In this document: piece after piece, positions 1-64,000 of the stretch
Position numbering within the stretch: the first letter of the stretch is position 1
Layout: each line of letters opens with the position of its first letter
Source of the DNA: Acidobacteriaceae bacterium
GTDB taxonomy: Bacteria; Acidobacteriota; Terriglobia; Terriglobales; Acidobacteriaceae
Length of the DNA stretch: 64,000 bases
Reading direction: 5' to 3'
Assembly (NCBI GenBank): GCA_028283625.1
Contig: JAPWKG010000031.1
Location: 1 to 64,000 of the forward strand
Translations under genes and position numbers: made by a program
Notes under the pieces: generated by a model
What the model saw: the letters and a program-made list of their open reading frames with translations, nothing else
Database searches by the model: none
Told to the model about the DNA's origin: nothing

Positions 1-114
1 GTGTTTCTCGTGCTGACCCTGATGGGCCTCGGCACGATGTGGATGGCGGTATTCGCCGATGTCGGCGCGAGCTTGCTGGTCGTCGGTAATGGCTTGCGTC
101 TGCTGCGCAAATGA
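1..114 (+). CDS. C-terminal end of a heavy-metal P-type ATPase (partial)
   Basis: The frame is open from the first base to TGA at 112-114 and encodes 37 residues. The peptide has the pattern MAVFADVGASLLVVGNGLRL close to its end. This matches the last transmembrane segment of CadA/ZntA-type heavy-metal translocating P1B ATPases, where a conserved Asp and an SLLVxxNxLRL pattern lie near the C-terminus. The catalytic domains lie outside the window, so the metal specificity cannot be read. It ends shortly before the convergent AraC gene. Confidence 0.7.
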   Translation: MFLVLTLMGLGTMWMAVFADVGASLLVVGNGLRLLRK

Positions 115-204
115 ATGAGCGGTAACCGGCGTGGGCGTTTTGTTTTGCGCCCGGCAATCGGTCGCGACGGCTTCAACGCTGGCCAGCGGCCAGCCCACGC
201 GCGG

Positions 205-1233
205 CTAGTGAGCCAACCCCGCCTGACGACCCGCTGCCGCCCTCAACGTCTCCGAAGGCCGCATGCCGAACATCTTGCGGTAATCGGTCGCGAACTGGCT
301 CAGATGCCAGAAGCCCCACGCTGCCGCCACGTCCTGCACCGAGCGCGATTCACGTGCGGCATTCGACAGATCGCGTCGTGCGCCATTCAAACGGATCGCG
401 CGCAGATACGTGGCCGGTGCCATGTTGAGCACATCCTGAAAGCAGTACTGCAAGGTTCGACGGCTCACGTGCAGCTGTTCGCACAACTCAGGCACGTTGA
501 TCGCGCGATCCCGATTGGCCAGCACATAGTCGCGCGCTTCCCACACAATCGACTGACGACGCGGACGCGCAGGCATCGCAAGCTGTTCGGCCGCCGACAA
601 CGCGCCGGCGTCGAACAGCGATGCCAGCACCGAAGCTTGCATGCTGTCACGCGCCGTTGATGTCAGCGAGGCACCACTCGCCGCGCCTCCAGCGAGCAAT
701 TGACGCAGCAGCGCACACAATTGCTCCTTGCGCTGCGCACCGATCGACACGACCTCCGTGTTCGGCAGACGCTCGTCGAGGCTCACGCCCTCGACCTCCG
801 CCGCATAACGACGCAACACTTCGCCCGTCACCACCACGCCGAAAATCTCATAACCCGCCGACGTCAGCAGTTCGAACTCGATCCCTCCCTGACGAAACGC
901 CAGCGCATCAGCAGAAATAGTTTGTGCATCGATTCGTCCCGTACCCAAAGGACAAGTCGGAATGCCGAACCAGTACGCGTCCTTCTGCACTTCACAGGTT
1001 TGCCGCAGCGTGTGGCTCGTCGTTTCGACGAACACCTGCATATGATCGACGCACAACTCGGTCAGGCCGCCGACGAAGCAGCCCGCGGTCAACTGGTCAT
1101 AAGTCTGGTTCCAGCCGTGCAGATTGCGCGCCTGCTCGTCGGCGTCATACGCGACGTGTGTCTGCACGCGGAAGCTCGGCTGCGAGGTCAGCGTGGCAAG
1201 TGTCAGGCGATCGTCTCGGGCATCAATCGTCAT
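205..1233 (-). CDS. AraC-family transcriptional regulator (EutR/FeaR-like)
   Basis: This 342-residue protein has a C-terminal AraC DNA-binding region of about 100 residues with two helix-turn-helix units (visible motifs: LCEQLHVSRRTLQYCFQ and WGFWHLSQFATDYRKMFG). The N-terminal part is of the FeaR/EutR effector-binding type (AraC_binding_2-like). The frame stays open upstream to 1452, but I chose ATG at 1233 because the upstream residues look non-coding and family members start at this point. It is divergent from the aldehyde dehydrogenase at 1558, with the ethanolamine genes nearby. This suggests it controls ethanolamine or acetaldehyde catabolism, which is inference from context. Confidence 0.85.
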   Translation of the reverse strand: MTIDARDDRLTLATLTSQPSFRVQTHVAYDADEQARNLHGWNQTYDQLTAGCFVGGLTELCVDHMQVFVETTSHTLRQTCEVQKDAYWFGIPTCPLGTGRIDAQTISADALAFRQGGIEFELLTSAGYEIFGVVVTGEVLRRYAAEVEGVSLDERLPNTEVVSIGAQRKEQLCALLRQLLAGGAASGASLTSTARDSMQASVLASLFDAGALSAAEQLAMPARPRRQSIVWEARDYVLANRDRAINVPELCEQLHVSRRTLQYCFQDVLNMAPATYLRAIRLNGARRDLSNAARESRSVQDVAAAWGFWHLSQFATDYRKMFGMRPSETLRAAAGRQAGLAH

Positions 1234-1557
1234 ACGAGATGGGCGCAGTAGGAAGATCAAGCCGCTGAAGAAGGCAATTCCCATGCCGAATTCGCTCGCA
1301 GCCTTCGCTGTTTGAAAAGCCACTGCGACCGCCGCCCCCTGCTCAATTGCTGAACACCCTTGCGAGGCCTGCTCAGAAACGCAGCGCTCTATCGCCAGGA
1401 ATTGAGCACGACGATGCGAGCAGGGGCACTGTGGCGCCTTTTCAACGTGCACGGATCACCAGCACGGTGCATTGGCACGCTTCTAGCTCTAGCCCGTCAC
1501 GGTCGAGCGAAATATCTCACCGTATATAGCCCATTCAAACATGTGAGGAGCACACAG
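1234..1557. promoter_or_regulatory. Divergent regulatory region between araC-type gene and aldehyde dehydrogenase
   Basis: This 324-base gap separates two divergent starts and should hold promoters for both. I see a sigma-54-like site (listed separately) and a purine-rich ribosome binding site (GAGGAG at about 1545-1550) before ATG 1558. I identified no clear AraC half-site repeat. Confidence 0.5.
1473..1488 (+). promoter_or_regulatory. Candidate sigma-54 (-24/-12) promoter for the aldehyde dehydrogenase
   Basis: TGGCACGCTTCTAGCT has GG at 1474-1475 and GC at 1486-1487, exactly ten bases apart as RpoN promoters require. The -24 element TGGCAC is perfect and the -12 element TAGCT is one base off TTGCT. 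It lies 70 bases upstream of the ATG. Aldehyde dehydrogenases of the AcoD/ExaC kind are often driven by sigma-54 activators in beta-proteobacteria, but no such activator is in the window. Confidence 0.45.
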
Positions 1558-3078
<1,521 letters not shown>

Positions 3079-3161
3079 ACATCCCGGCGTTTTTTAACGC
3101 TTACGAGTTGGTTCGGGCGGGCCGCATTGTGCGGCTCGCTCTTTTTCAGCGAGGCCATGTG

Positions 3162-3557
3162 ATGACCGATGAAAAGAAAGTCGCACGCGTAATCGCGACG
3201 CCTGCCGCCATCGAGTTGATCGACAAATTACGCGCCGAACATGGGGACGTGATATTCCATCAATCCGGTGGATGCTGCGACGGCAGCGCACCGATGATGT
3301 TTCCGCAGAACGAGTTCATGGTCGGAGGCTCCGATGTGAAACTCGGCTTCATTGCCGGCGTGCCGTTTTATATGAGCGAATCGCAATTCGAATACTGGCA
3401 GCATACGCAGTTGATCATCGACGCGGTGCCGGGCAACGGCGGGATGTTTTCTCTGGAGCGTCCCAGCGGCCTGCGGTTTCTGACGCGCTCCAGGCTTTTC
3501 GAAGACGACGAGAATGCGTGGCTCGAAACGCATCCTGTGGAGAAAGCGGACGCGTGA
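3162..3557 (+). CDS. DUF779 family protein
   Basis: This 131-residue cytosolic protein belongs to DUF779. It shows the HQSGGCCDGSAPMMF motif with paired cysteines near residue 35 and the LERPSGLRF region near the C-terminus. DUF779 genes commonly sit directly downstream of AcoD/ExaC-type aldehyde dehydrogenases, and this one follows 83 bases after such a gene, probably in one transcript. The biochemical role is not established; the conserved cysteines suggest metal or redox chemistry but that is speculation. I chose ATG 3162 over the longer open frame because the homology begins here. It is convergent with eutC, only 11 bases apart. Confidence 0.88.
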   Translation: MTDEKKVARVIATPAAIELIDKLRAEHGDVIFHQSGGCCDGSAPMMFPQNEFMVGGSDVKLGFIAGVPFYMSESQFEYWQHTQLIIDAVPGNGGMFSLERPSGLRFLTRSRLFEDDENAWLETHPVEKADA

Positions 3558-3568
3558 CCGATGGTGTA

Positions 3569-4369
3569 TTACGTCGCGCCCGGATTTGAGTGGTCACTCA
3601 CGACGGGCGTGGCGGGCGTGTCCGCGAGCTGATGTGCGTCGCTGTCGTCTTTCAGACCAACACCGGTGAGCCCCAGACGCCGCCCATTGGTCAGCAGGTA
3701 ATGGAGCTTGTGCGCGGCCAGCGGATAGTCGAGTCCTTCGGGACGCACGTTCGATATGCAATTGCGTTGCGCGTCGCTGCAACCCACTTTTGGCGCGTAG
3801 GTCAGGTAGACGCCGAGGCTATCGGGCGAACTTAACCCCGGCCGCTCGCCGATCAGCATCACCACCATTTTTGCCTTGAGCAATTCGCCGATCTCGTCGC
3901 CGAGCGCGACGCGCGCCTGACGCGCAACCACCACGGGTCCGATCTTCCAATCCTTCAATTGCGGGCATAAGGTCTGCAGCAGCGGAATGGCTTGCTTCGA
4001 TGCAGCGAACGCGGAAAGACCATCGGCGATGACGAACACAACGTCGCTTGATTCAGCCTCAAGCTCCAGGAGTGCCGCGCGACTCTGTTCCGATAAACGC
4101 CTGCCCAGATCGGGGCGCCTGAGGTAATGCTCTCGATCGGGCGCGGCGCTATGCGCGTCCAGCGACGTGAAGCCTTGCGCACGTAGCTGCTCATGCAGCG
4201 CTTCGGTATCGAGCGGATGATGCACGGCGTCACGTGCCTGCGCATGCGACAGGTTGAACGCCAGCAACGGCGCAGTCGGCAAACTGCTGCCCGCGCGGCC
4301 CAATGCGATGCGTGCATTGGTGAACTGCCGCAATGCATTCCATGGATTCTTTTCGAGGAAGTCGCTCAT
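3569..4369 (-). CDS. eutC: Ethanolamine ammonia-lyase small subunit
   Basis: EutC (266 residues) forms the adenosylcobalamin-dependent ethanolamine ammonia-lyase with EutB, converting ethanolamine to acetaldehyde and ammonia. Recognisable features are TNARIALGRAGSSLPT near the N-terminus, the SDVVFVIADGLSA segment, the GERPGLSSPDSLGVYLTYAP signature and the C-terminal RPEGLDYPLAAHKL stretch. The start at 4369 overlaps the eutB stop by four bases (ATGA), which points to translational coupling. The frame is open upstream to 4840, but that part is an antisense-type shadow of eutB. No microcompartment genes are present, so this is the short, permease-linked ethanolamine pathway. Confidence 0.95.
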   Translation of the reverse strand: MSDFLEKNPWNALRQFTNARIALGRAGSSLPTAPLLAFNLSHAQARDAVHHPLDTEALHEQLRAQGFTSLDAHSAAPDREHYLRRPDLGRRLSEQSRAALLELEAESSDVVFVIADGLSAFAASKQAIPLLQTLCPQLKDWKIGPVVVARQARVALGDEIGELLKAKMVVMLIGERPGLSSPDSLGVYLTYAPKVGCSDAQRNCISNVRPEGLDYPLAAHKLHYLLTNGRRLGLTGVGLKDDSDAHQLADTPATPVVSDHSNPGAT

Positions 4370-5760
4370 GCAATCCCCATCCAGTCGCTTGCGCCTTCGA
4401 GCAGCGGCTGTTGCGGCGATGCGCTCAGCAACGCGCCGCGCGCGTCGGTGATCTGCATCGACTCGAGCCATTCTTCGAATTCCGGCGCCCGGCGCAAGCC
4501 GAGGACATCGCGCACATAAAGCGCGTCGTGGAAGGACGTGCTTTGATAATTGAGCATCACGTCGTCGGCGCCCGGAATGCCCATGATGAAATTGATGCCG
4601 GCTACGCCGAGCAGCGTGAGCAGGTTGTCCATGTCGTCCTGATCCGCTTCCGCGTGGTTGGTGTAGCAGATATCGCAACCCATCGGCACGCCGAGCAGCT
4701 TGCCGCAGAAGTGATCTTCGAGGCCCGCGCGCGTGATCTGTTTGCCGTCGTACAGGTACTCGGGTCCGATGAAGCCGACCACCGTGTTGACCAGGAACGG
4801 ATTGAACTTGCGCGCGACCGCATATGCGCGCACTTCGCATGTCTGTTGATCGACGCCGAAATGCGCGTCCGCCGATAACGCGCTGCCCTGCCCCGTTTCG
4901 AAGTACATCAGGTTATTACCCACGGTGCCGCGTTTCAGCGATAAACCCGCTTCATACGCCTCCTGCAACAACGCGAGCGAAATGCCGAAGCCCGCGTTCG
5001 CTTTCTCCGTTCCCGCGATCGATTGAAATACCAGATCGACCGGTGCGCCTTTTTCGATGGCGGCAATCGTGTTGGTAACGTGGGTGAGCACGCACGATTG
5101 GGTCGGCACCTGGTAGCGCTGACGAAAATCGTCGATCATCACCAGCAGCTTTGTAATCGCGGCGAGATTGTCGCTCGCCGGGTTGATGCCGATCATCGCA
5201 TCGCCGCAACCGTACATCAGCCCGTCGAGCATCGATGCGGCAATGCCCTTGACGTCGTCGGTCGGATGATTCGGTTGCAGACGCACCGACATGCGCCCGG
5301 GCAAACCCACCGTGTTGCGAAAGCGCGTAATCACCGGACGTTTACGCGCTGCCGCGATCAGATCCTGATTGCGCATCAACTTCGACACCGCCGCGACCAT
5401 CTCCGGCGTGAGGCCGGCGGCGATACGCGTGAGCGCGTCGGCATCGGTCGTGCTGCTGAGCAGCCAGTTACGGAAATCGCCAACCGTGAGATGCGCGATC
5501 TCGGCGAACGCCTGCGGCGAGTGATCGTCGATGACGAGTCGCGTGACCTCGTCGCTCTCGTACGGGATCAGCGCTTCGTTGAGGAACGTGCGCAACGGCA
5601 CCTGCGCCAGCGACATTTTTGCAGCGACCCGCTCTTCTTCGCTGGCCGCCGCGACGCCCGCGAGCTGGTCGCCGGAACGTTGCGGACTGGCCTTAGCCAT
5701 CAGCGTTTTCAGATCGGCAAACCGATACGTTCGACTGCCGATCGACTCGGTGTAGCTCAT
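4366..5760 (-). CDS. eutB: Ethanolamine ammonia-lyase large (catalytic) subunit
   Basis: The protein has 464 residues, close to the usual 453-467 of EutB. The TIM-barrel subunit is recognisable from NTVGLPGRMSVRLQPNHPTD, GLMYGCGDAMIGINPASDN, TGQGSALSADAHFGVDQQT, the VGFIGPEYLYDGKQI segment, and the C-terminal MGCDICYTNHAEADQDDMD and INFIMGIPGADDVMLNYQ stretches. It binds substrate and, with EutC, adenosylcobalamin. It lies between the permease upstream (48 bases away) and eutC downstream (4-base overlap), giving the operon order permease-eutB-eutC. No truncation or missing motif is seen. Confidence 0.97.
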   Translation of the reverse strand: MSYTESIGSRTYRFADLKTLMAKASPQRSGDQLAGVAAASEEERVAAKMSLAQVPLRTFLNEALIPYESDEVTRLVIDDHSPQAFAEIAHLTVGDFRNWLLSSTTDADALTRIAAGLTPEMVAAVSKLMRNQDLIAAARKRPVITRFRNTVGLPGRMSVRLQPNHPTDDVKGIAASMLDGLMYGCGDAMIGINPASDNLAAITKLLVMIDDFRQRYQVPTQSCVLTHVTNTIAAIEKGAPVDLVFQSIAGTEKANAGFGISLALLQEAYEAGLSLKRGTVGNNLMYFETGQGSALSADAHFGVDQQTCEVRAYAVARKFNPFLVNTVVGFIGPEYLYDGKQITRAGLEDHFCGKLLGVPMGCDICYTNHAEADQDDMDNLLTLLGVAGINFIMGIPGADDVMLNYQSTSFHDALYVRDVLGLRRAPEFEEWLESMQITDARGALLSASPQQPLLEGASDWMGIA

Positions 5761-5808
5761 GATTACGACTCCATCGCCGTTGCTCGCGCAGCGGCTCGAT
5801 TCGCCACG

Positions 5809-7212
5809 TCACTCTTCAAGCAAAGCGTCCGACGGCGCTGCTTCGCGTTGATGGCGCGTCGCCAGGAAATACCCATAACCTAGCGCGAGAAAGATTGCGA
5901 ACACAATCGCCACCAGAAAATTGAAGTAAACCATCGTCGCCAGACAGATCACCGCGGCCACCAGCGCGAACGCCGGAAAGAACGGAAACAGCGGCGCGCG
6001 GAACGGACGCTCCATGTTCGGCGCGGTACGGCGCAGCTTGAACAGCGACAACATGCTGATGATATACATCACGATAGCGCCAAACACCGACATCGTCACG
6101 ATGTTCGCCGTCAGCGTCTGGCCGCCGAACTGGATCAGCTCGTCGCTGTAGATCGCCGCGATGCCGACCACGCCGCCCGCGAGAATCGCACGATGCGGCG
6201 TCTTGAAGCGCGGATGCACCTTCGAAAGCCACTCCGGCAAATAGCCCGCGCGAGCCAGCGCGAAGATTTGCCGCGAATAGCCAAGGATGATGCCGTGAAA
6301 CGACGCGACGAGTCCGAAGAGGCCGAGCCACACGAGCATATGCATCCACCCGCTATGTTCGCCGACGATGAATTTCATCGCTTGCGGCAGCGGGTCGTTG
6401 ATGTTCGACAGCTTGGTCCAGTCGCCCGCCGCGCCCGCAAACACCATCACGCCGATGGCGAGCACGACCAGCGTCAGAATGCCGGTGACGTAGGCGATCG
6501 GAATCGAGCGCTTCGGATTTTTGGCTTCTTCAGCGGCCATCGCGACACCTTCGATCGCGAGGAAAAACCAGATCGCGAACGGAATCGCCGCGAACATGCC
6601 GTGAAACGAGCCCATGCTGAAGGTGTTCGCGCCCGACCAGCCACCCGCTGTGAAGTTCGACCAGCGAAAGCCTGGCGACACGACGCCCATGAATACGAGC
6701 AGTTCGAAGATCGCGAGCAAGGTCACGCATAGTTCGAAGGCGGCCGCGATCTGCACGCCGACGATGTTCAACGCCATGAAGACGAGATACGCGCCCATTG
6801 CCGCGTGTTTCGGTTCGAGCCCGGGGAATTGCACGTGCAGATAGGCGCCGATGGCGAGCGCGATCGCGGGTGGCGCAAAGACGAATTCGACGAGCGTTGC
6901 GGCGCCCGCGAGATAACCGCCGGTCGGACCGAACGCCTGGCGCGCGTAGGCGAACGGGCCGCCCGCGTGTGGAATCGACGTGGTGAGTTCGGTGAAACTG
7001 AAGATGAAGGTCGTATACATCGCGGCAATAAAAATCGCCGTGATGACGAAGCCGAGTGTGCCCGCGCTTGCCCAGCCATAACTCCAGCCGAAATATTCAC
7101 CGGAAATCACGAGGCCGACCGCGATGCCCCATAGCTGCCATGTGCCCAGCGTCTGCTTGAGCTCGTGATGCATGATTTTGCCGAGGGGCTGACTGCTGGA
7201 CTCTGATTTCAT
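5809..7212 (-). CDS. eat: Ethanolamine permease (APC superfamily)
   Basis: This 467-residue polytopic membrane protein has about 12 hydrophobic segments and belongs to the amino acid-polyamine-organocation family. The GIAVGLVISGEYFGWSYGW start and FAIEGVAMAAEEAKNPKRSIP-type consensus (seen as LAIEGVAMAAEEAKNPKRS) are characteristic of the ethanolamine permease subgroup. It should import ethanolamine across the inner membrane. It is the first gene of the permease-eutB-eutC operon. The ATG at 7212 is preceded by a GGGAGC sequence. Ethanolamine rather than amino-acid specificity is supported by both the sequence pattern and linkage to eutBC. Confidence 0.93.
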   Translation of the reverse strand: MKSESSSQPLGKIMHHELKQTLGTWQLWGIAVGLVISGEYFGWSYGWASAGTLGFVITAIFIAAMYTTFIFSFTELTTSIPHAGGPFAYARQAFGPTGGYLAGAATLVEFVFAPPAIALAIGAYLHVQFPGLEPKHAAMGAYLVFMALNIVGVQIAAAFELCVTLLAIFELLVFMGVVSPGFRWSNFTAGGWSGANTFSMGSFHGMFAAIPFAIWFFLAIEGVAMAAEEAKNPKRSIPIAYVTGILTLVVLAIGVMVFAGAAGDWTKLSNINDPLPQAMKFIVGEHSGWMHMLVWLGLFGLVASFHGIILGYSRQIFALARAGYLPEWLSKVHPRFKTPHRAILAGGVVGIAAIYSDELIQFGGQTLTANIVTMSVFGAIVMYIISMLSLFKLRRTAPNMERPFRAPLFPFFPAFALVAAVICLATMVYFNFLVAIVFAIFLALGYGYFLATRHQREAAPSDALLEE

Positions 7213-7494
7213 CGGATGCTCCCGGGGTTGGCGTTGGTGCGTAGCGTCGGTTCATTACGTTTACGCGTGAGCCGACAGGCTTCAGCCGATGGTAGGGAGC
7301 CATTATTCGAGGGTGTTATCGAAATTCGGCAAAGTTTTGGGCGAACGGAGGTTTGTTAACTTCGAACTGCCATCGCGTTTACGTCGATTCGTTCCGTAGA
7401 CGTTAACTCCGCAGGATTTGGTAAACGGGGACGTGGTACTTTTGGTTTCGCTTGATTCGCATCCATTCACAGGCTCCTTTTTATCCGCTCTTTC
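7213..7494. promoter_or_regulatory. Divergent promoter region between eat and AraC/GyrI regulator
   Basis: This 282-base gap lies between divergent genes. It holds two GTTTACG heptamers (near 7258 and 7376) and two GTTAAC hexamers (near 7355 and 7399). The same words recur in the non-coding stretch after the regulator gene. They could be operator sites for the adjacent regulator; no binding site is proven. Confidence 0.35.
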
Positions 7495-8361
7495 ATGAAC
7501 GATTCCAGTAGTCGTGCCCGGTATGAAACGCGGCTGGCACGCGTGCTTGACCATATTTACGATCATCTCGATGAGCCGCTCGATATCGAGAATCTGGCGG
7601 AAATTGCCTGTTTGTCGCCTTATCACTGGCATCGAATTTATCAGGCGATGTATGGCGAGACGGTCGCTACGACTGTGCGGCGGTTGAGGTTGCATCACGC
7701 GGCCGGTTATCTGGCGAACAGTTCGATGTCGATTGGGGAGATCGCCGAGCGCTCGGGTTACAGCAGTTTGCAGTCTTTTTCCCGTACTTTTCGCGCGGTG
7801 TTCGGCGTGCCGCCGGCGCAGTATCGCAAGCGAGGTACGCATAGCCGGTTTCGTCCGGCACTCTCAGGAGACGATCAAATGACGACGCGTGAAGTGGTGA
7901 TTCGTTCTGTCGAGCCGTTTACGCTTTTATCGGTCGATCACGTTGGGCCGTATATGCAGATCGGCAAGGCGTTTGATGCTTTGTTCGGCTGGCTTGGCCG
8001 ACATCATTTGCTGGAAGCGGAAATGCGGATGATCGGGATTTATTTCGATGATCCCGGTGTGGTTGATGAAAATGCGTTGAGGTCGAAGGCTGGGGTTTTG
8101 TTGCCGCAGCGGGTGTTGGCGGCCGTGACGGTGAGTTCGCCGGTTTCGGTGGTTGCAGTGAGAGGCGGGGAATATGCAGTGTTGCGGCATAAAGGTCCGT
8201 ATAGCGATATGCGAGCGGCTTATGAGTGGTTGTACGGGACGTGGCTTGTGCAGTCCGGTCGTGAAGCGGCGGATGCCCCAGTGTTTGAGGAGTATTTGAA
8301 TAGCCCAAAGGACACGGCGCCTGCGGAGTTGTTAACGGAGATCTGTTTACCGTTGGCATGA
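7495..8361 (+). CDS. AraC-family regulator with GyrI-like effector domain
   Basis: The 288-residue protein has an N-terminal AraC DNA-binding domain, about residues 8-108, with two helix-turn-helix units (LAEIACLSPYHWHRIYQAMYG and IAERSGYSSLQSFSRTFRAVFG), then a linker. A C-terminal GyrI/SbmC-like small-molecule-binding domain starts near residue 125 (REVVIRSVEPFTLLSVDHVGPY) and ends in a typical EEYLNSPKDTAPAELLTEI motif. The architecture matches Rob/BmrR-like multidrug or stress sensors. It is divergent from the ethanolamine permease, but no sequence evidence links it to ethanolamine. No strong Shine-Dalgarno site is visible before ATG 7495. Confidence 0.9.
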   Translation: MNDSSSRARYETRLARVLDHIYDHLDEPLDIENLAEIACLSPYHWHRIYQAMYGETVATTVRRLRLHHAAGYLANSSMSIGEIAERSGYSSLQSFSRTFRAVFGVPPAQYRKRGTHSRFRPALSGDDQMTTREVVIRSVEPFTLLSVDHVGPYMQIGKAFDALFGWLGRHHLLEAEMRMIGIYFDDPGVVDENALRSKAGVLLPQRVLAAVTVSSPVSVVAVRGGEYAVLRHKGPYSDMRAAYEWLYGTWLVQSGREAADAPVFEEYLNSPKDTAPAELLTEICLPLA

Positions 8362-9091
8362 CGGTTGGGTATACGCGGGTTGATGTTTACCGGGGGGGGT
8401 TTACGTCGTTGGCCGGATTGCTCCTTGCTCGCTTGTGCAGCGGGCTCTCTGGTTGCTTCTCTGGTTTTTATATTCTTTGTATACGTATACGTAGTAATAG
8501 TTAACAAGCACCGCGTCTGGCTGTGGATAACTTGGAACTTCGTTTACGTATCAACGAGCTGCGTAAACCATAAGCCTGCAGAGTTAACGCGGATAGCAAC
8601 ACGGAGCCAGGGACAACTTTTTGATGACCCGGTTAACCAACGTTGTTATCAAGGTTTCGCCCACAAGCTGCCAGGGGGCTTGTACAAAAGTTATCCAGAG
8701 GGGGGTGTGGATAAGTTTGGGGCCGGGAAGTCGAAGGCCGGTGTGTTTTCGGCGTGGCTGTGCCGTGGTCGATCTCAAATCGGGCTGTGCATGTTGATTG
8801 CATTCCAGGCTTCCGACGGAGCTTGATGCCGGTAATAACCAAGCCTAGAAGAAAAGCGAATGCCAGGCGCGTAATGAACCGAAAAGCGGACCTCAAATCA
8901 AAGATGAACGGAATTACATTCCGGATTCACTCAGCTCTGAATAGAAATTATGCAATTAGTACCGGCTCGAGATTTTGACTACCGGCATTGGTCAGGCTCA
9001 TTTAATGCGAAATAGATGTAAAGCGGATTGTCGACCGCAATGCGTCATATCGAACCTATAATTACGCAGCCTTCGACACGGAGTTGATTGC
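8362..9091. other. 730-base non-coding stretch with DnaA-box-like sites
   Basis: No convincing gene is present. Perfect DnaA-box words (TGTGGATAA) occur at 8522-8530 and 8706-8714, and a one-mismatch copy (TTATCCAGA) at 8691-8699. Also present are GTTAAC palindromes at 8500, 8583 and 8632, a 12-base palindrome GTATACGTATAC at 8479-8490, and inverted GTTTACG/CGTAAAC arms at 8542-8548 and 8562-8568. This density suggests a replication origin or its control region in the beta-proteobacterial donor, but no replication gene is adjacent. The last 200 bases are richer in A+T and carry nothing I recognise. Confidence 0.4.
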
Positions 9092-9600
9092 ATGCGTTTG
9101 TTTACTCCGAAATGCCCCGTCACTGGGCTAGCTAAGGTGTCTCGTTCATATCGTGTTCCAACTCATCCGGTAGACGAACCTTGGCAAATGGCGAAAGACT
9201 ACTGCCAGTGGCTAGGGACAGAGAGCAATCTCCTATTGACCTGCCTACCGAAGCGCAGTGGGAATATGCTGCCCGATCCGGTGGCAACAATGTTGCATTC
9301 GCCACAGAAAACGGCAAGTACGACCCCGACCGCAATTTTCCGAGCTCAGACAGGATAGCCGACAAGCTCGCTCCGGACGTTGGAATCGTTCGGATGTATC
9401 TTTATCCCGTTGGCAAATATCCAGCCAATCCACCGGGGTTGTTCGATATGAGATTTGATGGACGTGACTGGGTCAATGACTGGTTTGGCGCCGACTACTA
9501 TGCAAAGTCCGCGGTAAAAAATTGCCTGGGTAGATGGGCTCTTCGCCTCGATTGGCCTGGAGCACGGCCGCCGCTCGACTCGTTCAGGAACCTGGGCGGA
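9092..9600 (+). pseudogene. Degenerate formylglycine-generating (FGE/SUMF1)-like fragment
   Basis: Two frames together read as the middle and later part of an FGE-sulfatase family protein. The first frame, from 9092, gives HPVDEPWQMAKDYCQWLGTES. A second frame from about 9227 then gives IDLPTEAQWEYAARSGG, a hallmark SUMF1-domain motif, and WVNDWFGADYYAKSAVKN. The switch between frames lies near 9220-9230. The N-terminal part of the domain is absent and the 3' end fades into the junction with acidobacterial sequence after about 9,525. It is therefore a frameshifted, doubly truncated remnant. FGE homologues oxidise a Cys or Ser in sulfatases or act as other iron/copper oxidases. Confidence 0.7.
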
Positions 9601-9613
9601 CGGCTTTCGCGTA

Positions 9614-10553
9614 AAACCGCCGAAGTCTTCGCCGGGCAAGCTGCCTGTCAGCCGCAAAGCGCCGGGGATTGAACGTGTGCCGGGCTGGGAGAAGTACTCC
9701 TGGCTGAACGCTGGGTTTTCAACCCGGCTTAACGGCGCGTCTACGATTTACAACTATGACGATCGCGGTGAGCTGAATCTGGGCTGGAACGGTGAGGACT
9801 CTGTCGAAGCCGTTGCAGAGAAAACCGCCGTTTTGTAAAGGCGATTGGCGGAAAGCAAGCCGGTGAGCTGGTAACGATTCGCCAGACGCATACGCCGATC
9901 GTGCAGGTCATCGGGGCTGAGCACACGGCCTTGTGCACGGCCGAAGGCAAAGCGGTTCTGCGTGGCGATGCGATGGTGACGCGCCAGAAAGGGCTGCTGC
10001 TCGGTGTACAGACCGCGGATTGCGTTCCGGTGCTGATCGCGGACACGAAAAAGCGTGTCGTTGCGGCGTTCCATGCGGGTTGGCGCGGAACGCTGGCGCG
10101 GATTGTGGAGCGCGGTGTGGGAACCATGCGTCTGCAGTTTGGCTCGCGTCCGCAGGATCTGGTTGCGGCGATTGGTCCTTCGATCGGTAGCTGCTGCTAC
10201 TCGGTGGGCGAAGAGGTAAAGTTCGAGTTCGATTCGCAGTTTGCTTATGCTCCCAAACTCTTCTCCAGGAGGTCTATGATTCTGACCCCGTACGCGACAA
10301 ATACCCGCTTCTGTTTCTGACCGCTCGCGCGCCAGTGCATTCGCCGATAGGTCCGCAGATCCATCTTGATCTTCAGGAGGCAAATCGCCGTCAGTTGCTC
10401 GATGCAGGCTTGTCGGCCAAGAAGATCACCGTCATGGGTGAGTGCACGGCTTGCACGCGTCTTCCGAACGGAAACCGCAAATACTTCTCGCACCGCGGGG
10501 AGAGCGGATTTACTGGGCGGATGCTGAGCGTAATCGGCGTACAGCAGGACTAA
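9614..10553 (+). pseudogene. pgeF: pgeF/yfiH (multicopper polyphenol oxidase, laccase-domain) with two frameshifts
   Basis: Three consecutive frames spell one PgeF/YfiH protein. Segment 1 (about 9623-9820) has GFSTRLNGAS and LNLGW. Segment 2 (9820 to about 10265) has the metal-site motifs GVQTADCVPVLIAD, FHAGWRGT and GPSIGSCCY. Segment 3 (to TAA 10553) has FLTARAPVHSPIGPQIHLDL and GECTACTRLPNGNRKYFSHR. The first shift is one extra base in GAGAAAACC near 9820, and the second is two extra bases in CTCTTCTCC near 10265. No start codon is visible because the 5' end abuts the Burkholderia-like segment. The family edits peptidoglycan or acts on purine nucleosides. Frameshifts may be sequence errors. 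Confidence 0.85.
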
Positions 10554-10580
10554 GAACGCCACGGGCGGATTGCTGTTCAA

Positions 10581-10656
10581 CCAGACACGGGCTCTTCCGA
10601 GAGAAGAGCCCCCTGTCTGGAAACGGCCCAGGGATAAATCCTCCCCGGGCCGTTTT
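10581..10656 (+). terminator. Tandem hairpins after pgeF
   Basis: A long imperfect hairpin (10581-10597 pairing with 10603-10620, core GGGCTCTTC/GAAGAGCCC) is followed directly by a second hairpin. In the second, AACGGCCC at 10622 pairs with GGGCCGTT at 10647, followed by a short T run (10653-10657). The second has the form of a rho-independent terminator for pgeF. Confidence 0.7.
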
Positions 10657-10843
10657 TCGCGTTGCAGATCCACTTTGTCTTTGTGGTGCGCAGCTTGGTT
10701 CTTTGTGGTGCGCAACCTGGTTGTAGCCTGGGGAAACTCGACCGGAGATCGCAGGAACTACTCCCCGCAGAGCGTCCTACGCGTAGCTGGGTAACCTCAA
10801 AACATGCTTCTGTGGCGATCGTGCGTCCGCCAGAGAGGGGAAA

Positions 10844-12565
10844 TTACGCTTTCTTCCCCAGCTCTGTGAAGAGCGTATCGCGATGCCGCAAGGCATACTC
10901 GTCCATCAGCCCGAGGTTCTTGCGATAGACGAAGGCTGCGCCGAGCGCTAGTGCCAGCGTTGCGGCAGGAAAGAGCCACGGGAAGCGGACAGCCTCTGAA
11001 AGCCGCATCAGCGCCCATCCTGCGGCTGCTGTCAATAGCAGGATGCCCATGCTGAGCAGGGCGCTCAGAGGGCTCGCCTGCTTTTGGGCTGTGCGCGTCA
11101 GGTCAATTTTCCTGGGGGTATTGATGGAGCGGTAGTTGCCGAGGGTGGTTTCAATCAGCAGCGTCATCGCCGTCCAAAGCACACCGCCGAGCAGCACGGG
11201 GAGAGGGGGCACGCCTACCAGGTAGATGATTACTCCCAGGATCACCGCAACGTCCACGACGGCCAGCACGGAGTTCAAAATGTTTTTGGCCAGCAGCACA
11301 TCACGCACACGTACGGGCGCAAAGAAGAAGAGTTGCGCTCCCGTGCCGTCTAGCCCGAAAGAGTTATAGCTGATGGGAACGATGCCGAGCAGGGCGTAGG
11401 CCAGCGAGGCGCCGAAGATCCAGGTGCTGTTCTGGTGCCTTGCCAGTCTTCCGGCAAAGAGCACAACCATGACGATGGGAGCAACGAGACCATAGATTAG
11501 CCCCGTATTGCGGCGGAGGTAGAGGAACTCTCGCCGGAGCAGGGCCTGGAGCACCGTGGAAGCGGAGGGCGGCGTGCGTTCCTCCGCCTCGGAGATGCTG
11601 TGCGCAGGCAAGGCAGAGCGCGGCCCGGTAGAGCGCTTGGATGGACGGGGAACAGCGTTGGCGGCGTCGCTGAGTGATTCCCCACGATACTCGGCGCGCA
11701 TGCGAACAGAGAACACAAGTAGGAAGAGCAGGCCGTAAGTCGCATCGGCAGTAACCTCTGCGGCAAAGAGCGCAGGCTGTCTCTGGTGCGCAGCCGTGAT
11801 CGAGTCCGCGCAGAGTCCCGGAGGGAGTAAATGCAGCACGGGAGCGGCTGCGTGGTAGATATGCTGCAGCTTCTGGGCGCGCTCGCTGAGGGCGTGCACG
11901 GTGGGTGTGCCACGCTTATCGAAGGCCGGGTTGAAGTGGACGTTCGCCCACTGGAACCCTACGGAGAAGAGGAAGATAAGCGCGGTAAACAGCTCTCGCG
12001 CACGGCGTGTGGAGAGCCACCGGTCGATCCACACAAAGATCATGCGGGTGAAGAGCAGGTTAACCAGAGTAAAGACCGTCAGCGCGATGAGCGCCGCGAG
12101 CCAGAGTTGAGGTTTCGCGATGACGATGCCGATCGCTGCTGCTGCTGTAAGTAACGACACCATGACGTTACCAGGGCCGATGAGCCCAAAGAAGAGCCGG
12201 ACCAGCACATACGAGCGCAGGTTCATCGGAAAGCGTATGAGCTGAGTCGGATCGAAGGTCGTCCCCGGCGAACCGAGGTTGATGTTCACCAGCTGTGCCA
12301 GAGCAAAGATGGCCCAGAACACTGCGGCCAGCAGGTTGAAGCTTCCTTTCTGCACCAGAGCCCAGGCAAAGAAGCCTACGCCGAAGGCCAGTGATGCGAC
12401 GAAAAGCAAAAAGAGCGGGATGATCAGAATCCAGGCAAGCAGATCGCCGCGGTTGCCTTTGCCACGAAAGCCATTGAGGAAGATGCGCCAGCGCAGGCGC
12501 GTAATTGCCCAGTACTGCGCACGCTTTTGCTCCCCGGTCCAGGGAGCTGTGCTTAGCTCAGCCAT
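10844..12565 (-). CDS. ABC transporter permease (ABC-2 type, large)
   Basis: This 573-residue protein has many hydrophobic segments: a cluster at about residues 45-185, another at about 350-465, and C-terminal ones after 485, separated by a polar loop rich in Ser/Pro at about 295-330. It shares a 13-base overlap with the upstream ATPase gene at 12553, so the two form one exporter operon. The substrate is not indicated. The arrangement of a 570-residue permease with a single ATPase is common in acidobacterial exporters of unknown cargo. Its stop lies near 10844, and about 190 bases of spacer separate it from the convergent pgeF terminator. Confidence 0.8.
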   Translation of the reverse strand: MAELSTAPWTGEQKRAQYWAITRLRWRIFLNGFRGKGNRGDLLAWILIIPLFLLFVASLAFGVGFFAWALVQKGSFNLLAAVFWAIFALAQLVNINLGSPGTTFDPTQLIRFPMNLRSYVLVRLFFGLIGPGNVMVSLLTAAAAIGIVIAKPQLWLAALIALTVFTLVNLLFTRMIFVWIDRWLSTRRARELFTALIFLFSVGFQWANVHFNPAFDKRGTPTVHALSERAQKLQHIYHAAAPVLHLLPPGLCADSITAAHQRQPALFAAEVTADATYGLLFLLVFSVRMRAEYRGESLSDAANAVPRPSKRSTGPRSALPAHSISEAEERTPPSASTVLQALLRREFLYLRRNTGLIYGLVAPIVMVVLFAGRLARHQNSTWIFGASLAYALLGIVPISYNSFGLDGTGAQLFFFAPVRVRDVLLAKNILNSVLAVVDVAVILGVIIYLVGVPPLPVLLGGVLWTAMTLLIETTLGNYRSINTPRKIDLTRTAQKQASPLSALLSMGILLLTAAAGWALMRLSEAVRFPWLFPAATLALALGAAFVYRKNLGLMDEYALRHRDTLFTELGKKA

Positions 12566-13368
12566 GCCAACTCTCCCTCCTGGGATGCGTTGGCCAGTGG
12601 GTGGTCTTTGCCGACGATGTTGAGGAAGATCTGCTCCAGGGTGAGCGTTTCTCCCGCTGGGGTCGCTGCATCCGGATGCAGGCGGGCCTGAACGCCCGCG
12701 CGAAGCTCTTCCAGTGCACCGTTGGCAACGATGTGGCCGCGATCGATGATGGCGATATGGGTGCAGAGGCGCTCGACGATCTCCAGCACGTGCGAGGTGA
12801 GGAAGATCGTGGCGCCGCGAGCGATCATGCCCTGCAGCATGTTCTTCAGCGTCACGGCTGCGACGGCATCTACGCCCTCAAAGGGTTCGTCGAGAAACAG
12901 CACCTTGGGGCCGTGAATGACGGCTGCAGCCAGGGCCAGCTTTTTCCCCATGCCATGGGAGTAATCCGCGAGCAGCTTTTTGCTCTCATTCGCCAGTCCC
13001 ATGAACTCGAGCAGCTCATCGCTGCGCTGCGCTGTGGTGCGCTTGTCCAGCCCATACATCTGCCCAACGAAGTGCAGGTACTCGGAGGCCGTTAGCTTGC
13101 CGAACAGCGCCATGCCTTCGGGAACAACGCCGATGTGGCGTTTGACTTCAACAGGATTGGCAAACAGGTCGTGACCAAGAATGCTGATCTGTCCGGCCGA
13201 GGGCGCCAGCAACCCGGTAAGCATCTTGATGGTGGTCGATTTGCCTGCGCCGTTTGGTCCCAGAAAGCCAAAAAACTGACCTGGTTGCACGTCAAGGTCT
13301 ATGTGGTCGACTGCTGTGAATTCATGGAAGCTGCGGGTGAGACCGTGTGCGGCGATAGCGGCTGACAT
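12553..13368 (-). CDS. ABC transporter ATP-binding protein
   Basis: The protein has 271 residues from ATG 13368 (MSAAIAAHG). Visible ATPase motifs are Walker A GPNGAGKSTT, the Q-loop region before VVPEGMALF, the signature YSHGMGKKLAL (the ABC-2 exporter variant of LSGGQ), Walker B VLFLDEPFEGVD, and the switch His in FLTSHVLEIVERL. A longer open frame to 13434 runs through a perfect hairpin (13384-13414), so the shorter start is preferred. The gene ends inside the start of the permease gene, a 13-base overlap. It energises export by the adjacent membrane protein. Confidence 0.92.
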   Translation of the reverse strand: MSAAIAAHGLTRSFHEFTAVDHIDLDVQPGQFFGFLGPNGAGKSTTIKMLTGLLAPSAGQISILGHDLFANPVEVKRHIGVVPEGMALFGKLTASEYLHFVGQMYGLDKRTTAQRSDELLEFMGLANESKKLLADYSHGMGKKLALAAAVIHGPKVLFLDEPFEGVDAVAAVTLKNMLQGMIARGATIFLTSHVLEIVERLCTHIAIIDRGHIVANGALEELRAGVQARLHPDAATPAGETLTLEQIFLNIVGKDHPLANASQEGELAWLS

Positions 13369-13383
13369 GCGTCCACCATACGT

Positions 13384-13414
13384 GACAAAGGCCGGTTTGT
13401 GGCCGGCCTTTGTC
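13384..13414 (-). terminator. Hairpin between HU-like gene and ABC operon
   Basis: GACAAAGGCCGG pairs perfectly with CCGGCCTTTGTC across a seven-base loop. It lies downstream of the HU-like gene (minus strand) and upstream of the ABC ATPase start. It lacks a clear T run, so it may attenuate rather than fully terminate. Confidence 0.55.
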
Positions 13415-13455
13415 GTGGATTCTTGTGTGTGCACTATGCCGACACAGATGCGTCG

Positions 13456-13788
13456 CTAAGTCGTTGGGGTATCGCCGGTGGAGGGCTTTTCGAGCGGGAG
13501 GCTTCTTGCTCCCCCCGGATTCACGAGATCCCGCAGATCCTTGCTGGGTTTGAAGTAGGGCACGCGCTTGGCCGGTACATCGACCTTGGCGCCGGTCTTG
13601 GGATTGCGGCCGGTGCGCGAGTTGCGCTTGCGGGTGCGGAACGAGCCGAAGCCTCGTACCTCCACCTTGTCGTCTGCCTTTAGCGCCTCAGTAATTGCGC
13701 CAAAAAGGAGATCTACGATTGTTTCTCCATCCCGACGAGTGAGGTCGCCCAGTGCGATCACCTGATCGACGAGGTCGGCTTTTGTCAT
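13456..13788 (-). CDS. HU/IHF-family DNA-binding protein
   Basis: This 110-residue histone-like protein opens with MTKADLVDQV and carries the DNA-binding arm motif FGSFRTRKRNSRTGRNPKTG followed by VPYFKPSKDLRDLVN. These are hallmark HU/IHF features. HU proteins bend and compact DNA as dimers. The last 18 residues (after the RDLVN region) form a Ser/Pro/Thr-rich tail beyond the usual 90-residue core, as seen in some Acidobacteria. It stands alone between the ABC operon and a 339-base gap. Confidence 0.93.
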   Translation of the reverse strand: MTKADLVDQVIALGDLTRRDGETIVDLLFGAITEALKADDKVEVRGFGSFRTRKRNSRTGRNPKTGAKVDVPAKRVPYFKPSKDLRDLVNPGGARSLPLEKPSTGDTPTT

Positions 13789-14074
13789 CTGTCACAGCTC
13801 CAGAAGAAGTGGAAGTACATGGCCCGGGTTCGGCAGAAGCCAAATTAGAAATTAATTGTAGCGGGTTGCGACATAGTGTCACCCTTGCGTTCTGAGTTAT
13901 AGACGTAGGAGAACGGCAAAAGGACCACAGTTTTCGATCCATTCGATTGATTTCGAGCGCATTACGGCTCGCGGCGCCATTTTGGCGCAGGTTTTCTCCC
14001 CCGACGCTTCTATTCGGAAGTCTGGGGATGCGTCGTTTTCTGCCGTCTGCTTCTGCCGGGGATGGCGGAAAACG
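13789..14074. other. Intergenic gap upstream of the HU-like gene
   Basis: The part nearest the HU-like start, including the AT-rich AATTAATTG at about 13850, should contain its promoter. I found no gene or repeat in the rest. Confidence 0.4.
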
Positions 14075-14110
14075 AATCTGGCTCCGTCCTTCTGTGGACG
14101 GAGCCAGATT
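14075..14110 (-). terminator. Terminator of sppA
   Basis: A perfect 15-base stem (14075-14089 with 14096-14110) has a six-base loop. On the minus strand it is followed by CGTTTTCC. It lies 17 bases after the sppA stop. Confidence 0.8.
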
Positions 14111-14127
14111 TCTCGCCGAAAGCGTGT

Positions 14128-15156
14128 TTACTTCCAGAGAAAGTAGAAGCCCGGAGAGCGGTTCAGCATTTGCGAGGGATTGGGGAAGAGGCTGTCTGCA
14201 TCGTCGTCGCCATTGAGCAGAGCCAGCAGCCCGCGCTTCTCCTTGGGGGACTTTACGACGTGAGGTTTGCCCTTGATGCCAACCGCGAGCGCGGTATCGT
14301 GCAGAGCCTCCCGGTAGCCTCCCTCGGCGTCGATGAGCCCGAGCGGAAGTGCTTGCTGCCCGGTCCAGACCTGTCCGGTGGCCAGCGGGAGAATCTTGTT
14401 CTCCGTGGTGTGGCGGCCAAGGGCAACGTCATGAACGAACTGTCCGTACATGTTGTCGACAAGTCCCTGAAAGTACGCTTCTTCCTTCGGCGTGAGCTCG
14501 CGCGTTGGGTCTCCTGCGTCCTTCAACTCGCCCTTGCTGATGGTGATGTTCTTCATCTTGGCCCAGTGCAGCAGCTCGCCGTAGTTGGTCCACTGCATGA
14601 TGACGCCGATTGAGCCGACCACGGAGGCCTGGTTGGCGTAAATCTTGTCGCACGCGCTGGCGATGTAATAGGCGCCGGAGGCGCCGACGCTCTCTACGGA
14701 GGCGGCAACGTACTTGTGCTTGTCGGTGCGTATGTGCAGAACTTCGTGATAAATCTCCTGCGAAGCGGCCGCTCCGCCTCCGGGCGAGTTGATGCGCAAC
14801 AGGATGGCCTTTACGTCGTCCTCATTGCCAAACTTTTCAAGCTGCTTATCGAGTTTGTCTGCGTCTGTGATGACACCGTTGATCTCGACCACCGCGATGG
14901 AGTCCTGGCCATAGGTGGGGATGGAGGTGGTGTCGCCCGAGTTCAGCAGGTTCTTCATCGTTGAGGCTGCGATCGCCGCAAGGATGATGACAATAACGCC
15001 GATGAGCGCAATGGCCAGCAGAACCCACACTCCCCCGGAGCGCCGCTGCGTAAACGAGGGAATGGGCTGACCATAGGCATAGCCATACGGTTGCTGCCCT
15101 TGTGGCTGCTGAGGCGTCTGATAGTAAGGCGGTTGTGGTGGCGGAGGCGTCGACAT
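14128..15156 (-). CDS. sppA: Signal peptide peptidase SppA (S49 family)
   Basis: This 342-residue inner-membrane protease has a Pro/Gln/Tyr-rich cytosolic N-terminus (residues 1-38), then one transmembrane helix (about 43-68) and an S49 protease domain. The domain shows VEINGVITDADK, LLRINSPGGGAAAS, the catalytic Ser region SVGASGAYYIASACDKIYAN and GSIGVIM. A lysine at about KNITISKGELKDAG fits the Ser-Lys dyad. SppA degrades cleaved signal peptides in the membrane. It is shorter than the 600-residue E. coli form and matches the single-domain type. It is divergent from the glycosyltransferase gene. Confidence 0.92.
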   Translation of the reverse strand: MSTPPPPQPPYYQTPQQPQGQQPYGYAYGQPIPSFTQRRSGGVWVLLAIALIGVIVIILAAIAASTMKNLLNSGDTTSIPTYGQDSIAVVEINGVITDADKLDKQLEKFGNEDDVKAILLRINSPGGGAAASQEIYHEVLHIRTDKHKYVAASVESVGASGAYYIASACDKIYANQASVVGSIGVIMQWTNYGELLHWAKMKNITISKGELKDAGDPTRELTPKEEAYFQGLVDNMYGQFVHDVALGRHTTENKILPLATGQVWTGQQALPLGLIDAEGGYREALHDTALAVGIKGKPHVVKSPKEKRGLLALLNGDDDADSLFPNPSQMLNRSPGFYFLWK

Positions 15157-15294
15157 GGCTCGGAGTGTAGCAGAGGACGATCCCGGCGCAAGTCCTTGCT
15201 TGTTCCGCGCTTAGGAGCGTGAACAGGATTCTTGTTTCATTTCACAACACTTCAGGCTTCCACTCTTCTACAATGACGCGGAGGTAACCTTTGC

Positions 15295-16152
15295 ATGACA
15301 ACAGGGCAGGCAGATGTGGCGCCCCCAACCGGCCGTCCCCGGCTGAGTATCGTTATACCCGCGTATAACGAAGCGGCGCGCATCGAGGGTACCCTGGAGC
15401 GCGTGGTGGGCTGCATTGCCAAGCGCAGTTGGGATGCAGAGGTCATCGTTGTGGATGACGGTTCTTCCGACCAGACGGTAGATGTTGTTCGCTACTGGAT
15501 GGAGAATCATGCGTGCGTGAAGCTGGTGCAGAACCCTGGCAATCGCGGCAAGGGGTTCTCTGTACGCAACGGCTTGTTGCAGGCCGGTGGCGAGATCGTC
15601 ATGTTTACGGATGCCGATCTGTCTGCACCGATTGAAGAAGCGGTGCGTTTGATGGATGCGCTCGAAGCCGGGGCCGATGTCGCAATCGGCTCTCGCTGGC
15701 TCGATAAGCAGAAGCAGATCGTTCATCAGCCGCTGTACCGCCGTTTCTTTGGCCGCTGTTTCAACTATGTGACGCGCCGGGTCATGGGGTTGCCCTACAA
15801 AGATACGCAATGCGGGTTCAAGGCCTTCAAGCATGATGCGGCTCAGGTGATCTTTCGTTTGCAGACGATCGAGCGCTGGGGATTTGATCCGGAGATTCTG
15901 TTCATTGCGCGCAAGCTGCGCTACAAGATTGTGGAAGTGCCCGTAACGTGGGGGCACGATGAGCGTTCGCGTATCTCGTATCTGAAAGATGGCATGAAGA
16001 TGCTGGAAGAGATGGCGCAGATCCGCACGAACTCTCTGCGCGGCAAGTATGACGAAGCGATTGCGGCATACAAAGACACCTCGACGATGACAACACCGCA
16101 GGTCGATCATCGCGAGTCTGGGCCGCATCCATCCGGCGTGCAGGCGCGGTGA
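15295..16152 (+). CDS. Glycosyltransferase family 2, DPM1/ALG5-like
   Basis: This 285-residue GT-A enzyme begins with LSIVIPAYNEAARIEGTLE, then VIVVDDGSSDQTVD, the DxD-like FTDADLSAPIEE, and the DTQCGFKAFKHDAAQ motif typical of dolichyl/polyprenyl-phosphate sugar transferases. It lacks the C-terminal membrane helices of some relatives. It likely transfers a hexose from a nucleotide sugar to a lipid phosphate for envelope glycan assembly; the sugar is not predictable. The proline dehydrogenase gene follows 53 bases later on the same strand, so they may share a transcript. Confidence 0.9.
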   Translation: MTTGQADVAPPTGRPRLSIVIPAYNEAARIEGTLERVVGCIAKRSWDAEVIVVDDGSSDQTVDVVRYWMENHACVKLVQNPGNRGKGFSVRNGLLQAGGEIVMFTDADLSAPIEEAVRLMDALEAGADVAIGSRWLDKQKQIVHQPLYRRFFGRCFNYVTRRVMGLPYKDTQCGFKAFKHDAAQVIFRLQTIERWGFDPEILFIARKLRYKIVEVPVTWGHDERSRISYLKDGMKMLEEMAQIRTNSLRGKYDEAIAAYKDTSTMTTPQVDHRESGPHPSGVQAR

Positions 16153-16205
16153 TTCGTTTTTCGTAAGCAACCGGGCCTGTCTTGTCATAAGCTAGAGCAC
16201 GGAAT

Positions 16206-17135
16206 ATGCTGCGTTCGTTTTTTATCGCCCTTTCGACCAATAAGAGCTTTCGCTCTTTCTCCGAGAACTCCTCCATCGGCCGGCGTGTCTCGCGACGCTT
16301 TGTTGCCGGCATGCGTGTGGAAGAGGCAATCCTTGTCAGTGAAGAGCTGAATCGTGAGGGAATCGATGTTTCGTTGGATTCCCTGGGCGAGTCTGTCGTA
16401 CAGGTTGCTCAGGCAGAAGAGTCTGCCTTGGTGTATCACCGCATGCTGGACGCCATTGCTGTGCGCGGGCTCAAAGCGAATGTCTCGGTCAAGCTCAGCC
16501 AGATGGGCATGGATATCGGGGGGCCGGGAGCAGGACCGGAGCTGGCCGAACGTGTTGTGGGGGAGCAGGTAGAGCACGCAGCGCGGCTTGGAAACTTCGT
16601 CCGCATCGACATGGAGGGCTCACAGTACACCGAAGAGACCCTTGCCATGACGGAGCGGCTGCATCAGCGTTTCCCGGGCACAGTCGGCACCGTGCTGCAG
16701 GCGTATCTTTACCGCACGGAAGACGATATGGAGCGCTTGCTGGCGCAGGGGATTCGCATTCGTCTGTGCAAGGGTGCTTACAAGGAACCGCCCGAACTTG
16801 CGTTTCCGGAGAAGGCAAACGTCGACGCCAATTACGTGCGTCTTATGAAGCGCGCCGTGACCTCCGGGGTCTTCTGCGGGATTGCAACGCACGACGAGGC
16901 CATCATTCAGCAGATGTGCCAGTTTGTCGAGCAGGGTGGTGCCAGCAAGGATGCATTCGAGTTTCAGATGCTCTATGGCATCCGGCGCGATCTGCAGCGT
17001 GAGCTGGTACAGCGTGGCTACCGTATGCGCGTGTACGTCCCATTCGGGGCGGAGTGGTATCCGTACTTTATGCGCCGTCTTGCAGAAAGACCGGCCAACG
17101 TGCTCTTCCTGGCGAAGAATTACTTCAAGAGCTAA
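16206..17135 (+). CDS. Proline dehydrogenase (FAD-dependent)
   Basis: This 309-residue single-domain enzyme oxidises proline to pyrroline-5-carboxylate. The barrel shows NVSVKLSQMGMDI, VRIDMEGSQYTEETL, VLQAYLYRTEDDMERL, the IRLCKGAYKEP substrate/FAD motif, FCGIATHDE, and FEFQMLYGIRRDLQREL near the end. It closes with RVYVPFGAEWYPYFMRRLAERPAN-type residues, where the double Arg binds the substrate carboxylate. It is the monofunctional kind (PutB/PRODH) rather than fused PutA. The partner pyrroline-5-carboxylate dehydrogenase is not in the window. ATG 16206 is the likely start. Confidence 0.95.
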   Translation: MLRSFFIALSTNKSFRSFSENSSIGRRVSRRFVAGMRVEEAILVSEELNREGIDVSLDSLGESVVQVAQAEESALVYHRMLDAIAVRGLKANVSVKLSQMGMDIGGPGAGPELAERVVGEQVEHAARLGNFVRIDMEGSQYTEETLAMTERLHQRFPGTVGTVLQAYLYRTEDDMERLLAQGIRIRLCKGAYKEPPELAFPEKANVDANYVRLMKRAVTSGVFCGIATHDEAIIQQMCQFVEQGGASKDAFEFQMLYGIRRDLQRELVQRGYRMRVYVPFGAEWYPYFMRRLAERPANVLFLAKNYFKS

Positions 17136-17141
17136 CAGGCA

Positions 17142-17768
17142 CTATCGCAAAGGCAACATCGGCTCGACCAGCATCAGTTGGTCGAGTGTGACCCTTTGCT
17201 GCTGGTTGAGGTAATTAAACCGGCCATTGCTGAGAGCCTGTCGGCGATCCGTCACCTGCATGACACGCAGTTCGCGAAAAGCGTGCATGACCGTCTTGCG
17301 CTGCTCGGGTGGCAGGCCGCTGAGCAGCAGCATGGCGGAGCGCACCTGAGCGCGTTGTTGTGGGTTCAGGCGCTCCATCTGCTCGGTGTGTTCGAGTGTG
17401 CGCTTGCGCTGCTCGGGCGTCATTGTCTCCAGCTGCGCAAGCCGGTCCAGAATACGCTGCTGGGTTGCAGCAGGTAGTTCACGGAAGCCCGGCTCTCTCT
17501 GGAGCTCCGAGCGGCGCTGGGCAGCTGTCATGTCGCTGTGCTGCTCCATCCACTGGTTCAGGTGTGCACCCTTCAGCGGCGTTCCCGGGGCTGCTGGAGC
17601 TCCGGGGCCGTTCGGAATGACTGGATTGGGGTTGGCAGAGAACTGAGCGTTCGGAAGATGGTGTCCGCTGGATGCTTGCTGTGCCCAGACCTGCGTGAGT
17701 CCGGAAAACGCGCAGGCGAGTGTGGCCAGCGATACGAAAGCGTGCCGAATTGGCCAGAACTTGATCAT
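17142..17768 (-). CDS. DUF3106 domain secreted protein
   Basis: The protein has 208 residues with a signal peptide of about 30 residues (hydrophobic stretch ending AQVWAQ). A Pro/Gly/Asn-rich segment follows, then repeated short helices of the type LNQWMEQHSDMTAAQRR and LPAATQQRILDRLAQLETMTPEQRKR, which define DUF3106. It is presumably periplasmic. DUF3106 genes often sit next to ECF sigma factor and anti-sigma genes in Acidobacteria, and this one is third in such a group. The role is unknown; the helical pattern resembles Spy/CpxP-type periplasmic sensors. Confidence 0.82.
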   Translation of the reverse strand: MIKFWPIRHAFVSLATLACAFSGLTQVWAQQASSGHHLPNAQFSANPNPVIPNGPGAPAAPGTPLKGAHLNQWMEQHSDMTAAQRRSELQREPGFRELPAATQQRILDRLAQLETMTPEQRKRTLEHTEQMERLNPQQRAQVRSAMLLLSGLPPEQRKTVMHAFRELRVMQVTDRRQALSNGRFNYLNQQQRVTLDQLMLVEPMLPLR

Positions 17769-17895
17769 GATGCTGGCCCTGATGCCGAATGTATCGGCTC
17801 AGGAGGTGATTCTCCTCGCGAGAAGCGATGGCCCCATCCTAAAGGGACGGAGCCACAGGAAACAAACTCAACCTGCTACAACGCGGCGTGTGTCG

Positions 17896-18414
17896 CTAAG
17901 TTGTGGGTGCATCGGTTGCGCCGTCATCGTCCGTATCCAGTAGTTGATCCATCTGCTGCAGGGCCTGTGCGTTGTTATCCAGAATCTTCAGGTCGTTGAC
18001 TGCAGTGGAGGAAACAGGGTGGTCATTCTCTTGCTGATGAAACATGACCAGCGCGCCACCAGCTCCGCTGATCAGCACCACAAGGCTGAGGGCGCCTGCC
18101 AGCACCGGGCGGAAGGAGCGACCCGTAGAAAACTGAAACCATGCGCGTGCGCGTTCCCAGAATCCTTCCGGCTGGGCTGCGGCAGCTTCTCGCAGACGCG
18201 CCTTCAGGCGGGTGTCAAAATAAGCCGAAGGTTCAGGAGCGGTCCAGCTATCCAGCGCGGAAAACGCAGCCTGCAGCTCCTTCCACTCCGTGCTGCACTC
18301 CGCGCAGGCACTCATGTGCGTGGCGTACTCCGGATGCGCGGCAAGGTAGCCGGGCTCCAGGAGCAGGTCCGCTAGATGAGTGCGGCAAATCGTGCAATCA
18401 ATCATCGTTTCCAT
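17896..18414 (-). CDS. Anti-sigma factor with zinc-finger (zf-HC2-like)
   Basis: The protein has 172 residues from ATG 18414, which has an AAGGGGG ribosome binding site upstream; a longer frame to 18444 exists. The N-terminus carries CTICRTHLADLLLEPGYLA and a HMSACAECSTEW motif, the His-x3-Cys-x2-Cys zinc anti-sigma pattern. A single transmembrane helix lies near residues 113-134 (RPVLAGALSLVVLISGAGG). The C-terminus is acidic. It should sit in the inner membrane and hold the upstream sigma factor inactive. It is flanked by the sigma gene and the DUF3106 gene in one direction. Confidence 0.88.
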   Translation of the reverse strand: METMIDCTICRTHLADLLLEPGYLAAHPEYATHMSACAECSTEWKELQAAFSALDSWTAPEPSAYFDTRLKARLREAAAAQPEGFWERARAWFQFSTGRSFRPVLAGALSLVVLISGAGGALVMFHQQENDHPVSSTAVNDLKILDNNAQALQQMDQLLDTDDDGATDAPTT

Positions 18415-18495
18415 CGTCGTGTTCCCCCTTACTAGGGTCCTCACTTCGTTGCCTGTATGGCTTCTGGTGGTGATGTGCTTCGTTGAGCCAGAACG

Positions 18496-19293
18496 CTATA
18501 CAAACCCCTTCAATTTTCCCCGCAGCGTTTGGTACGCGCGGAACAGCAAACTCTTCGTGGCGGACTCTGACAGCTTCAGCACATCGCCGATCTGTTTGTA
18601 GTCCAGCCCTTCGTACTTGTGCATCAGGACGGCAACTTTCTGCCGTTCCGGTAAAGCCATCACGTAGGAGCGAATGGCCTTCATGCGTTCCTCGCGGAGC
18701 ATGTCCGCTTCGGCGGAAGGCGTGTCGTCTGCGACATCCGGTGTTGTCCCTGTTTCGGGATCTGGATCATCCAGATACACCGTGGAGCTGGCGCGCTCCC
18801 GCCGTGTGTCGCGGGCGTGGTTGACTCCCAGGTTGGTGGCGATGCGATAAAGCCAGGTGGAGAAGCGTGCTTCCGCCCGGTAGGTTTCGCGCGAGCGATA
18901 CACCCGGAGAAAAACTTCCTGGGCAAGTTCCTCGGCGACCGCCTGGTTGTGCACCATGCGGAACATGAAATGGATGATGGGCTTGCGATATTTTGCCAGC
19001 AACACATCGAAGGCTGCCATGTTGCCGGCCTTCAGCTCCAGCATGACCTCGGCATCCGTCAGTGCGGAGAAGTCTCCGCGAGCAACTGCCTCTGCTCGCT
19101 TTGCCTTCTGCTCCGGGGTCTGCTCTGCCACGATGGGATGCTCGTTGGCTGTTCCTTCCAGAAGCCCGGGATGGAGCGCCAGCGTGCCCATGTCTTCCTC
19201 AACCCCGCCGTCTTCGGGATGTTGCGCGTCGAGCGGCATTTCGGGGAGTTTTTCCTCCTCGTGCTCGGCGGCCGGCTTGGGTTTCGGTGTCAT
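18496..19293 (-). CDS. ECF sigma factor (RpoE-like) with N-terminal extension
   Basis: This 265-residue sigma-70 family protein has region 2 (AAFDVLLAKYRKPIIHFMFR, ELAQEVFLRVYRS, FSTWLYRIATNLGVNHAR) at about residues 92-165 and region 4 (LPERQKVAVLMHKYEGLDYK, SESATKSLLFRAYQTLR) at about 213-262. The first 70-80 residues are an acidic, low-complexity extension not usual in ECF factors. The partner anti-sigma gene lies 81 bases downstream. Together with the DUF3106 gene they form an envelope-stress-like module. No regulon site was identified. Confidence 0.92.
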   Translation of the reverse strand: MTPKPKPAAEHEEEKLPEMPLDAQHPEDGGVEEDMGTLALHPGLLEGTANEHPIVAEQTPEQKAKRAEAVARGDFSALTDAEVMLELKAGNMAAFDVLLAKYRKPIIHFMFRMVHNQAVAEELAQEVFLRVYRSRETYRAEARFSTWLYRIATNLGVNHARDTRRERASSTVYLDDPDPETGTTPDVADDTPSAEADMLREERMKAIRSYVMALPERQKVAVLMHKYEGLDYKQIGDVLKLSESATKSLLFRAYQTLRGKLKGFV

Positions 19294-19438
19294 CAGCGGA
19301 AATTGTACCGTCCTGTAAGGTGTATGCGTGGGGGCGTCCTGCTGGCCTAGAGCTCATAAGGTGATTCATGAGAATCAGTTGCGAGCTGCTCCGCTGAGGA
19401 TAAGGATTTGTCCGGGAATTTCGGTGCGGAGAAGGGCG

Positions 19439-20782
19439 CTAAACGCCCAACTCCACACGGATTTCTGTCGCAATCGCTTCCGCGTGGCGTTTCATCGCCT
19501 CTTCGCTTTCCGCTTCGATCATGACGCGGGCCAGAGCTTCGGTGCCGGAGTAACGGATGACAACGCGTCCTGAGTCCTTGAGCTCTTCCTCCGCGGCGCG
19601 AATGGCACTGGCAATTTTGGGGAAGTCTTCGAGGGGCTTCTTCTCCCGCACCTTTACGTTGACGATTACCTGCGGGAAGTTCTTAAGATCGGCGACAAGC
19701 TCGCCCAGCGTCTTGCCCGAGCGGTGCACAACGTCGAGAACGAGCAACGCCGTCATCAGACCATCTCCGGTGGTGGCTAGCGCGGGGAAGAGGATGTGGC
19801 CGCTTTGCTCGCCGCCCAGCGAGGCGCCTGTCTTCTGCATCTCCTCCAGTACGTACTTGTCGCCTACAGGAGCACGCAGCATCGAGATCCCCGAGCGCTT
19901 GAGCGCCGCCTCAAAGCCCATGTTGGACATGGTGGTCGCTACGACCGTGTTCTTTGCCAGCAGGCCGCGAGCCTTCAGGTCGCGAGCACAGACCAGCATG
20001 ACCGCATCACCGTTGACCACGTTACCGTGCTCGTCGGCAAACATCGCGCGATCGGCATCACCGTCAAAGGTAATGCCCATGGAGGCACGCATTCGCCCGA
20101 CCTCTGCCGCTACCACCTGCGGCTTGGTCGCGCCGCAGTTTTCGTTGATGTTGTGTCCGTTGGGCGAGGCGTGCGTGACCTCGACGGTGCCCTGCAGCTC
20201 GGCGAAGAGCTGGGGCGCGACGGCGCAGGCCGCCCCGTTTGCGCAGTCAATCACCACGCTGCGATTGTCCAGGGAGATGCCCGGAACGGCGTTGAGCAGA
20301 AACTCGATGTACTCGCGGCGGAAGCTCTCTTCCACTTCGGGAAGGGCTTCTTCGGAGATGGATTCAGTGAAGGAAACGTCAGCGAGCGCGTGCTCGATTT
20401 CGGCTTCGATCTCCAATTCGACCGCATCCGCGAGCTTGTAGCCATCGCCGCCGATCACCTTGATCCCGTTATCCTGCCAGGGGTTATGCGAGGCGGAAAT
20501 CACCAGGCCGGCGCCGAAGCCGTGCTTGCGGGCAAGGTATGCAACTGCAGGGGTGGTGATGACTCCTGCAAAGGCTACGGCGGCTCCGCCGAAGCGCAGC
20601 CCGGCGGAGAGCGTTGCTGCGATCCACGGGCCAGACTCACGCGTATCCATGCCGAGCACGACCGTAGAGCCTGCTCCTAGCTTTCGGGCCAGCGCTACGC
20701 CGACCGCGTATACCGTACGCTTGTCCAGCGGTGCTTCTCCAGCAACCGCGCGAATCCCATCGGTTCCAAAATACTTCCGCAT
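19439..20782 (-). CDS. glmM: Phosphoglucosamine mutase
   Basis: This 447-residue enzyme converts glucosamine-6-phosphate to glucosamine-1-phosphate for UDP-GlcNAc synthesis. The signature features are the N-terminal RKYFGTDGIRAVAGEAPL, the phosphoserine loop VISASHNPWQDNGIKV, the metal loop FDGDADRAMFADE, the sugar-binding GGEQSGHILF and the phosphate-binding VRYSGTEALARVMIE stretch. It lies 10 bases downstream of xseA and is probably co-transcribed. glmS, the preceding enzyme of the pathway, is at 42.8-44.8 kb in this window. Confidence 0.97.
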   Translation of the reverse strand: MRKYFGTDGIRAVAGEAPLDKRTVYAVGVALARKLGAGSTVVLGMDTRESGPWIAATLSAGLRFGGAAVAFAGVITTPAVAYLARKHGFGAGLVISASHNPWQDNGIKVIGGDGYKLADAVELEIEAEIEHALADVSFTESISEEALPEVEESFRREYIEFLLNAVPGISLDNRSVVIDCANGAACAVAPQLFAELQGTVEVTHASPNGHNINENCGATKPQVVAAEVGRMRASMGITFDGDADRAMFADEHGNVVNGDAVMLVCARDLKARGLLAKNTVVATTMSNMGFEAALKRSGISMLRAPVGDKYVLEEMQKTGASLGGEQSGHILFPALATTGDGLMTALLVLDVVHRSGKTLGELVADLKNFPQVIVNVKVREKKPLEDFPKIASAIRAAEEELKDSGRVVIRYSGTEALARVMIEAESEEAMKRHAEAIATEIRVELGV

Positions 20783-20792
20783 CCGTTCTGCC

Positions 20793-22391
20793 TTACCTCG
20801 TCTCTTGTTCCGCGCTGGGAAGCGATTGCTCGGAGGACTCCACGCGCGCGCGCACGCTTCCTTCGCTGAAGCGTGCCATCATCGCCTGCCCGGCGTGCAG
20901 CTGAGCTGCCGACCGCACTAGTGTTCCTTCGTTCGTATACACGAGTGAGTAGCCGCGGTCGAGTACCCGCAGCGGGCTCATCGCCTCCAAACGCAGTGTT
21001 GCCCGCTCCAGCCGGGAGGAGCGGCGGTCGATCAGCGTATGCCGGAAGCGCTCCAGACGCGTTGTGGCGGCCTCAAAGCGCAGCCGGTCGGCGCTCAGCA
21101 CGGCGATCGGGTGGCGTTGCCGCAGACGCATCTCCAGGCGGCTGACGCGGCTCTCCTCCGTGCTGATGCGGCGTCGTAGGGCACTCTCCGTTCGCAGATC
21201 CAGCTCGTCGAGCCGTTGGGCTCTACGCCGCAATCCGTCTTCAGCACGACGCAACACCATTTCGGCGCTCAGGCGTCCGAAGCGCTGTTGCGCTCGTAGT
21301 AGCTCATAGCGCCCGGCGCGGTGCAGCCGCTCCTCCAGACGCAAAATGCGCTCTTCAATGCGGTGCTGCGCTGCGGTGACGATTTCTGCCGCCGCCGAAG
21401 GCGTCGGGGCGCAGAGATCGGCCGCTGCGTCGGCGATGGTGGAGTCCGGGGCGTGGCCGATACCGGTGATGACCGGAACCTCGCAGACCGCGATGGCGCG
21501 TGCTACCTCTTCCGCGTCAAAGCCGTGCAGGTCTTCCCAGCTTCCTCCGCCGCGTGCCACGAGCACGACGTCTACCAGAGAGGCATGACGCGAAAACCAA
21601 TGCACGCCTGCTGCGACTTCGCGCGAGCAGTTCGGTCCCTGCACCGCGGCAGGGTAGACAAGCAGATTGACCGCTGCGTGGCGTCGGCGGCATACCTTCA
21701 CGATGTCGCGCAAGGCTGCGCCTTGCAGGCTGGTCACAATGCCGATGCAGCGAGGAAAGGGCGGAAGCGGGCGTTCTCGTTCAAAAAGGCCTTCCTGGCG
21801 CAGGCGCTCCTTCAGTTGCCGTGTCGCTTCCAACAGAGCGCCTAATCCGAGCTGCTCCATGCGCTCGGCCACCATCTGCATCTGGCCGCGCGCCTCATAG
21901 ACGCTGACAGCTCCGGTGAGCCGTACCGCGTCGCCGTCCTTTGGGCGCCAGCGTAACCGCTGGGCCTGGGCGCGGAACATCACGATTTGAAGTTGAGCCT
22001 GCGCGTCTTTCAGGGTGAAGTAGCAGTGCCCGCTTGAGGCCGGCCGCCAGTTTGAAATTTCGCCTTCTACCGTCACCCCGGCAAAGCCGTCTTCAACGAT
22101 GCCCCGGATATGCCTCACCAGCTCGCCCACTTTATAAATGCGAGGCGCTTCTGCAGGGGTAGGTTTAGCTTCCTCTGCCTGTTGCAGCGGCAGGGGCGCG
22201 GTGGGACGCGAGGAGGCAACGGACGGGCTGAGAGACGCGGAGACCGGTTGCGCTTCGGGTTCGGTCAGCGGCTCAGCGAACGCAAAGAGCCCGGGAAGGG
22301 CAGGGGGCTGCGGACGACGAGAGGAGCGCCGTGCGGGGCGACTGGCGCGTAACTCCGCCAACGTTGGTATCTTCTCGTCCTTCTCGGCCAT
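20793..22391 (-). CDS. xseA: Exodeoxyribonuclease VII large subunit
   Basis: The protein has 532 residues, longer than the usual 400-460 because of a Pro/Arg/Ala-rich N-terminal extension of about 85 residues. The OB-fold begins near IYKVGELVRHIRGIVEDGF, with VEGEISNWRPASSGHCYFTLKD. The catalytic domain shows RCIGIVTSLQGAALRDI, VARGGGSWEDLHGFD, the VPVITGIGHAPDSTIADAAAD motif and a long coiled-coil-rich C-terminal part (Arg/Leu/Glu). The enzyme degrades single-stranded DNA from both ends. No small subunit xseB is in the window. The gene lies between a response regulator gene and glmM on the same strand. Confidence 0.94.
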   Translation of the reverse strand: MAEKDEKIPTLAELRASRPARRSSRRPQPPALPGLFAFAEPLTEPEAQPVSASLSPSVASSRPTAPLPLQQAEEAKPTPAEAPRIYKVGELVRHIRGIVEDGFAGVTVEGEISNWRPASSGHCYFTLKDAQAQLQIVMFRAQAQRLRWRPKDGDAVRLTGAVSVYEARGQMQMVAERMEQLGLGALLEATRQLKERLRQEGLFERERPLPPFPRCIGIVTSLQGAALRDIVKVCRRRHAAVNLLVYPAAVQGPNCSREVAAGVHWFSRHASLVDVVLVARGGGSWEDLHGFDAEEVARAIAVCEVPVITGIGHAPDSTIADAAADLCAPTPSAAAEIVTAAQHRIEERILRLEERLHRAGRYELLRAQQRFGRLSAEMVLRRAEDGLRRRAQRLDELDLRTESALRRRISTEESRVSRLEMRLRQRHPIAVLSADRLRFEAATTRLERFRHTLIDRRSSRLERATLRLEAMSPLRVLDRGYSLVYTNEGTLVRSAAQLHAGQAMMARFSEGSVRARVESSEQSLPSAEQETR

Positions 22392-22437
22392 CGACTCTTC
22401 AAGTGTACCGTCCGATCGCGTCGAAGAACGTGCGGTC

Positions 22438-22827
22438 TTAGGCGGCTGCGGGGGCGGGGTTCGGCAGCAATGCGCGCGTCTCGCGCAGAAGCTCGTCGGG
22501 AGGGCAGGGTTTGGCCAGCAGCTTGAGTGGGCGTTGCATCCGCATGGAGTGCAGCAGGACGCTCACCTGATTCGAGGAGTAGGCCGTCAGCATCAGAACC
22601 TCGCACTCCGGCATCTCGCGATTCACCTGTTCGGCCAGCACGAGGCCGCTTTCATCCGGCATGCTCACGTCGCAGAGAACAAGCGCAGGCGCAAAGCTAC
22701 GTGCGTGCTCAAGCCCTTCTGCCGCGGAGTAGCAGGCCCGCGCTTCAAATCCGTTGGCCTCGTAGATCAGGCTTAGAGTGTCGGCTACCAGTTGATCGTC
22801 ATCAACAACAAGGATGCGCTGTTTCAT
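22438..22827 (-). CDS. Stand-alone response regulator receiver protein
   Basis: The 129-residue protein is a single receiver domain with the acidic pair in VVDDDQLVAD, the phospho-acceptor Asp in LVLCDVSMPDESG, a Thr in VLMLTAYSSNQV and the Lys in LLAKPCPPDELL. There is no output domain. ATG 22827 has a GGGAGGT ribosome binding site eight bases upstream; the frame continues to 22902 without support. It probably signals through protein contacts. It is 46 bases upstream of xseA. The matching kinase is not in the window. Confidence 0.87.
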   Translation of the reverse strand: MKQRILVVDDDQLVADTLSLIYEANGFEARACYSAAEGLEHARSFAPALVLCDVSMPDESGLVLAEQVNREMPECEVLMLTAYSSNQVSVLLHSMRMQRPLKLLAKPCPPDELLRETRALLPNPAPAAA

Positions 22828-23015
22828 TGGTGCGACCTCCCGCCCCGAAACATGCCGGGGGAAAACGGTTGAGGTTCCAAGGGAAAGACAGGAGTGAGTC
22901 ATGCTGCATTGAGCAAGGCCCCGTAAGGTTTCTGAAGACTAGCCCTAATCGTGCAAGAAAGATATGGGGTTTGCGTGGAATTTACAAAAAATTGCGTGAC
23001 GTAATATCAAAAAAG

Positions 23016-23046
23016 AAAAACAGCCAGCATGTGCTGGCTGTTTTTC
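23016..23046. terminator. Bidirectional terminator
   Basis: AAAAACAGCCAGCA pairs with TGCTGGCTGTTTTT across two bases, giving T runs on either strand. It lies between the TPR gene stop (23069) and the response regulator region. Confidence 0.88.
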
Positions 23047-23068
23047 TGCGGTTTCTTTGAAGCTGTGA

Positions 23069-23785
23069 CTACTTTTTGCCACCCAGCTTCTGGGTAGCGA
23101 TCTCGCCTGCAGCTCCAGGATTTCCCTTGGCGTCCTTATCGGAATCCTTGACCTGTGCGTAGATCTTGTTCGCTTCGCTGGTCTTGCCTTCCGACTCGTA
23201 GAGCTCGGCGAGCTGAATCTGCGCCATGCCCGGCGTTACGGTGCTTGCGTGATCCTTGGCGAGCTCGTTATAGAGCGAAATGGCGTCAGCATCTCGTCCG
23301 GTCTGCTGGTAAAGCTGAGCGAGCGAGACCTTAGCCAGAGCCGAGAGATCGCTGTTCCAGCTTCCGGCAACATCCTTCAGCGTGGTTTCAGCAGAGGCGT
23401 TCTCCCCAGCTTCCATGTAGGTGAGACCTGCAAAATAAAGGGCAAGCTTACCCGGTTTGGTCATGCTGTACTTGTCGGCAACCGCCAGAAACTCCGCATT
23501 GGCAGCCTTGGCGCGCGCCTTAGGGTCCGGGAAGGTGGTCATGCCCGGAGGTACAGGCTGCGCCGGGTTTGCCAGCGGTGTCTGGTAGGTTTGCATCGCT
23601 TCGCCAAAGGCGGTGCGAGCCGCATCGGTGCGGTGCGAGTAGATGGCATAGCCGCCAACAACAACGATCAGGAGAACAACGGCAGCCGCAATCATGCCGA
23701 TTGCCTTGCTGCGGTTATGCGAGGCCCATTCAAGGCCAGGGTTGTTCTGGAGGGGGTCGGAATGATTCAAACGGTCGTTGGCCAC
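23069..23785 (-). CDS. YfgM-like membrane-anchored TPR protein
   Basis: The 238-residue protein starts from GTG 23785 (MANDRLNHSDPLQNN if read as Met). A GAGAAG sequence precedes it; an open frame continues to 23959 but looks non-coding. One transmembrane helix lies near residues 30-48 (GMIAAAVVLLIVVVGGYAI), then a periplasmic region with TPR-like repeats such as LALYFAGLTYMEAGENASAE, SLAQLYQQTGRDADAISLY and QLAELYESEGKTSEANKIY. The layout matches YfgM/ancillary SecYEG translocon proteins. The function in acidobacteria is not established. Confidence 0.78.
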   Translation of the reverse strand: MANDRLNHSDPLQNNPGLEWASHNRSKAIGMIAAAVVLLIVVVGGYAIYSHRTDAARTAFGEAMQTYQTPLANPAQPVPPGMTTFPDPKARAKAANAEFLAVADKYSMTKPGKLALYFAGLTYMEAGENASAETTLKDVAGSWNSDLSALAKVSLAQLYQQTGRDADAISLYNELAKDHASTVTPGMAQIQLAELYESEGKTSEANKIYAQVKDSDKDAKGNPGAAGEIATQKLGGKK

Positions 23786-24123
23786 AGAACTTCTCGGTCC
23801 GATCTTAGAGGAATGCTCAGGGTGCCGGAGGCGTTTAGCTGATCTGGCACGCGTCCCCTCAGTGTAGCAGGAGCAGGCTGCATGAAGAGGCGCAAGAGCT
23901 GCTTTGCCGCTTCGATGTCTTAGAAATTCCTTGCTTGCCAATCGTAGGACGAGGGGCATAGTATCTGCCTCGCAATCCGATTTCTGCCGCTTATCGAACA
24001 GGAATCGCTTGTGGTCGTCGCTCGTATTTTACGAGGCCATACGTTAGCTCGCAGTAACCCAAATGATTCCGCCTGCTCGGGCTACGTACCCGGCAGCACC
24101 CAAGTCGAGGAGCGATTCGAACC

Positions 24124-24876
24124 ATGGCGTGGTATGCCTACTGTATTGCTGAACGAAATGCCTTTCCGGAGCTTGCGCGTCATCGCCGTCCCATGCCTCT
24201 GACCGGAGTTACCGGTCTTTTTGGAAACCAGACATTTCTTTTTCCTGCCGCCGAACTTACCGTGATCGTGACAGAACATCTGCCGGAAGACGCCGCACGT
24301 CTGACCGGAGTGGAGGCGGCTGGTGCTGCCCGGGAGCATGCAAATGTCATCTCGGGTGCGTTTGCCCGGTCCACCGTTCTGCCTTTTCGTTTTGGAACCA
24401 CCTTCACCGATGACGACGCTCTGCGCCGTTCTGTGCGCTCCAACCAGCGCCACTTTATGGCAAATGTGGAGCGTCTGCGCGGGAAGGCCGAGATGCACCT
24501 GAAGGTGCTGGTTGACGATATCTGTCCGGAAACCCGCGGCGTTGCGCCGACGGCGCGTGCCGCAGGGCAGGAGTATCTGGCGCATCTTCGTGAAACGGCT
24601 ACGCGTCAGCGTGAGCGTCAATCGCGCGCGCGCGCGCTTTCGTTGCAGATGAACCGCATGTTCCTGCCACTGGCCGAAGAGGTGAGCTGCAAACGCACCG
24701 ACGCTGGCAAGATGCTCATCGATATCGCTCATCTGGTGGACAAGAATACGGTGGAACGCTACCAGAACAAGTACAGCTCCGCCACACGGGAGCTGAAGGA
24801 TTGCGCGATGCACCTGAGCGGTCCCTGGCCTCCGTACCACTTTGTTCAAACCGGAGGCGGGCGCGCCCAGGCGTAG
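24124..24876 (+). CDS. GvpF/GvpL family gas-vesicle-type protein (orphan)
   Basis: The 250-residue protein starts MAWYAYCIAER and has the GvpL/F features: AREHANVISGAFARSTVLPFRFGT near residues 70-95 and VERLRGKAEMHLKVLVD near 115-131. A charged coiled-coil-like region (ETATRQRERQSRARAL) and a C-terminal GPWPPYHFV motif follow. GvpF/L proteins help assemble gas vesicles together with GvpA, but no gvpA or other gvp gene is in the window. Single copies occur elsewhere in Acidobacteria. The role is uncertain. The gene is convergent with pgsA, separated by a very long palindrome. Confidence 0.85.
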   Translation: MAWYAYCIAERNAFPELARHRRPMPLTGVTGLFGNQTFLFPAAELTVIVTEHLPEDAARLTGVEAAGAAREHANVISGAFARSTVLPFRFGTTFTDDDALRRSVRSNQRHFMANVERLRGKAEMHLKVLVDDICPETRGVAPTARAAGQEYLAHLRETATRQRERQSRARALSLQMNRMFLPLAEEVSCKRTDAGKMLIDIAHLVDKNTVERYQNKYSSATRELKDCAMHLSGPWPPYHFVQTGGGRAQA

Positions 24877-24887
24877 CGCTTCGACCG

Positions 24888-24943
24888 GCTTTCAATACAG
24901 AACGGCCCGGAGACTTGTCTCCGGGCCGTTCTGTATTGAAAGC
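24888..24943. terminator. 27-base-arm perfect palindrome, bidirectional terminator
   Basis: The left arm (24888-24914) is the exact reverse complement of the right arm (24917-24943) with only two bases (TT) between. It lies between convergent genes (GvpF/L and pgsA). The core ACGGCCCGGAGAC/GTCTCCGGGCCGT has high pairing energy, with mixed bases outside. It is unusually long and tight-looped for a simple terminator. Confidence 0.85.
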
Positions 24944-24952
24944 AAATTGGTT

Positions 24953-25678
24953 TTAGCTGCGACTCTCGGCTTCAACGGCCGGCTTTTTGCGGCGGCTCAG
25001 TACGCTGGAGCGGCGTTTGCGGCGCCGGTCGCTGGCGTGGTCGATTTTGCGCCAGAAGGCGACGAAGTAATCCACCGCGGAGATGATGGAGACAATGGCC
25101 ATCCAGTAGGTGGCAGTCATTGCGATGAGGTGAACGCCGATCGGGAAGCCCCACCAGTTCCACTGATCCCAGCCGTGATTCAGGATGCCCGCGACGACGG
25201 CGACGATCTGGATGACCGTTTTGAGCTTGCCGATCTCGCTGGCATCAATGGTGAAGCCCTCGGAGGATGCGATGGAGCGCAGGCCCGTTACCAGGAACTC
25301 GCGCCCGATGACCAGCACCGCAATCCAGGGAGGCATAACCCGCGGGTTATAGGCTACGAGCAGAATGAATGCTGTGGTGACCATCAGCTTGTCGGCCAGG
25401 GGGTCCAGCAACATGCCCAGTGTGGTGATCTGTCCGCGTCTGCGGGCGAGGTAGCCGTCTACGCCGTCAGTGATGGAGGCGAGGATGAAGAGTCCGGCTG
25501 CAATAAACTCCTGATCGCCCGGCGTATGCACGGGGAACTTTGGGCTTAGCACCCAAATGAGCAGCGGCACGGTGGCAATGCGGCTCAACGTAATGGAGTT
25601 CGGCAGATTCACGGAGACAGCCTTCGGGGCAGGGCCGTTTCGCAACACGCGCAGCGGCATACCCGGAAGTACTGTCAT
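24953..25678 (-). CDS. pgsA: CDP-diacylglycerol-glycerol-3-phosphate 3-phosphatidyltransferase
   Basis: The 241-residue integral membrane protein carries the CDP-alcohol phosphotransferase motif: Asp-Gly near TDGVDGYLARRRGQITTLG, then LLDPLADKLM, giving D-G-x2-A-R-x8-G-x3-D-x3-D. LPNSITLSRI at residues 25-34 opens the first helix. The C-terminus is a basic, disordered Arg/Lys tail. It makes phosphatidylglycerophosphate, the committed step to phosphatidylglycerol and cardiolipin. The start is uncertain between residues 1 and 7. Upstream is the divergent large Ig-repeat gene. Confidence 0.93.
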   Translation of the reverse strand: MTVLPGMPLRVLRNGPAPKAVSVNLPNSITLSRIATVPLLIWVLSPKFPVHTPGDQEFIAAGLFILASITDGVDGYLARRRGQITTLGMLLDPLADKLMVTTAFILLVAYNPRVMPPWIAVLVIGREFLVTGLRSIASSEGFTIDASEIGKLKTVIQIVAVVAGILNHGWDQWNWWGFPIGVHLIAMTATYWMAIVSIISAVDYFVAFWRKIDHASDRRRKRRSSVLSRRKKPAVEAESRS

Positions 25679-25775
25679 TCTGACATATTGGGACTCCGGT
25701 TCGTGGCGGCATCATTCGGAGCTTTACAGCGCAAGGGGGGAACCGTATTCTACGCACACCATCCCAGGCGAGTTC

Positions 25776-28700
25776 ATGTCCTATAAATCAATACTTTCCC
25801 GTACTTTCTGCGGTCTGTTGGCGGCGGTCTGTTTTTTCATGGGTTCGTTGTCTGCGTGGGCTCAGTCCTGCACGACAACGACGACGATCTCCGGTACGGT
25901 CTACACCCCGAACGGCGTAGATCCTTTACCGAATGTATTGGTTTATGTGCCAGCGCCGGGCACCACGCTGCCTACGCTGAATGATGGTGTGGACACCACT
26001 TTGGGGTGTGGGGCGGCAGCATCGCTTGTGCCGAGCAATCTTACCGTCAGCGGGACAAGCAATTACCAGGGCAAGTTCACGCTGAGCAGCGATGCCCTGG
26101 CGGGTGCGCAGACGCTGGTGGTTCAAGCCGGAAAGTGGCGTCGGGCCTATAGCCTGAGCGTGCCGGCATGTCAAACGACGACGGTCACGGCGGTGATGCC
26201 CAAGAACAGCAGCGAAGGGAATATCCCGAAGATCGCGGTGGTTACCGGAGCCGTGGACTCGGCAGAGTGCGTCCTGCGCAAGGTGGGGGTGGAGGACTCG
26301 ATGTTCTCCGATCCGGGGAACGGCGGCCGTATCAACTTCTTCAAAGGAACAGGAACGAACGACGGCGGCACGGGGCCGGGGGCTTCGATCGATTCGGCAA
26401 CGCCGAGCGAGGCCGCGTTGATGTCCACGGCCTCCACACTGAACGGCTACGACATGCTGATGATGCCGTGCCAGGGAACCGCTGTGGATTCGACCGAGAG
26501 TGTGGCCGCAAATCGTGCCAACTTCGTTTCCTTTGCCAATAACGGTGGACGTGTCTTTGCCACGCACTGGAGTGAGAACTGGCTGAGCCAGGCCGATACG
26601 TTTCAGAATGTGGCGACATGGGATAACAATTTCAAGGCCATCAGCAATGCGGGGGATGCGGCGAGGAACGCCACGATTGATACGACCAGCAATCCCGTGG
26701 GGCAGACGTTGGCCGATTGGTTGTACTTCATCGGAGCAACGCCTACGAAGGGAACCCTTCCGCTTTACGATCTCAAGCGCAATGTAACGGGAGTGAGCGC
26801 CTCGACGCAGGTTTGGGCTACGTTAGACGCAAGCTCCGGCTACAACGGGGCGATCATGCAGTTCACCTTTGACACGCCGTTGAACAGCACCACCTCGCCC
26901 ACGTTGGGCGTATCGTTTGCGAATACACCAACGGTCTTCAAGCGCGGTTCTACGAATAACCAGGTTCTGGTGAACGTGCAGAATACGGGCAACGGAGCGG
27001 CGGATACGACTCTGGCGCTGAACCTGACGGCGAGCAGCGCGGTTACCGTCACCTCGGTCACTCCGGTGAACGGGGCGGCGACAGGCTGGATCTGCAATGG
27101 GCTCGTGTGCTCGCGTACCACCTCGTTTGCCGTAGGCGCGAGCGATCCTGTGCTGGTGACGCTGGACGTGAGCGCAGGAGCGACACCGGGCAATACCAGC
27201 GTTCTGAAGGCCGATCTGACGGGAGGCAACGTCTTCAACGTCTCCCAGTGCGGCCGTGTGCTCTTCAACGAGTACCACGTGGAGGAGCCGCCGAATACCC
27301 TCTACAGCTCGTCCAATAGCGGTTTGACCTTTCCCGATGAGTGCTCGTCTTCATCCGTGATGACGCCGCAGGAAAAGTTTCTGGAGTTTTCGCTCTTTAA
27401 CCTGTCGAACTTTGTTTCGCCGTCCAGTACGGACTCGGTGTTGATCCAGGCAGATCCGCAGGTGAGCTGGACGCCGGCGACACCGCTCTACTATAAGCAC
27501 CCGCTGGATGCGACGGTGCTCAATGCGAGCTCGGACACGCCGGGAAGCTTCACCTACACACCCGCTGCCGGTTATGTTGCTCACGTTGTGGAGAGCCCGC
27601 TCGCGGTGACCGCTACCTTCACGCCTACGGATACGGTCGGCTATGCCACGGCTACGGTTGAGAAGAGCATCGTCATTCTGCCGGATCCGACCGCTGCTAC
27701 GATTACGTCGCTCAATCAGGACATTCACTACGGCATGGAGATCGGTTACGACAACGGGGTGGACGCCTTGTTGAGCGTTCTGGTGCAGACCCCCGGTTAC
27801 ACGCCGGGAGTGCCTCCGGATACAGGGGCGTTCTATGTCACGATCGACGGCAATACCGTCTGCACGGGTACAGAAGGCTCGCTGCTGGGTGGGCCGCGTG
27901 GAAACTGCCCGGATGCCCCGTTTGAAGGCTTCAATGCCGGCACACATCTGCTGCAGCTGGTCTATAGCGGAAACACGGATTATGTCGGCTCGCAGTCTCC
28001 GCTGTATCCCGTGGTCATTGAGCCGGACCACACGGTGACCGCTATGACGAGTCCGGCTACGCCGGTGGTGGTGAACACCAGCCTTACCTTCAGTGCCGCC
28101 GTGGCGAATACGGACCTGCCCACGATCGTGCCGGTCGGTCTCGCAACCTTCTACGACAACCTTCAGCCAAGCGCTGCTGCAACGGCGAACGCGCCGAACG
28201 TTTCCCTGGTGCAACCCGGGATGACGCCGATCGGTGTTGTGAGCCTGGATGCAACAGGACATGCATCGTTTTCTCTGAGCAGCCTGAGTATCGGAACGCA
28301 CAATCTCTCGGTTTGCTACGGCTCCACGGTCAATAGCTCGGGCACGTACAACTTCCTGAACTCGTGCTCGGCTTCGGCGCAGATTGTCATCACGTTGCCC
28401 GCAACGGCTCTGCCCGGAACGGCGGTGACGCTGCGGTCCAGCGCGAACCCATCCGTCCTGGCGCAGTCGGTGAGCTTCACCGCTTCGGTCGGCACGACTG
28501 GAGCGTTTGTCAGCATACCGACGGGGACGGTTTCGTTCCTGGATGGAGGCGTTCCGATCGGCAGCGGAGCACTCGATGCCGCTGGGCATGCGGTCTATAC
28601 GACCTCATCGCTTACGGTAGGCACTCACAATATGACCGCGGTCTACGGAGGGAGCGACTCGTTGACCGGGAGCACGTCCACGGTACTGCAGCAGGTGGTC

Positions 28701-29234
28701 ACCCAGGAGATCTCTCCCGCAGGTCCGGGGTTTGATCTGATTGTGACCCCGACGACCGTGCCCGTCTACGTCGGTTCTACCTCTGTGGTCTCGGTGCAGG
28801 TGGTGGCGTTGACGAACTTTACCTCGGCGGTCAAGCTCTCCTGCGAGGGGTTGCCGTCGGAGGCGAGCTGCATCTTTGCCGATGCGACGATCCCGTCGGG
28901 GGGCGGCATCACGCAGATGCTTGTCTCGTCCTCGGCCCCGCACAACTGCGACAGCTCGACACCGTACTTTGCCTCGTTCGGTTCTCGTATCGGCTTGTCG
29001 CTGCTGGGGCTTTCCACGTTGACGCTTTGCCTGGCACGCCGCAAGGCGTTTCGCGGAGTAGCTCTACTGGCGTTGCTGGTCGTGCTTCCGGGAACTCTGA
29101 TCGGCTGTGGCACGGGCAACTGCACGGACTTCGGCGTGAAGCCGGGGGATTACCACTTCACTGTGACGGCAACCCCGCTGGAGACCAGTTACGCTGCGAA
29201 GACGCAGCCGATGGTGCTCCACGTCCATCTGTAG
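25776..29234 (+). CDS. Large secreted Ig-like repeat protein with C-terminal membrane anchor
   Basis: The protein has 1,152 residues. A signal peptide (about 1-30, ending SLSAWAQ) is followed by a carboxypeptidase-regulatory-like segment (TISGTVYTPNGVDPLPNVLV). A middle domain of unknown fold has THWSENWL-type residues. A COG1361/DUF11-like region (GNGAADTTLALNLTAS) and at least two bacterial Ig-like (Big_3-type) repeats with TGTVSFLDGGVPIGSGAL follow at about residues 760-975. The end has a hydrophobic helix near SLLGLSTLTLCLARRKAFRG and a second one containing LLALLVVLPGTLIGCG. Composition is rich in Thr/Ser/Ala. It is a surface or secreted adhesin-like protein of acidobacterial type. Confidence 0.85.
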   Translation: MSYKSILSRTFCGLLAAVCFFMGSLSAWAQSCTTTTTISGTVYTPNGVDPLPNVLVYVPAPGTTLPTLNDGVDTTLGCGAAASLVPSNLTVSGTSNYQGKFTLSSDALAGAQTLVVQAGKWRRAYSLSVPACQTTTVTAVMPKNSSEGNIPKIAVVTGAVDSAECVLRKVGVEDSMFSDPGNGGRINFFKGTGTNDGGTGPGASIDSATPSEAALMSTASTLNGYDMLMMPCQGTAVDSTESVAANRANFVSFANNGGRVFATHWSENWLSQADTFQNVATWDNNFKAISNAGDAARNATIDTTSNPVGQTLADWLYFIGATPTKGTLPLYDLKRNVTGVSASTQVWATLDASSGYNGAIMQFTFDTPLNSTTSPTLGVSFANTPTVFKRGSTNNQVLVNVQNTGNGAADTTLALNLTASSAVTVTSVTPVNGAATGWICNGLVCSRTTSFAVGASDPVLVTLDVSAGATPGNTSVLKADLTGGNVFNVSQCGRVLFNEYHVEEPPNTLYSSSNSGLTFPDECSSSSVMTPQEKFLEFSLFNLSNFVSPSSTDSVLIQADPQVSWTPATPLYYKHPLDATVLNASSDTPGSFTYTPAAGYVAHVVESPLAVTATFTPTDTVGYATATVEKSIVILPDPTAATITSLNQDIHYGMEIGYDNGVDALLSVLVQTPGYTPGVPPDTGAFYVTIDGNTVCTGTEGSLLGGPRGNCPDAPFEGFNAGTHLLQLVYSGNTDYVGSQSPLYPVVIEPDHTVTAMTSPATPVVVNTSLTFSAAVANTDLPTIVPVGLATFYDNLQPSAAATANAPNVSLVQPGMTPIGVVSLDATGHASFSLSSLSIGTHNLSVCYGSTVNSSGTYNFLNSCSASAQIVITLPATALPGTAVTLRSSANPSVLAQSVSFTASVGTTGAFVSIPTGTVSFLDGGVPIGSGALDAAGHAVYTTSSLTVGTHNMTAVYGGSDSLTGSTSTVLQQVVTQEISPAGPGFDLIVTPTTVPVYVGSTSVVSVQVVALTNFTSAVKLSCEGLPSEASCIFADATIPSGGGITQMLVSSSAPHNCDSSTPYFASFGSRIGLSLLGLSTLTLCLARRKAFRGVALLALLVVLPGTLIGCGTGNCTDFGVKPGDYHFTVTATPLETSYAAKTQPMVLHVHL

Positions 29235-29240
29235 AGGAAA

Positions 29241-29285
29241 GACGAAGAGCCCGCACCGTGGGATGCTCCCGGTGCGGGCTCGTCG
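29241..29285. terminator. Terminator after the Ig-repeat gene and gdhA
   Basis: GAGCCCGCACCG pairs with CGGTGCGGGCTC across an 11-base loop, with GACGA/CGTC extension. It lies between two convergent genes, Ig-repeat (+) and gdhA (-). Confidence 0.75.
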
Positions 29286-29302
29286 TTTGGGCTGTACCTC
29301 GT

Positions 29303-30640
29303 TTAGGCGTAGATACCGCGCTGGCGCGTGGTGTAGGCTACGCGATCGAGCGCAAGCATGTAGGCGGCAATGCGATTCTGGACGGCGTGTTCGCGGGCGT
29401 AGCGCATGACGTCGTGAAAGCTGTCGACCATGATGCGTTCCAGCCGCTCATTGACCTCCTGCTCGGTCCAGAAGTAGCCCATGCGATCCTGCACCCACTC
29501 AAAGTAGCTGGTGGTCACGCCGCCTGCGTTGGCCAGAATATCGGGCACCACGAAGACACCTTTTTCGGCAAGGATGTTGTCCGCAGCCGGGGTCGTCGGG
29601 CCGTTTGCGCCTTCCACCAGAACACGTGCCTGAACACGGGCCGCGTTCAGGCTGGTGAGCACATTTTCTGTGGCTGCTGGGATCAATACATCGCAGGCGG
29701 TCAGCAGAAGCTCCTGAGCGTCGATAGCTTCGCCTCCCGGAAATCCGTGGATGGAGCCGTGCGTCGCCTTCCACTCCATCAGCTGAGCGATATCCAGGCC
29801 GTTCGCGTTGTGCAGGCCTCCGTCGTACTCGGCGATGCCAATCACTTTGTAGCCCTTGTCCCAGAGCAGCTTCGCGGAGTGTGAGCCAACGTTACCAAAG
29901 CCCTGCACGATGACGCTTGCGCCCACGGGATCAAGGCCAAGGTACTTCAGTGCTTCATCGGTAACGATCGAGACACCGCGTCCCGTTGCCTCACGCCGCC
30001 CGCGTGATCCTCCCAGGCTGAGCGGTTTGCCGGTGACGACACTGGTGACGGTTTGCCCCGTATGCATGGAGTAGGTATCCATGATCCAGGCCATCGTTTG
30101 CTCGTTGGTGTTCATGTCTGGCGCGGGGACATCCTTTTCGGGGCCGAGGAACTCGATGAGGGATGCGGTGTAGCGGCGGGTCAGGCGTTCTAGCTCGCCC
30201 TGGCTCATGGCGCGTGGGTTGCAGATGACGCCTCCCTTGGCGCCACCAAAGGGAATATTGACGACGGCGCACTTCCAGGTCATCCAGCTGGCAAGCGCGC
30301 GGACTTCGTCGAGCGAGACGTCCGGGGCGTAGCGGATACCGCCTTTACCCGGGCCTCGTGCGATAGAGTGCTGTACGCGATAGCCGGTAAAGACCTCGAC
30401 CGTGCCGTTGTCCATTTGTACGGGGATGTGCACGATGATCTCGCGCATGGGCTGGCGGAGAATCTTCCAGATACCGGGTTCGAGGTTGAGCCTCTGGGCT
30501 GCTTCGTCAAACCGGGCGGCTTGCGCTTCCCAGGGGTTCTTTTCTTGTTCGAGCGTCAGGGGGGTGGAATTGGTTCGTCCGGTGATGCCTTCTATCGCTG
30601 CGGCTTTGGGCACCATCGTTTCTTCTGTAATCGGACTCAT
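29303..30640 (-). CDS. gdhA: Glutamate dehydrogenase (Glu/Leu/Phe/Val dehydrogenase family)
   Basis: The 445-residue enzyme has the N-terminal substrate domain with [21 protein letters not shown] and the catalytic Lys region [18 protein letters not shown]. The Rossmann domain shows [37 protein letters not shown] and [13 protein letters not shown] mark the NAD(P) and substrate contacts. It interconverts glutamate with 2-oxoglutarate and ammonia; the coenzyme preference is not readable with certainty. There is a short N-terminal extension of about 30 residues relative to typical forms. It is divergent from the small lipoprotein gene at 30810. Confidence 0.95.
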
Positions 30641-30809
30641 CGTTCTGCGGCTCTCTTTCTTTGCGGAGGCTGCATCTGGACTAGAGACTAAGCGAACCTA
30701 CGCGCAAACGGACAGAGTTTACGCTTGCAAAAAGTGCCGCGGCAATCCTCCCTGTGCGTTGTTCGCCCGGGGAGGATTTTGCATCCAAACTGCGCAGGAG
30801 GAGTCGCCG

Positions 30810-30971
30810 ATGCGATCGATTCGTGTGTTCTTGTCAGGGACGGTAGCCGTGCTTCTCATGCTGGCTCTGGTCGGCTGTCCGCGTCACCATCACCATGACT
30901 ATCCACCCCCACCGCCGCCGGATCACCCGCATGATGAGGGGCCGCCGCCGCCGCCGCCGGGTCCACGTTGA
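30810..30971 (+). CDS. Small proline/histidine-rich lipoprotein
   Basis: This 53-residue product starts at ATG 30810 with a clear AGGAGGAG ribosome binding site 7 bases upstream. It has a lipoprotein signal (hydrophobic residues then LVGC at about residue 23) and a mature part made mainly of PRHHHHDYPPPPPPDHPH and proline repeats. The Pro/His/Asp/Gly bias suggests a metal-binding or flexible surface lipoprotein, but no family was recognised. It lies between divergent gdhA and same-strand trpE. Confidence 0.7.
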   Translation: MRSIRVFLSGTVAVLLMLALVGCPRHHHHDYPPPPPPDHPHDEGPPPPPPGPR

Positions 30972-31006
30972 GCAGAAGGGGCAGGGCATCGCTATCATAG
31001 TGAGTG

Positions 31007-32524
31007 ATGCCCCGTCCCGCTGCCAAACACACGAATGCCTCGCCATCCCCCGCTGAATTCCGCAAGCTTGCTCGCGAGCATGAACTTGTGCCTGTTACCC
31101 GCACCGTCGTTGCAGATCTGGAAACGCCTGTCTCTGCTTTTCTGCGTGTCGCCGCGCAGGAGCCGGATGCTTTCCTGCTGGAGAGCGTGGAAGGCGGCGA
31201 GCACGTCGGCCGGTATACCTTTATCGGGATTCGACCGTATAAACGCATCACTTCGCGAGGCACGCGGCTGACCGTGACGGAAGGACGCCGCAAGCGGAGC
31301 TATGACGGAGACATTTTTACCGAGCTCAAAAAAGGGCTCGAAGGCGTTTCGATCGCAAAGCTGCCTGGTTTGCCGCCGTTTGTTGCGGGAGCGGTTGGCT
31401 TTTTTGCATACGACGTCGTGCGTCAGATTGAGAAGCTGCCGTCGCATGCCGCGGACGATCTCGCCGTGCCGGATGCGCACCTGATGTTCTTTGACGAAGT
31501 CCTGGCCTTCGATCATGTGAAGAAGGCGATTCACCTGATGGTGACCGCGGGTGCGGGGAAGCCGATTACGGCAGCAAGCTACGCCGATGCGGTTCGCCGT
31601 CTCGATCGCCTGGAGCGGGCGCTCACCACGGCGCAGATTCTGAAGCCCAAGACGCGCCGCAAACCTTTGGGCAAGCTGAAGCTTTCTGCGCAAACGCCGC
31701 CTGCCAAGTTCATGCGTTCCGTTGAGGTCATCAAGGAATACATTCGCGCCGGAGACATCTTCCAGTGTGTACTTTCGCAGCGCTTTGATTGTGAGCCGGA
31801 GGTAGATCCCTTTGCGGTCTATCGCTCGTTGCGTATCGTCAATCCTTCTCCGTACATGTACTTTCTACGCTTCAATACGGAAGGCAAGGCGGAGCCGCAG
31901 TACATTGTGGGCTCTTCCCCGGAGCTGTTGGTTCGTGTTCACAATGGCCGCATTGAGTATCGCCCGATTGCAGGTACGCGCCCGCGGGGTGCGGATGAGG
32001 CCGCGGATCGCGCGCATGAAGCCTCTCTTCGCGCCGATGCGAAAGAGGTTGCCGAGCATGTCATGCTGGTCGACCTTGGACGCAATGATGTTGGGCGTGT
32101 TTCAGAGTTCGGTAGCGTGAAGGTGACGGACCTGATGTTCATCGAGCGTTACTCGCATGTGATGCATCTGGTCTCCGCGATTGAAGGGCAGCTGCGTGCA
32201 GGGCTTTCGCCGATTGATGCTTTCCGCTCCTGCTTCCCCGCGGGCACACTCTCCGGCGCGCCCAAGATTCGCGCGATGGAGATTATCGATGAGCTGGAGC
32301 CGATGCGGCGTGGCGTTTACGGAGGCGCGGTTGTGTACGCCGACTTCTCCGGAAACTTTGATAGCTGCATTGCGATCCGGACTCTGTTTATGGATGGCAA
32401 GCAGGGGCACATCCAGTCCGGTGCAGGGATTGTGGCGGATTCCGTGCCCAGGAGCGAGCATGAAGAGTGCAAGAACAAGGCTGCTGCTGTCGTGCGCGCC
32501 ATTGAACGCGCACGACAGATGTAA
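31007..32524 (+). CDS. trpE: Anthranilate synthase component I
   Basis: The 505-residue enzyme of the chorismate-utilising fold starts at ATG 31007 (GTG 31004 is an alternative). The N-terminal region shows AFLLESVEGGEHVGRYTFIG. The C-terminal half has IRAGDIFQCVLSQRF, SPSPYMYFLRF-like NPSPYMYFLR, IAGTRPRGADEAADRA, VDLGRNDVGRVSEFGS, GTLSGAPKIRAMEIIDE and IQSGAGIVADS, all typical of TrpE. It makes anthranilate from chorismate with TrpG (found at 39.0 kb, not adjacent). A small Pro/His-rich lipoprotein gene lies just upstream. Confidence 0.96.
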   Translation: MPRPAAKHTNASPSPAEFRKLAREHELVPVTRTVVADLETPVSAFLRVAAQEPDAFLLESVEGGEHVGRYTFIGIRPYKRITSRGTRLTVTEGRRKRSYDGDIFTELKKGLEGVSIAKLPGLPPFVAGAVGFFAYDVVRQIEKLPSHAADDLAVPDAHLMFFDEVLAFDHVKKAIHLMVTAGAGKPITAASYADAVRRLDRLERALTTAQILKPKTRRKPLGKLKLSAQTPPAKFMRSVEVIKEYIRAGDIFQCVLSQRFDCEPEVDPFAVYRSLRIVNPSPYMYFLRFNTEGKAEPQYIVGSSPELLVRVHNGRIEYRPIAGTRPRGADEAADRAHEASLRADAKEVAEHVMLVDLGRNDVGRVSEFGSVKVTDLMFIERYSHVMHLVSAIEGQLRAGLSPIDAFRSCFPAGTLSGAPKIRAMEIIDELEPMRRGVYGGAVVYADFSGNFDSCIAIRTLFMDGKQGHIQSGAGIVADSVPRSEHEECKNKAAAVVRAIERARQM

Positions 32525-32529
32525 GCCGG

Positions 32530-33828
32530 CTACTGTTTCTTCAGCTCGAAGCTGCCGTTTGTGGTCGCTTCGAGCTTCCATCCGGGAGCAAGAGTCAGTA
32601 CCCAGCCAGGCCCGCTGATCTTGCCGTCAGCGGCGGTGGGGGAGCCAGGTGCGGCTACGTGGATCAGGTGTTTGGGGTGAGAGACGAGAGCTCCCTGAGA
32701 GACTTCAATCGTTCCCCACTCGTCGGAAGCCTGCAGGGTGGGATACACCATGCCTTCGTTGCCTAGAGGAATCAGCTCATTGGGGTTGAAGCTGTAGTGG
32801 AAGGCGCTGAGGATCGGCAGGGAGAGGGTCGGGCCGCTGACCAGAAGCTTGGAGTAGCGGGCGTGCACTTCCTCCGATTGCTTGGCGTGATCGGTCTCCT
32901 GCAGCAGAACCGCGGCGTATCCATACTTGATGGCGCGCGACTTTACTTCCTCCTCGGTCAGATGAGGCGGTGTTCCAAGCAGCTCTTCCCAGCTGGGCGC
33001 GGCGCCGAGCTGTTGGTGCCAGTCCTTTTTCTCCAGGTCGAGCAGCAGGCCGTAAGCCGGGCCGGAGGTGTACGCGAAGGAGCGTACAAAGCTCTGTGTG
33101 GATGAGGGCGCGGCGAGAGCTGCGATCGTATGCCAGCGAGCGGAGGCTGCGTCCGGGCCGCTTAGGCGAACACCTGTGTACTCCGCAAGGCCTTCGCTCA
33201 GCTCCAGCTCTTCTTCGCTGACCGCGGAGCCGGGGAAGAGCGATTGACGATAGCTGCGGAAAGCGAGAGCGTCAGCGATTGCAGCTTCACGATCGGTAAT
33301 GGTGTTTGCGGCGAGAGCTGCGGCGAGGGCACGCCACTCCAGACGCAACCAGATGCGCCCCTGTAGTTGATCGAGCTGATGATTAGCTGCATCGGTTGCG
33401 CTGATGTGCAGTGCAGGTTGGATGCGGTGGAACATCTCGTGCGCAAGAAGACGGTTGCGCGCCAGAGGATCCTGCGGCAGCGGCCAGAGAACCATGGTCC
33501 AACGCTTTCCCTTCCACTCAACCGCCGTATTGGCGAGCGGTAGATCGGCAGGCAGTGTGGCGCTGTAAACATTCGCGGTCTTGACCAGAGCGCCTTGTGC
33601 GTCAGGCTCATTGGCGATGGCGTGACGGGTGGCAGGGTCTACAAAGAGCATGGGGCCATAAAGTGGCACGCCCCAGGTGCTGCCTGCATCGGAGATTGAG
33701 AGCGATTTGGCTTCAGCAAACGCGCCTTGCGCGGCGGGGGGTGTGAGTTCCTGAGCCTGGGCCTGGGCGCCAAAACCCACGGCCACGAAAAGCAGGGAGG
33801 GGAGGAATAGGAAACGCATCCCCTCCAT
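32530..33828 (-). CDS. Putative secreted zinc metallopeptidase of unknown family
   Basis: The 432-residue protein has a signal peptide (ends near GAQAQAQ). A LLAHEMFHRIQ motif at about residues 127-137 gives HExxH, and about 80 residues on ELELSEGLAEYTG supplies a possible third ligand Glu, the gluzincin pattern. The C-terminus (about residues 380-430) looks like a beta-rich domain. No named family was recognised, so the peptidase assignment is by motif only. The start is ambiguous between residues 1 and 4 because an ATGGAGGGGATG cluster offers no spaced ribosome site. It is convergent with trpE, five bases apart. Confidence 0.65.
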   Translation of the reverse strand: MEGMRFLFLPSLLFVAVGFGAQAQAQELTPPAAQGAFAEAKSLSISDAGSTWGVPLYGPMLFVDPATRHAIANEPDAQGALVKTANVYSATLPADLPLANTAVEWKGKRWTMVLWPLPQDPLARNRLLAHEMFHRIQPALHISATDAANHQLDQLQGRIWLRLEWRALAAALAANTITDREAAIADALAFRSYRQSLFPGSAVSEEELELSEGLAEYTGVRLSGPDAASARWHTIAALAAPSSTQSFVRSFAYTSGPAYGLLLDLEKKDWHQQLGAAPSWEELLGTPPHLTEEEVKSRAIKYGYAAVLLQETDHAKQSEEVHARYSKLLVSGPTLSLPILSAFHYSFNPNELIPLGNEGMVYPTLQASDEWGTIEVSQGALVSHPKHLIHVAAPGSPTAADGKISGPGWVLTLAPGWKLEATTNGSFELKKQ

Positions 33829-33952
33829 TGTTACCGGGAAGATGCTCTTCGTTCCAGTTCAACGGATCAGCAGTGGACCCAATCCCGCTGTGGTAAGACG
33901 AGGCCTTTCTCTCCATTGCGATCGTTTCTTGTTGTAAGCATTGACGTTATTT

Positions 33953-33993
33953 GACGCTTCGGCCGACGAATAAGGCCGAAGCGTCTTTTCTTT
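33953..33993 (+). terminator. Strong orphan terminator-like hairpin
   Basis: GACGCTTCGGCC pairs perfectly with GGCCGAAGCGTC across nine bases, followed by TTTTCTTT. On the plus strand no gene ends nearby: the closest upstream plus-strand gene is trpE, 1.4 kb away with an opposing gene between. It may end a small RNA encoded between about 33,830 and 33,953. Confidence 0.7.
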
Positions 33994-34160
33994 GGCCCGA
34001 GCCGCGAGTGTGGTCTTCATGTTCTGGTTATTCAGGTGGACTCTGCCTGAAGAACACGTGAGGCCATCGCTGACTACCGACATTCATGACGGTGTGGAGA
34101 GAACGCGGTGGTGGCCGCTTCGCGCAACGTTCCTGAGGCCTTCAAGTAAACTGGAGCTGT

Positions 34161-34341
34161 GCAGGTCAGGTGGCTTATGGGCTGCCTGTTAAACGGGAAG
34201 CCGGTGTAAATCCGGCGCTGTCCCGCAGCGGTGATGGGAACGAAATGTTGCAAGGCGAGAGCCAAGCACTGTCTTTCGACAAGAAAGATGGGAAGCGGCA
34301 ACGGAGTAGGTAGCCCAGAGTCCGAATACCGGCCTGCCGCC
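34161..34341 (+). ncRNA. Cobalamin (B12) riboswitch upstream of metE
   Basis: The sequence has the conserved B12-riboswitch core: GGGAAGCCGGTGTAAATCC (34195-34213), GCTGTCCCGCAGCGGTGATG just after, and AGCCCAGAGTCCGAATACC (34312-34330), ending in a G/C-rich closing stem around GGCCTGCC. It is on the same strand and about 160 bases upstream of metE. A small hairpin AGCACT/AGTGCT at 34353-34368 may be part of the expression platform. High adenosylcobalamin is expected to turn off metE. Confidence 0.92.
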
Positions 34342-34504
34342 ACCGCCGCGGAAGCACTTGTGAGTGCTGACCGTGGGTGCGCTTGAGGCTACCGCTCTCG
34401 TGGATTGGACCGGTGACCATTGCATTCCAGCACCCTCGTTCCGAGGTGTGTCTCGCTATGCCTGCGCACGGGTGGTTCTTTCGAAGTACCAAGGAGAGAA
34501 CCGA

Positions 34505-36775
34505 ATGTCAGCAGGTGTTGTTTCAAACACTCAGAAACTGAAAACAGCAAATCTTGGTTTTCCCCGCATGGGGCGTCAGCGCGAGTTGAAGTTTGCGCTG
34601 GAGTCGTTCTGGGCGGGTAAGAGTACGGAAGAAGAGCTGCAGCATGTAGCAAAGCAGCTGCGCGCAGAGCATTGGTCGTTGCAGCAGCGTGCAGGGATTG
34701 AGCTGATCCCTTCGAATGATTTTTCTTTTTACGATCAGGTGTTGGACACGTTGGTCCTGCTTGGCGCGACACCAGAGCGTTTTGGTGCAGGGAAGGTGAC
34801 GCTGGAGCGCTACTTTGCGATGGCGCGTAACAGCCGTGACCAAACCGCGATGGAGATGACCAAGTGGTTCGATACGAACTACCACTACCTGGTCCCGGAG
34901 TGGAGTGCTGGCATTGCGTTCAAGGTCGATACTGCGAAGCTGATCGGAGAGCTGGAAGAAGCACGCTCGCTGGGCCTGGAGACGCGGCCGGTTCTGATTG
35001 GGCCGTTGACGCTTTTGTTGCTGGGGAAGGGCGTTGCTGGGTTTGACCCGTTTGCGCTCTCTGAGCAGATCCTTGTGGCGTATGAAGAGGTGCTCTCGCA
35101 GTTGGCCGAGCATGGTGTGCGTTGGGTTCAGATCGATGAACCGATCTTCGCGACGGATCTCCCGGCGCGGTCGGCTGCCTTTGTGCAAGCCGCGTATGCC
35201 CGTTTCGCAAAGCTTCCGGTAAAGCTGATGCTGACGTCGTACTTCGATCGTCTCGGGGAAAATCTTTCCCTCGCCGTCTCGTTGAATACTGCGGGTCTGC
35301 ATGTCGATGTGGTGCGCGCGCCGGAGCAGTTGGGGCCAGTGCTCGCGGCGCTGAACGCAGAACAGGTTTTGAGTGTGGGTTGCGTGGACGGGCGCAATAT
35401 CTGGTTGACGGAGTTTGCGGTGGCGGAGCGTCAGCTGGCGCTGGCCGCGGAGGCGTTGGGCACGGAGCGCGTGATCGTTGCTCCATCTTGCTCGCTGCTG
35501 CATGTGCCGCATGATCTTCGCTCGGAGAGCAAACTCGCACCGCGTCTGAAGTCGTGGTTGCGCTTTGCCGAAGAGAAGCTTGCGGAGCTTGTTGCGCTGG
35601 CCGAGGCGGACAGAGCCACGGCCGAAGCGAATGCGGTTGCGGTAGCAGATCGGCAGTCGGCAAAGAGCTCCATCAACACTGCGGTTCGCGCAGAGCTTGA
35701 AGCGTTGCGTGCAGAAGACTTCAGGCGTGAAGCTGTGTATCGCGAGCGCCAGAAAGCGCAGCAGGAGCACCTCGGCCTTCCTCTTTTCCCCACAACGACG
35801 ATCGGCTCTTTCCCGCAGACCGCTGAGGTGCGTAAGCATCGTGCAGCGTTTCGTAACGGGCGCGAGAGCCTTGCAGCGTATGAGTCCTACCTGCGGGAAG
35901 CGACCGAGCAGTGCATTCGCACGCAGGAAAAGATCGGGCTCGACGTTCTGGTGCACGGCGAGTTTGAACGCAACGACATGGTGGAGTACTTCGCAGAGTT
36001 TTTGGAAGGATTTGCCTTTACGGAGAACGGTTGGGTGCAGAGCTTTGGCTCGCGTTGCGTGAAGCCTCCGGTGATCTTTGGCGATGTCTCGCGTCCGAAG
36101 CCGATGACGGTTGCGTGGAGCGCTTATGCCCGGTCGCTTACTTCGCGCCCGGTGAAGGGGATGCTGACCGGACCGATCACCATTCTGCAGTGGTCCTTTG
36201 TGCGGAACGATATTGCTCGCCAACAGACCGCGTGGCAGATTGCGCTTGCGCTGCGTGAGGAGGTGCGTGATCTGGAAGCTGCCGGGATCGGACTGATTCA
36301 GGTAGATGAGCCGGCGTTGCGCGAAGGATTGCCGCTGCGCAAAGCCGATTGGGAGCAGTATCTCGACTGGGCCGTGAAGGCCTTTCGCCTGGCTACCAGC
36401 GCGGTGCGCAACGAGACGCAGATTCATACCCACATGTGCTACTGCGAGTTCGACGACATTCTGCCCGCCATTACCGCGCTTGACGCCGATGTGATCTCGA
36501 TGGAGAGCGCGCGCTCGGGGATGGGGTTGCTGGAGGCCTTCCGCGTGCAGGGGTATCCGAATGAGATCGGGCCGGGGGCGTATGACATTCACTCTCCCCG
36601 TGTTCCGGAGGTGGCCGAGATGCACACTCTTTTGCGCAAGGCGCGCGAGGTTTTCTCTCCGCGTCAGCTTTGGGTGAACCCGGACTGCGGTCTGAAAACC
36701 CGCGGTTGGCCGGAGACGGAGGCTGCTTTGGTCAATATGTGCGCTGCGGCAGCGCTATTGCGGGCGGAGAGCTAA
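34505..36775 (+). CDS. metE: Cobalamin-independent methionine synthase
   Basis: This 756-residue enzyme transfers a methyl group from 5-methyltetrahydropteroyl-polyglutamate to homocysteine without B12. It starts at ATG 34505 with an AAGGAGAG site; a longer open frame to 34364 is riboswitch leader. Two similar halves are seen: the N-terminal domain from LGFPRMGRQRELKFALESFW, and the C-terminal catalytic half from PLFPTTTIGSFPQT. Zinc and substrate motifs are HTHMCYCEFDDIL and VNPDCGLKTRGW. The upstream riboswitch implies the organism uses MetH when B12 is available, but metH is not in the window. Confidence 0.97.
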   Translation: MSAGVVSNTQKLKTANLGFPRMGRQRELKFALESFWAGKSTEEELQHVAKQLRAEHWSLQQRAGIELIPSNDFSFYDQVLDTLVLLGATPERFGAGKVTLERYFAMARNSRDQTAMEMTKWFDTNYHYLVPEWSAGIAFKVDTAKLIGELEEARSLGLETRPVLIGPLTLLLLGKGVAGFDPFALSEQILVAYEEVLSQLAEHGVRWVQIDEPIFATDLPARSAAFVQAAYARFAKLPVKLMLTSYFDRLGENLSLAVSLNTAGLHVDVVRAPEQLGPVLAALNAEQVLSVGCVDGRNIWLTEFAVAERQLALAAEALGTERVIVAPSCSLLHVPHDLRSESKLAPRLKSWLRFAEEKLAELVALAEADRATAEANAVAVADRQSAKSSINTAVRAELEALRAEDFRREAVYRERQKAQQEHLGLPLFPTTTIGSFPQTAEVRKHRAAFRNGRESLAAYESYLREATEQCIRTQEKIGLDVLVHGEFERNDMVEYFAEFLEGFAFTENGWVQSFGSRCVKPPVIFGDVSRPKPMTVAWSAYARSLTSRPVKGMLTGPITILQWSFVRNDIARQQTAWQIALALREEVRDLEAAGIGLIQVDEPALREGLPLRKADWEQYLDWAVKAFRLATSAVRNETQIHTHMCYCEFDDILPAITALDADVISMESARSGMGLLEAFRVQGYPNEIGPGAYDIHSPRVPEVAEMHTLLRKAREVFSPRQLWVNPDCGLKTRGWPETEAALVNMCAAAALLRAES

Positions 36776-36813
36776 AGCAGGCCTGCAAGAAAGGCTTGCA
36801 AACGGAGTGCAAA

Positions 36814-36855
36814 GGGGCCCGGGCGCTGGAATCTGCCGGGCCCCCCTTTCTTTTT
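36814..36855 (+). terminator. Terminator of metE
   Basis: GGGGCCCGG pairs with CCGGGCCCC across a 13-base loop and is followed by CCTTTCTTTTT. It lies about 40 bases after the metE stop. Confidence 0.88.
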
Positions 36856-36909
36856 GCGCGGAAATAGAACTGGGCTGAAACCTGCTGTTCTTCTGGGCAA
36901 GTAAAATGA

Positions 36910-38280
<1,371 letters not shown>

Positions 38281-38296
38281 TTCCCCAGAACACAGA

Positions 38297-38329
38297 GACG
38301 AGGCCGGCTATTTTGCCGGCCTCGTTTTC
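38297..38329 (+). terminator. Terminator of argG
   Basis: ACGAGGCCGGC pairs with GCCGGCCTCGT across six bases and ends in GTTTTCT. It follows the argG stop by about 17 bases and also faces the convergent cupin gene. Confidence 0.88.
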
Positions 38330-38359
38330 TGCTCGTTGCCGCTGCTCTCTTTGGGAGCG

Positions 38360-38938
38360 CTAGACCTTCCAGAGATGAGGCAGTGCGCCGGCTTTTCCGG
38401 AAACGGGGTCGCTTTCCGGAAAGGGCAGGGTGCGCATGCGCTCGAGCGCGGCTGCGTTCGGTGCGGAGCGGCAGATGTCCCATTGCTGGCCTGAAGGGTA
38501 GGCACCCACTACCAGAAAATCGCTGCTGCAGGAGAGTTCGCAGTGTCCCGTTCCGCAGGGCAGTACGGCGATATCTCCTGCGTTGACCGTAGTTTCGTGG
38601 CCTCCTTCGCCGCCCAGTATTAGGCGTGCTTCACCCCCTGCAAAGCCCAGCACTTCATGCGCGGTGGAGTGGTAGTGGTGAAACGGGTAAACCCCATTGC
38701 GCCACTGCGGTGGCCAGCCGTTTTGTTCAAAGGTCTTTTCAAAGAGCGACGCAGGGTCGTTGCCCGCAATGGGGAGCGCTTTGCGGTAAAGGAGCACCGG
38801 CAGGCGCTCGTTGTTGGGCATCCAGCCGTTGGATTGGAGCCGCAAAATCTCAGGGGTGGCTGCGGCGGAGGCATGCAGCAGGGCATCGCCAGAGAGGCCG
38901 AGTGTGGCGAGTGCTGCGGTAAAGGTGCGTCGATCCAT
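38360..38938 (-). CDS. Cupin-domain protein (YjlB-like) with export signal
   Basis: The 192-residue protein starts at ATG 38938 with an AAGGAG site. The N-terminus [17 protein letters not shown] resembles a twin-arginine-like or TAT-variant leader (RR at 3-4). The cupin core shows [21 protein letters not shown] and [16 protein letters not shown], with His/Glu metal ligands, as in YjlB cupins. The open frame to 39061 is not supported. The role is unknown. It is divergent from trpG. Confidence 0.85.
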
Positions 38939-39041
38939 GGGGGCTCCTTCTCTCTGTGTTTCTACGATGCACGCTTTGGAGGCCAGGGCGCCAACTTGTG
39001 GCAACCGGGTCGCACGGGGAGCGCATACAATCGAAACAGCG

Positions 39042-39659
39042 ATGGTCTTTGTACTCGACAACTACGACAGCTTTACCTACAACCTGGTGCAGTACATCGG
39101 CGAGCTCGCGCCCGGCGAAGAGATCGTTGTGAAGCGCAACGACGAGCTGACGCCGGAGGAGATTCTGGCGCTGCAGCCGGATCGCATTCTGCTGTCGCCC
39201 GGGCCGTGTACGCCGCAGGAAGCGGGCGTGTTGATCCCGCTGATTCAGCGTCTGGCGGAGCTGCCCAGGGCAAAGCAGATTCCGACGCTGGGGGTCTGTC
39301 TTGGACATCAGGCCATTGGCGCAGCTTTTGGCGGCGAGGTCGTGCGTGCTCCGAAGCTGATGCATGGCAAGGTCTCTGCCGTGGCTCATAAGAACAAAGG
39401 CGTTTTCGCGGGTATCCCGCAGCCTATGGTTTGCACCCGGTATCACTCGCTGATTGTGCGAGAGGATACGCTGCCGGAGGTACTGGAGGTGACTGCTCGC
39501 GTTGCTGACGATGGGCTTTCTCCTGACCCGGGCACCATCATGGCGTTGCGCCATCGGAAGCTTCCAATGGAAGGCGTTCAGTTCCATCCTGAGTCTGTGT
39601 TGACGGATCACGGTAAGCAGTTGATGGCGAACTTCCTGAAGCAGACCGCACGCAAATGA
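39042..39659 (+). CDS. trpG: Anthranilate synthase component II (glutamine amidotransferase)
   Basis: This 205-residue class I glutamine amidotransferase supplies ammonia to TrpE (31.0-32.5 kb). The motifs are [33 protein letters not shown], the nucleophile region [23 protein letters not shown], and the catalytic His/Glu [11 protein letters not shown]. It may also serve para-aminobenzoate synthesis as PabA, since it is not linked to trp genes. It overlaps the downstream secreted-protein gene by four bases (ATGA), which is unusual for trpG. Confidence 0.95.
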
Positions 39660-40534
39660 CTCCCCTCCTTTTACGTTGCGCAGGCGTTGCGGTAAGTGGA
39701 TGGATGCTTGCTGGGGCGTGTGGCCTTGCTATGGCGCAACAGCCGATGGGGAGCGTACCGGTGGCCGATGCCAGCGTGAGCGGACAGATGCTCGTGCATG
39801 AACAGAGTGCGACGCTGCTTTCCAATACGAGCGTTACGGCATATGGCCATACCGCAGAGATTCATCTTGCCCGCGGCGGCAAGCTGCTGGTTTGTGAGAC
39901 AAGCCAGTTGCATCTGCTCCATGCAGGACAGGGAAAGGGCCTGTTGGTTGGGCTGGATCGTGGAGCTCTGGAGCTTGCAACCAACGCCGAGATGCAGGAT
40001 ATTCTTCTCACCCCGGACATCCGTTTTACTCTGGCTACACCCGGCAGGTTTGATCTCCGCATGCGTGTCACCCGTGAAGGCGATACCTGCGTGGAGAATC
40101 GCGGTAAAGATGCGCCGGTGCTGATGCTTTCCTCGGCCTTCGGAACGACGAGCTATCGGCTGTTGCCGAATCAGCATGTGATGTTCGAGCATGGCAACTT
40201 AGGCGAGGTGGTCGATAACGAGCGCAGCGCTTGTGGTTGTCCGGTAGCGGCACCCAGCAAGCATCTGGCGGCCAACGCAACGGATTCTGAGAGGCTTGCG
40301 GCAGAGCACCCGTTCCCTGAGGCTGCCAGCCAGGACCTGACCAGCTCTCCGAATCCTCCGAAGCCCTACTCCAACGCACCGTCGACCGCGATTCTTTCCT
40401 ACAACAGCAATGATGCTGCGATGAGCCCAGTCGTGATTGCCTCCGCGACGACACCGTCGACCGTGAAGCCTGTACAGAAGCATGGCTTCTTTCAATCGGT
40501 CGGCAGTTTCTTTGCACGGCTGTTCGGCAACTAA
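39656..40534 (+). CDS. Secreted FecR-like beta-domain protein, coupled to trpG
   Basis: The 292-residue protein has a signal peptide ending near GLAMAQ and a beta-rich domain with AEIHLARGGKLLVCETSQLHLLH. A Ser/Pro/Asn-rich linker and a hydrophobic/basic C-terminus (GFFQSVGSFFARLFGN) follow. The central region resembles FecR-type or PEGA/FHA-like sandwiches but no family is certain. Start and trpG stop overlap (ATGA), so translation may be coupled, yet the extracytoplasmic protein has no obvious link with tryptophan. The function is unknown. Confidence 0.72.
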   Translation: MTPLLLRCAGVAVSGWMLAGACGLAMAQQPMGSVPVADASVSGQMLVHEQSATLLSNTSVTAYGHTAEIHLARGGKLLVCETSQLHLLHAGQGKGLLVGLDRGALELATNAEMQDILLTPDIRFTLATPGRFDLRMRVTREGDTCVENRGKDAPVLMLSSAFGTTSYRLLPNQHVMFEHGNLGEVVDNERSACGCPVAAPSKHLAANATDSERLAAEHPFPEAASQDLTSSPNPPKPYSNAPSTAILSYNSNDAAMSPVVIASATTPSTVKPVQKHGFFQSVGSFFARLFGN

Positions 40535-40717
40535 CTCCCTTCAGCTTCGGATGTTTTTGGGATATAGCACCGAGGGTGAGTACGGGTACCTCCATTGAGC
40601 AATAGAGAGTCACACCAACTCGCTTTAGTATCGAGAGCGTAAGCCCCGAGAAAGAGACGCGCACTGCATTCTGTTTCGCCAAAAGCGAAATCCGCAGATG
40701 CGCTGAGATGGATTTAT

Positions 40718-42685
40718 ATGTTGTTGACTTCGCGCGTATTTCGCACGGCAGCTCTGGCTGGTGCGGCTGTGGCCCTTCTGACTTTTACAGGGTGCTCTTC
40801 GCTTAACATGACGACAGGAAGCTCGTTGGATAAAGGCGTTTCTCTGCAAGGCAAGTTGCATGGCGGAAGCCAGCCTGTTTCAGGAGCACGAGTTTATCTG
40901 CTAGCTGCGAACACGGCCGGATACCCGACGACGAGTACGAATGCATCGGTTTCTCTGCTGACCTCGGCTACGGGCAGCACCGCGGATTCGATCGGCTACT
41001 ACGTTACCTCGGATGCGAGCGGTTCCTTCTCGATTACGGGTGACTATAGCTGCAGCTCCGGTCAGCAAGTTTATCTGCTGGCTCTTGGAGGCGATCCCGG
41101 CCTGGGAACGGAGAACACTCATATTGGTCTCGCGACTGTTTTGGGCGACTGCCCGAGCAGCGGCAACTTTCTTGCCACCATCCCGAGCCTCTATGTCGAT
41201 GAGGTGACGACGGTGGCGGCAGCCTATGCTCTCTCCGGCTTCGCGGTGGACGCAACGCATGTCGGCGCTCCTTCGGCCTCTCACTCCATCGCATTGACGG
41301 GAATTCGCAATGCGTTCGCAAGCTTCTCCCTGCTGGCCGATAACGGAACCGGGCAGGCAAAGAGCACGACCGGCGCGGGCAACGGTCTGGTGCCGCAAAG
41401 CGAGATCAACACGCTGGCCAATATTCTTTCCTCCTGCGTGAACTCGACCGGCGATACCTCCACCACAGACAGCAACTGTTCGACGCTCTTTACCAATACG
41501 ACGTCCACTGGGCTCAGCACGGGAACGCAGCCGACCGACACCTTCACGGCGGCGATGAACATCGCGCATAATCCTGCGGCGAATATCGATAACCTATGCA
41601 ATCTGCAGCCAGGCATCGGCGCACCCTATGCTCCGGTGCTGAGCTGCTCTAGCAGCGCGCTGCCGAACGACTTTACGGTGAGCATTCGCTATCCTGAGGC
41701 TGGTGGAAGCTCCCTGACAGATCTTGCCGTGGATTCTACCGGGGACGTTTTTGTCACCAGCAGCGGCGGGTATCTGGCCCACTACGCTGCGGGTTCGGGA
41801 TATACCGAAACCCGGCAGACGCTGGGCGGCTCGTTGAACTCGGTTGCCATTGGAACCAATGCAATCTACGTGTCGGACTCCAGCGACAATCAGATTTATG
41901 TGACCAGCAGCTCGGCATCCACTCCGACGGTCTTCTCCACAAAGAACCCCTCTGCAACGGCGACAACTCCTGCAGGTCTCTCCCTCTCTGCGGATCAGAC
42001 CAAGCTCTACGTCTGTGACACCAGCTCTCCTGGAGGTGTGCAGCTCTATGGAACCGATGGAACGTTGACGAGTGAGTCTACGGGCTACTTCAATCAGCCG
42101 ATGAAGACCGCTGTCGATACCTCCGGCAATGTTTGGGCCGCGAACTACAACAACGGAACTGTAGGCGAGATGACCTCCACAGGGGGCACGGTTTCCGGTG
42201 AGCCCTCCTCGGGCCGCAGCTTCCCGTACAGCAATGGTGGTTCGGGGGTCGCGATCGACCAGGCCGGGCTGGTGTGGATGACAGGGAGCGTGGGTGGAGC
42301 GGCAGGACAGATCTCTCCCACAGGCAGCGATATCTCCGGAACGAGCTCAACCTACCGTTACACGAGCGGAGATTCTGGGCAGTACTACCCTTACGGAGTT
42401 TCCATCGATGGTGCAAGCCATGCCTGGATCGCCAACGAGCTGCATAGCTCTGTGCAGGCAATTTCCGAGACCGGAGCGACGGCGGCAGCGATCTCTCCGA
42501 AGGGGGGCTTTCAGCCTTCGAACCCTGACGCAAGCACGATAGCGGCGATTGCAGTCGACAACTCGGGCAATGTGTGGGCGATCGGCAAGCATCTGTTTGA
42601 GTTCGTCGGCGCGGCAACGCCGGTAGTGACGCCGGTGGTGGCGAGTCTCAATTCGCCGTACACCACGGCTGCCGCAAAGCCTTAA
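40718..42685 (+). CDS. Lipoprotein with NHL/beta-propeller-like repeats
   Basis: The 655-residue protein has a lipobox LTFTGC near residue 26 and an N-terminal domain with carboxypeptidase-regulatory-like sequence ([19 protein letters not shown]). The C-terminal half repeats the pattern of [33 protein letters not shown] and [15 protein letters not shown], which are NHL/Vgb-type beta-propeller blades. It is very rich in Ser and Thr. It probably sits on the outer membrane surface facing the periplasm or the outside. The role is unknown; similar proteins are frequent in Acidobacteria. Its terminator is at 42,708. Confidence 0.82.
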
Positions 42686-42707
42686 TCGCTGGAGCGTAAA
42701 AGACACG

Positions 42708-42741
42708 GAGGGGCCGGGCACGCGAGTGCTTCGGCCCCTTC
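42708..42741 (+). terminator. Terminator after propeller lipoprotein
   Basis: GAGGGGCCG pairs with CGGCCCCTT (one G-T pair) with a 15-base apical loop containing a nested GCAC/GTGC pairing. It ends in TTCTG and separates the lipoprotein gene from glmS. Confidence 0.7.
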
Positions 42742-42809
42742 TGAGTTGGAAGGGAAAGCATCCTCAGGCAAACGCATCTACACTTCTAGGAAGGAGTTTT
42801 TCGAAACGT

Positions 42810-44756
42810 ATGTGCGGAATCGTCGGCTATATCGGTCCTAAGGCTTGTGTCCCGGTCATTATGGAGGGCCTGGCAAGACTGGAGTATCGCGGGTATGACT
42901 CGGCGGGCATCGCCGTAGCGGGCGGCGGTCATCCTTTGCAGCTTCGCCGCGCACCGGGAAAGCTGCGCAATCTTGACGTGATCCTGACCAAAGACCCTGT
43001 GGAAGGAACCTACGGCATTGGGCATACACGCTGGGCAACGCATGGCCGCCCGACGGAGGAGAATGCGCATCCGCACCGCGACGGTACAGGCACGCTGGTC
43101 GTGGTACATAACGGCATTGTGGAGAACTACCTCTCTCTGAAGCATGAGCTGGTTGCGAGAGGACATGTGTTTCGCTCGGAGACCGATACCGAGATCATCG
43201 CGCACCTGATTCAGGATGAGCTGGAAAAGGCTGCTGGGGAAACGAAGCCCGCAGTCACCGATGCACCGGTTTCCAACGAGTCCCAGACCGTGCTCGCGGG
43301 TTCGTTGCCGGCCAGCCTGCCGCTTGAAGAAGCCGTGCGCCGTGCGGTGAAGCGCCTTACCGGCGCCTTTGCAATCGGCGTGCTCTCGGCAGCTGAGCCG
43401 GACAAGCTGGTTGCCGCGCGCATGGGGCCTCCGGCGGTGCTGGGCATTGGTGAAGGCGAGTACTTTCTGGCCTCGGACGTTCCGGGCATTCTGCACCACA
43501 CGCGAGATATTTATTTCCTGCAGGACGGCGAGACCGCGACGCTCACCATGCAGGGCATTGTGCTGACGGACTTTGACGGCAATGTGCGCGAGGTACGTGC
43601 GCAGCGCATCACGTGGGATCCGATCCAGGCCGAGAAGGCCGGCTACAAGCACTTCATGCTCAAGGAGATCAACGAGCAGCCGCGCGCTGTGCGCGATACG
43701 ACGCTCGGCCGTGTCTCACTCGATACCGGCAAGGTCTTCCTTCCAGATATGAAGCTGACCGAGGCCGAGTTCCGCAACGCCTCCGGCATTACGATCGCTG
43801 CGTGTGGAACGAGCTGGCACGCCGGTTTGGCAGGCAAGTTCATGATCGAACGACTGGCGCGCCTTCCGGTCGATGTCGACTATGCCAGTGAATACCGGTA
43901 TCGTGACCCGATTGCGGATCCGCGCAACCTGGGACTTCTGATTACGCAATCCGGTGAGACCGCCGATACGATCGCAGCGCAGCAGGAGATGATCGCAAAG
44001 GGGTCAAAGACGCTGGCCATCTGTAACGTCGTTGGCTCCGCGGTTACTCGTCTTGCCGCTGGCGTCATTACGACCAACGCCGGTCCTGAGATCGGTGTTG
44101 CGTCCACCAAGGCATTTACCGGGCAGTTGACGGCGCTCTTTACGCTGGCGCTTCATCTGGCGCAGGTGCGGGGGACCATCAACGATGCTGAGTCGTTGCA
44201 TCTGGTCACGGAGCTGTCCAAGGTGCCGGGCAAGATTGAAGAGGCGCTGCGCACGGTGGACGATGTTTGCTGTGAGCTGGCCAAGCACTTCTCGAATGTG
44301 CGCGACTTCCTCTTCCTGGGCAGGGGCATTCACTACCCGATCGCGCTGGAAGGCGCGCTCAAGCTGAAGGAGATCAGCTACATTCATGCCGAGGGGTACC
44401 CAGCCGGCGAGATGAAGCACGGGCCGAACGCCTTGATTGATGAGCAGCTTCCGGTTGTGGTGATCGCAACGCAGGATCCGAACGATCCATCGTCTGTCCT
44501 GAAGTACGAAAAGACACTTTCGAATATTCAGGAGGTCACCGCGCGTTCCGGGCGTGTGATTGCCGTGGCGATTGAGGGGGATAAGCACATTGCTCAGTTG
44601 GTGGAGCATGTGATCTACATCCCGCAGAGCCATGAACTGCTGTTGCCGATTCTGGAGGTTGTGCCGCTGCAGCTGTTGGCATATCACATCGCTGTTCGCC
44701 GCGGTTGCGATGTCGATCAGCCGCGTAACCTGGCCAAGAGCGTGACGGTGGAGTAA
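42810..44756 (+). CDS. glmS: Glutamine-fructose-6-phosphate aminotransferase (isomerising)
   Basis: The 648-residue enzyme makes glucosamine-6-phosphate. The mature N-terminal Cys starts [10 protein letters not shown], with [34 protein letters not shown] and the SIS domains with [22 protein letters not shown], the [21 protein letters not shown] region and [18 protein letters not shown]. It is about 35 residues longer than most GlmS because of an insertion near residues 140-175 ([15 protein letters not shown]). ATG 42810 follows AAGGAG. It provides substrate for GlmM at 19.4 kb. No glmS ribozyme was seen. Confidence 0.97.
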
Positions 44757-44862
44757 ACCATGCGGGCCCTTGGCCAAGAAGCGCAAGGGCTCGAAAACGT
44801 TTCCAGCGGGAAGTGCATCCAAAACGCCATAGTATCTTGAAGGATTTCTCTGGGAGGGATGT

Positions 44863-45129
44863 ATGGGACACGGGATTATTGCCTGGATCATCATTGGTGT
44901 GGTCGCAGGCTGGTTGACCGGAAAGATCATGAAAGGTTCCGGTTACGGTTTTCTGGTGGACATGATTATCGGTCTGCTGGGAGCAATGGTGGGCGGCTGG
45001 CTGTTTACCCATATGGGGGCAGGCGGCGTCGGAGAGCACGGGCTCATCATGAGCATCGTGATCGCAACGGTGGGCGCAGTCATTCTTACGTTCCTCTTCC
45101 GGCTTGTAACAGGGAGTAAGTCCAGCTAA
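44863..45129 (+). CDS. GlsB/YeaQ/YmgE small membrane protein (transglycosylase-associated family)
   Basis: The 88-residue protein is almost all transmembrane, with three hydrophobic segments and glycine-rich turns: HGIIAWIIIGVVAGWLTGKIMKG, MIIGLLGAMVGGWLFTHMG and IMSIVIATVGAVILTFLFRLV. These match the GlsB/YeaQ/YmgE stress-response family. It has a GGGAGG ribosome site close upstream. It is probably a stress-related inner-membrane protein of unknown mechanism. It stands alone after glmS. Confidence 0.9.
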   Translation: MGHGIIAWIIIGVVAGWLTGKIMKGSGYGFLVDMIIGLLGAMVGGWLFTHMGAGGVGEHGLIMSIVIATVGAVILTFLFRLVTGSKSS

Positions 45130-45211
45130 GTTTTGCTCGTGCGGGTGTTTCTGTTTGCGTGGTCGGGCCCCGAAGCACTCGCAGTGAGCCGCTCATGAAA
45201 TCTTCTGAAAG

Positions 45212-45790
45212 ATGTTTGGGATGCTGATGGCGCGTTGTGGAAGACAGAGAAAGCTGCGGTTCCTGCTTATTGCTCTCGGGCTCGGCCTGGTGCCGGTGGC
45301 TGGAGCGCAGGTCTCCAACTTCAACGAGAACCGCCTGCTCAATAGCTGGTTTGAGATCGCACGATTGCCGAACAAATCGCAGCGTACCTGCGTGGCGAAC
45401 TCCTCCAACCTGATTACCCGAGGGGAAACCAAGGGCGAGTTGCGCTGGCTCTGGGTGTGCACGGATACGCTCGATAACACGCAGACGCATCTGGTTTCCG
45501 CAAAGCCAACGGGGGTGCCGGGAACGGGAAGCTACCGGGCAAGGGTACTTTGGCTTGTGTGGCATCACAACTACCAGGTGGTGGATGTTGCTGCGGACAA
45601 CTCCTGGATGGTTCTGGGAACTCCTAATAGAAAGAAGCTTTGGATTTATTCGGCGAAGCCGAAGATGGATGCGATGCTTTTATCGGAGTTGAGATCGCGG
45701 GCCGAGCATGCAGGCTACAACACGTCACGACTGATAACGCAGCCACAGACAAATCCTGCGAAATCAGCTACGGCAACCGAATTAAAGTAA
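45212..45790 (+). CDS. Bacterial lipocalin-like secreted protein
   Basis: The 192-residue protein carries a signal peptide ending near PVAGAQ. The lipocalin fold is recognisable from the N-terminal NSWFEIARLPNKSQRTC (a variant of the GTWYEIAR motif) and the C-terminal WMVLGTPNRKKLWIYSAKPKMD, where bacterial Blc proteins have a similar ending. A later GYNTSRLI resembles the family end. It may bind a hydrophobic ligand in the periplasm or outer membrane. It lacks a lipobox, so it differs from E. coli Blc. The Met at residue 4 or 6 could be the start. Confidence 0.75.
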   Translation: MFGMLMARCGRQRKLRFLLIALGLGLVPVAGAQVSNFNENRLLNSWFEIARLPNKSQRTCVANSSNLITRGETKGELRWLWVCTDTLDNTQTHLVSAKPTGVPGTGSYRARVLWLVWHHNYQVVDVAADNSWMVLGTPNRKKLWIYSAKPKMDAMLLSELRSRAEHAGYNTSRLITQPQTNPAKSATATELK

Positions 45791-45861
45791 ACGAAGGGCG
45801 AGTAGACTCGTCTGAAAGAACAGGGAAGGAAAATCAATTCCTTTCCGGAAGAGAGCGAATC

Positions 45862-46458
45862 GTGAAGCCATATCTGATCGTTTCCGTTGCGGCGCTGGCC
45901 GCCGCATCGTTGGGTGTATCCGCTTATGCGCAGCAAGCTGCTCCTCAGGGCAATCCGCCTGCGGATGCGCCGGGAATGCACCACAACATGCCTGGCCCCG
46001 GTGGTCCTGGAGCGCATGGACACAGAAGTGAGCGCCATGAAGACTTCCGTGATGGCTTTGGCAGAGACGACCGCGAGTGGTGGAAGAATCCCCAGATCGC
46101 AGCGCATCTCGGTCTGACGCCAGATCAGGTCCAGAAGCTGGATGCGCTCTCGCTGGATGGCCATATCGCCGTAATCCGTCTGGAGGCGACGCTGGAGGAG
46201 AACGAAGTTATCCTCCGCTCCATGATGGATGACCCGACGGTAGAGGAGCAGAAGGCAACCGCGCAGATCGACAAGGTTGCCGATTCGCGCGCGGCCGTAG
46301 AAAAGGTGGAAGCCCGCCTGGCGCTGCACCTGCGTGAGGTTCTTACGCCGGATCAGTGGGAAAAGATGCATGAGGCTCCGGCGGATATGCCTCCTCCGCA
46401 TGCACACTCCCCCAAGAGTGGAACCGCTCCCAAGCCGCCGGCACCTCCGGCGCAGTAA
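45862..46458 (+). CDS. Spy/CpxP-like periplasmic protein
   Basis: The 198-residue protein starts from GTG 45862. The N-terminal leader (VAALAAASLGVSAYAQ) is cleaved, then a Pro/His/Gly-rich segment (GMHHNMPGPGGPG) and a helical domain follow, with NPQIAAHLGLTPDQVQKLDAL and LREVLTPDQWEKMHE, the Spy/CpxP/LTXXQ pattern. The C-terminus is Pro-rich. Such proteins sense or chaperone misfolded periplasmic proteins and bind metals. The gene ends before a bidirectional hairpin that also serves the convergent LytTR gene. Confidence 0.82.
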   Translation: MKPYLIVSVAALAAASLGVSAYAQQAAPQGNPPADAPGMHHNMPGPGGPGAHGHRSERHEDFRDGFGRDDREWWKNPQIAAHLGLTPDQVQKLDALSLDGHIAVIRLEATLEENEVILRSMMDDPTVEEQKATAQIDKVADSRAAVEKVEARLALHLREVLTPDQWEKMHEAPADMPPPHAHSPKSGTAPKPPAPPAQ

Positions 46459-46471
46459 TCCTGTTCAGTAC

Positions 46472-46499
46472 GAAAGGCCCCGAGAGATCGGGGCCTTTC
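46472..46499. terminator. Bidirectional terminator between Spy-like and LytTR genes
   Basis: GAAAGGCCCCGA pairs exactly with TCGGGGCCTTTC across four bases. It lies between two convergent stops (46458 and 46513). Confidence 0.88.
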
Positions 46500-46512
46500 T
46501 GCGTGCGAGGGT

Positions 46513-47343
46513 TTAGAGGTTGAAAAGCTCTCGGAGCCGTTTGGTCTGGGAGCGGGAGACGGGAATCTCCGTGCTGTCTTTGTCGTCCATCTTGAGCTGA
46601 AAGCTGGAGTGGAACCACGGCAGAACCTCGCGAATATGCTGCATGTTGACGAGGAACGAGCGGTGCGCGCGCCAGAACTGCTCCGGGTCAAGCTGCTCGG
46701 CCAGCTCTTCGAGCGTGCGGCAGTTGGCGTCGCCTTTGGTGTGCCGTGTGACAACCGTAATGGTTCCGCTTTCAATCGAAGCAAAGCAGATATCCCTTTG
46801 ATCGACGAGAAGCAGGCGGCTGCCGGAGCGAAGCACGATCTTGCCTGGACGTGTGGGGGCTGCGGAGGTCGTGGATTGCTCCTCGATCATCTTAAGCAGC
46901 GCATCGAGCTTTGCCTCTGCGGTAGACGTGGCTTGAGGTGAGCTGACCTCAGGCTGCACGGTGACAACTCGCTCGCGTACTTTTTCAAGCGTCTTGGCTA
47001 CGCGCTTGGAGTCGAAGGGCTTGAGCAGGTAATCCACCGCGTTGACCTCAAACGCCTTCACCGCATACTGATCGAAGGCGGTCGCAAAGACGATCTGAGG
47101 AAGCCGGGTTTTACTGTCGAGAGAGAGAACCTTCTTCAGCACCGCGAAGCCGTCGAGAACAGGCATGCGGACGTCGAGGAAGATGACATCGGGCCGATGC
47201 TCGCGGATCAGCTCGACAGCTTCAATGCCGTTGCTGCCCTGAGCGAGAATCTCTACGTCGCCTTCGGCTTCGAGCAGATACTGTAGCTCCTGCCGCGCCA
47301 AAGGTTCGTCATCAATGATGAGTGCTGTCAGCTTTGGGACCAT
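46513..47343 (-). CDS. LytTR-family response regulator
   Basis: The 276-residue protein has an N-terminal receiver domain (IIDDEPLARQELQYLL, FLDVRMPVLDGFAVLK, FATAFDQYAVKAFEVNAVDYLLKPF) and a C-terminal LytTR DNA-binding domain (FWRAHRSFLVNMQHIREV). The linker is Thr/Ser-rich. LytTR regulators bind direct repeats and often control surface or biofilm genes. The cognate sensor kinase is not in the window. Its gene is transcribed towards the bidirectional terminator shared with the Spy-like gene. Confidence 0.93.
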   Translation of the reverse strand: MVPKLTALIIDDEPLARQELQYLLEAEGDVEILAQGSNGIEAVELIREHRPDVIFLDVRMPVLDGFAVLKKVLSLDSKTRLPQIVFATAFDQYAVKAFEVNAVDYLLKPFDSKRVAKTLEKVRERVVTVQPEVSSPQATSTAEAKLDALLKMIEEQSTTSAAPTRPGKIVLRSGSRLLLVDQRDICFASIESGTITVVTRHTKGDANCRTLEELAEQLDPEQFWRAHRSFLVNMQHIREVLPWFHSSFQLKMDDKDSTEIPVSRSQTKRLRELFNL

Positions 47344-47394
47344 GGTGCGCCTAACTGATTCTACGCCCGCAGGCGGGCAGTAAAGTTGTACCGG

Positions 47395-47934
47395 TTAGTC
47401 GCTGTAAGCGCGCAGCCGTGCCGGTGCTCCATCTTTTGCGAGGTCGTGCCCGCATTGAGTGCAGTAAACATCAGTGATTTTCACCCCATGATGGCAAACG
47501 CTGCATACGGGAGAAACCTGAAACTGACACTGGGCGCAGAAGTGATAGCTCGCAGACATCTGCGTGGAGCAGTTGGGGCAGTGTTGAAGGATCGGTTGAC
47601 GCAGCATGAAGTAAATCACGGCGCCGATCCCCCCCGGCAGCAGAACACAGGCCAGAATCCAGAGACCCGCCGACATGCCGCGGCGCCGTACATCGCAGCT
47701 TACATAGCCCACCAGAAGAGCGTAGCTGGCAAAGAGCGCGCCCCAGGCATAGCCCATCATCAGCCGCAGCGGCAGAAGCTCGTGATGGTGGTGGGGCATC
47801 ACGCCGTGGAAGATGTACTGGGCACCGATGAAGAGCAGAACGGCCAGAATCATCGACCAGCGCGGGATCATCCGCAGCTCATCATCACCGCTGGAGGCCG
47901 GAATTTGCGCCTGTTGGTTTCTCCATTCGCTCAT
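47395..47934 (-). CDS. Membrane protein with C-terminal double zinc ribbon
   Basis: The 179-residue protein starts from ATG 47934. Three hydrophobic segments are visible (MILAVLLFIGAQYIF, LLPLRLMMGYAWGALFASYALLVGY, GLWILACVLLPGGIGAVIYF). The C-terminal third carries two Cys-x2-Cys pairs twice over: CPNC...CAQC and CSVC...CTQC, a double zinc ribbon. The gene overlaps the upstream small membrane-protein gene by four bases and so belongs to the sigma-factor operon that starts at 48880. The cysteines may bind zinc in the cytosol. No known anti-sigma domain was recognised. Confidence 0.75.
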   Translation of the reverse strand: MSEWRNQQAQIPASSGDDELRMIPRWSMILAVLLFIGAQYIFHGVMPHHHHELLPLRLMMGYAWGALFASYALLVGYVSCDVRRRGMSAGLWILACVLLPGGIGAVIYFMLRQPILQHCPNCSTQMSASYHFCAQCQFQVSPVCSVCHHGVKITDVYCTQCGHDLAKDGAPARLRAYSD

Positions 47935-48248
47935 CGGGCCGAATCTCCGTGATTGCGTGCGCGACGAGCGTAAGCCACACCGATCAGCAGTGCCGAGATG
48001 GGCAAGGACCACATTAGAAAGATCATGAGCTGCGAGCTGCAGTCAGGAATTCCTGTGGACGTCAGGTCATAAACGTCGAGCAGGCTCCATGCCGCGTAAA
48101 CGATAATGCTTACGAGTGCGGAACTGATGAAGAGCGGAGCCCAAAGCGAGCGCTTTTTTCTACGCTGCTCGCGCATGGTGAGCGCCTGTTCCCGCACAAT
48201 GCGGTGCGTCCGGTTGACGAGACGGCTGGATGCTGCGAACTGATTCAT
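47931..48248 (-). CDS. Small two-TM protein coupled to an ECF sigma gene
   Basis: The 105-residue product has a basic N-terminus (REQRRKKRS) and two transmembrane segments (LWAPLFISSALVSIIVYAAW and SQLMIFLMWSLPISALLIGVAY), and ends in a basic RARRARNHGDSAR-like tail. Its start overlaps the sigma stop by four bases (48245-48248) and its end overlaps the next gene by four bases (47931-47934). It is not a zinc-finger anti-sigma factor. By position it may be a membrane partner that controls the sigma factor; this is inference. Confidence 0.7.
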   Translation of the reverse strand: MNQFAASSRLVNRTHRIVREQALTMREQRRKKRSLWAPLFISSALVSIIVYAAWSLLDVYDLTSTGIPDCSSQLMIFLMWSLPISALLIGVAYARRARNHGDSAR

Positions 48249-48880
48249 GCCTCAAGCCCTCCGTTCCGTCGCGTGCGCAAGTTGATGAGTTGGGGTTTCA
48301 GGGCTGCCAGTGCCCGGTAAAGACGAGATTTTACTGTCGATAACGGGGTACAGGTCAATGTGGCAATTTCATCAAGAGAGAGCTCTTCATGGAAACGCAG
48401 CGAGACGACCTCGCGATAATTCGGCTCCAGCTTCATCAGCACTTCCGCAATCTCAGCGCTGTTCTCGCTTTGGAGGAAAAGTTCGAGCGGGGAGGGACCG
48501 TTGCCTTCGATTTCAAAGGGGCGATCATCCTCATTTGCCTCGCGCATTTCATCGAGCGATGCCATGGTGCGTTTCCGCGAGAGATCGATGACCAGGTTGC
48601 GGGCGATTGTGAAAATCCAGGTGTCGAACCGTGCTTTGCCGTTGTACTGTGAGCCTCGGCGGAGCACGCGCATCCAGACTTCCTGGAAGAGATCTTCGCT
48701 GACCTCGCGGTTGCCGGTGAGGAACATCAGGTAGCGCATCAACCGGTGCTGATAGGTCTCGATCAGGCGATCGAGCAGCTCGGGGTCCTGCTGCTTCAGG
48801 CCACGGGCAATCGCAGCGTTCTCGCGCTGAATCTCGGCGACGGCTGCTGCGGAAAGTGTGGCTGCTGTTCTCATGCTCAT
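48245..48880 (-). CDS. ECF sigma factor heading a three-gene operon
   Basis: The 211-residue sigma factor has region 2 at about residues 37-103 (YQHRLMRYLMFLTGNREVSE, LFQEVWMRVLR, FDTWIFTIARNLVIDLSRK) and region 4 at about 150-200 (LEPNYREVVSLRFHEELSLD, LSTVKSRLYRALAALK). It ends in the start codon of the small membrane-protein gene. There is no classic zinc-binding anti-sigma gene beside it, in contrast to the other two ECF loci of the window. It is divergent from the VWFA gene at 49022. Confidence 0.92.
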   Translation of the reverse strand: MSMRTAATLSAAAVAEIQRENAAIARGLKQQDPELLDRLIETYQHRLMRYLMFLTGNREVSEDLFQEVWMRVLRRGSQYNGKARFDTWIFTIARNLVIDLSRKRTMASLDEMREANEDDRPFEIEGNGPSPLELFLQSENSAEIAEVLMKLEPNYREVVSLRFHEELSLDEIATLTCTPLSTVKSRLYRALAALKPQLINLRTRRNGGLEA

Positions 48881-49021
48881 CAGAAAAGACGCGAAGCCTG
48901 CGGGAAAAGTCTCGCGGAAACTCCGTAATCCTTACAGTTTATCGGCAGAGCGGCCTAAAGCCTACAAATCTTTGAGCGTTAGGGAGGGAACGAAGGCTGT
49001 GTAGCGTGCGTATAGTCCAGC

Positions 49022-49981
49022 ATGCTGCGTCGGATTCTGTTTGCCACCATTTGTCTTGTAGGTTGTGGGCCTGTGCTGCGCGCACAGGAGGGGGGTGGTG
49101 GCTATCGTTTGCGGGTAGACTCCCATCTTGTTGAAACAAATGTCCTTGTGCGCGATTCGCAGGGAAATCTGGTGACGCGGCTGCCGCAGGAGGCCTTTCA
49201 CATTACAGAGGATGGCGCGGAGCAGCAGATTCGTTACTTTGCTAGCCGCCGGGAGCTTCCGCTCAGTGTGGGCATTCTGGTGGACGCCAGCGGCAGCCAG
49301 GAGACGTTCGTCAAGACGCATGAGAAGGAGATTCGACTCTTTCTCAAGAGCATCCTGGAGCCTCGTGACAAGGTGTTTGCGCTCTGTTTTGGCAATCATC
49401 TGCGTTTGACCAGTGACTGGACCTCGGACCCGGACGCCGTGCTGGACGGAATACGGCGTTTCAATAAGGGGGATAGAGATTTTCCGGAGCTCGCAGTGCT
49501 GCCGCAGGGGGACGAGCGAGAGTTGGGGACAGCCCTCTACGATGCGATCTATACGGGGGTGGAGGAGAAGCTGTCCACCGAAACCGGTAGACGCAAGGTG
49601 CTGGTGGTCTTCAGCGACGGCGAGGAGAACTCCAGCGAGCACGATCTGCTGGATGCGATCGAGGCCGCTCAGAATGCGAATGTTCTTGTGTACTCGCTGC
49701 GAAGCGCGGAGCTGCACCATGGTTCCCTGAATGCGCGCAGCCGTTATGGCCAGCGAGCGCTGAATCATCTTGCGGATGAGACCGGAGGAAGCTCGTTTGA
49801 CGTGCAAAGTACGAAGGTGGAGGCGGACTTTGCCTCAATTGCGGCCGACCTGCAATCGATCTACGAGCTGGGGTATTACTCCACGAATAAGGTGCGCGAC
49901 CGTCGTTTCCGTAAAGTGACCATTCAGGTAGAGGGCGAAGGCTATCGCGTGCGTGCGCGCAGCGGGTATACCCCGCGCTAG
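49022..49981 (+). CDS. VWFA-related acidobacterial secreted protein
   Basis: The 319-residue protein has a signal peptide (ATICLVGCGPVLRAQ) and an N-terminal ETNVLVRDSQGNLVTRL segment, typical of the VWFA-related acidobacterial family (TIGR03436). A von Willebrand A fold follows with the MIDAS-like SVGILVDASGSQ and VVFSDGEEN. It closes with RKVTIQVEGEGYRVRARSGY, the standard C-terminal pattern of the family. The family is close to diagnostic of Acidobacteria. The role is unknown but probably adhesion or metal-dependent binding. rlmB follows after 9 bases. Confidence 0.9.
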   Translation: MLRRILFATICLVGCGPVLRAQEGGGGYRLRVDSHLVETNVLVRDSQGNLVTRLPQEAFHITEDGAEQQIRYFASRRELPLSVGILVDASGSQETFVKTHEKEIRLFLKSILEPRDKVFALCFGNHLRLTSDWTSDPDAVLDGIRRFNKGDRDFPELAVLPQGDERELGTALYDAIYTGVEEKLSTETGRRKVLVVFSDGEENSSEHDLLDAIEAAQNANVLVYSLRSAELHHGSLNARSRYGQRALNHLADETGGSSFDVQSTKVEADFASIAADLQSIYELGYYSTNKVRDRRFRKVTIQVEGEGYRVRARSGYTPR

Positions 49982-49990
49982 ACTGATGAG

Positions 49991-50794
49991 ATGGATGTTC
50001 TATACGGCCTGCACCCGGTTGAAGAAGCGCTCCGCGCCGGTGTGCGGCAGATCGATCACGTCAGTGTTGCCCGCGAACGCGAAGCCCGCCGGGACCCGCG
50101 TCTGGATGCGGTGCTGGAGCTTTGCCGTCAGGCTAAGGTGCGCATCAGCACAGAACCGCGGGACCAGCTCACCAAGCACGCCAAGACCGACCAGCATCAG
50201 GGAGTGGTTGCGTTTCTGAAGGAACGCAAGTTCCTGGCGCTGGAGGATCTTCTGGAAGCTGAGCCGGTGAACGGCTCGGGGAACTTCTTCTTCCTGGCAC
50301 TTGATGGGGTTGAGGATCCGCATAATCTGGGAGCCCTGCTGCGTTCGGCCGATGGTGCTGGGATTGACGGCGTTGTGTTGCCGGAGCGGCGCTCTGCGCC
50401 GCTGACCGGAACGGTGGCCAAGAGTGCGGCCGGTGCCAGCGAGCACGCTCGTATTGCCAAGGTCACCAACATGACCCGCGCTTTAGAAGCTATGAAAAAG
50501 CGCAACGTCTGGGTTGTAGGCCTGGACGAGCGCGGTACGCCGGATTACACCGACTTTGACTTCAACCAGAACATCTGTCTGGTGCTGGGCTCAGAGGGAG
50601 CAGGGCTGCATGATCTGGTGAAGAAGACCTGCGACCATCTGCTTCGTATTCCGATGGCGGGCAGCGTCTCATCTCTGAATGTGTCAGTTGCTGGCGCCGT
50701 GGTGATGTATGAAGCGATGCGCCAACGCCGCGGAGAGGCACCGAAGCAGGCTCCGCGCAAGGTGGAGAAGCCTCGCAAAGGGTTGGGATCGTGA
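49991..50794 (+). CDS. rlmB: 23S rRNA (guanosine-2'-O-)-methyltransferase, RlmB/TrmH family
   Basis: The 267-residue SPOUT-fold methyltransferase has an N-terminal substrate-binding domain (MDVLYGLHPVEEALRAG) and the trefoil-knot domain with FLALDGVEDPHNLGALLRSAD, LVLGSEGAGLHDLVKKTCD and IPMAGSVSSLNVSVAGAVVM. These motifs match RlmB, which methylates G2251 of 23S rRNA. A Lys/Pro/Arg tail ends the protein. The stop overlaps the GTG start of the next gene by four bases (50791-50794). Confidence 0.95.
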   Translation: MDVLYGLHPVEEALRAGVRQIDHVSVAREREARRDPRLDAVLELCRQAKVRISTEPRDQLTKHAKTDQHQGVVAFLKERKFLALEDLLEAEPVNGSGNFFFLALDGVEDPHNLGALLRSADGAGIDGVVLPERRSAPLTGTVAKSAAGASEHARIAKVTNMTRALEAMKKRNVWVVGLDERGTPDYTDFDFNQNICLVLGSEGAGLHDLVKKTCDHLLRIPMAGSVSSLNVSVAGAVVMYEAMRQRRGEAPKQAPRKVEKPRKGLGS

Positions 50795-52791
50795 AGAGAA
50801 TTGGATGGTTTGCGGTAGCGATGACCTGTGCCGCCGGAGTGGCCGGGGCGCAGAGCCAGGATGCGGCCAAGCCGCAGGACAGCGGTGCGCAGCCGCAGGT
50901 GCTCTTCCAGAGCCACGGAGATTCGCCGGAGCCGGACTCTGATCGTGCGGTCTTGCCTGCGACGAATCTTCCGGAGGTGACCGACGCGGAGCGCGCCGCG
51001 ATCGCCATTGACGGTTATGATCTGGACGCCCATATTGCCGCTGCGCGCGCTGAGTTTTCCATGCGTGCGCGCGTACAGGTAACGAACAAGGGGGCTGTGC
51101 CGCTGAGCGTCCTGCCGTTGCAGATTTCCTCGGCGTTGCGTTGGGACTCGGCAGCGGTTGTTGGAAGCAACGGTCAGCGACAGACGCTCGCAGTCGCACA
51201 GCATCTGATCGACACCGATGCAGACCATACCGGGAAGGCCAGCGAGGTGGTCCTGAGCCTGCCGTATCCGTTGCAGCCCGGAGCCAGCCTGTCGCTGGAT
51301 GTGTTGTACAGCGGCTTGATTGCGCCGAACGCCGAACGGCTGGTCCGTATCGGCGCGAGCCCCGATCAGGCGGCAAATGCTGACTGGGATTCCATCTCTG
51401 CCAAAGGGGTGCGGTTGCGCGGTTTCGGCAATGTGCTCTGGTATCCGGTGGCCTCCGTGCCGCTCTTTCTCGGAGACGGCAATAAGTTATTTGAAGCCGT
51501 GGGAGGAAGCCGGTTAGCAAACGAACACGCAACTGCAAAGCTTCGTCTGGCGTATGAGTACACGGGAGCAGCCCCGCAGCAGGCATTCTTCTGCGGACGT
51601 GCTGCCGGTTTCACAACGCAGACCGATGACGCAACGGACCACGACGCCGTGAGCGGTGGCGTGGCGACGGTAGAGTGGTCGCAGCAGACGATTGGATTTC
51701 GTGAGCCGAGCCTCTTCGTCGTTACGGAGAAGGCAAAGCCGCTGCTGCAGCAGGACGCTGGACCAGCAGATTTTTCTTCTTCCTCTGCCTCCAGCAGCAC
51801 GGGCAGCCTCGCGGCTCCGGTGACGGTGAACGTTGCGGGTGGAGATGAGTCGGTCTTCCCTCGGCTGCACGATGAGTTCGCCTCGGTTGCGCCGATGATG
51901 ACGGAGTGGCTGGGCTCGCATCCTACACAGGCGTTGCAGGTCGTCAATCAGTCTGGGCAGCCGTTTGAAGACCAGACGCTTCTGTTAGCGCCGATCGATT
52001 CGCTTGCCTCGTCGGAGGCGGGTGGTGCGATTGCTCATGCGCTATCGCACGCCTGGATCATGACCGGTCAACCGTGGATTGATGAAGGGCTGGGACAGTT
52101 CTTCGCTCTTGAGTGGGCGGAGCGGGAGCAGGGCCGAGACGCAGCCACGACGTTGATGGAGTCTTTAGTGCAGCCACTGTCGCTAGGCGAGCCGTCCTTT
52201 GAGGATGCTGATGCCGTTGCCAAGGCTGGCCCGGGACAGCCACTGATTGCTGCACGGGATGAAATGTTTTATCGCCGTAAGGCTGCTGCGGTGTGGTGGA
52301 TGCTCCGCGATCTGGCGGGAGAGGCTGAGTTGAAGGCTGCGCTGACGGCCTGGCGCAGTGAACCGCACAAGGGCGATGCGCGTGAGGTTGCGCTGAGCCT
52401 TCAGAAAGCCATTGAAGCTGCAACGCACAAGGAGTTTGGCTGGTTTTTCCAGGACTGGGTACTGCGGGATGTGGGCTTGCCTGATCTGGTGATCGACAAC
52501 GTTACCCCACGCCCTCTGCCCGCCGGGCAGGGACACTCGAACGGTTGGCTTGTGGCAGTCACGGTGAAGAATAACGGAGCGGCAGCGGCTGAGGTGCCGA
52601 TGGTTGTGCGTTCTGGCACCTTCAGCGTTACGCGCAGAATCCGGATTGCCGGTTTCTCCTCAACCACTGAGCGCGTGCTGGTAGAAAGTGCCCCCACCGA
52701 AGTGGTGGTGAACGATGGCAGCGTACCGGAGGTTTCCACGGCGATGCACTCTCGTGCATTGTCGATCAAGACCGACACGCCGCTGCACTAA
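50791..52791 (+). CDS. Exported M1-like aminopeptidase homologue with defective active site
   Basis: The 666-residue protein begins with GTG 50791 and a signal peptide ending near GVAGAQ. The first half is beta-rich, like the N-terminal saddle of M1 peptidases. At residues 416-440 the sequence reads AHALSHAWIM then WIDEGLGQFFALEW. The usual M1 HExxHxW-x18-E pattern is therefore changed: the zinc helix has H-A-L-S-H, with the catalytic Glu replaced by Ala. The distal zinc-ligand Glu (DEG) remains. A C-terminal beta domain follows. It may bind peptides or zinc without cleaving. It is coupled to rlmB by a four-base overlap and convergent with the AsmA-like gene, with overlapping stops. Confidence 0.75.
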   Translation: MKRIGWFAVAMTCAAGVAGAQSQDAAKPQDSGAQPQVLFQSHGDSPEPDSDRAVLPATNLPEVTDAERAAIAIDGYDLDAHIAAARAEFSMRARVQVTNKGAVPLSVLPLQISSALRWDSAAVVGSNGQRQTLAVAQHLIDTDADHTGKASEVVLSLPYPLQPGASLSLDVLYSGLIAPNAERLVRIGASPDQAANADWDSISAKGVRLRGFGNVLWYPVASVPLFLGDGNKLFEAVGGSRLANEHATAKLRLAYEYTGAAPQQAFFCGRAAGFTTQTDDATDHDAVSGGVATVEWSQQTIGFREPSLFVVTEKAKPLLQQDAGPADFSSSSASSSTGSLAAPVTVNVAGGDESVFPRLHDEFASVAPMMTEWLGSHPTQALQVVNQSGQPFEDQTLLLAPIDSLASSEAGGAIAHALSHAWIMTGQPWIDEGLGQFFALEWAEREQGRDAATTLMESLVQPLSLGEPSFEDADAVAKAGPGQPLIAARDEMFYRRKAAAVWWMLRDLAGEAELKAALTAWRSEPHKGDAREVALSLQKAIEAATHKEFGWFFQDWVLRDVGLPDLVIDNVTPRPLPAGQGHSNGWLVAVTVKNNGAAAAEVPMVVRSGTFSVTRRIRIAGFSSTTERVLVESAPTEVVVNDGSVPEVSTAMHSRALSIKTDTPLH

Positions 52792-54383
52792 CGGCGGCGG
52801 CGTGTGGTGGGTTTGTGCGTTGTGGCTGCAGGAGCCGGTGCGGAGCAGTGTTGTTCAGGCTCCGACCATAGACGCGCGCAGCTCAGGTCGAGGTGCGCTG
52901 TCGCGTTGCCGGAGTGCGCAAGCGTATTCACGGTATCGAAGAGGAAGGGAACCGCTGCCGTGGCCTGCTGGAGCTGCTGGGTGGATGCTGAGCCGGAGGC
53001 GTGCAGACCATAGCCGCAGGCGGAAAGCTGTCCGTTGAGCTGCAGCGATGAGGCATCTTCCAAGCGTACCGCCGTTGGGGCGAGTACAAGTGCGCTCTTG
53101 CAGGCTGGGTCTTCCCCCGCGGCGGTATTCGGGGCCGCGTTGAAGACGAGCGCCTGCGGAGTCTTCGAGCTTGTGGCGGAGAGCGTCACGGTAGCGTTGC
53201 CTGCCCAGGCGGCATCCGCGGAGCGTTCCAGATGAAGAGCCACTGAACCCTCCGGTGCGGCAGTGGCTGGAATGCGCTGGGAGAGCAGCTTTGCCCAGGA
53301 GAAGGCCCAGGGGAGTGGGATGGCGTTGTCGTTGAGCACAAGCGCGGCCGTATCGAGATGGTGCAGATCCACTAGCGGACTTGCGATGCTCAGCGGAGCT
53401 GCATCCGCGTCCGGGATGAGGCAGGCTGCGTTTTGCAGTGTGCTGGTGACGGCATTGAACGTTGCCTGACAGTTGCTGTTGAGATCGAGCATCTGGTCAG
53501 GAACGAAGTCCGCGCGCCGCAACTCATTGACCGTAAGGTGGGTGGATAAGTGGGCGTTGTTCAGGTGGCCCACGAGAGCGATATCCAGATGCAGACGACC
53601 GCGCCAATTTGCGTCTTCGCCGGTGAGCAGGCGGCTGGCTTCCCCCAGCTGAACGTCATGCCAGGTGGCCTTCAGGTCGACAGGGACTTCGCCAAGCTGA
53701 TCTGCGCGCTCAAAGGCTCCTTCGATACGCAGTGTTCCGGGGTCGGAGACGCCGGTGTCGGTTCGAGCCGGCTGCGCTTCCACGCGGACGCGCCACTGGT
53801 TCGGCTCCGGCAGCCATAGTGCAAAGTCGGCAGCGGTGAGTGAGTAGGGGGTCTTTTCATCGCCGAGCTTCAGGTTGACGCGTGCGTTGGTGGCTTCAAT
53901 GTAGGGGAAGCGCGGTTCATCGCCTGCGTGCTTCTGGTCGGTCGGTGCAGCCTCCATGCGCGAGGCGTGCATGAGCAGGCTTTCCAGATTCCAGCGTCCA
54001 TCGCCATTGCGCACGATATTCACGCTGGGGTCGATGAAGCGCACGGTCGAGAACTCCACCTGGCGACGCCAGAGCGAGGCAACGCGTAGTGTGGCTTCGA
54101 CGGTATCGCCCCGGATGATGGGCTCGTTGCCGAAGGCCGGGTCTTCGTTCACCACGATGTACTTGAGGGTGAAGCCGGGCATGGGCAACAGATGCAGTGA
54201 CGCGCTTTCTATATGCACAGGGCGGCCGAGACTGGCGCTAATACTGGTAACGATGCGGCGTTGCAGGCGGCTGACGTTCATCAGCGGCGGTGTCAGCGCA
54301 AGCAGCAACACAAGCAGCACCGCTCCTGCAATGAACAGGATGCGGCGGCGCTTCGTAGGAGAAGTGAAGGTCGGTTCAGCCAT
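52788..54383 (-). CDS. AsmA-family envelope protein
   Basis: The 531-residue protein starts from ATG 54383 (MAEPTFTSPTKRRR). One N-terminal transmembrane helix (ILFIAGAVLLVLLLALTPPL) is followed by a periplasmic beta-rich domain with the AsmA-type start GRPVHIESASLHLLPMPGF and VRFIDPSVNIVRNGDGRWN, a hallmark of AsmA/YhdP-like proteins that move lipids between membranes. The C-terminus is Arg-rich. The frame is open to 54659 but reads into the lepB1 stop region, so the shorter start is better. It ends four bases into the M1-like gene on the other strand. Confidence 0.86.
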   Translation of the reverse strand: MAEPTFTSPTKRRRILFIAGAVLLVLLLALTPPLMNVSRLQRRIVTSISASLGRPVHIESASLHLLPMPGFTLKYIVVNEDPAFGNEPIIRGDTVEATLRVASLWRRQVEFSTVRFIDPSVNIVRNGDGRWNLESLLMHASRMEAAPTDQKHAGDEPRFPYIEATNARVNLKLGDEKTPYSLTAADFALWLPEPNQWRVRVEAQPARTDTGVSDPGTLRIEGAFERADQLGEVPVDLKATWHDVQLGEASRLLTGEDANWRGRLHLDIALVGHLNNAHLSTHLTVNELRRADFVPDQMLDLNSNCQATFNAVTSTLQNAACLIPDADAAPLSIASPLVDLHHLDTAALVLNDNAIPLPWAFSWAKLLSQRIPATAAPEGSVALHLERSADAAWAGNATVTLSATSSKTPQALVFNAAPNTAAGEDPACKSALVLAPTAVRLEDASSLQLNGQLSACGYGLHASGSASTQQLQQATAAVPFLFDTVNTLAHSGNATAHLDLSCARLWSEPEQHCSAPAPAATTHKPTTRRRR

Positions 54384-54402
54384 CAGGTTGTATCTGGTCT
54401 TG

Positions 54403-55248
54403 CTAGCGGATGACGTGGAGCGTGCGGCTCCAGCGCGTGCCGTCAAAGATGTGTACGAGAACGTGGAACATAAAGCTGATGCGATCGCCCATGGACGTTT
54501 TGTCTTCCTGATCTGTCGGGGTCTTGAAGGACCAATAGACGAACAGGGGGCGACCCATGATGTTTTCCTGGGGAACGAATCCCCAGTAGCGGCTGTCCAG
54601 GCTCTCGGTGCGGTTGTCGCCCATGGCGAAGATTTTGCCTGGGGGAACGACGAGGTCATCGCCTTGAATGCTCTGCGGCAGTTCCTGCCGCCAGAGCTCC
54701 GTCAACTGCTCGTCCGGTTGCGGAGCAATTGCAGGGAAGTCGTCGCGATACGGGTTGTAGGCGTGTGCGAAGTCACCGTCATCGCTGGGCATCTGGGCGT
54801 AGGGTTCGTTTTGCGCAACGCCGTTGACGTAAACAATGCCGTGACGAAGATGAATGTGATCGCCGGGAATGCCGATCGCACGTTTCACCAGAATCAGGTC
54901 CGGTGACTCAGGGTTGGGTTTCAGGAAAACAATGACATCGCCACGCTTTACCGGGCGATAGTGCACCAGAGGCATCCATTTGGAGGCCGGAGACAGCGAG
55001 ATGCGATCAACCACTACGTGATCGCCTACCAGCAGCGTCTTCTCCATGGAGGGAGAAGGAATCATGAAGTTCTGGAAGACAAAGCCCATCACAAACAGGC
55101 CCACCACAAGCACCGTGCAGATGGACGCAAGCGCTTCAAGCGGCGTTTCCTGCGGTTCAGAAGACTTGCCGGAGGTGGGGGCGGTGTTGGTTGTGGAGCC
55201 GCTGGGGTCCAAGCGGTCGACGGCATCCTGATGTTCGTGCTGGCTCAA
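54403..55248 (-). CDS. lepB: Signal peptidase I (first copy)
   Basis: This 281-residue membrane protease is taken from TTG 55248, with GGAG 5 bases upstream; GTG 55305 is an alternative. A long polar N-terminal stretch precedes one helix (LASICTVLVVGLFVMGFVF). The catalytic Ser is in MIPSPSMEKTLLVGDH and the Lys is in LILVKRAIGIPGDHIHL. GDNRTESLDSRYWGFV is the third S26 motif. It cleaves signal peptides at the outer face of the inner membrane. It lies downstream of a second lepB and rnc in a likely operon. Confidence 0.92.
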   Translation of the reverse strand: MSQHEHQDAVDRLDPSGSTTNTAPTSGKSSEPQETPLEALASICTVLVVGLFVMGFVFQNFMIPSPSMEKTLLVGDHVVVDRISLSPASKWMPLVHYRPVKRGDVIVFLKPNPESPDLILVKRAIGIPGDHIHLRHGIVYVNGVAQNEPYAQMPSDDGDFAHAYNPYRDDFPAIAPQPDEQLTELWRQELPQSIQGDDLVVPPGKIFAMGDNRTESLDSRYWGFVPQENIMGRPLFVYWSFKTPTDQEDKTSMGDRISFMFHVLVHIFDGTRWSRTLHVIR

Positions 55249-55311
55249 CGGGTCTCCTGCGCAGTCGGGAAAGAGGTGCTTCTGCCTTAGCAGTGTATCG
55301 CGCACAGGCGT

Positions 55312-55998
55312 TCAGCGCAGGCGGCGAAATCCTGCCCACAGACCGCGCAACCGGGAGAGGAGGCTCCCCCTGTGTTCCGTGGCAGTGGAGAGGTAGACCA
55401 CCGCAGGCTCTGCAAGCAGGGCGTTGCGCGAGACAAACCCCCAGTAGCGGCTGTCTTCGCTCTCATTCCGGTTGTCTCCCAGCATGAAGTATTGTCCGGC
55501 TGGAACGACGATTTCTCCGGTGCGCGCGCTGGTGCGCAGCGTGCGCCACCAGACCGGGTCGACGTTAGGGTCGATCGAGCGCAGGAAGGGAAAGTCATCG
55601 CGGAAAGGCTCCAGAGGAGCGGGAGAGTAGAACGCATAACTTTCCGGCAGGGTCTGTCCGTTGATCAGTACGTGGCCGTTGTGCAGGCGAAGATGGTCTC
55701 CGGGAAGACCGACGATGCGCTTGACGAGGTCTTTTCCGGGGTCAGGAGGGAAGATAAAGACCGCCAGATCGCCACGCCGAATCGTTGTCCGGGGTAACAA
55801 CCTGCTCCAGAGGCCTTCCTGCGCAAAAGCCTGCTTGTTGCCGAAGACGAAGTCGCCCACGCGCATGGTCGGCTGCATGGAGACCGACGGGATACGAATG
55901 GGCTGGATTACGAAGGTCATGACGAAGCTGGCCACCACCAGAAGCTCCAGCAGTGTGCGGAAAACTTCAGCAACGTGCGGGCGGTGGGGATGCTTCAT
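55312..55998 (-). CDS. lepB: Signal peptidase I (second copy)
   Basis: The 228-residue enzyme has a short N-terminus and one transmembrane helix (LLELLVVASFVMTFVIQ). The catalytic Ser lies in IRIPSVSMQPTMRVGD and the Lys in DLVKRIVGLPGDHLRL, with GDNRNESEDSRYWGFV near the end. It differs from the neighbour copy in its shorter N-terminus. It overlaps the rnc stop region by four bases (ATGA at 55995-55998), so rnc, this lepB and the other lepB are likely co-transcribed. Its C-terminal tail is basic. Confidence 0.93.
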   Translation of the reverse strand: MKHPHRPHVAEVFRTLLELLVVASFVMTFVIQPIRIPSVSMQPTMRVGDFVFGNKQAFAQEGLWSRLLPRTTIRRGDLAVFIFPPDPGKDLVKRIVGLPGDHLRLHNGHVLINGQTLPESYAFYSPAPLEPFRDDFPFLRSIDPNVDPVWWRTLRTSARTGEIVVPAGQYFMLGDNRNESEDSRYWGFVSRNALLAEPAVVYLSTATEHRGSLLSRLRGLWAGFRRLR

Positions 55999-56813
55999 GG
56001 TCTGCCGGTCTTACGCTGCTGCGGCCAGTTTTCCAGAGCCAGTTTCGCCGCGCTTTGTTGCGCATCGCGTTTGCTTGTTCCTTCAGCCTCAGCCAGGCGC
56101 TGCGAGTGGCCTTCGGCTTCAAGCTCAACCGCGACGGTGAACAGGCGCGCATGGGCAGGTCCGCTCTGAGCGACATCGAGGTAGCGCAGGCGCCCGGCGT
56201 TTTCCGCCTGTACGCGCTCCTGCAGAACGGTCTTGGCGTCACGCAGGGCGCCGTGCGGGCCTGCGGCGGCAAACGCTGCCTGAATCTCCTGCAACTCCGG
56301 TTCGATGAGCAGGGTCTCTGCGAGCGCGCGAACTGCCAGAAGGCCATCTTCGCCGTGGCGTCTTGCGTCGAGATACATGGCTGCAAGCACGGCTTCTGCG
56401 GCGTTGGCCGCCAGAGCGGGACGCTCGCGGGCACCGCTGGTCTCCGCGGATTTGCCCAGAAGCAGATGCTGGCTGAGGCCCAGCGCCTTGCCAAACTCCG
56501 CCATACGCTTACGGCTGACGAGAGCGGCTCGGATACGGGTCAGCTCTCCCTCATTGCGATCCGGAAAGTGCTCGCAGAGCAGCTCAGAGACCACGAGACC
56601 CAGTACCGCATCGCCCAGAAACTCCAGCTGCTCGTTGTCGGAGCCGGGAGGATTCGGTTCGTTGTGGTCGAAGTCGCCGCGCTCTTCGTAGCCGTAGGAG
56701 CTATGGGTCAGCGCAAGCTGCAGCAGCGCAGGGGAACGGAACCGGTATCCCAGTTGGTCTTCGAGCCCGGAAGCTCCCTGCGTTCTTTTGTTCTTGCGCT
56801 GCCTTGTACTCAT
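55995..56813 (-). CDS. rnc: Ribonuclease III
   Basis: The 272-residue endonuclease has an N-terminal RNase III domain with the signature DNEQLEFLGDAVLGLVVSEL (about residues 57-76), where Glu and Asp residues bind magnesium. A double-stranded-RNA-binding domain near residues 186-258 has DAKTVLQERVQAENAGRLR and SKRDAQQSAAKLALENW. It processes rRNA and other structured RNA. The first 20 residues are a basic extension. It is the first gene of rnc-lepB-lepB. Confidence 0.95.
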   Translation of the reverse strand: MSTRQRKNKRTQGASGLEDQLGYRFRSPALLQLALTHSSYGYEERGDFDHNEPNPPGSDNEQLEFLGDAVLGLVVSELLCEHFPDRNEGELTRIRAALVSRKRMAEFGKALGLSQHLLLGKSAETSGARERPALAANAAEAVLAAMYLDARRHGEDGLLAVRALAETLLIEPELQEIQAAFAAAGPHGALRDAKTVLQERVQAENAGRLRYLDVAQSGPAHARLFTVAVELEAEGHSQRLAEAEGTSKRDAQQSAAKLALENWPQQRKTGRP

Positions 56814-56854
56814 GTCTGCCCTCCCATGATGACCCAGAAGGCTGTGCGATGCGT

Positions 56855-58672
56855 TTACTTCTTCGGCGCATCCGAAGGGCGATAGGAGTCTTTTTCAGCC
56901 TTCCCGGTGGGATCGAAGCTGTTGTCGTCCTCCGCAGGAGTGGCCTGGGTGGCGTCCTTCAGCGGCTGATTGTTGCGTTGCGGGAGCGCAAACGGAGTTT
57001 TGATGCCCGTTTCCGCGGCAGCCTTGGTGTCTGGCTGGCTGTCTCGGTTAGCCAGCGCCGCGTTGTATTCGCCGATGGCCCGCTCGCGGTTCGGCGGATC
57101 CATGGTGTCGTACAGGCGGCCGAGGTAGATGTGCGACCAGGAGAGTGTGCGCGGATCCTTACTGAGCTTGATGGCCTGCTCGAAACCGTTCATCGCTTTT
57201 TCCGGGTCTCCGTGAACGAGATCCAGGCGTGCCAGCAGGTACGTTGCCCGGCCTTTGTCGCCGTCAGGCTTTGCCAGCTCTGCCTGCGCCAGTTGCGCGG
57301 CGTCGTTCAGCTTGCCCTGAGCAAGATCCATTTCGGCAAGGTCGAGACCTTCGAGCGTACGATGGCCGCGCGCGGCACGGCGGCCGGTAAGCGGGTCGAC
57401 AGAAGAGGTCTTGGCGAAAAGAATCTCCTTGGCGTGGTGAAGTTCTCGCTGCAGGTCCATGCCGTAGATGATCGGAGCAATCGAGTCGGTAAGGCTGGTG
57501 CCTTCCATGTGGCCTAAGGCCTGATAGAAGTATCCGGTCAGTACCCAGCCCTGGCTTTCGTCGGTATCGACGAGGCGCAGGCGTTCAAGATCGGTCTGAC
57601 GTTCATAGGCGGTCCTGGCGTTCATGTACGCATCGTCTTCAGCACGGCCATGTGCTCCCTTGGGAGCGACCGGCGCCGGGGAGGCGATGAGGTACATGCG
57701 GGCTTCCAGGGCTTTGATCAGGCACTCGGTAATGAGGGCCACGACATCGCTCTTGTAATTGAAATCCAGCGGCGCATCGGCAACGCCTGCAAGCAATGGC
57801 TGCATGCGCTCCATGGCGGAGCCGCGGCTGTAGACCATGGGGTCAACGATGTAGTGCAGGTAGATGTGGCGGATCTGGTCAATGTGCACCGGCACGTCTT
57901 TGAGGTTGCGGTCCGGCGAGGTAACGATGATGTAATCCGAGCCGTAGATGCGCGCATTGGTTACCGCAGGAGAAAGCATCGGCTCGAGCAGCACGAGAAA
58001 GCGGCGGTTGTCATAGGAAGAGACGGGCAGATGCAGCGCGATATTGGTGTCGAGGATCATGCGCTGCATGGGGTCGTGGACCTGAGCCACGATCGCTTCG
58101 AACTCTGCACGGTGCTGCAGCCAGATGTAGTGCAGGTTCACCGCGCTTGAGAAGTTCCGCAGCAGCGGCAGCACATTGATGACCTGTGCCGCTTGAGGCG
58201 GCATCTCGTTTTCGCCTACGTTGGGTGTCAGTTGCGGCGGCGGTGAAAGATAGAGTGCCAAAGAAACATACTGCCCGGCGTCGAGAGCGGCGTCGGTAAG
58301 GTGGTGCAGACGCACATACTCACAGAGTGCGTCGCGTGTTGTACGCGCCTCTTCGGAGGTTGTGAGCAGAGCGTTGATGTCGGCACGAACCTCGGCGCGT
58401 ACCGGCATGGAGCGATCGAGGTCGGCGTCATAGCCGCAGGTGTTCAGAGCTGCGGCCAGATCGAACAAGGGCTCGCTGGTTTCCAGTGTGACCGAGGCGC
58501 CACCGGCGCGAATCTGAGCGGCGCGTGGGCGCGCTGTTGGGTTATCCGCGTCGCGGCTCTGTTGTTCTGGCGCCTGAGAGGAGGAGGAGTTCGACACTGT
58601 TTGCGCCAGCGAAGGCAGGGCTAGAGCAGCACTGAAAACAAGCAGGGCAGAAACACGTGTGAATCGAAACAT
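56855..58672 (-). CDS. Exported TPR-repeat protein
   Basis: The 605-residue protein starts from ATG 58672 (MFRFTRVSALLVF); the frame is open to 58711. A signal peptide ends near ALPSLAQ, then a low-complexity segment follows. The middle is rich in helices with HRAEFEAIVAQVHDPMQRM, and the C-terminal third has TPR-like repeats: LAEMDLAQGKLNDAAQLAQAE, LARLDLVHGDPEKAMNGFEQ and IYLGRLYDTMDPPNRERAI. The tail is acidic and Pro-rich. It is an acidobacterial periplasmic TPR protein with no known role. Confidence 0.82.
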   Translation of the reverse strand: MFRFTRVSALLVFSAALALPSLAQTVSNSSSSQAPEQQSRDADNPTARPRAAQIRAGGASVTLETSEPLFDLAAALNTCGYDADLDRSMPVRAEVRADINALLTTSEEARTTRDALCEYVRLHHLTDAALDAGQYVSLALYLSPPPQLTPNVGENEMPPQAAQVINVLPLLRNFSSAVNLHYIWLQHRAEFEAIVAQVHDPMQRMILDTNIALHLPVSSYDNRRFLVLLEPMLSPAVTNARIYGSDYIIVTSPDRNLKDVPVHIDQIRHIYLHYIVDPMVYSRGSAMERMQPLLAGVADAPLDFNYKSDVVALITECLIKALEARMYLIASPAPVAPKGAHGRAEDDAYMNARTAYERQTDLERLRLVDTDESQGWVLTGYFYQALGHMEGTSLTDSIAPIIYGMDLQRELHHAKEILFAKTSSVDPLTGRRAARGHRTLEGLDLAEMDLAQGKLNDAAQLAQAELAKPDGDKGRATYLLARLDLVHGDPEKAMNGFEQAIKLSKDPRTLSWSHIYLGRLYDTMDPPNRERAIGEYNAALANRDSQPDTKAAAETGIKTPFALPQRNNQPLKDATQATPAEDDNSFDPTGKAEKDSYRPSDAPKK

Positions 58673-58742
58673 AGCGGGGAACCGTTGGCCGGAGAAGACG
58701 TGGGAACGCACAAGGAAAGTGTACGGGAGGAAGCCGTAAACG

Positions 58743-59420
58743 CTAACCGCGTACGGAAATACCGGCGTAGGTCAGCACAACATGCCCACGCACAGGCGCT
58801 CCAAAGACCGTTGCCGGGCGGAAAACGCTGGCCAGCAGGTTCTGCTCGATGAGCAGACGCAGCGAAGGGCTCAGAGCTCCCGAAACGATCTGGTAGTCGT
58901 AAATGCGTCCCTTTTCATCCACTTTGGCGTTCACAATGACGGGAGCGTCATTGCTGGTGGAGATTTCTTCAGGCGGCACCTGAGAGTAAAGATAGCGCGG
59001 CGGAGTAAGGTGTGCCAGTTTGTCGTCGTTCGCTTCGACAGAGACCAGTGGCGCGGCAAAGAGCCAGCACAGACCGCCCGCGATCATAACGGTCAGGGCG
59101 CAACCTCCCGCTAGTCTTAACGCCATTGGAGCCAGGGAAAGCTGCCAGCGCGAAGTGAGACGATTGTGCCAGGGGAGATGCCGCTGCTGGGTCAGTTCCA
59201 CGGAGATCGCGCGGCGCAACTGTGTCTGCAGATCAGAGGGAGCGGCTACCGGGCCAAGCTCAGAGAGTGTGCGCTGTAATGAGCGCATCACATCGAACTC
59301 CTTTTTGCACTCCTGGCAGGAGTGCAAATGCCGGTCGATACTCTGCATCCTCCGGCCACTAACGCGACCATCGAGATACGGAGAAAAATCCTTACGGATT
59401 GAGGCACAGAGAGCTCGCAT
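58743..59420 (-). CDS. Anti-sigma zinc finger fused to TonB C-terminal-like domain
   Basis: The 225-residue protein has an N-terminal zinc-finger anti-sigma domain (HLHSCQECKKEFDVM, with His-x3-Cys-x2-Cys) and one transmembrane helix near residues 105-125 (GGCALTVMIAGGLCWLFAA). The periplasmic C-terminus has VIVNAKVDEKGRIYDYQIVS and SVFRPATVFGAPVRGHVVLT, the pattern of TonB C-terminal (energy-transducer) domains. So one protein joins sigma-factor control with a TonB-like periplasmic module. Its start overlaps the sigma stop by one base (59420). Confidence 0.82.
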   Translation of the reverse strand: MRALCASIRKDFSPYLDGRVSGRRMQSIDRHLHSCQECKKEFDVMRSLQRTLSELGPVAAPSDLQTQLRRAISVELTQQRHLPWHNRLTSRWQLSLAPMALRLAGGCALTVMIAGGLCWLFAAPLVSVEANDDKLAHLTPPRYLYSQVPPEEISTSNDAPVIVNAKVDEKGRIYDYQIVSGALSPSLRLLIEQNLLASVFRPATVFGAPVRGHVVLTYAGISVRG

Positions 59421-60073
59421 TACGCAGCCTCCTTGCCTGAGTGTACCGCGTTCGGTGCAGACGTGCGGGAAGGCTCAAGGGCTTTGCGGAGCGCGGAGCG
59501 TCCACGCGCCAACCTGCTTTTTACTGTGCCGATAGTGCATTCCAGTAGCTCGGCGATCTCTTCATAGCTTGCGCCTTCGATCTCGCGCAGAATGACGACC
59601 TCACGGAACGCGTCCGGAATTGCGGCCAGGGATGTCTCGATGCGGTAACGAATCTCAAGACGTGCCGCATTGTCATAGGGAGAAGCATCAGCTGCCGCGA
59701 GCATGTCGGCGAGGCAGCTTGTTTCTCCTTCGTCGTTTTCACGCGGCTCGTCAATCGTCATTTCCTGCCGCTTATGCCGTGACCACCAGCGTCGCTTGTT
59801 GGAGATCTCACGCAAAGCGATTCGGTACATCCAGGTCCGCAGAGAGCAATCTCCATTGAAGGATGAGATGTGGCGGAACACTTTGATGAAGACATCCTGC
59901 GTTACATCTGCCGCATCGGCGGGGTCTCGCAAGGAGCGAGCAATCAGAGAGTAGATCGAGTGGCTGTACTGGGCGATGAGCAGCGCAAACGCTTCTTCGG
60001 AGCCTGCCTTCAGCTCTTGGACGAAGACGGTCTCATCTGCCCGAACTCCGATCGCGCTGGCGAGATTTCCCAT
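59420..60073 (-). CDS. ECF sigma factor paired with zinc-finger/TonB-C anti-sigma
   Basis: The 217-residue sigma factor has region 2 (FALLIAQYSHSIYSLIARSL, DVTQDVFIKVFRHISSF, LRTWMYRIALREISNKRRWW) and region 4 (IPDAFREVVILREIEGASYE, LLECTIGTVKSRLARGRSAL). It precedes the fused anti-sigma gene by a one-base overlap, the typical sigma/anti-sigma order. It is the third ECF locus of the window. The region up to the tRNA gene at 60300 should hold its promoter. Confidence 0.93.
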   Translation of the reverse strand: MGNLASAIGVRADETVFVQELKAGSEEAFALLIAQYSHSIYSLIARSLRDPADAADVTQDVFIKVFRHISSFNGDCSLRTWMYRIALREISNKRRWWSRHKRQEMTIDEPRENDEGETSCLADMLAAADASPYDNAARLEIRYRIETSLAAIPDAFREVVILREIEGASYEEIAELLECTIGTVKSRLARGRSALRKALEPSRTSAPNAVHSGKEAA

Positions 60074-60299
60074 GCCGTCTACTCCATGCGCCGAATCTCG
60101 TCCGGCTGCGAATTACAGTAGTTGTGAAGAGCGATGCTTGTCTACTAACGGGTCTGCGTTTCAGCGAGATGTTCGCCGCCGGCGGCATGAGTGCTCGCTC
60201 ACTCATGCTGGGTTAGACACCAGCATTTCGTGTTTGTTCCACAGCTTCTGTTGACTTTGCTTGCCTTATCCGAGAGAATGAATGAGTCCCTTCTTGAGT

Positions 60300-60375
60300 G
60301 GGCCTGTGGCGCAGCTGGGAGCGCGCTTCCATGGCATGGAAGAGGTCATCGGTTCGATCCCGATCAGGTCCACCA
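60300..60375 (+). tRNA. tRNA-Ala (GGC)
   Basis: The 76-base cloverleaf has acceptor GGGCCTG pairing with CAGGTCC, a D stem GCGC/GCGC, the anticodon stem CTTCC/GGAAG around loop ATGGCAT (anticodon GGC), the T arm ATCGG-TTCGATC-CCGAT, and an encoded CCA. The anticodon reads the alanine codon GCC. The 3' half is copied downstream (61840-61891). Confidence 0.93.
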
Positions 60376-60381
60376 ATAAAT
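60330..60381 (+). repeat. Attachment-site copy 1 (tRNA-Ala 3' end)
   Basis: This 52-base stretch, from inside the anticodon stem to 6 bases past CCA, is identical to 61840-61891. Such a repeat is the classic footprint of tyrosine-recombinase integration into a tRNA gene: this copy restores the tRNA. Confidence 0.9.
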
Positions 60382-60681
60382 TCAAGCATTTAGAAGTTCC
60401 TCCCTTCCGCTACCTTGTAGCAATCTTGTAGCAAATCTCAACTTCGCAATTCGAGCGGACTTTGGCTTCGCGGCTTTGTCGTGTCCTTGTGACGCCGATT
60501 GGGGCGTCTTCCGGCTCGGCAGAGTCTTTTTCGTGCGGGTCAGCTCTTCGTGAATCGAGTTGATCGCCACTCGAACTTCGGGTTCCAGCGACTGCATGTA
60601 GATATCGGTGGTAGTCGATGCCTTCGAGTGCCGCATCATCCCTTGGATATCCTTCACATGCCCCTTCGACTTGCCCAGTGA
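60382..60681 (-). pseudogene. Tyrosine recombinase (integrase) C-terminal remnant
   Basis: The frame ends at TGA 60382-60384, directly against the tRNA 3' repeat, as for integrases of tRNA-borne elements. It reads VKDIQGMMRHSKASTTTDIY, matching the last catalytic box of phage-type integrases (G/RHS...T..IY, with the Tyr nucleophile). A tail follows, with LEPEVRVAINSIHEELTRTK. The N-terminal and central domains (including the first Arg box) are absent, so it is a truncated remnant. The track of the frame further upstream (60682-60738) does not look like integrase. Confidence 0.78.
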
Positions 60682-60821
60682 TTGGGAGATAACAACAGAT
60701 AGTGGCAAACCGAAGACTTCCACCGGGCTGGCTGGCACACCAGGCCGCAGCCGTTTCTATCCTAAGGTTTTCTGTGCGACTCTAAAAAGGATGTTCAATG
60801 TCCCGATATTGGAGTGTTTCG

Positions 60822-61544
60822 ATGAAACTGACAGGGAAAATCGTGTTGGTGACTGGTGGGACAGACGGCATCGGCGCTCAGTTAATTCGCCAGCTTCGAT
60901 CAAAGGGAGCCCATGTGCTTACCTCCGGTCGTAATCCGTTACGGATAGCAGCCACTCGCGCCGACGGGTTCGAGGTCATTGAGGCGGATATCAGCAGTCA
61001 AGCCGGGATAGATAGCTTAATTACGCAGTTGAATGGTCGAGTGGTCGATATCCTCATCAATAACGCGGGGTTGATGGACGAGTACGACCTTGAGCGAGGC
61101 AGCCCCGAGCCACAGCAGATCGAACAGGTACTCTTCGTCAACATGCACGCTCCGATACAACTCATCACTGCTTTGCTTCCCGTGTTTCAAGAACGACAGG
61201 AAGCAGCGATCGTGAATGTAACCTCAGGAAATGCCGTAGCACCACGAGCAAAGTCTCCTGTCTATAGCGCGACGAAGGCAGGGATACGAAGCTTTACCCA
61301 GGCATTACGGTTTCAGTTGGCAGGATCGAACATTCAGGTCATTGAAGCATTGCCTCCCGGTGTGGAAACGGCGATGAACAAGAACAGCAAACGAAAGACC
61401 ATGTCTGCGAAGGAATGTGCTCGGCAGATCGTTGTGGGGATAGAACGCAACCAGGATGAAATCAATGTTGGACAGGTGAAGCTCCTCCAATTCGCCAATT
61501 CCATCTCACCTGCTCTGGCTCGTTGGATTATGCTTCGCTACTGA
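60822..61544 (+). CDS. Short-chain dehydrogenase/reductase (SDR), DltE-like
   Basis: The 240-residue protein starts from ATG 60822 (GGAG 7 bases upstream); an upstream ATG at 60798 is also in frame. The Rossmann site VLVTGGTDGIGAQLIRQL, the NNAGLMDEYD motif, the catalytic SGNAVAPRAKSPVYSATKAG with Tyr-x3-Lys, and the substrate-side LPPGVETAMN are all intact. The family oxidises or reduces small alcohols or ketones with NAD(P); substrate is unknown. It is cargo of the tRNA-Ala element. Confidence 0.9.
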   Translation: MKLTGKIVLVTGGTDGIGAQLIRQLRSKGAHVLTSGRNPLRIAATRADGFEVIEADISSQAGIDSLITQLNGRVVDILINNAGLMDEYDLERGSPEPQQIEQVLFVNMHAPIQLITALLPVFQERQEAAIVNVTSGNAVAPRAKSPVYSATKAGIRSFTQALRFQLAGSNIQVIEALPPGVETAMNKNSKRKTMSAKECARQIVVGIERNQDEINVGQVKLLQFANSISPALARWIMLRY

Positions 61545-61839
61545 ACGCTCAAACCCCACGGTGGGCATGTGCCTTTCGCAGACGTACGTCATGGCGTGTA
61601 GATTAATCTGCGGGGAGCACCCCAGAGTCCGACCGCCGCGAACAGCATTTGGGCCAGAGGGTGCTAGAACGGGGCCAAAGAAACTTTAAAGGCGGGCCCC
61701 CACGGCACCGCCTTTATCTAGCCACTTGTCGGGAAAAGTTTGTAGCATTCTTGTAGCTAAGAGCGCCGATTAGGCCGGTTTTGCCGATTTATCCGTCTGG
61801 AACGTCTAATGCAATCAATAACATAGGCGATGAACCTAT
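61545..61839. other. Non-coding stretch with hairpin and integrase-end-like words
   Basis: It holds a hairpin AAAGGCGG/CCGCCTTT (61688-61695 with 61708-61715), possibly ending the SDR transcript. An 18-base word at 61740-61757 matches the integrase remnant at 60415-60432 with one mismatch. This suggests that another integrase gene ended here. No gene is seen. Confidence 0.5.
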
Positions 61840-61891
61840 CATGGCATGGAAGAGGTCATCGGTTCGATCCCGATCAGGTCCACCAATAAAT
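61840..61891 (+). repeat. Attachment-site copy 2 (tRNA-Ala 3' end fragment)
   Basis: This is an exact 52-base copy of 60330-60381, lacking the 5' half of the tRNA gene, so it is not a functional tRNA. It marks the far end of an integrated element. Confidence 0.9.
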
Positions 61892-62030
61892 CCAACAACA
61901 TAGCAGAATCCCTTTCCGAGTACCTGGTAGCAAATTTCAATTTGCCGCGTGGACAACCTATGTCTTCCTCGTGCGCCTCTTTTCTGAAGCTCCTCGCTTC
62001 GAATGAAGCGATTCTAGAGGAATCGATCAA
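61892..62030 (-). pseudogene. Second integrase C-terminal-like remnant
   Basis: Just beyond the repeat, the minus strand reads KLKFATRYSERDSAM. It resembles the end of the first integrase remnant (AKLRFATRLLQGSGREE), and lies at the same position relative to the repeat. Only the last few codons are similar; upstream nothing of the catalytic domain remains. A tandem integration of related elements would give this. Confidence 0.45.
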
Positions 62031-62365
<335 letters not shown>

Positions 62366-62472
62366 GAGTAGCTCTTTACATAATCGCCGCGCGACGACGA
62401 GCAGCCAATATGCAGGATGTCTCGTTATTTTTATCGGCCTACACCGTTGACCCGAGGCAGAAATCGCCAGAT

Positions 62473-63006
62473 TCAGCGCATACGGCGAACCATCATCTTC
62501 ATAATGGCACTCCATCCACGTGCTCCCACAAGATTGCGTATGGGGAGAAAAGGGAATGCAAGTGCCGGGTAGCGAAGACGTGCTGATCCGTCCGTGGCAG
62601 CACGATAAATAGCCTGCACCACTTTTTCGGAGCCGGGTAGCGATGCCGCTTGCTTCTCCCACATTTTGTCGAAGCCATCGATCAAGCTCTTGTAAGCAGG
62701 GTGAGGAGTTCGAACCATGCTGGTGCTGCTGTCAAAGTTCGTTCTTGAGCCACCGGGTTCGACGAGCTTAACCCGTATCCCGTGTCCTTCTAACTCATAC
62801 TGCAGGGATTCGGTCAGACCCAAACTTGGTCGCATGATATGCCAGAAGAGCGGGAGAGTCATTCGCGCGCCAAGCGAAGAGACATTGATGATGACGCCGC
62901 TTTTGGCCTCTCTCATCAAGGGCAACACGAGTTGAACCATTCCGATCACGCCCATAAGGTTCGTGTCGACTTCTCGCTGCAGTTCATCAACAGAGGCTGC
63001 AGTTCC
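62473..63006 (-). pseudogene. Damaged short-chain dehydrogenase
   Basis: The reading frame from about 63006 to the stop near 62473 gives VDTNLMGVIGM, IINVSSLGARMTLPLF, ESLQYELEGHGIRVKLVEPGG and a C-terminal part typical of SDR enzymes. The N-terminal nucleotide-binding part and NNAG motif are missing. In place of the catalytic Tyr-x3-Lys box the frame reads FWHIMRPS. The proper YHATK codons lie in another frame at 62825-62839, between two compensating single-base shifts. So the gene is truncated and frame-damaged, or the sequence is poor here. Confidence 0.78.
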
Positions 63007-63386
63007 CGTGCGGCAAATTGAGCTGCTCTCCTTGGTCTTTCTATCCAGTGGTTATACCGTGCTGAATATTTGTCAGCAAAGTGTTGTCTAAGTGTTCGTT
63101 CGGTGCTAAGCTCCGGCACATGGTCTTCTCTTTTACGTATCGCCTTTGTTGTTGCCGCTAAGCAGCGAATGGTGAAAGTTGTCCGCTTTGCTCCGAGTGG
63201 ACGCTTCGTTGAGAGGAAGGACCCTGGCCAGCAGCGTCGCGGCTGAGTCTGTCTTTCTTATCCCTTTTCAAACGAAATCGAATCATCTTCAGCATCGTTG
63301 AAGATGGTGTGCGCGCGTTCTTGTCGCACTCCATTTCAGCGATGAAACGACAGCTTTTTACCGAAGAATCTAATGGAGCGAAGAAC
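63007..63386. other. Intergenic stretch upstream of the DOPA-dioxygenase-like gene
   Basis: No convincing gene; short open frames on both strands are not family-like. The promoter of the following gene should be here. No operator or repeat was identified. Confidence 0.4.
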
Positions 63387-64000
63387 ATGTGCGACGTTTA
63401 TACAAAGCATTCCGATCACTTACGCATCGATCAGAACGAACGAATTGTTAAGAACTCAGAGATTGATCAGCAGTGGGCAGACTGGCTTGCGCCGACCCGG
63501 AGATCTTTTCTTTTTAGCGCTGGCGCTGCGGCGATTGGGTTGACGATGGGGGAAGAGGCTGAGGCGGAAGACCCAAAACCAGCAGCAGATTCGGTTTCGG
63601 GGCCAGCGGCCGCGTTCGCATCGCTCAATGGAGTGATCAAGCCTTATGTAGCTCCTGACGCAGGTGTAAGTGAGTGGGGCTACGAAACGCTGAAGCAGCC
63701 GACGACGAAGCCAGCGGGCGTGTGGCCGGGGACAGAAAATGGTTTGCCCGCGAAGCCTCGCGCTTTTACTGACATTAAGAGTTATCACGCGCACTTTTAC
63801 TTCGATCAGGATACCTATGAGAAAGCCGCTCTCATTCGCCGCTGGGCGGGGGAACGTTTTCCGGTTGAACTCGGCGATTGGAACCTTACGCCGAGAGGGC
63901 CACATGTCACGCCGTCGTTCTACTTCGGCTTCACAAATGATCTGCTGCCAGTCCTGATTCCGTGGCTGCAACTGAACAGCCTTGGGCTCACAACGCTGGT
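63387..64000 (+). CDS. DOPA 4,5-dioxygenase family protein with twin-arginine-like leader (partial)
   Basis: The open frame from ATG 63387 runs off the window (204 codons so far). Residues 38-52 (PTRRSFLFSAGAAAI) resemble a twin-arginine export leader. The downstream domain shows KSYHAHFYFDQDTYEKAALI, WAGERFPVELGDWN, RGPHVTPSFYFGF and IPWLQLNSLGLTTLV, the DOPA 4,5-dioxygenase family pattern (His-x-His metal ligands, GPH motif). The family includes plant betalain-pathway and bacterial members with poorly known substrates. The C-terminus is not visible. A secreted form with such a leader is uncommon. Confidence 0.85.
   Translation, partial: MCDVYTKHSDHLRIDQNERIVKNSEIDQQWADWLAPTRRSFLFSAGAAAIGLTMGEEAEAEDPKPAADSVSGPAAAFASLNGVIKPYVAPDAGVSEWGYETLKQPTTKPAGVWPGTENGLPAKPRAFTDIKSYHAHFYFDQDTYEKAALIRRWAGERFPVELGDWNLTPRGPHVTPSFYFGFTNDLLPVLIPWLQLNSLGLTTL

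Follow-up and report, generated by a model that had tools for sequence, protein, structure and literature searches.

Among Paraburkholderia, ethanolamine utilisation is encoded by a chromosomal region in which genes for an aldehyde dehydrogenase, a DUF779 protein, eutCB, a permease and an AraC/GyrI-type regulator follow one another. The same gene order is found at the very beginning of contig C10 of the acidobacterial assembly studied here. The two differ downstream of the regulator: a gene of the FGE family directly follows in only two of the 69 loci compared (some of which end early), namely L058 of Paraburkholderia sp. BCC1884 and L021, whereas C10 carries an FGE remnant at this place. In three other loci, a more divergent FGE gene (38-39%) lies at a distance of several kb.

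The second system suitable for comparison is the chimeric contig of metagenome-assembled genomes. In the passage of the GUNC paper used here, such contigs join two lineages (PMC8201837), as C10 does, and the contamination estimate for the assembly holding C10 is low, 1.82%. That passage deals with computational misassembly, whereas the 3-base junction and error-rich flank of C10 rather suggest a chimeric molecule or read. Our literature search returned general papers on chimerism or microbial communities, and, judged by title, none of those listed concerned this assembly.

The Paraburkholderia-type block at the contig start

The window analysed comprises the first 64,000 bases of C10 (137,532 bases in total). 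The assembly (G000) spans 3.0 Mb in 31 contigs with an estimated completeness of 84.8%. A 16S rRNA search of it gave no match, and the same search was positive in only nine of 14 control genomes. The right side of C10 is called acidobacterial on the basis of the initial annotation and of gene content. Since the window starts at base 1 of C10, the Burkholderia-type block occupies the very end of the contig. It includes the following features.

1..8717, no strand: foreign Paraburkholderia-type chromosomal block, collinear with P. metrosideri L012 (89.2%)
205..1452, minus: AraC-family regulator ORF (HTH_18, 1e-24)
1360..3078, plus: aldehyde dehydrogenase ORF (Aldedh, 2.9e-161)
3108..3557, plus: DUF779 protein (DUF779, 2.8e-45)
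3569..4369, minus: ethanolamine ammonia-lyase light chain EutC (EutC, 3.2e-95; 266 aa from 4369, MSDFLEKN being the presumed start)
4366..5760, minus: ethanolamine ammonia-lyase large subunit EutB (EutB, 3.2e-224; NF011649, 738.6 bits, above cut-off)
5809..7212, minus: ethanolamine permease (TIGR00908, 707.9 bits, above cut-off)
7495..8361, plus: AraC/GyrI-like regulator (GyrI-like, 1.3e-37; HTH_18, 8.5e-23)

Window positions 1-8717 form a single collinear alignment with the P. metrosideri locus at 89.2% DNA identity. Six of the seven genes have no indel relative to this locus. In the remaining one, the AraC ORF, five small indels fall at 1249-1339, close to its listed start, and the true start of this regulator probably lies inside the listed ORF. 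The best relative of the 7495-8361 protein is also found in P. metrosideri (94% protein identity). In total, 69 of the 74 loci related to this protein were compared. Of the 35 listed, 20 (P. metrosideri and 19 others) align collinearly with the window, in a single block or in two, starting no later than about 239 and reaching at least about 8714. The left block is ordinary Paraburkholderia-type chromosome, from a species that has no close genome among those found.

No Pfam family was found for the next ORF, 8365-8823. The intergenic stretch at 8440-8720 is kept in Paraburkholderia (93% identity in P. metrosideri, 79% in BCC1884) and contains several words resembling DnaA boxes. Shorter partial copies of it (71-86%) occur elsewhere on the same contigs, two in G021 and three in G022.

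A plasmid was considered as a source of the left block and rejected: none of 62 matching plasmid records covers 80% of window 1-12000 in one place, and the 20 records listed cover 12-20% of it at 75-88% identity.

Composition was assessed with a tetranucleotide log-ratio. One training set consisted of the contig starts of the assembly except those of C10, C14 and C2, the other of Paraburkholderia stretches non-homologous to the window; both exclude the window sequence. All 13 of the 1.5-kb segments starting at positions 1-9001 (in 750-base steps, the last two straddling the join) score above every one of 332 acidobacterial control segments, which themselves belonged to the acidobacterial training set. 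All nine segments starting at 9751-15751 fall within the control range. Tetranucleotide composition flips at the join, while GC content is too similar on the two sides to tell them apart (0.584 vs 0.597). The initial annotation had placed Burkholderia-type genes up to about 9.5 kb and acidobacterial ones after that, and both the collinearity with P. metrosideri and this flip bear it out.

The junction and the continuation of the acidobacterial side

The initial annotation had also located an abrupt join at 8362-9640. A join is indeed present, but it can be placed at 9520-9522, since 8362-9519 still belongs to the Paraburkholderia side. The features around it are listed below.

9134..9522, plus: FGE-sulfatase family gene remnant, frame broken, both ends missing (PF03781, 4.8e-13)
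9520..9522, no strand: junction of Paraburkholderia-type and acidobacterial sequence with a 3-base overlap, AAT (BCC1884 homology ends at 9522, C18 identity begins at 9520)
9520..10553, plus: pgeF (peptidoglycan editing factor), 5' end missing, in three frames (tblastn pieces)
10800..11023, no strand: 224 bases of C10 that C18 lacks, 10799 being followed there immediately by 11024
10844..12565, minus: ORF called an ABC transporter permease because of the neighbouring ATPase gene (syntenic in genome G006); whole here, shortened in C18
12553..13434, minus: acidobacterial ABC transporter ATP-binding protein (many ABC ATPase models match; the 25 listed are all below their curated cut-offs)

At the AAT, homology switches from the end of the Paraburkholderia FGE-like gene to the beginning of the acidobacterial pgeF, and the sequence is acidobacterial from 9523 on. 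According to the initial annotation, the FGE-like gene loses its 3' end at the boundary. It has lost that end and is frameshifted, being split over two frames (9134-9232 and 9232-9522), but it retains only residues 189-318 when compared with the open 383-codon stop-to-stop frame of BCC1884. Its N-terminal half is missing as well, which the join cannot account for, so the gene was probably a remnant already before the join. An additional break near 9130 is a possible alternative.

pgeF, reported to lack its 5' end and to carry frameshifts, does both: the 5' end is replaced at 9520, and the tblastn pieces 9476-9820, 9820-10266 and 10260-10550 lie in three different frames. In contrast, C18, a contig of 7,460 bases from the same assembly, has pgeF as one open frame adjoining aroDE. 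It is this C18 copy that was scored against TIGR00726 and belongs to the PgeF family (168.8 bits vs a cut-off of 141.15).

C18 is 98.8% identical to window 9520-10799 (nine mismatches and six gap bases) and 100% identical to window 11024-11488, where the match reaches the last base of C18. The 224 bases between these stretches are missing from it. The direct join of 10799 to 11024, at C18:6995-6996, is without evident shared bases and cuts the ABC permease. Since these bases are missing and the permease is cut, C18 itself is probably not error-free, and it is probably misassembled at this point. The permease ORF in the window has no NCBIfam match; a homologue of the neighbouring ATPase is found downstream of pgeF in congeneric genomes.

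At its other end, C18 continues into contig C9, as C9:1-254 is identical, in reverse, to C18:1-254. The same arrangement is found unbroken in a congeneric genome: contig C1 of G006 contains the counterparts of C9 (282-3218, reversed), C18 and window 9524-15770 consecutively, with nothing inserted at the join. G006 also carries about 2.3 kb more than the window at window 13.8-14.1 kb.

In nine of 12 congeneric genomes (G001, G002, G004-G009 and G012), aroDE and pgeF share a strand and are no more than about 1.2 kb apart, which is the C18 order. Two genomes counted outside these nine, G003 and G010, have contigs that end before the order shows, and in G011 aroDE and pgeF are almost 9 kb apart in opposite orientation. 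The Paraburkholderia block does not lie beside pgeF in any of the matches listed for the 12 genomes (at most 14 candidates scored per genome). Finding this gene order in other acidobacteria would have spoken for a real transfer. Some congeneric genomes have aldehyde dehydrogenase and eutB-like stretches elsewhere, at about 65-78% identity, and C17 of our assembly carries its own aldehyde dehydrogenase with a DUF779-like stretch nearby (74% and 69%), which indicates that the genus has its own versions of these genes. Among the matches listed within the assembly, those to the block outside C10 and the C18 overlap are 69-85% identical.

Chimera, transfer or misjoin

By sequence comparison, the two sides of C10 resemble different lineages, the right side fits C18 and C18 continues into C9. 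Thus, C10 shows what marks a chimeric contig, namely sides of different lineages and a continuation of the right side elsewhere in the same assembly (C18, C9). We consider it very probable that C10 is chimeric, with 1-9519 derived from a Paraburkholderia species and the sequence from 9523 on derived from the acidobacterium, most likely joined via one chimeric molecule or read. The true left neighbour of the acidobacterial part would then be C18 bases 1-5719, followed by the continuation of C18 into C9. The Paraburkholderia source of 1-9519 has no close genome in the collection searched; presumably it occurred in the same sample or library. The preference of the initial annotation for misassembly or contamination over transfer gains direct support from the unbroken pgeF region on C18, linked to C9 and overlapping C10.

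As to how the join arose, we infer that the two sequences met at three shared bases in a single chimeric DNA molecule or long read, which most likely formed a poorly corrected contig end, because the overlap is only 3 bases long and the differences from C18 are confined to 9520-10799. Poor correction of the contig end would explain why such differences occur within this stretch but not beyond 11024. With just three bases shared at the join, the probability of a pure k-mer or overlap misassembly is lower.

Several points count against a chimera. The 224-base difference between C18 and C10 means that there is at least one more break or variant, and the differences between the two copies could in principle reflect strain variation or a decaying duplicate. 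Identity to the nearest Paraburkholderia genome found is only 89%, and among the 30 contigs other than C10, most of them judged by their starts, composition clearly flags C14 alone, which gives no sign of bulk Paraburkholderia contamination. Misassemblies are also described as relatively rare compared with mis-binning in the relevant part of the GUNC paper (PMC8201837).

A decaying duplicate is just what recent horizontal transfer would involve, with a Paraburkholderia ethanolamine-use fragment inserted into a duplicated pgeF-permease region. The window pgeF is frame-broken like such a duplicate, and a join sharing only three bases is what illegitimate recombination produces. However, transfer requires a duplication of about 2 kb or larger in addition to the insertion, whereas C18 and C10 simply fit the conserved gene order. 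The block has no visible far junction with host DNA, extending as it does to contig base 1, and its composition is fully Paraburkholderia-like. No tRNA gene was found within 1-14000. Repeats in 8300-11500 are only short and imperfect: none is longer than 22 bases, none pairs both sides above 88%, and there are no inverted repeats of at least 16 bases. A mobility gene, tRNA or repeat at the junction, as expected of a horizontally acquired island, was not found (small ORFs other than 8365-8823 were judged by eye). The absence of the block beside pgeF in the matches listed for the 12 congeneric genomes weighs in the same direction. We therefore regard transfer as very unlikely. Its biological counterpart, that a soil acidobacterium very recently acquired a complete Paraburkholderia ethanolamine-use set when illegitimate recombination inserted it into a duplicated pgeF region, in a mixed population retaining the unbroken form, is equally improbable.

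An assembler misjoin made without any chimeric molecule, e.g., by wrong scaffolding or gap closing, would give an outcome that looks identical, and G000 does have contig ends that overlap and yet were left unmerged. With only three shared bases and no N in the window, the join does not fit the usual overlap, k-mer path or scaffold gap, and we give this explanation very little weight. A chimeric molecule or read remains the preferred reading.

Other suspect sites and consequences for the genome

The composition screen covered 29 other contig starts (up to 20 kb each, shorter contigs in full) and the whole of C18. Only C14 was flagged clearly and C2 weakly, so no bulk Paraburkholderia contamination is seen among these 30 contigs, and contamination of the whole assembly was rejected on this basis.

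From base 1 to about 11 kb, C14 has a Paraburkholderia-like tetranucleotide composition and phage-type genes (phrog_9880, tail spike). Further along, an IspD gene that lacks its end (196 of 221 model positions) is continued in the same frame by a truncated histidine kinase, the two meeting at about 13.5-13.6 kb. In G006, the frame holding the homologue of this kinase stays open for about 1.2 kb upstream of the region of homology, and no match to that additional part was found in G000. Positions 1-13600 of C14 (L113) are probably a second chimeric contig start, though incomplete assembly could also hide the missing part of the kinase. Comparison of C14:1-13500 with two Paraburkholderia genomes gave no block match, the best being 1.3 kb at 71% in G022, and C14:1-13400 has no near match among plasmids. 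A large phage-type protein encoded at C14 3271-6105 has relatives on contigs of uncultivated viruses (34 loci, identity up to 92%).

C2 (L102) has an atypical composition at 1-8000. Further along it, at 11609-12000, 392 bases are 99% identical to C16:1276-1667.

Two more sites were noticed towards the end of the window. At 62285-62364, 48 A are directly followed by 32 G; neither the rest of the window nor the other contig stretches examined showed another run of at least 10 A or T or at least 9 G or C. This block may be an artefact of tailing or assembly and may mark one more suspect join. Next to it, on the minus strand, is a short-chain dehydrogenase ORF (62473-62955) whose match to its model is confined to the C-terminal part. 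Before this block, a tRNA-Ala gene lies at 60300-60375, and its 3' end together with the following ten bases (60330-60385) is repeated directly at 61840-61895 (56 bases, 98%). ORF 60382-60738, between the repeats, has no Pfam family and resembles by eye the end of a tyrosine integrase, so 60300-61895 may perhaps hold a small integrated element or a relic of one.

Overall, this is a result on data quality: the acidobacterium should not be credited with the first 9.5 kb of C10, nor, probably, with the first 13.5 kb or so of C14. The completeness and contamination estimates (84.8% and 1.8%) give no hint of this. In practical terms, window positions 1-9519 should be trimmed. The join in C10 most likely arose as an artefact and has little biological interest, but left untrimmed the genome would appear to hold recently transferred Paraburkholderia ethanolamine genes together with a broken pgeF.
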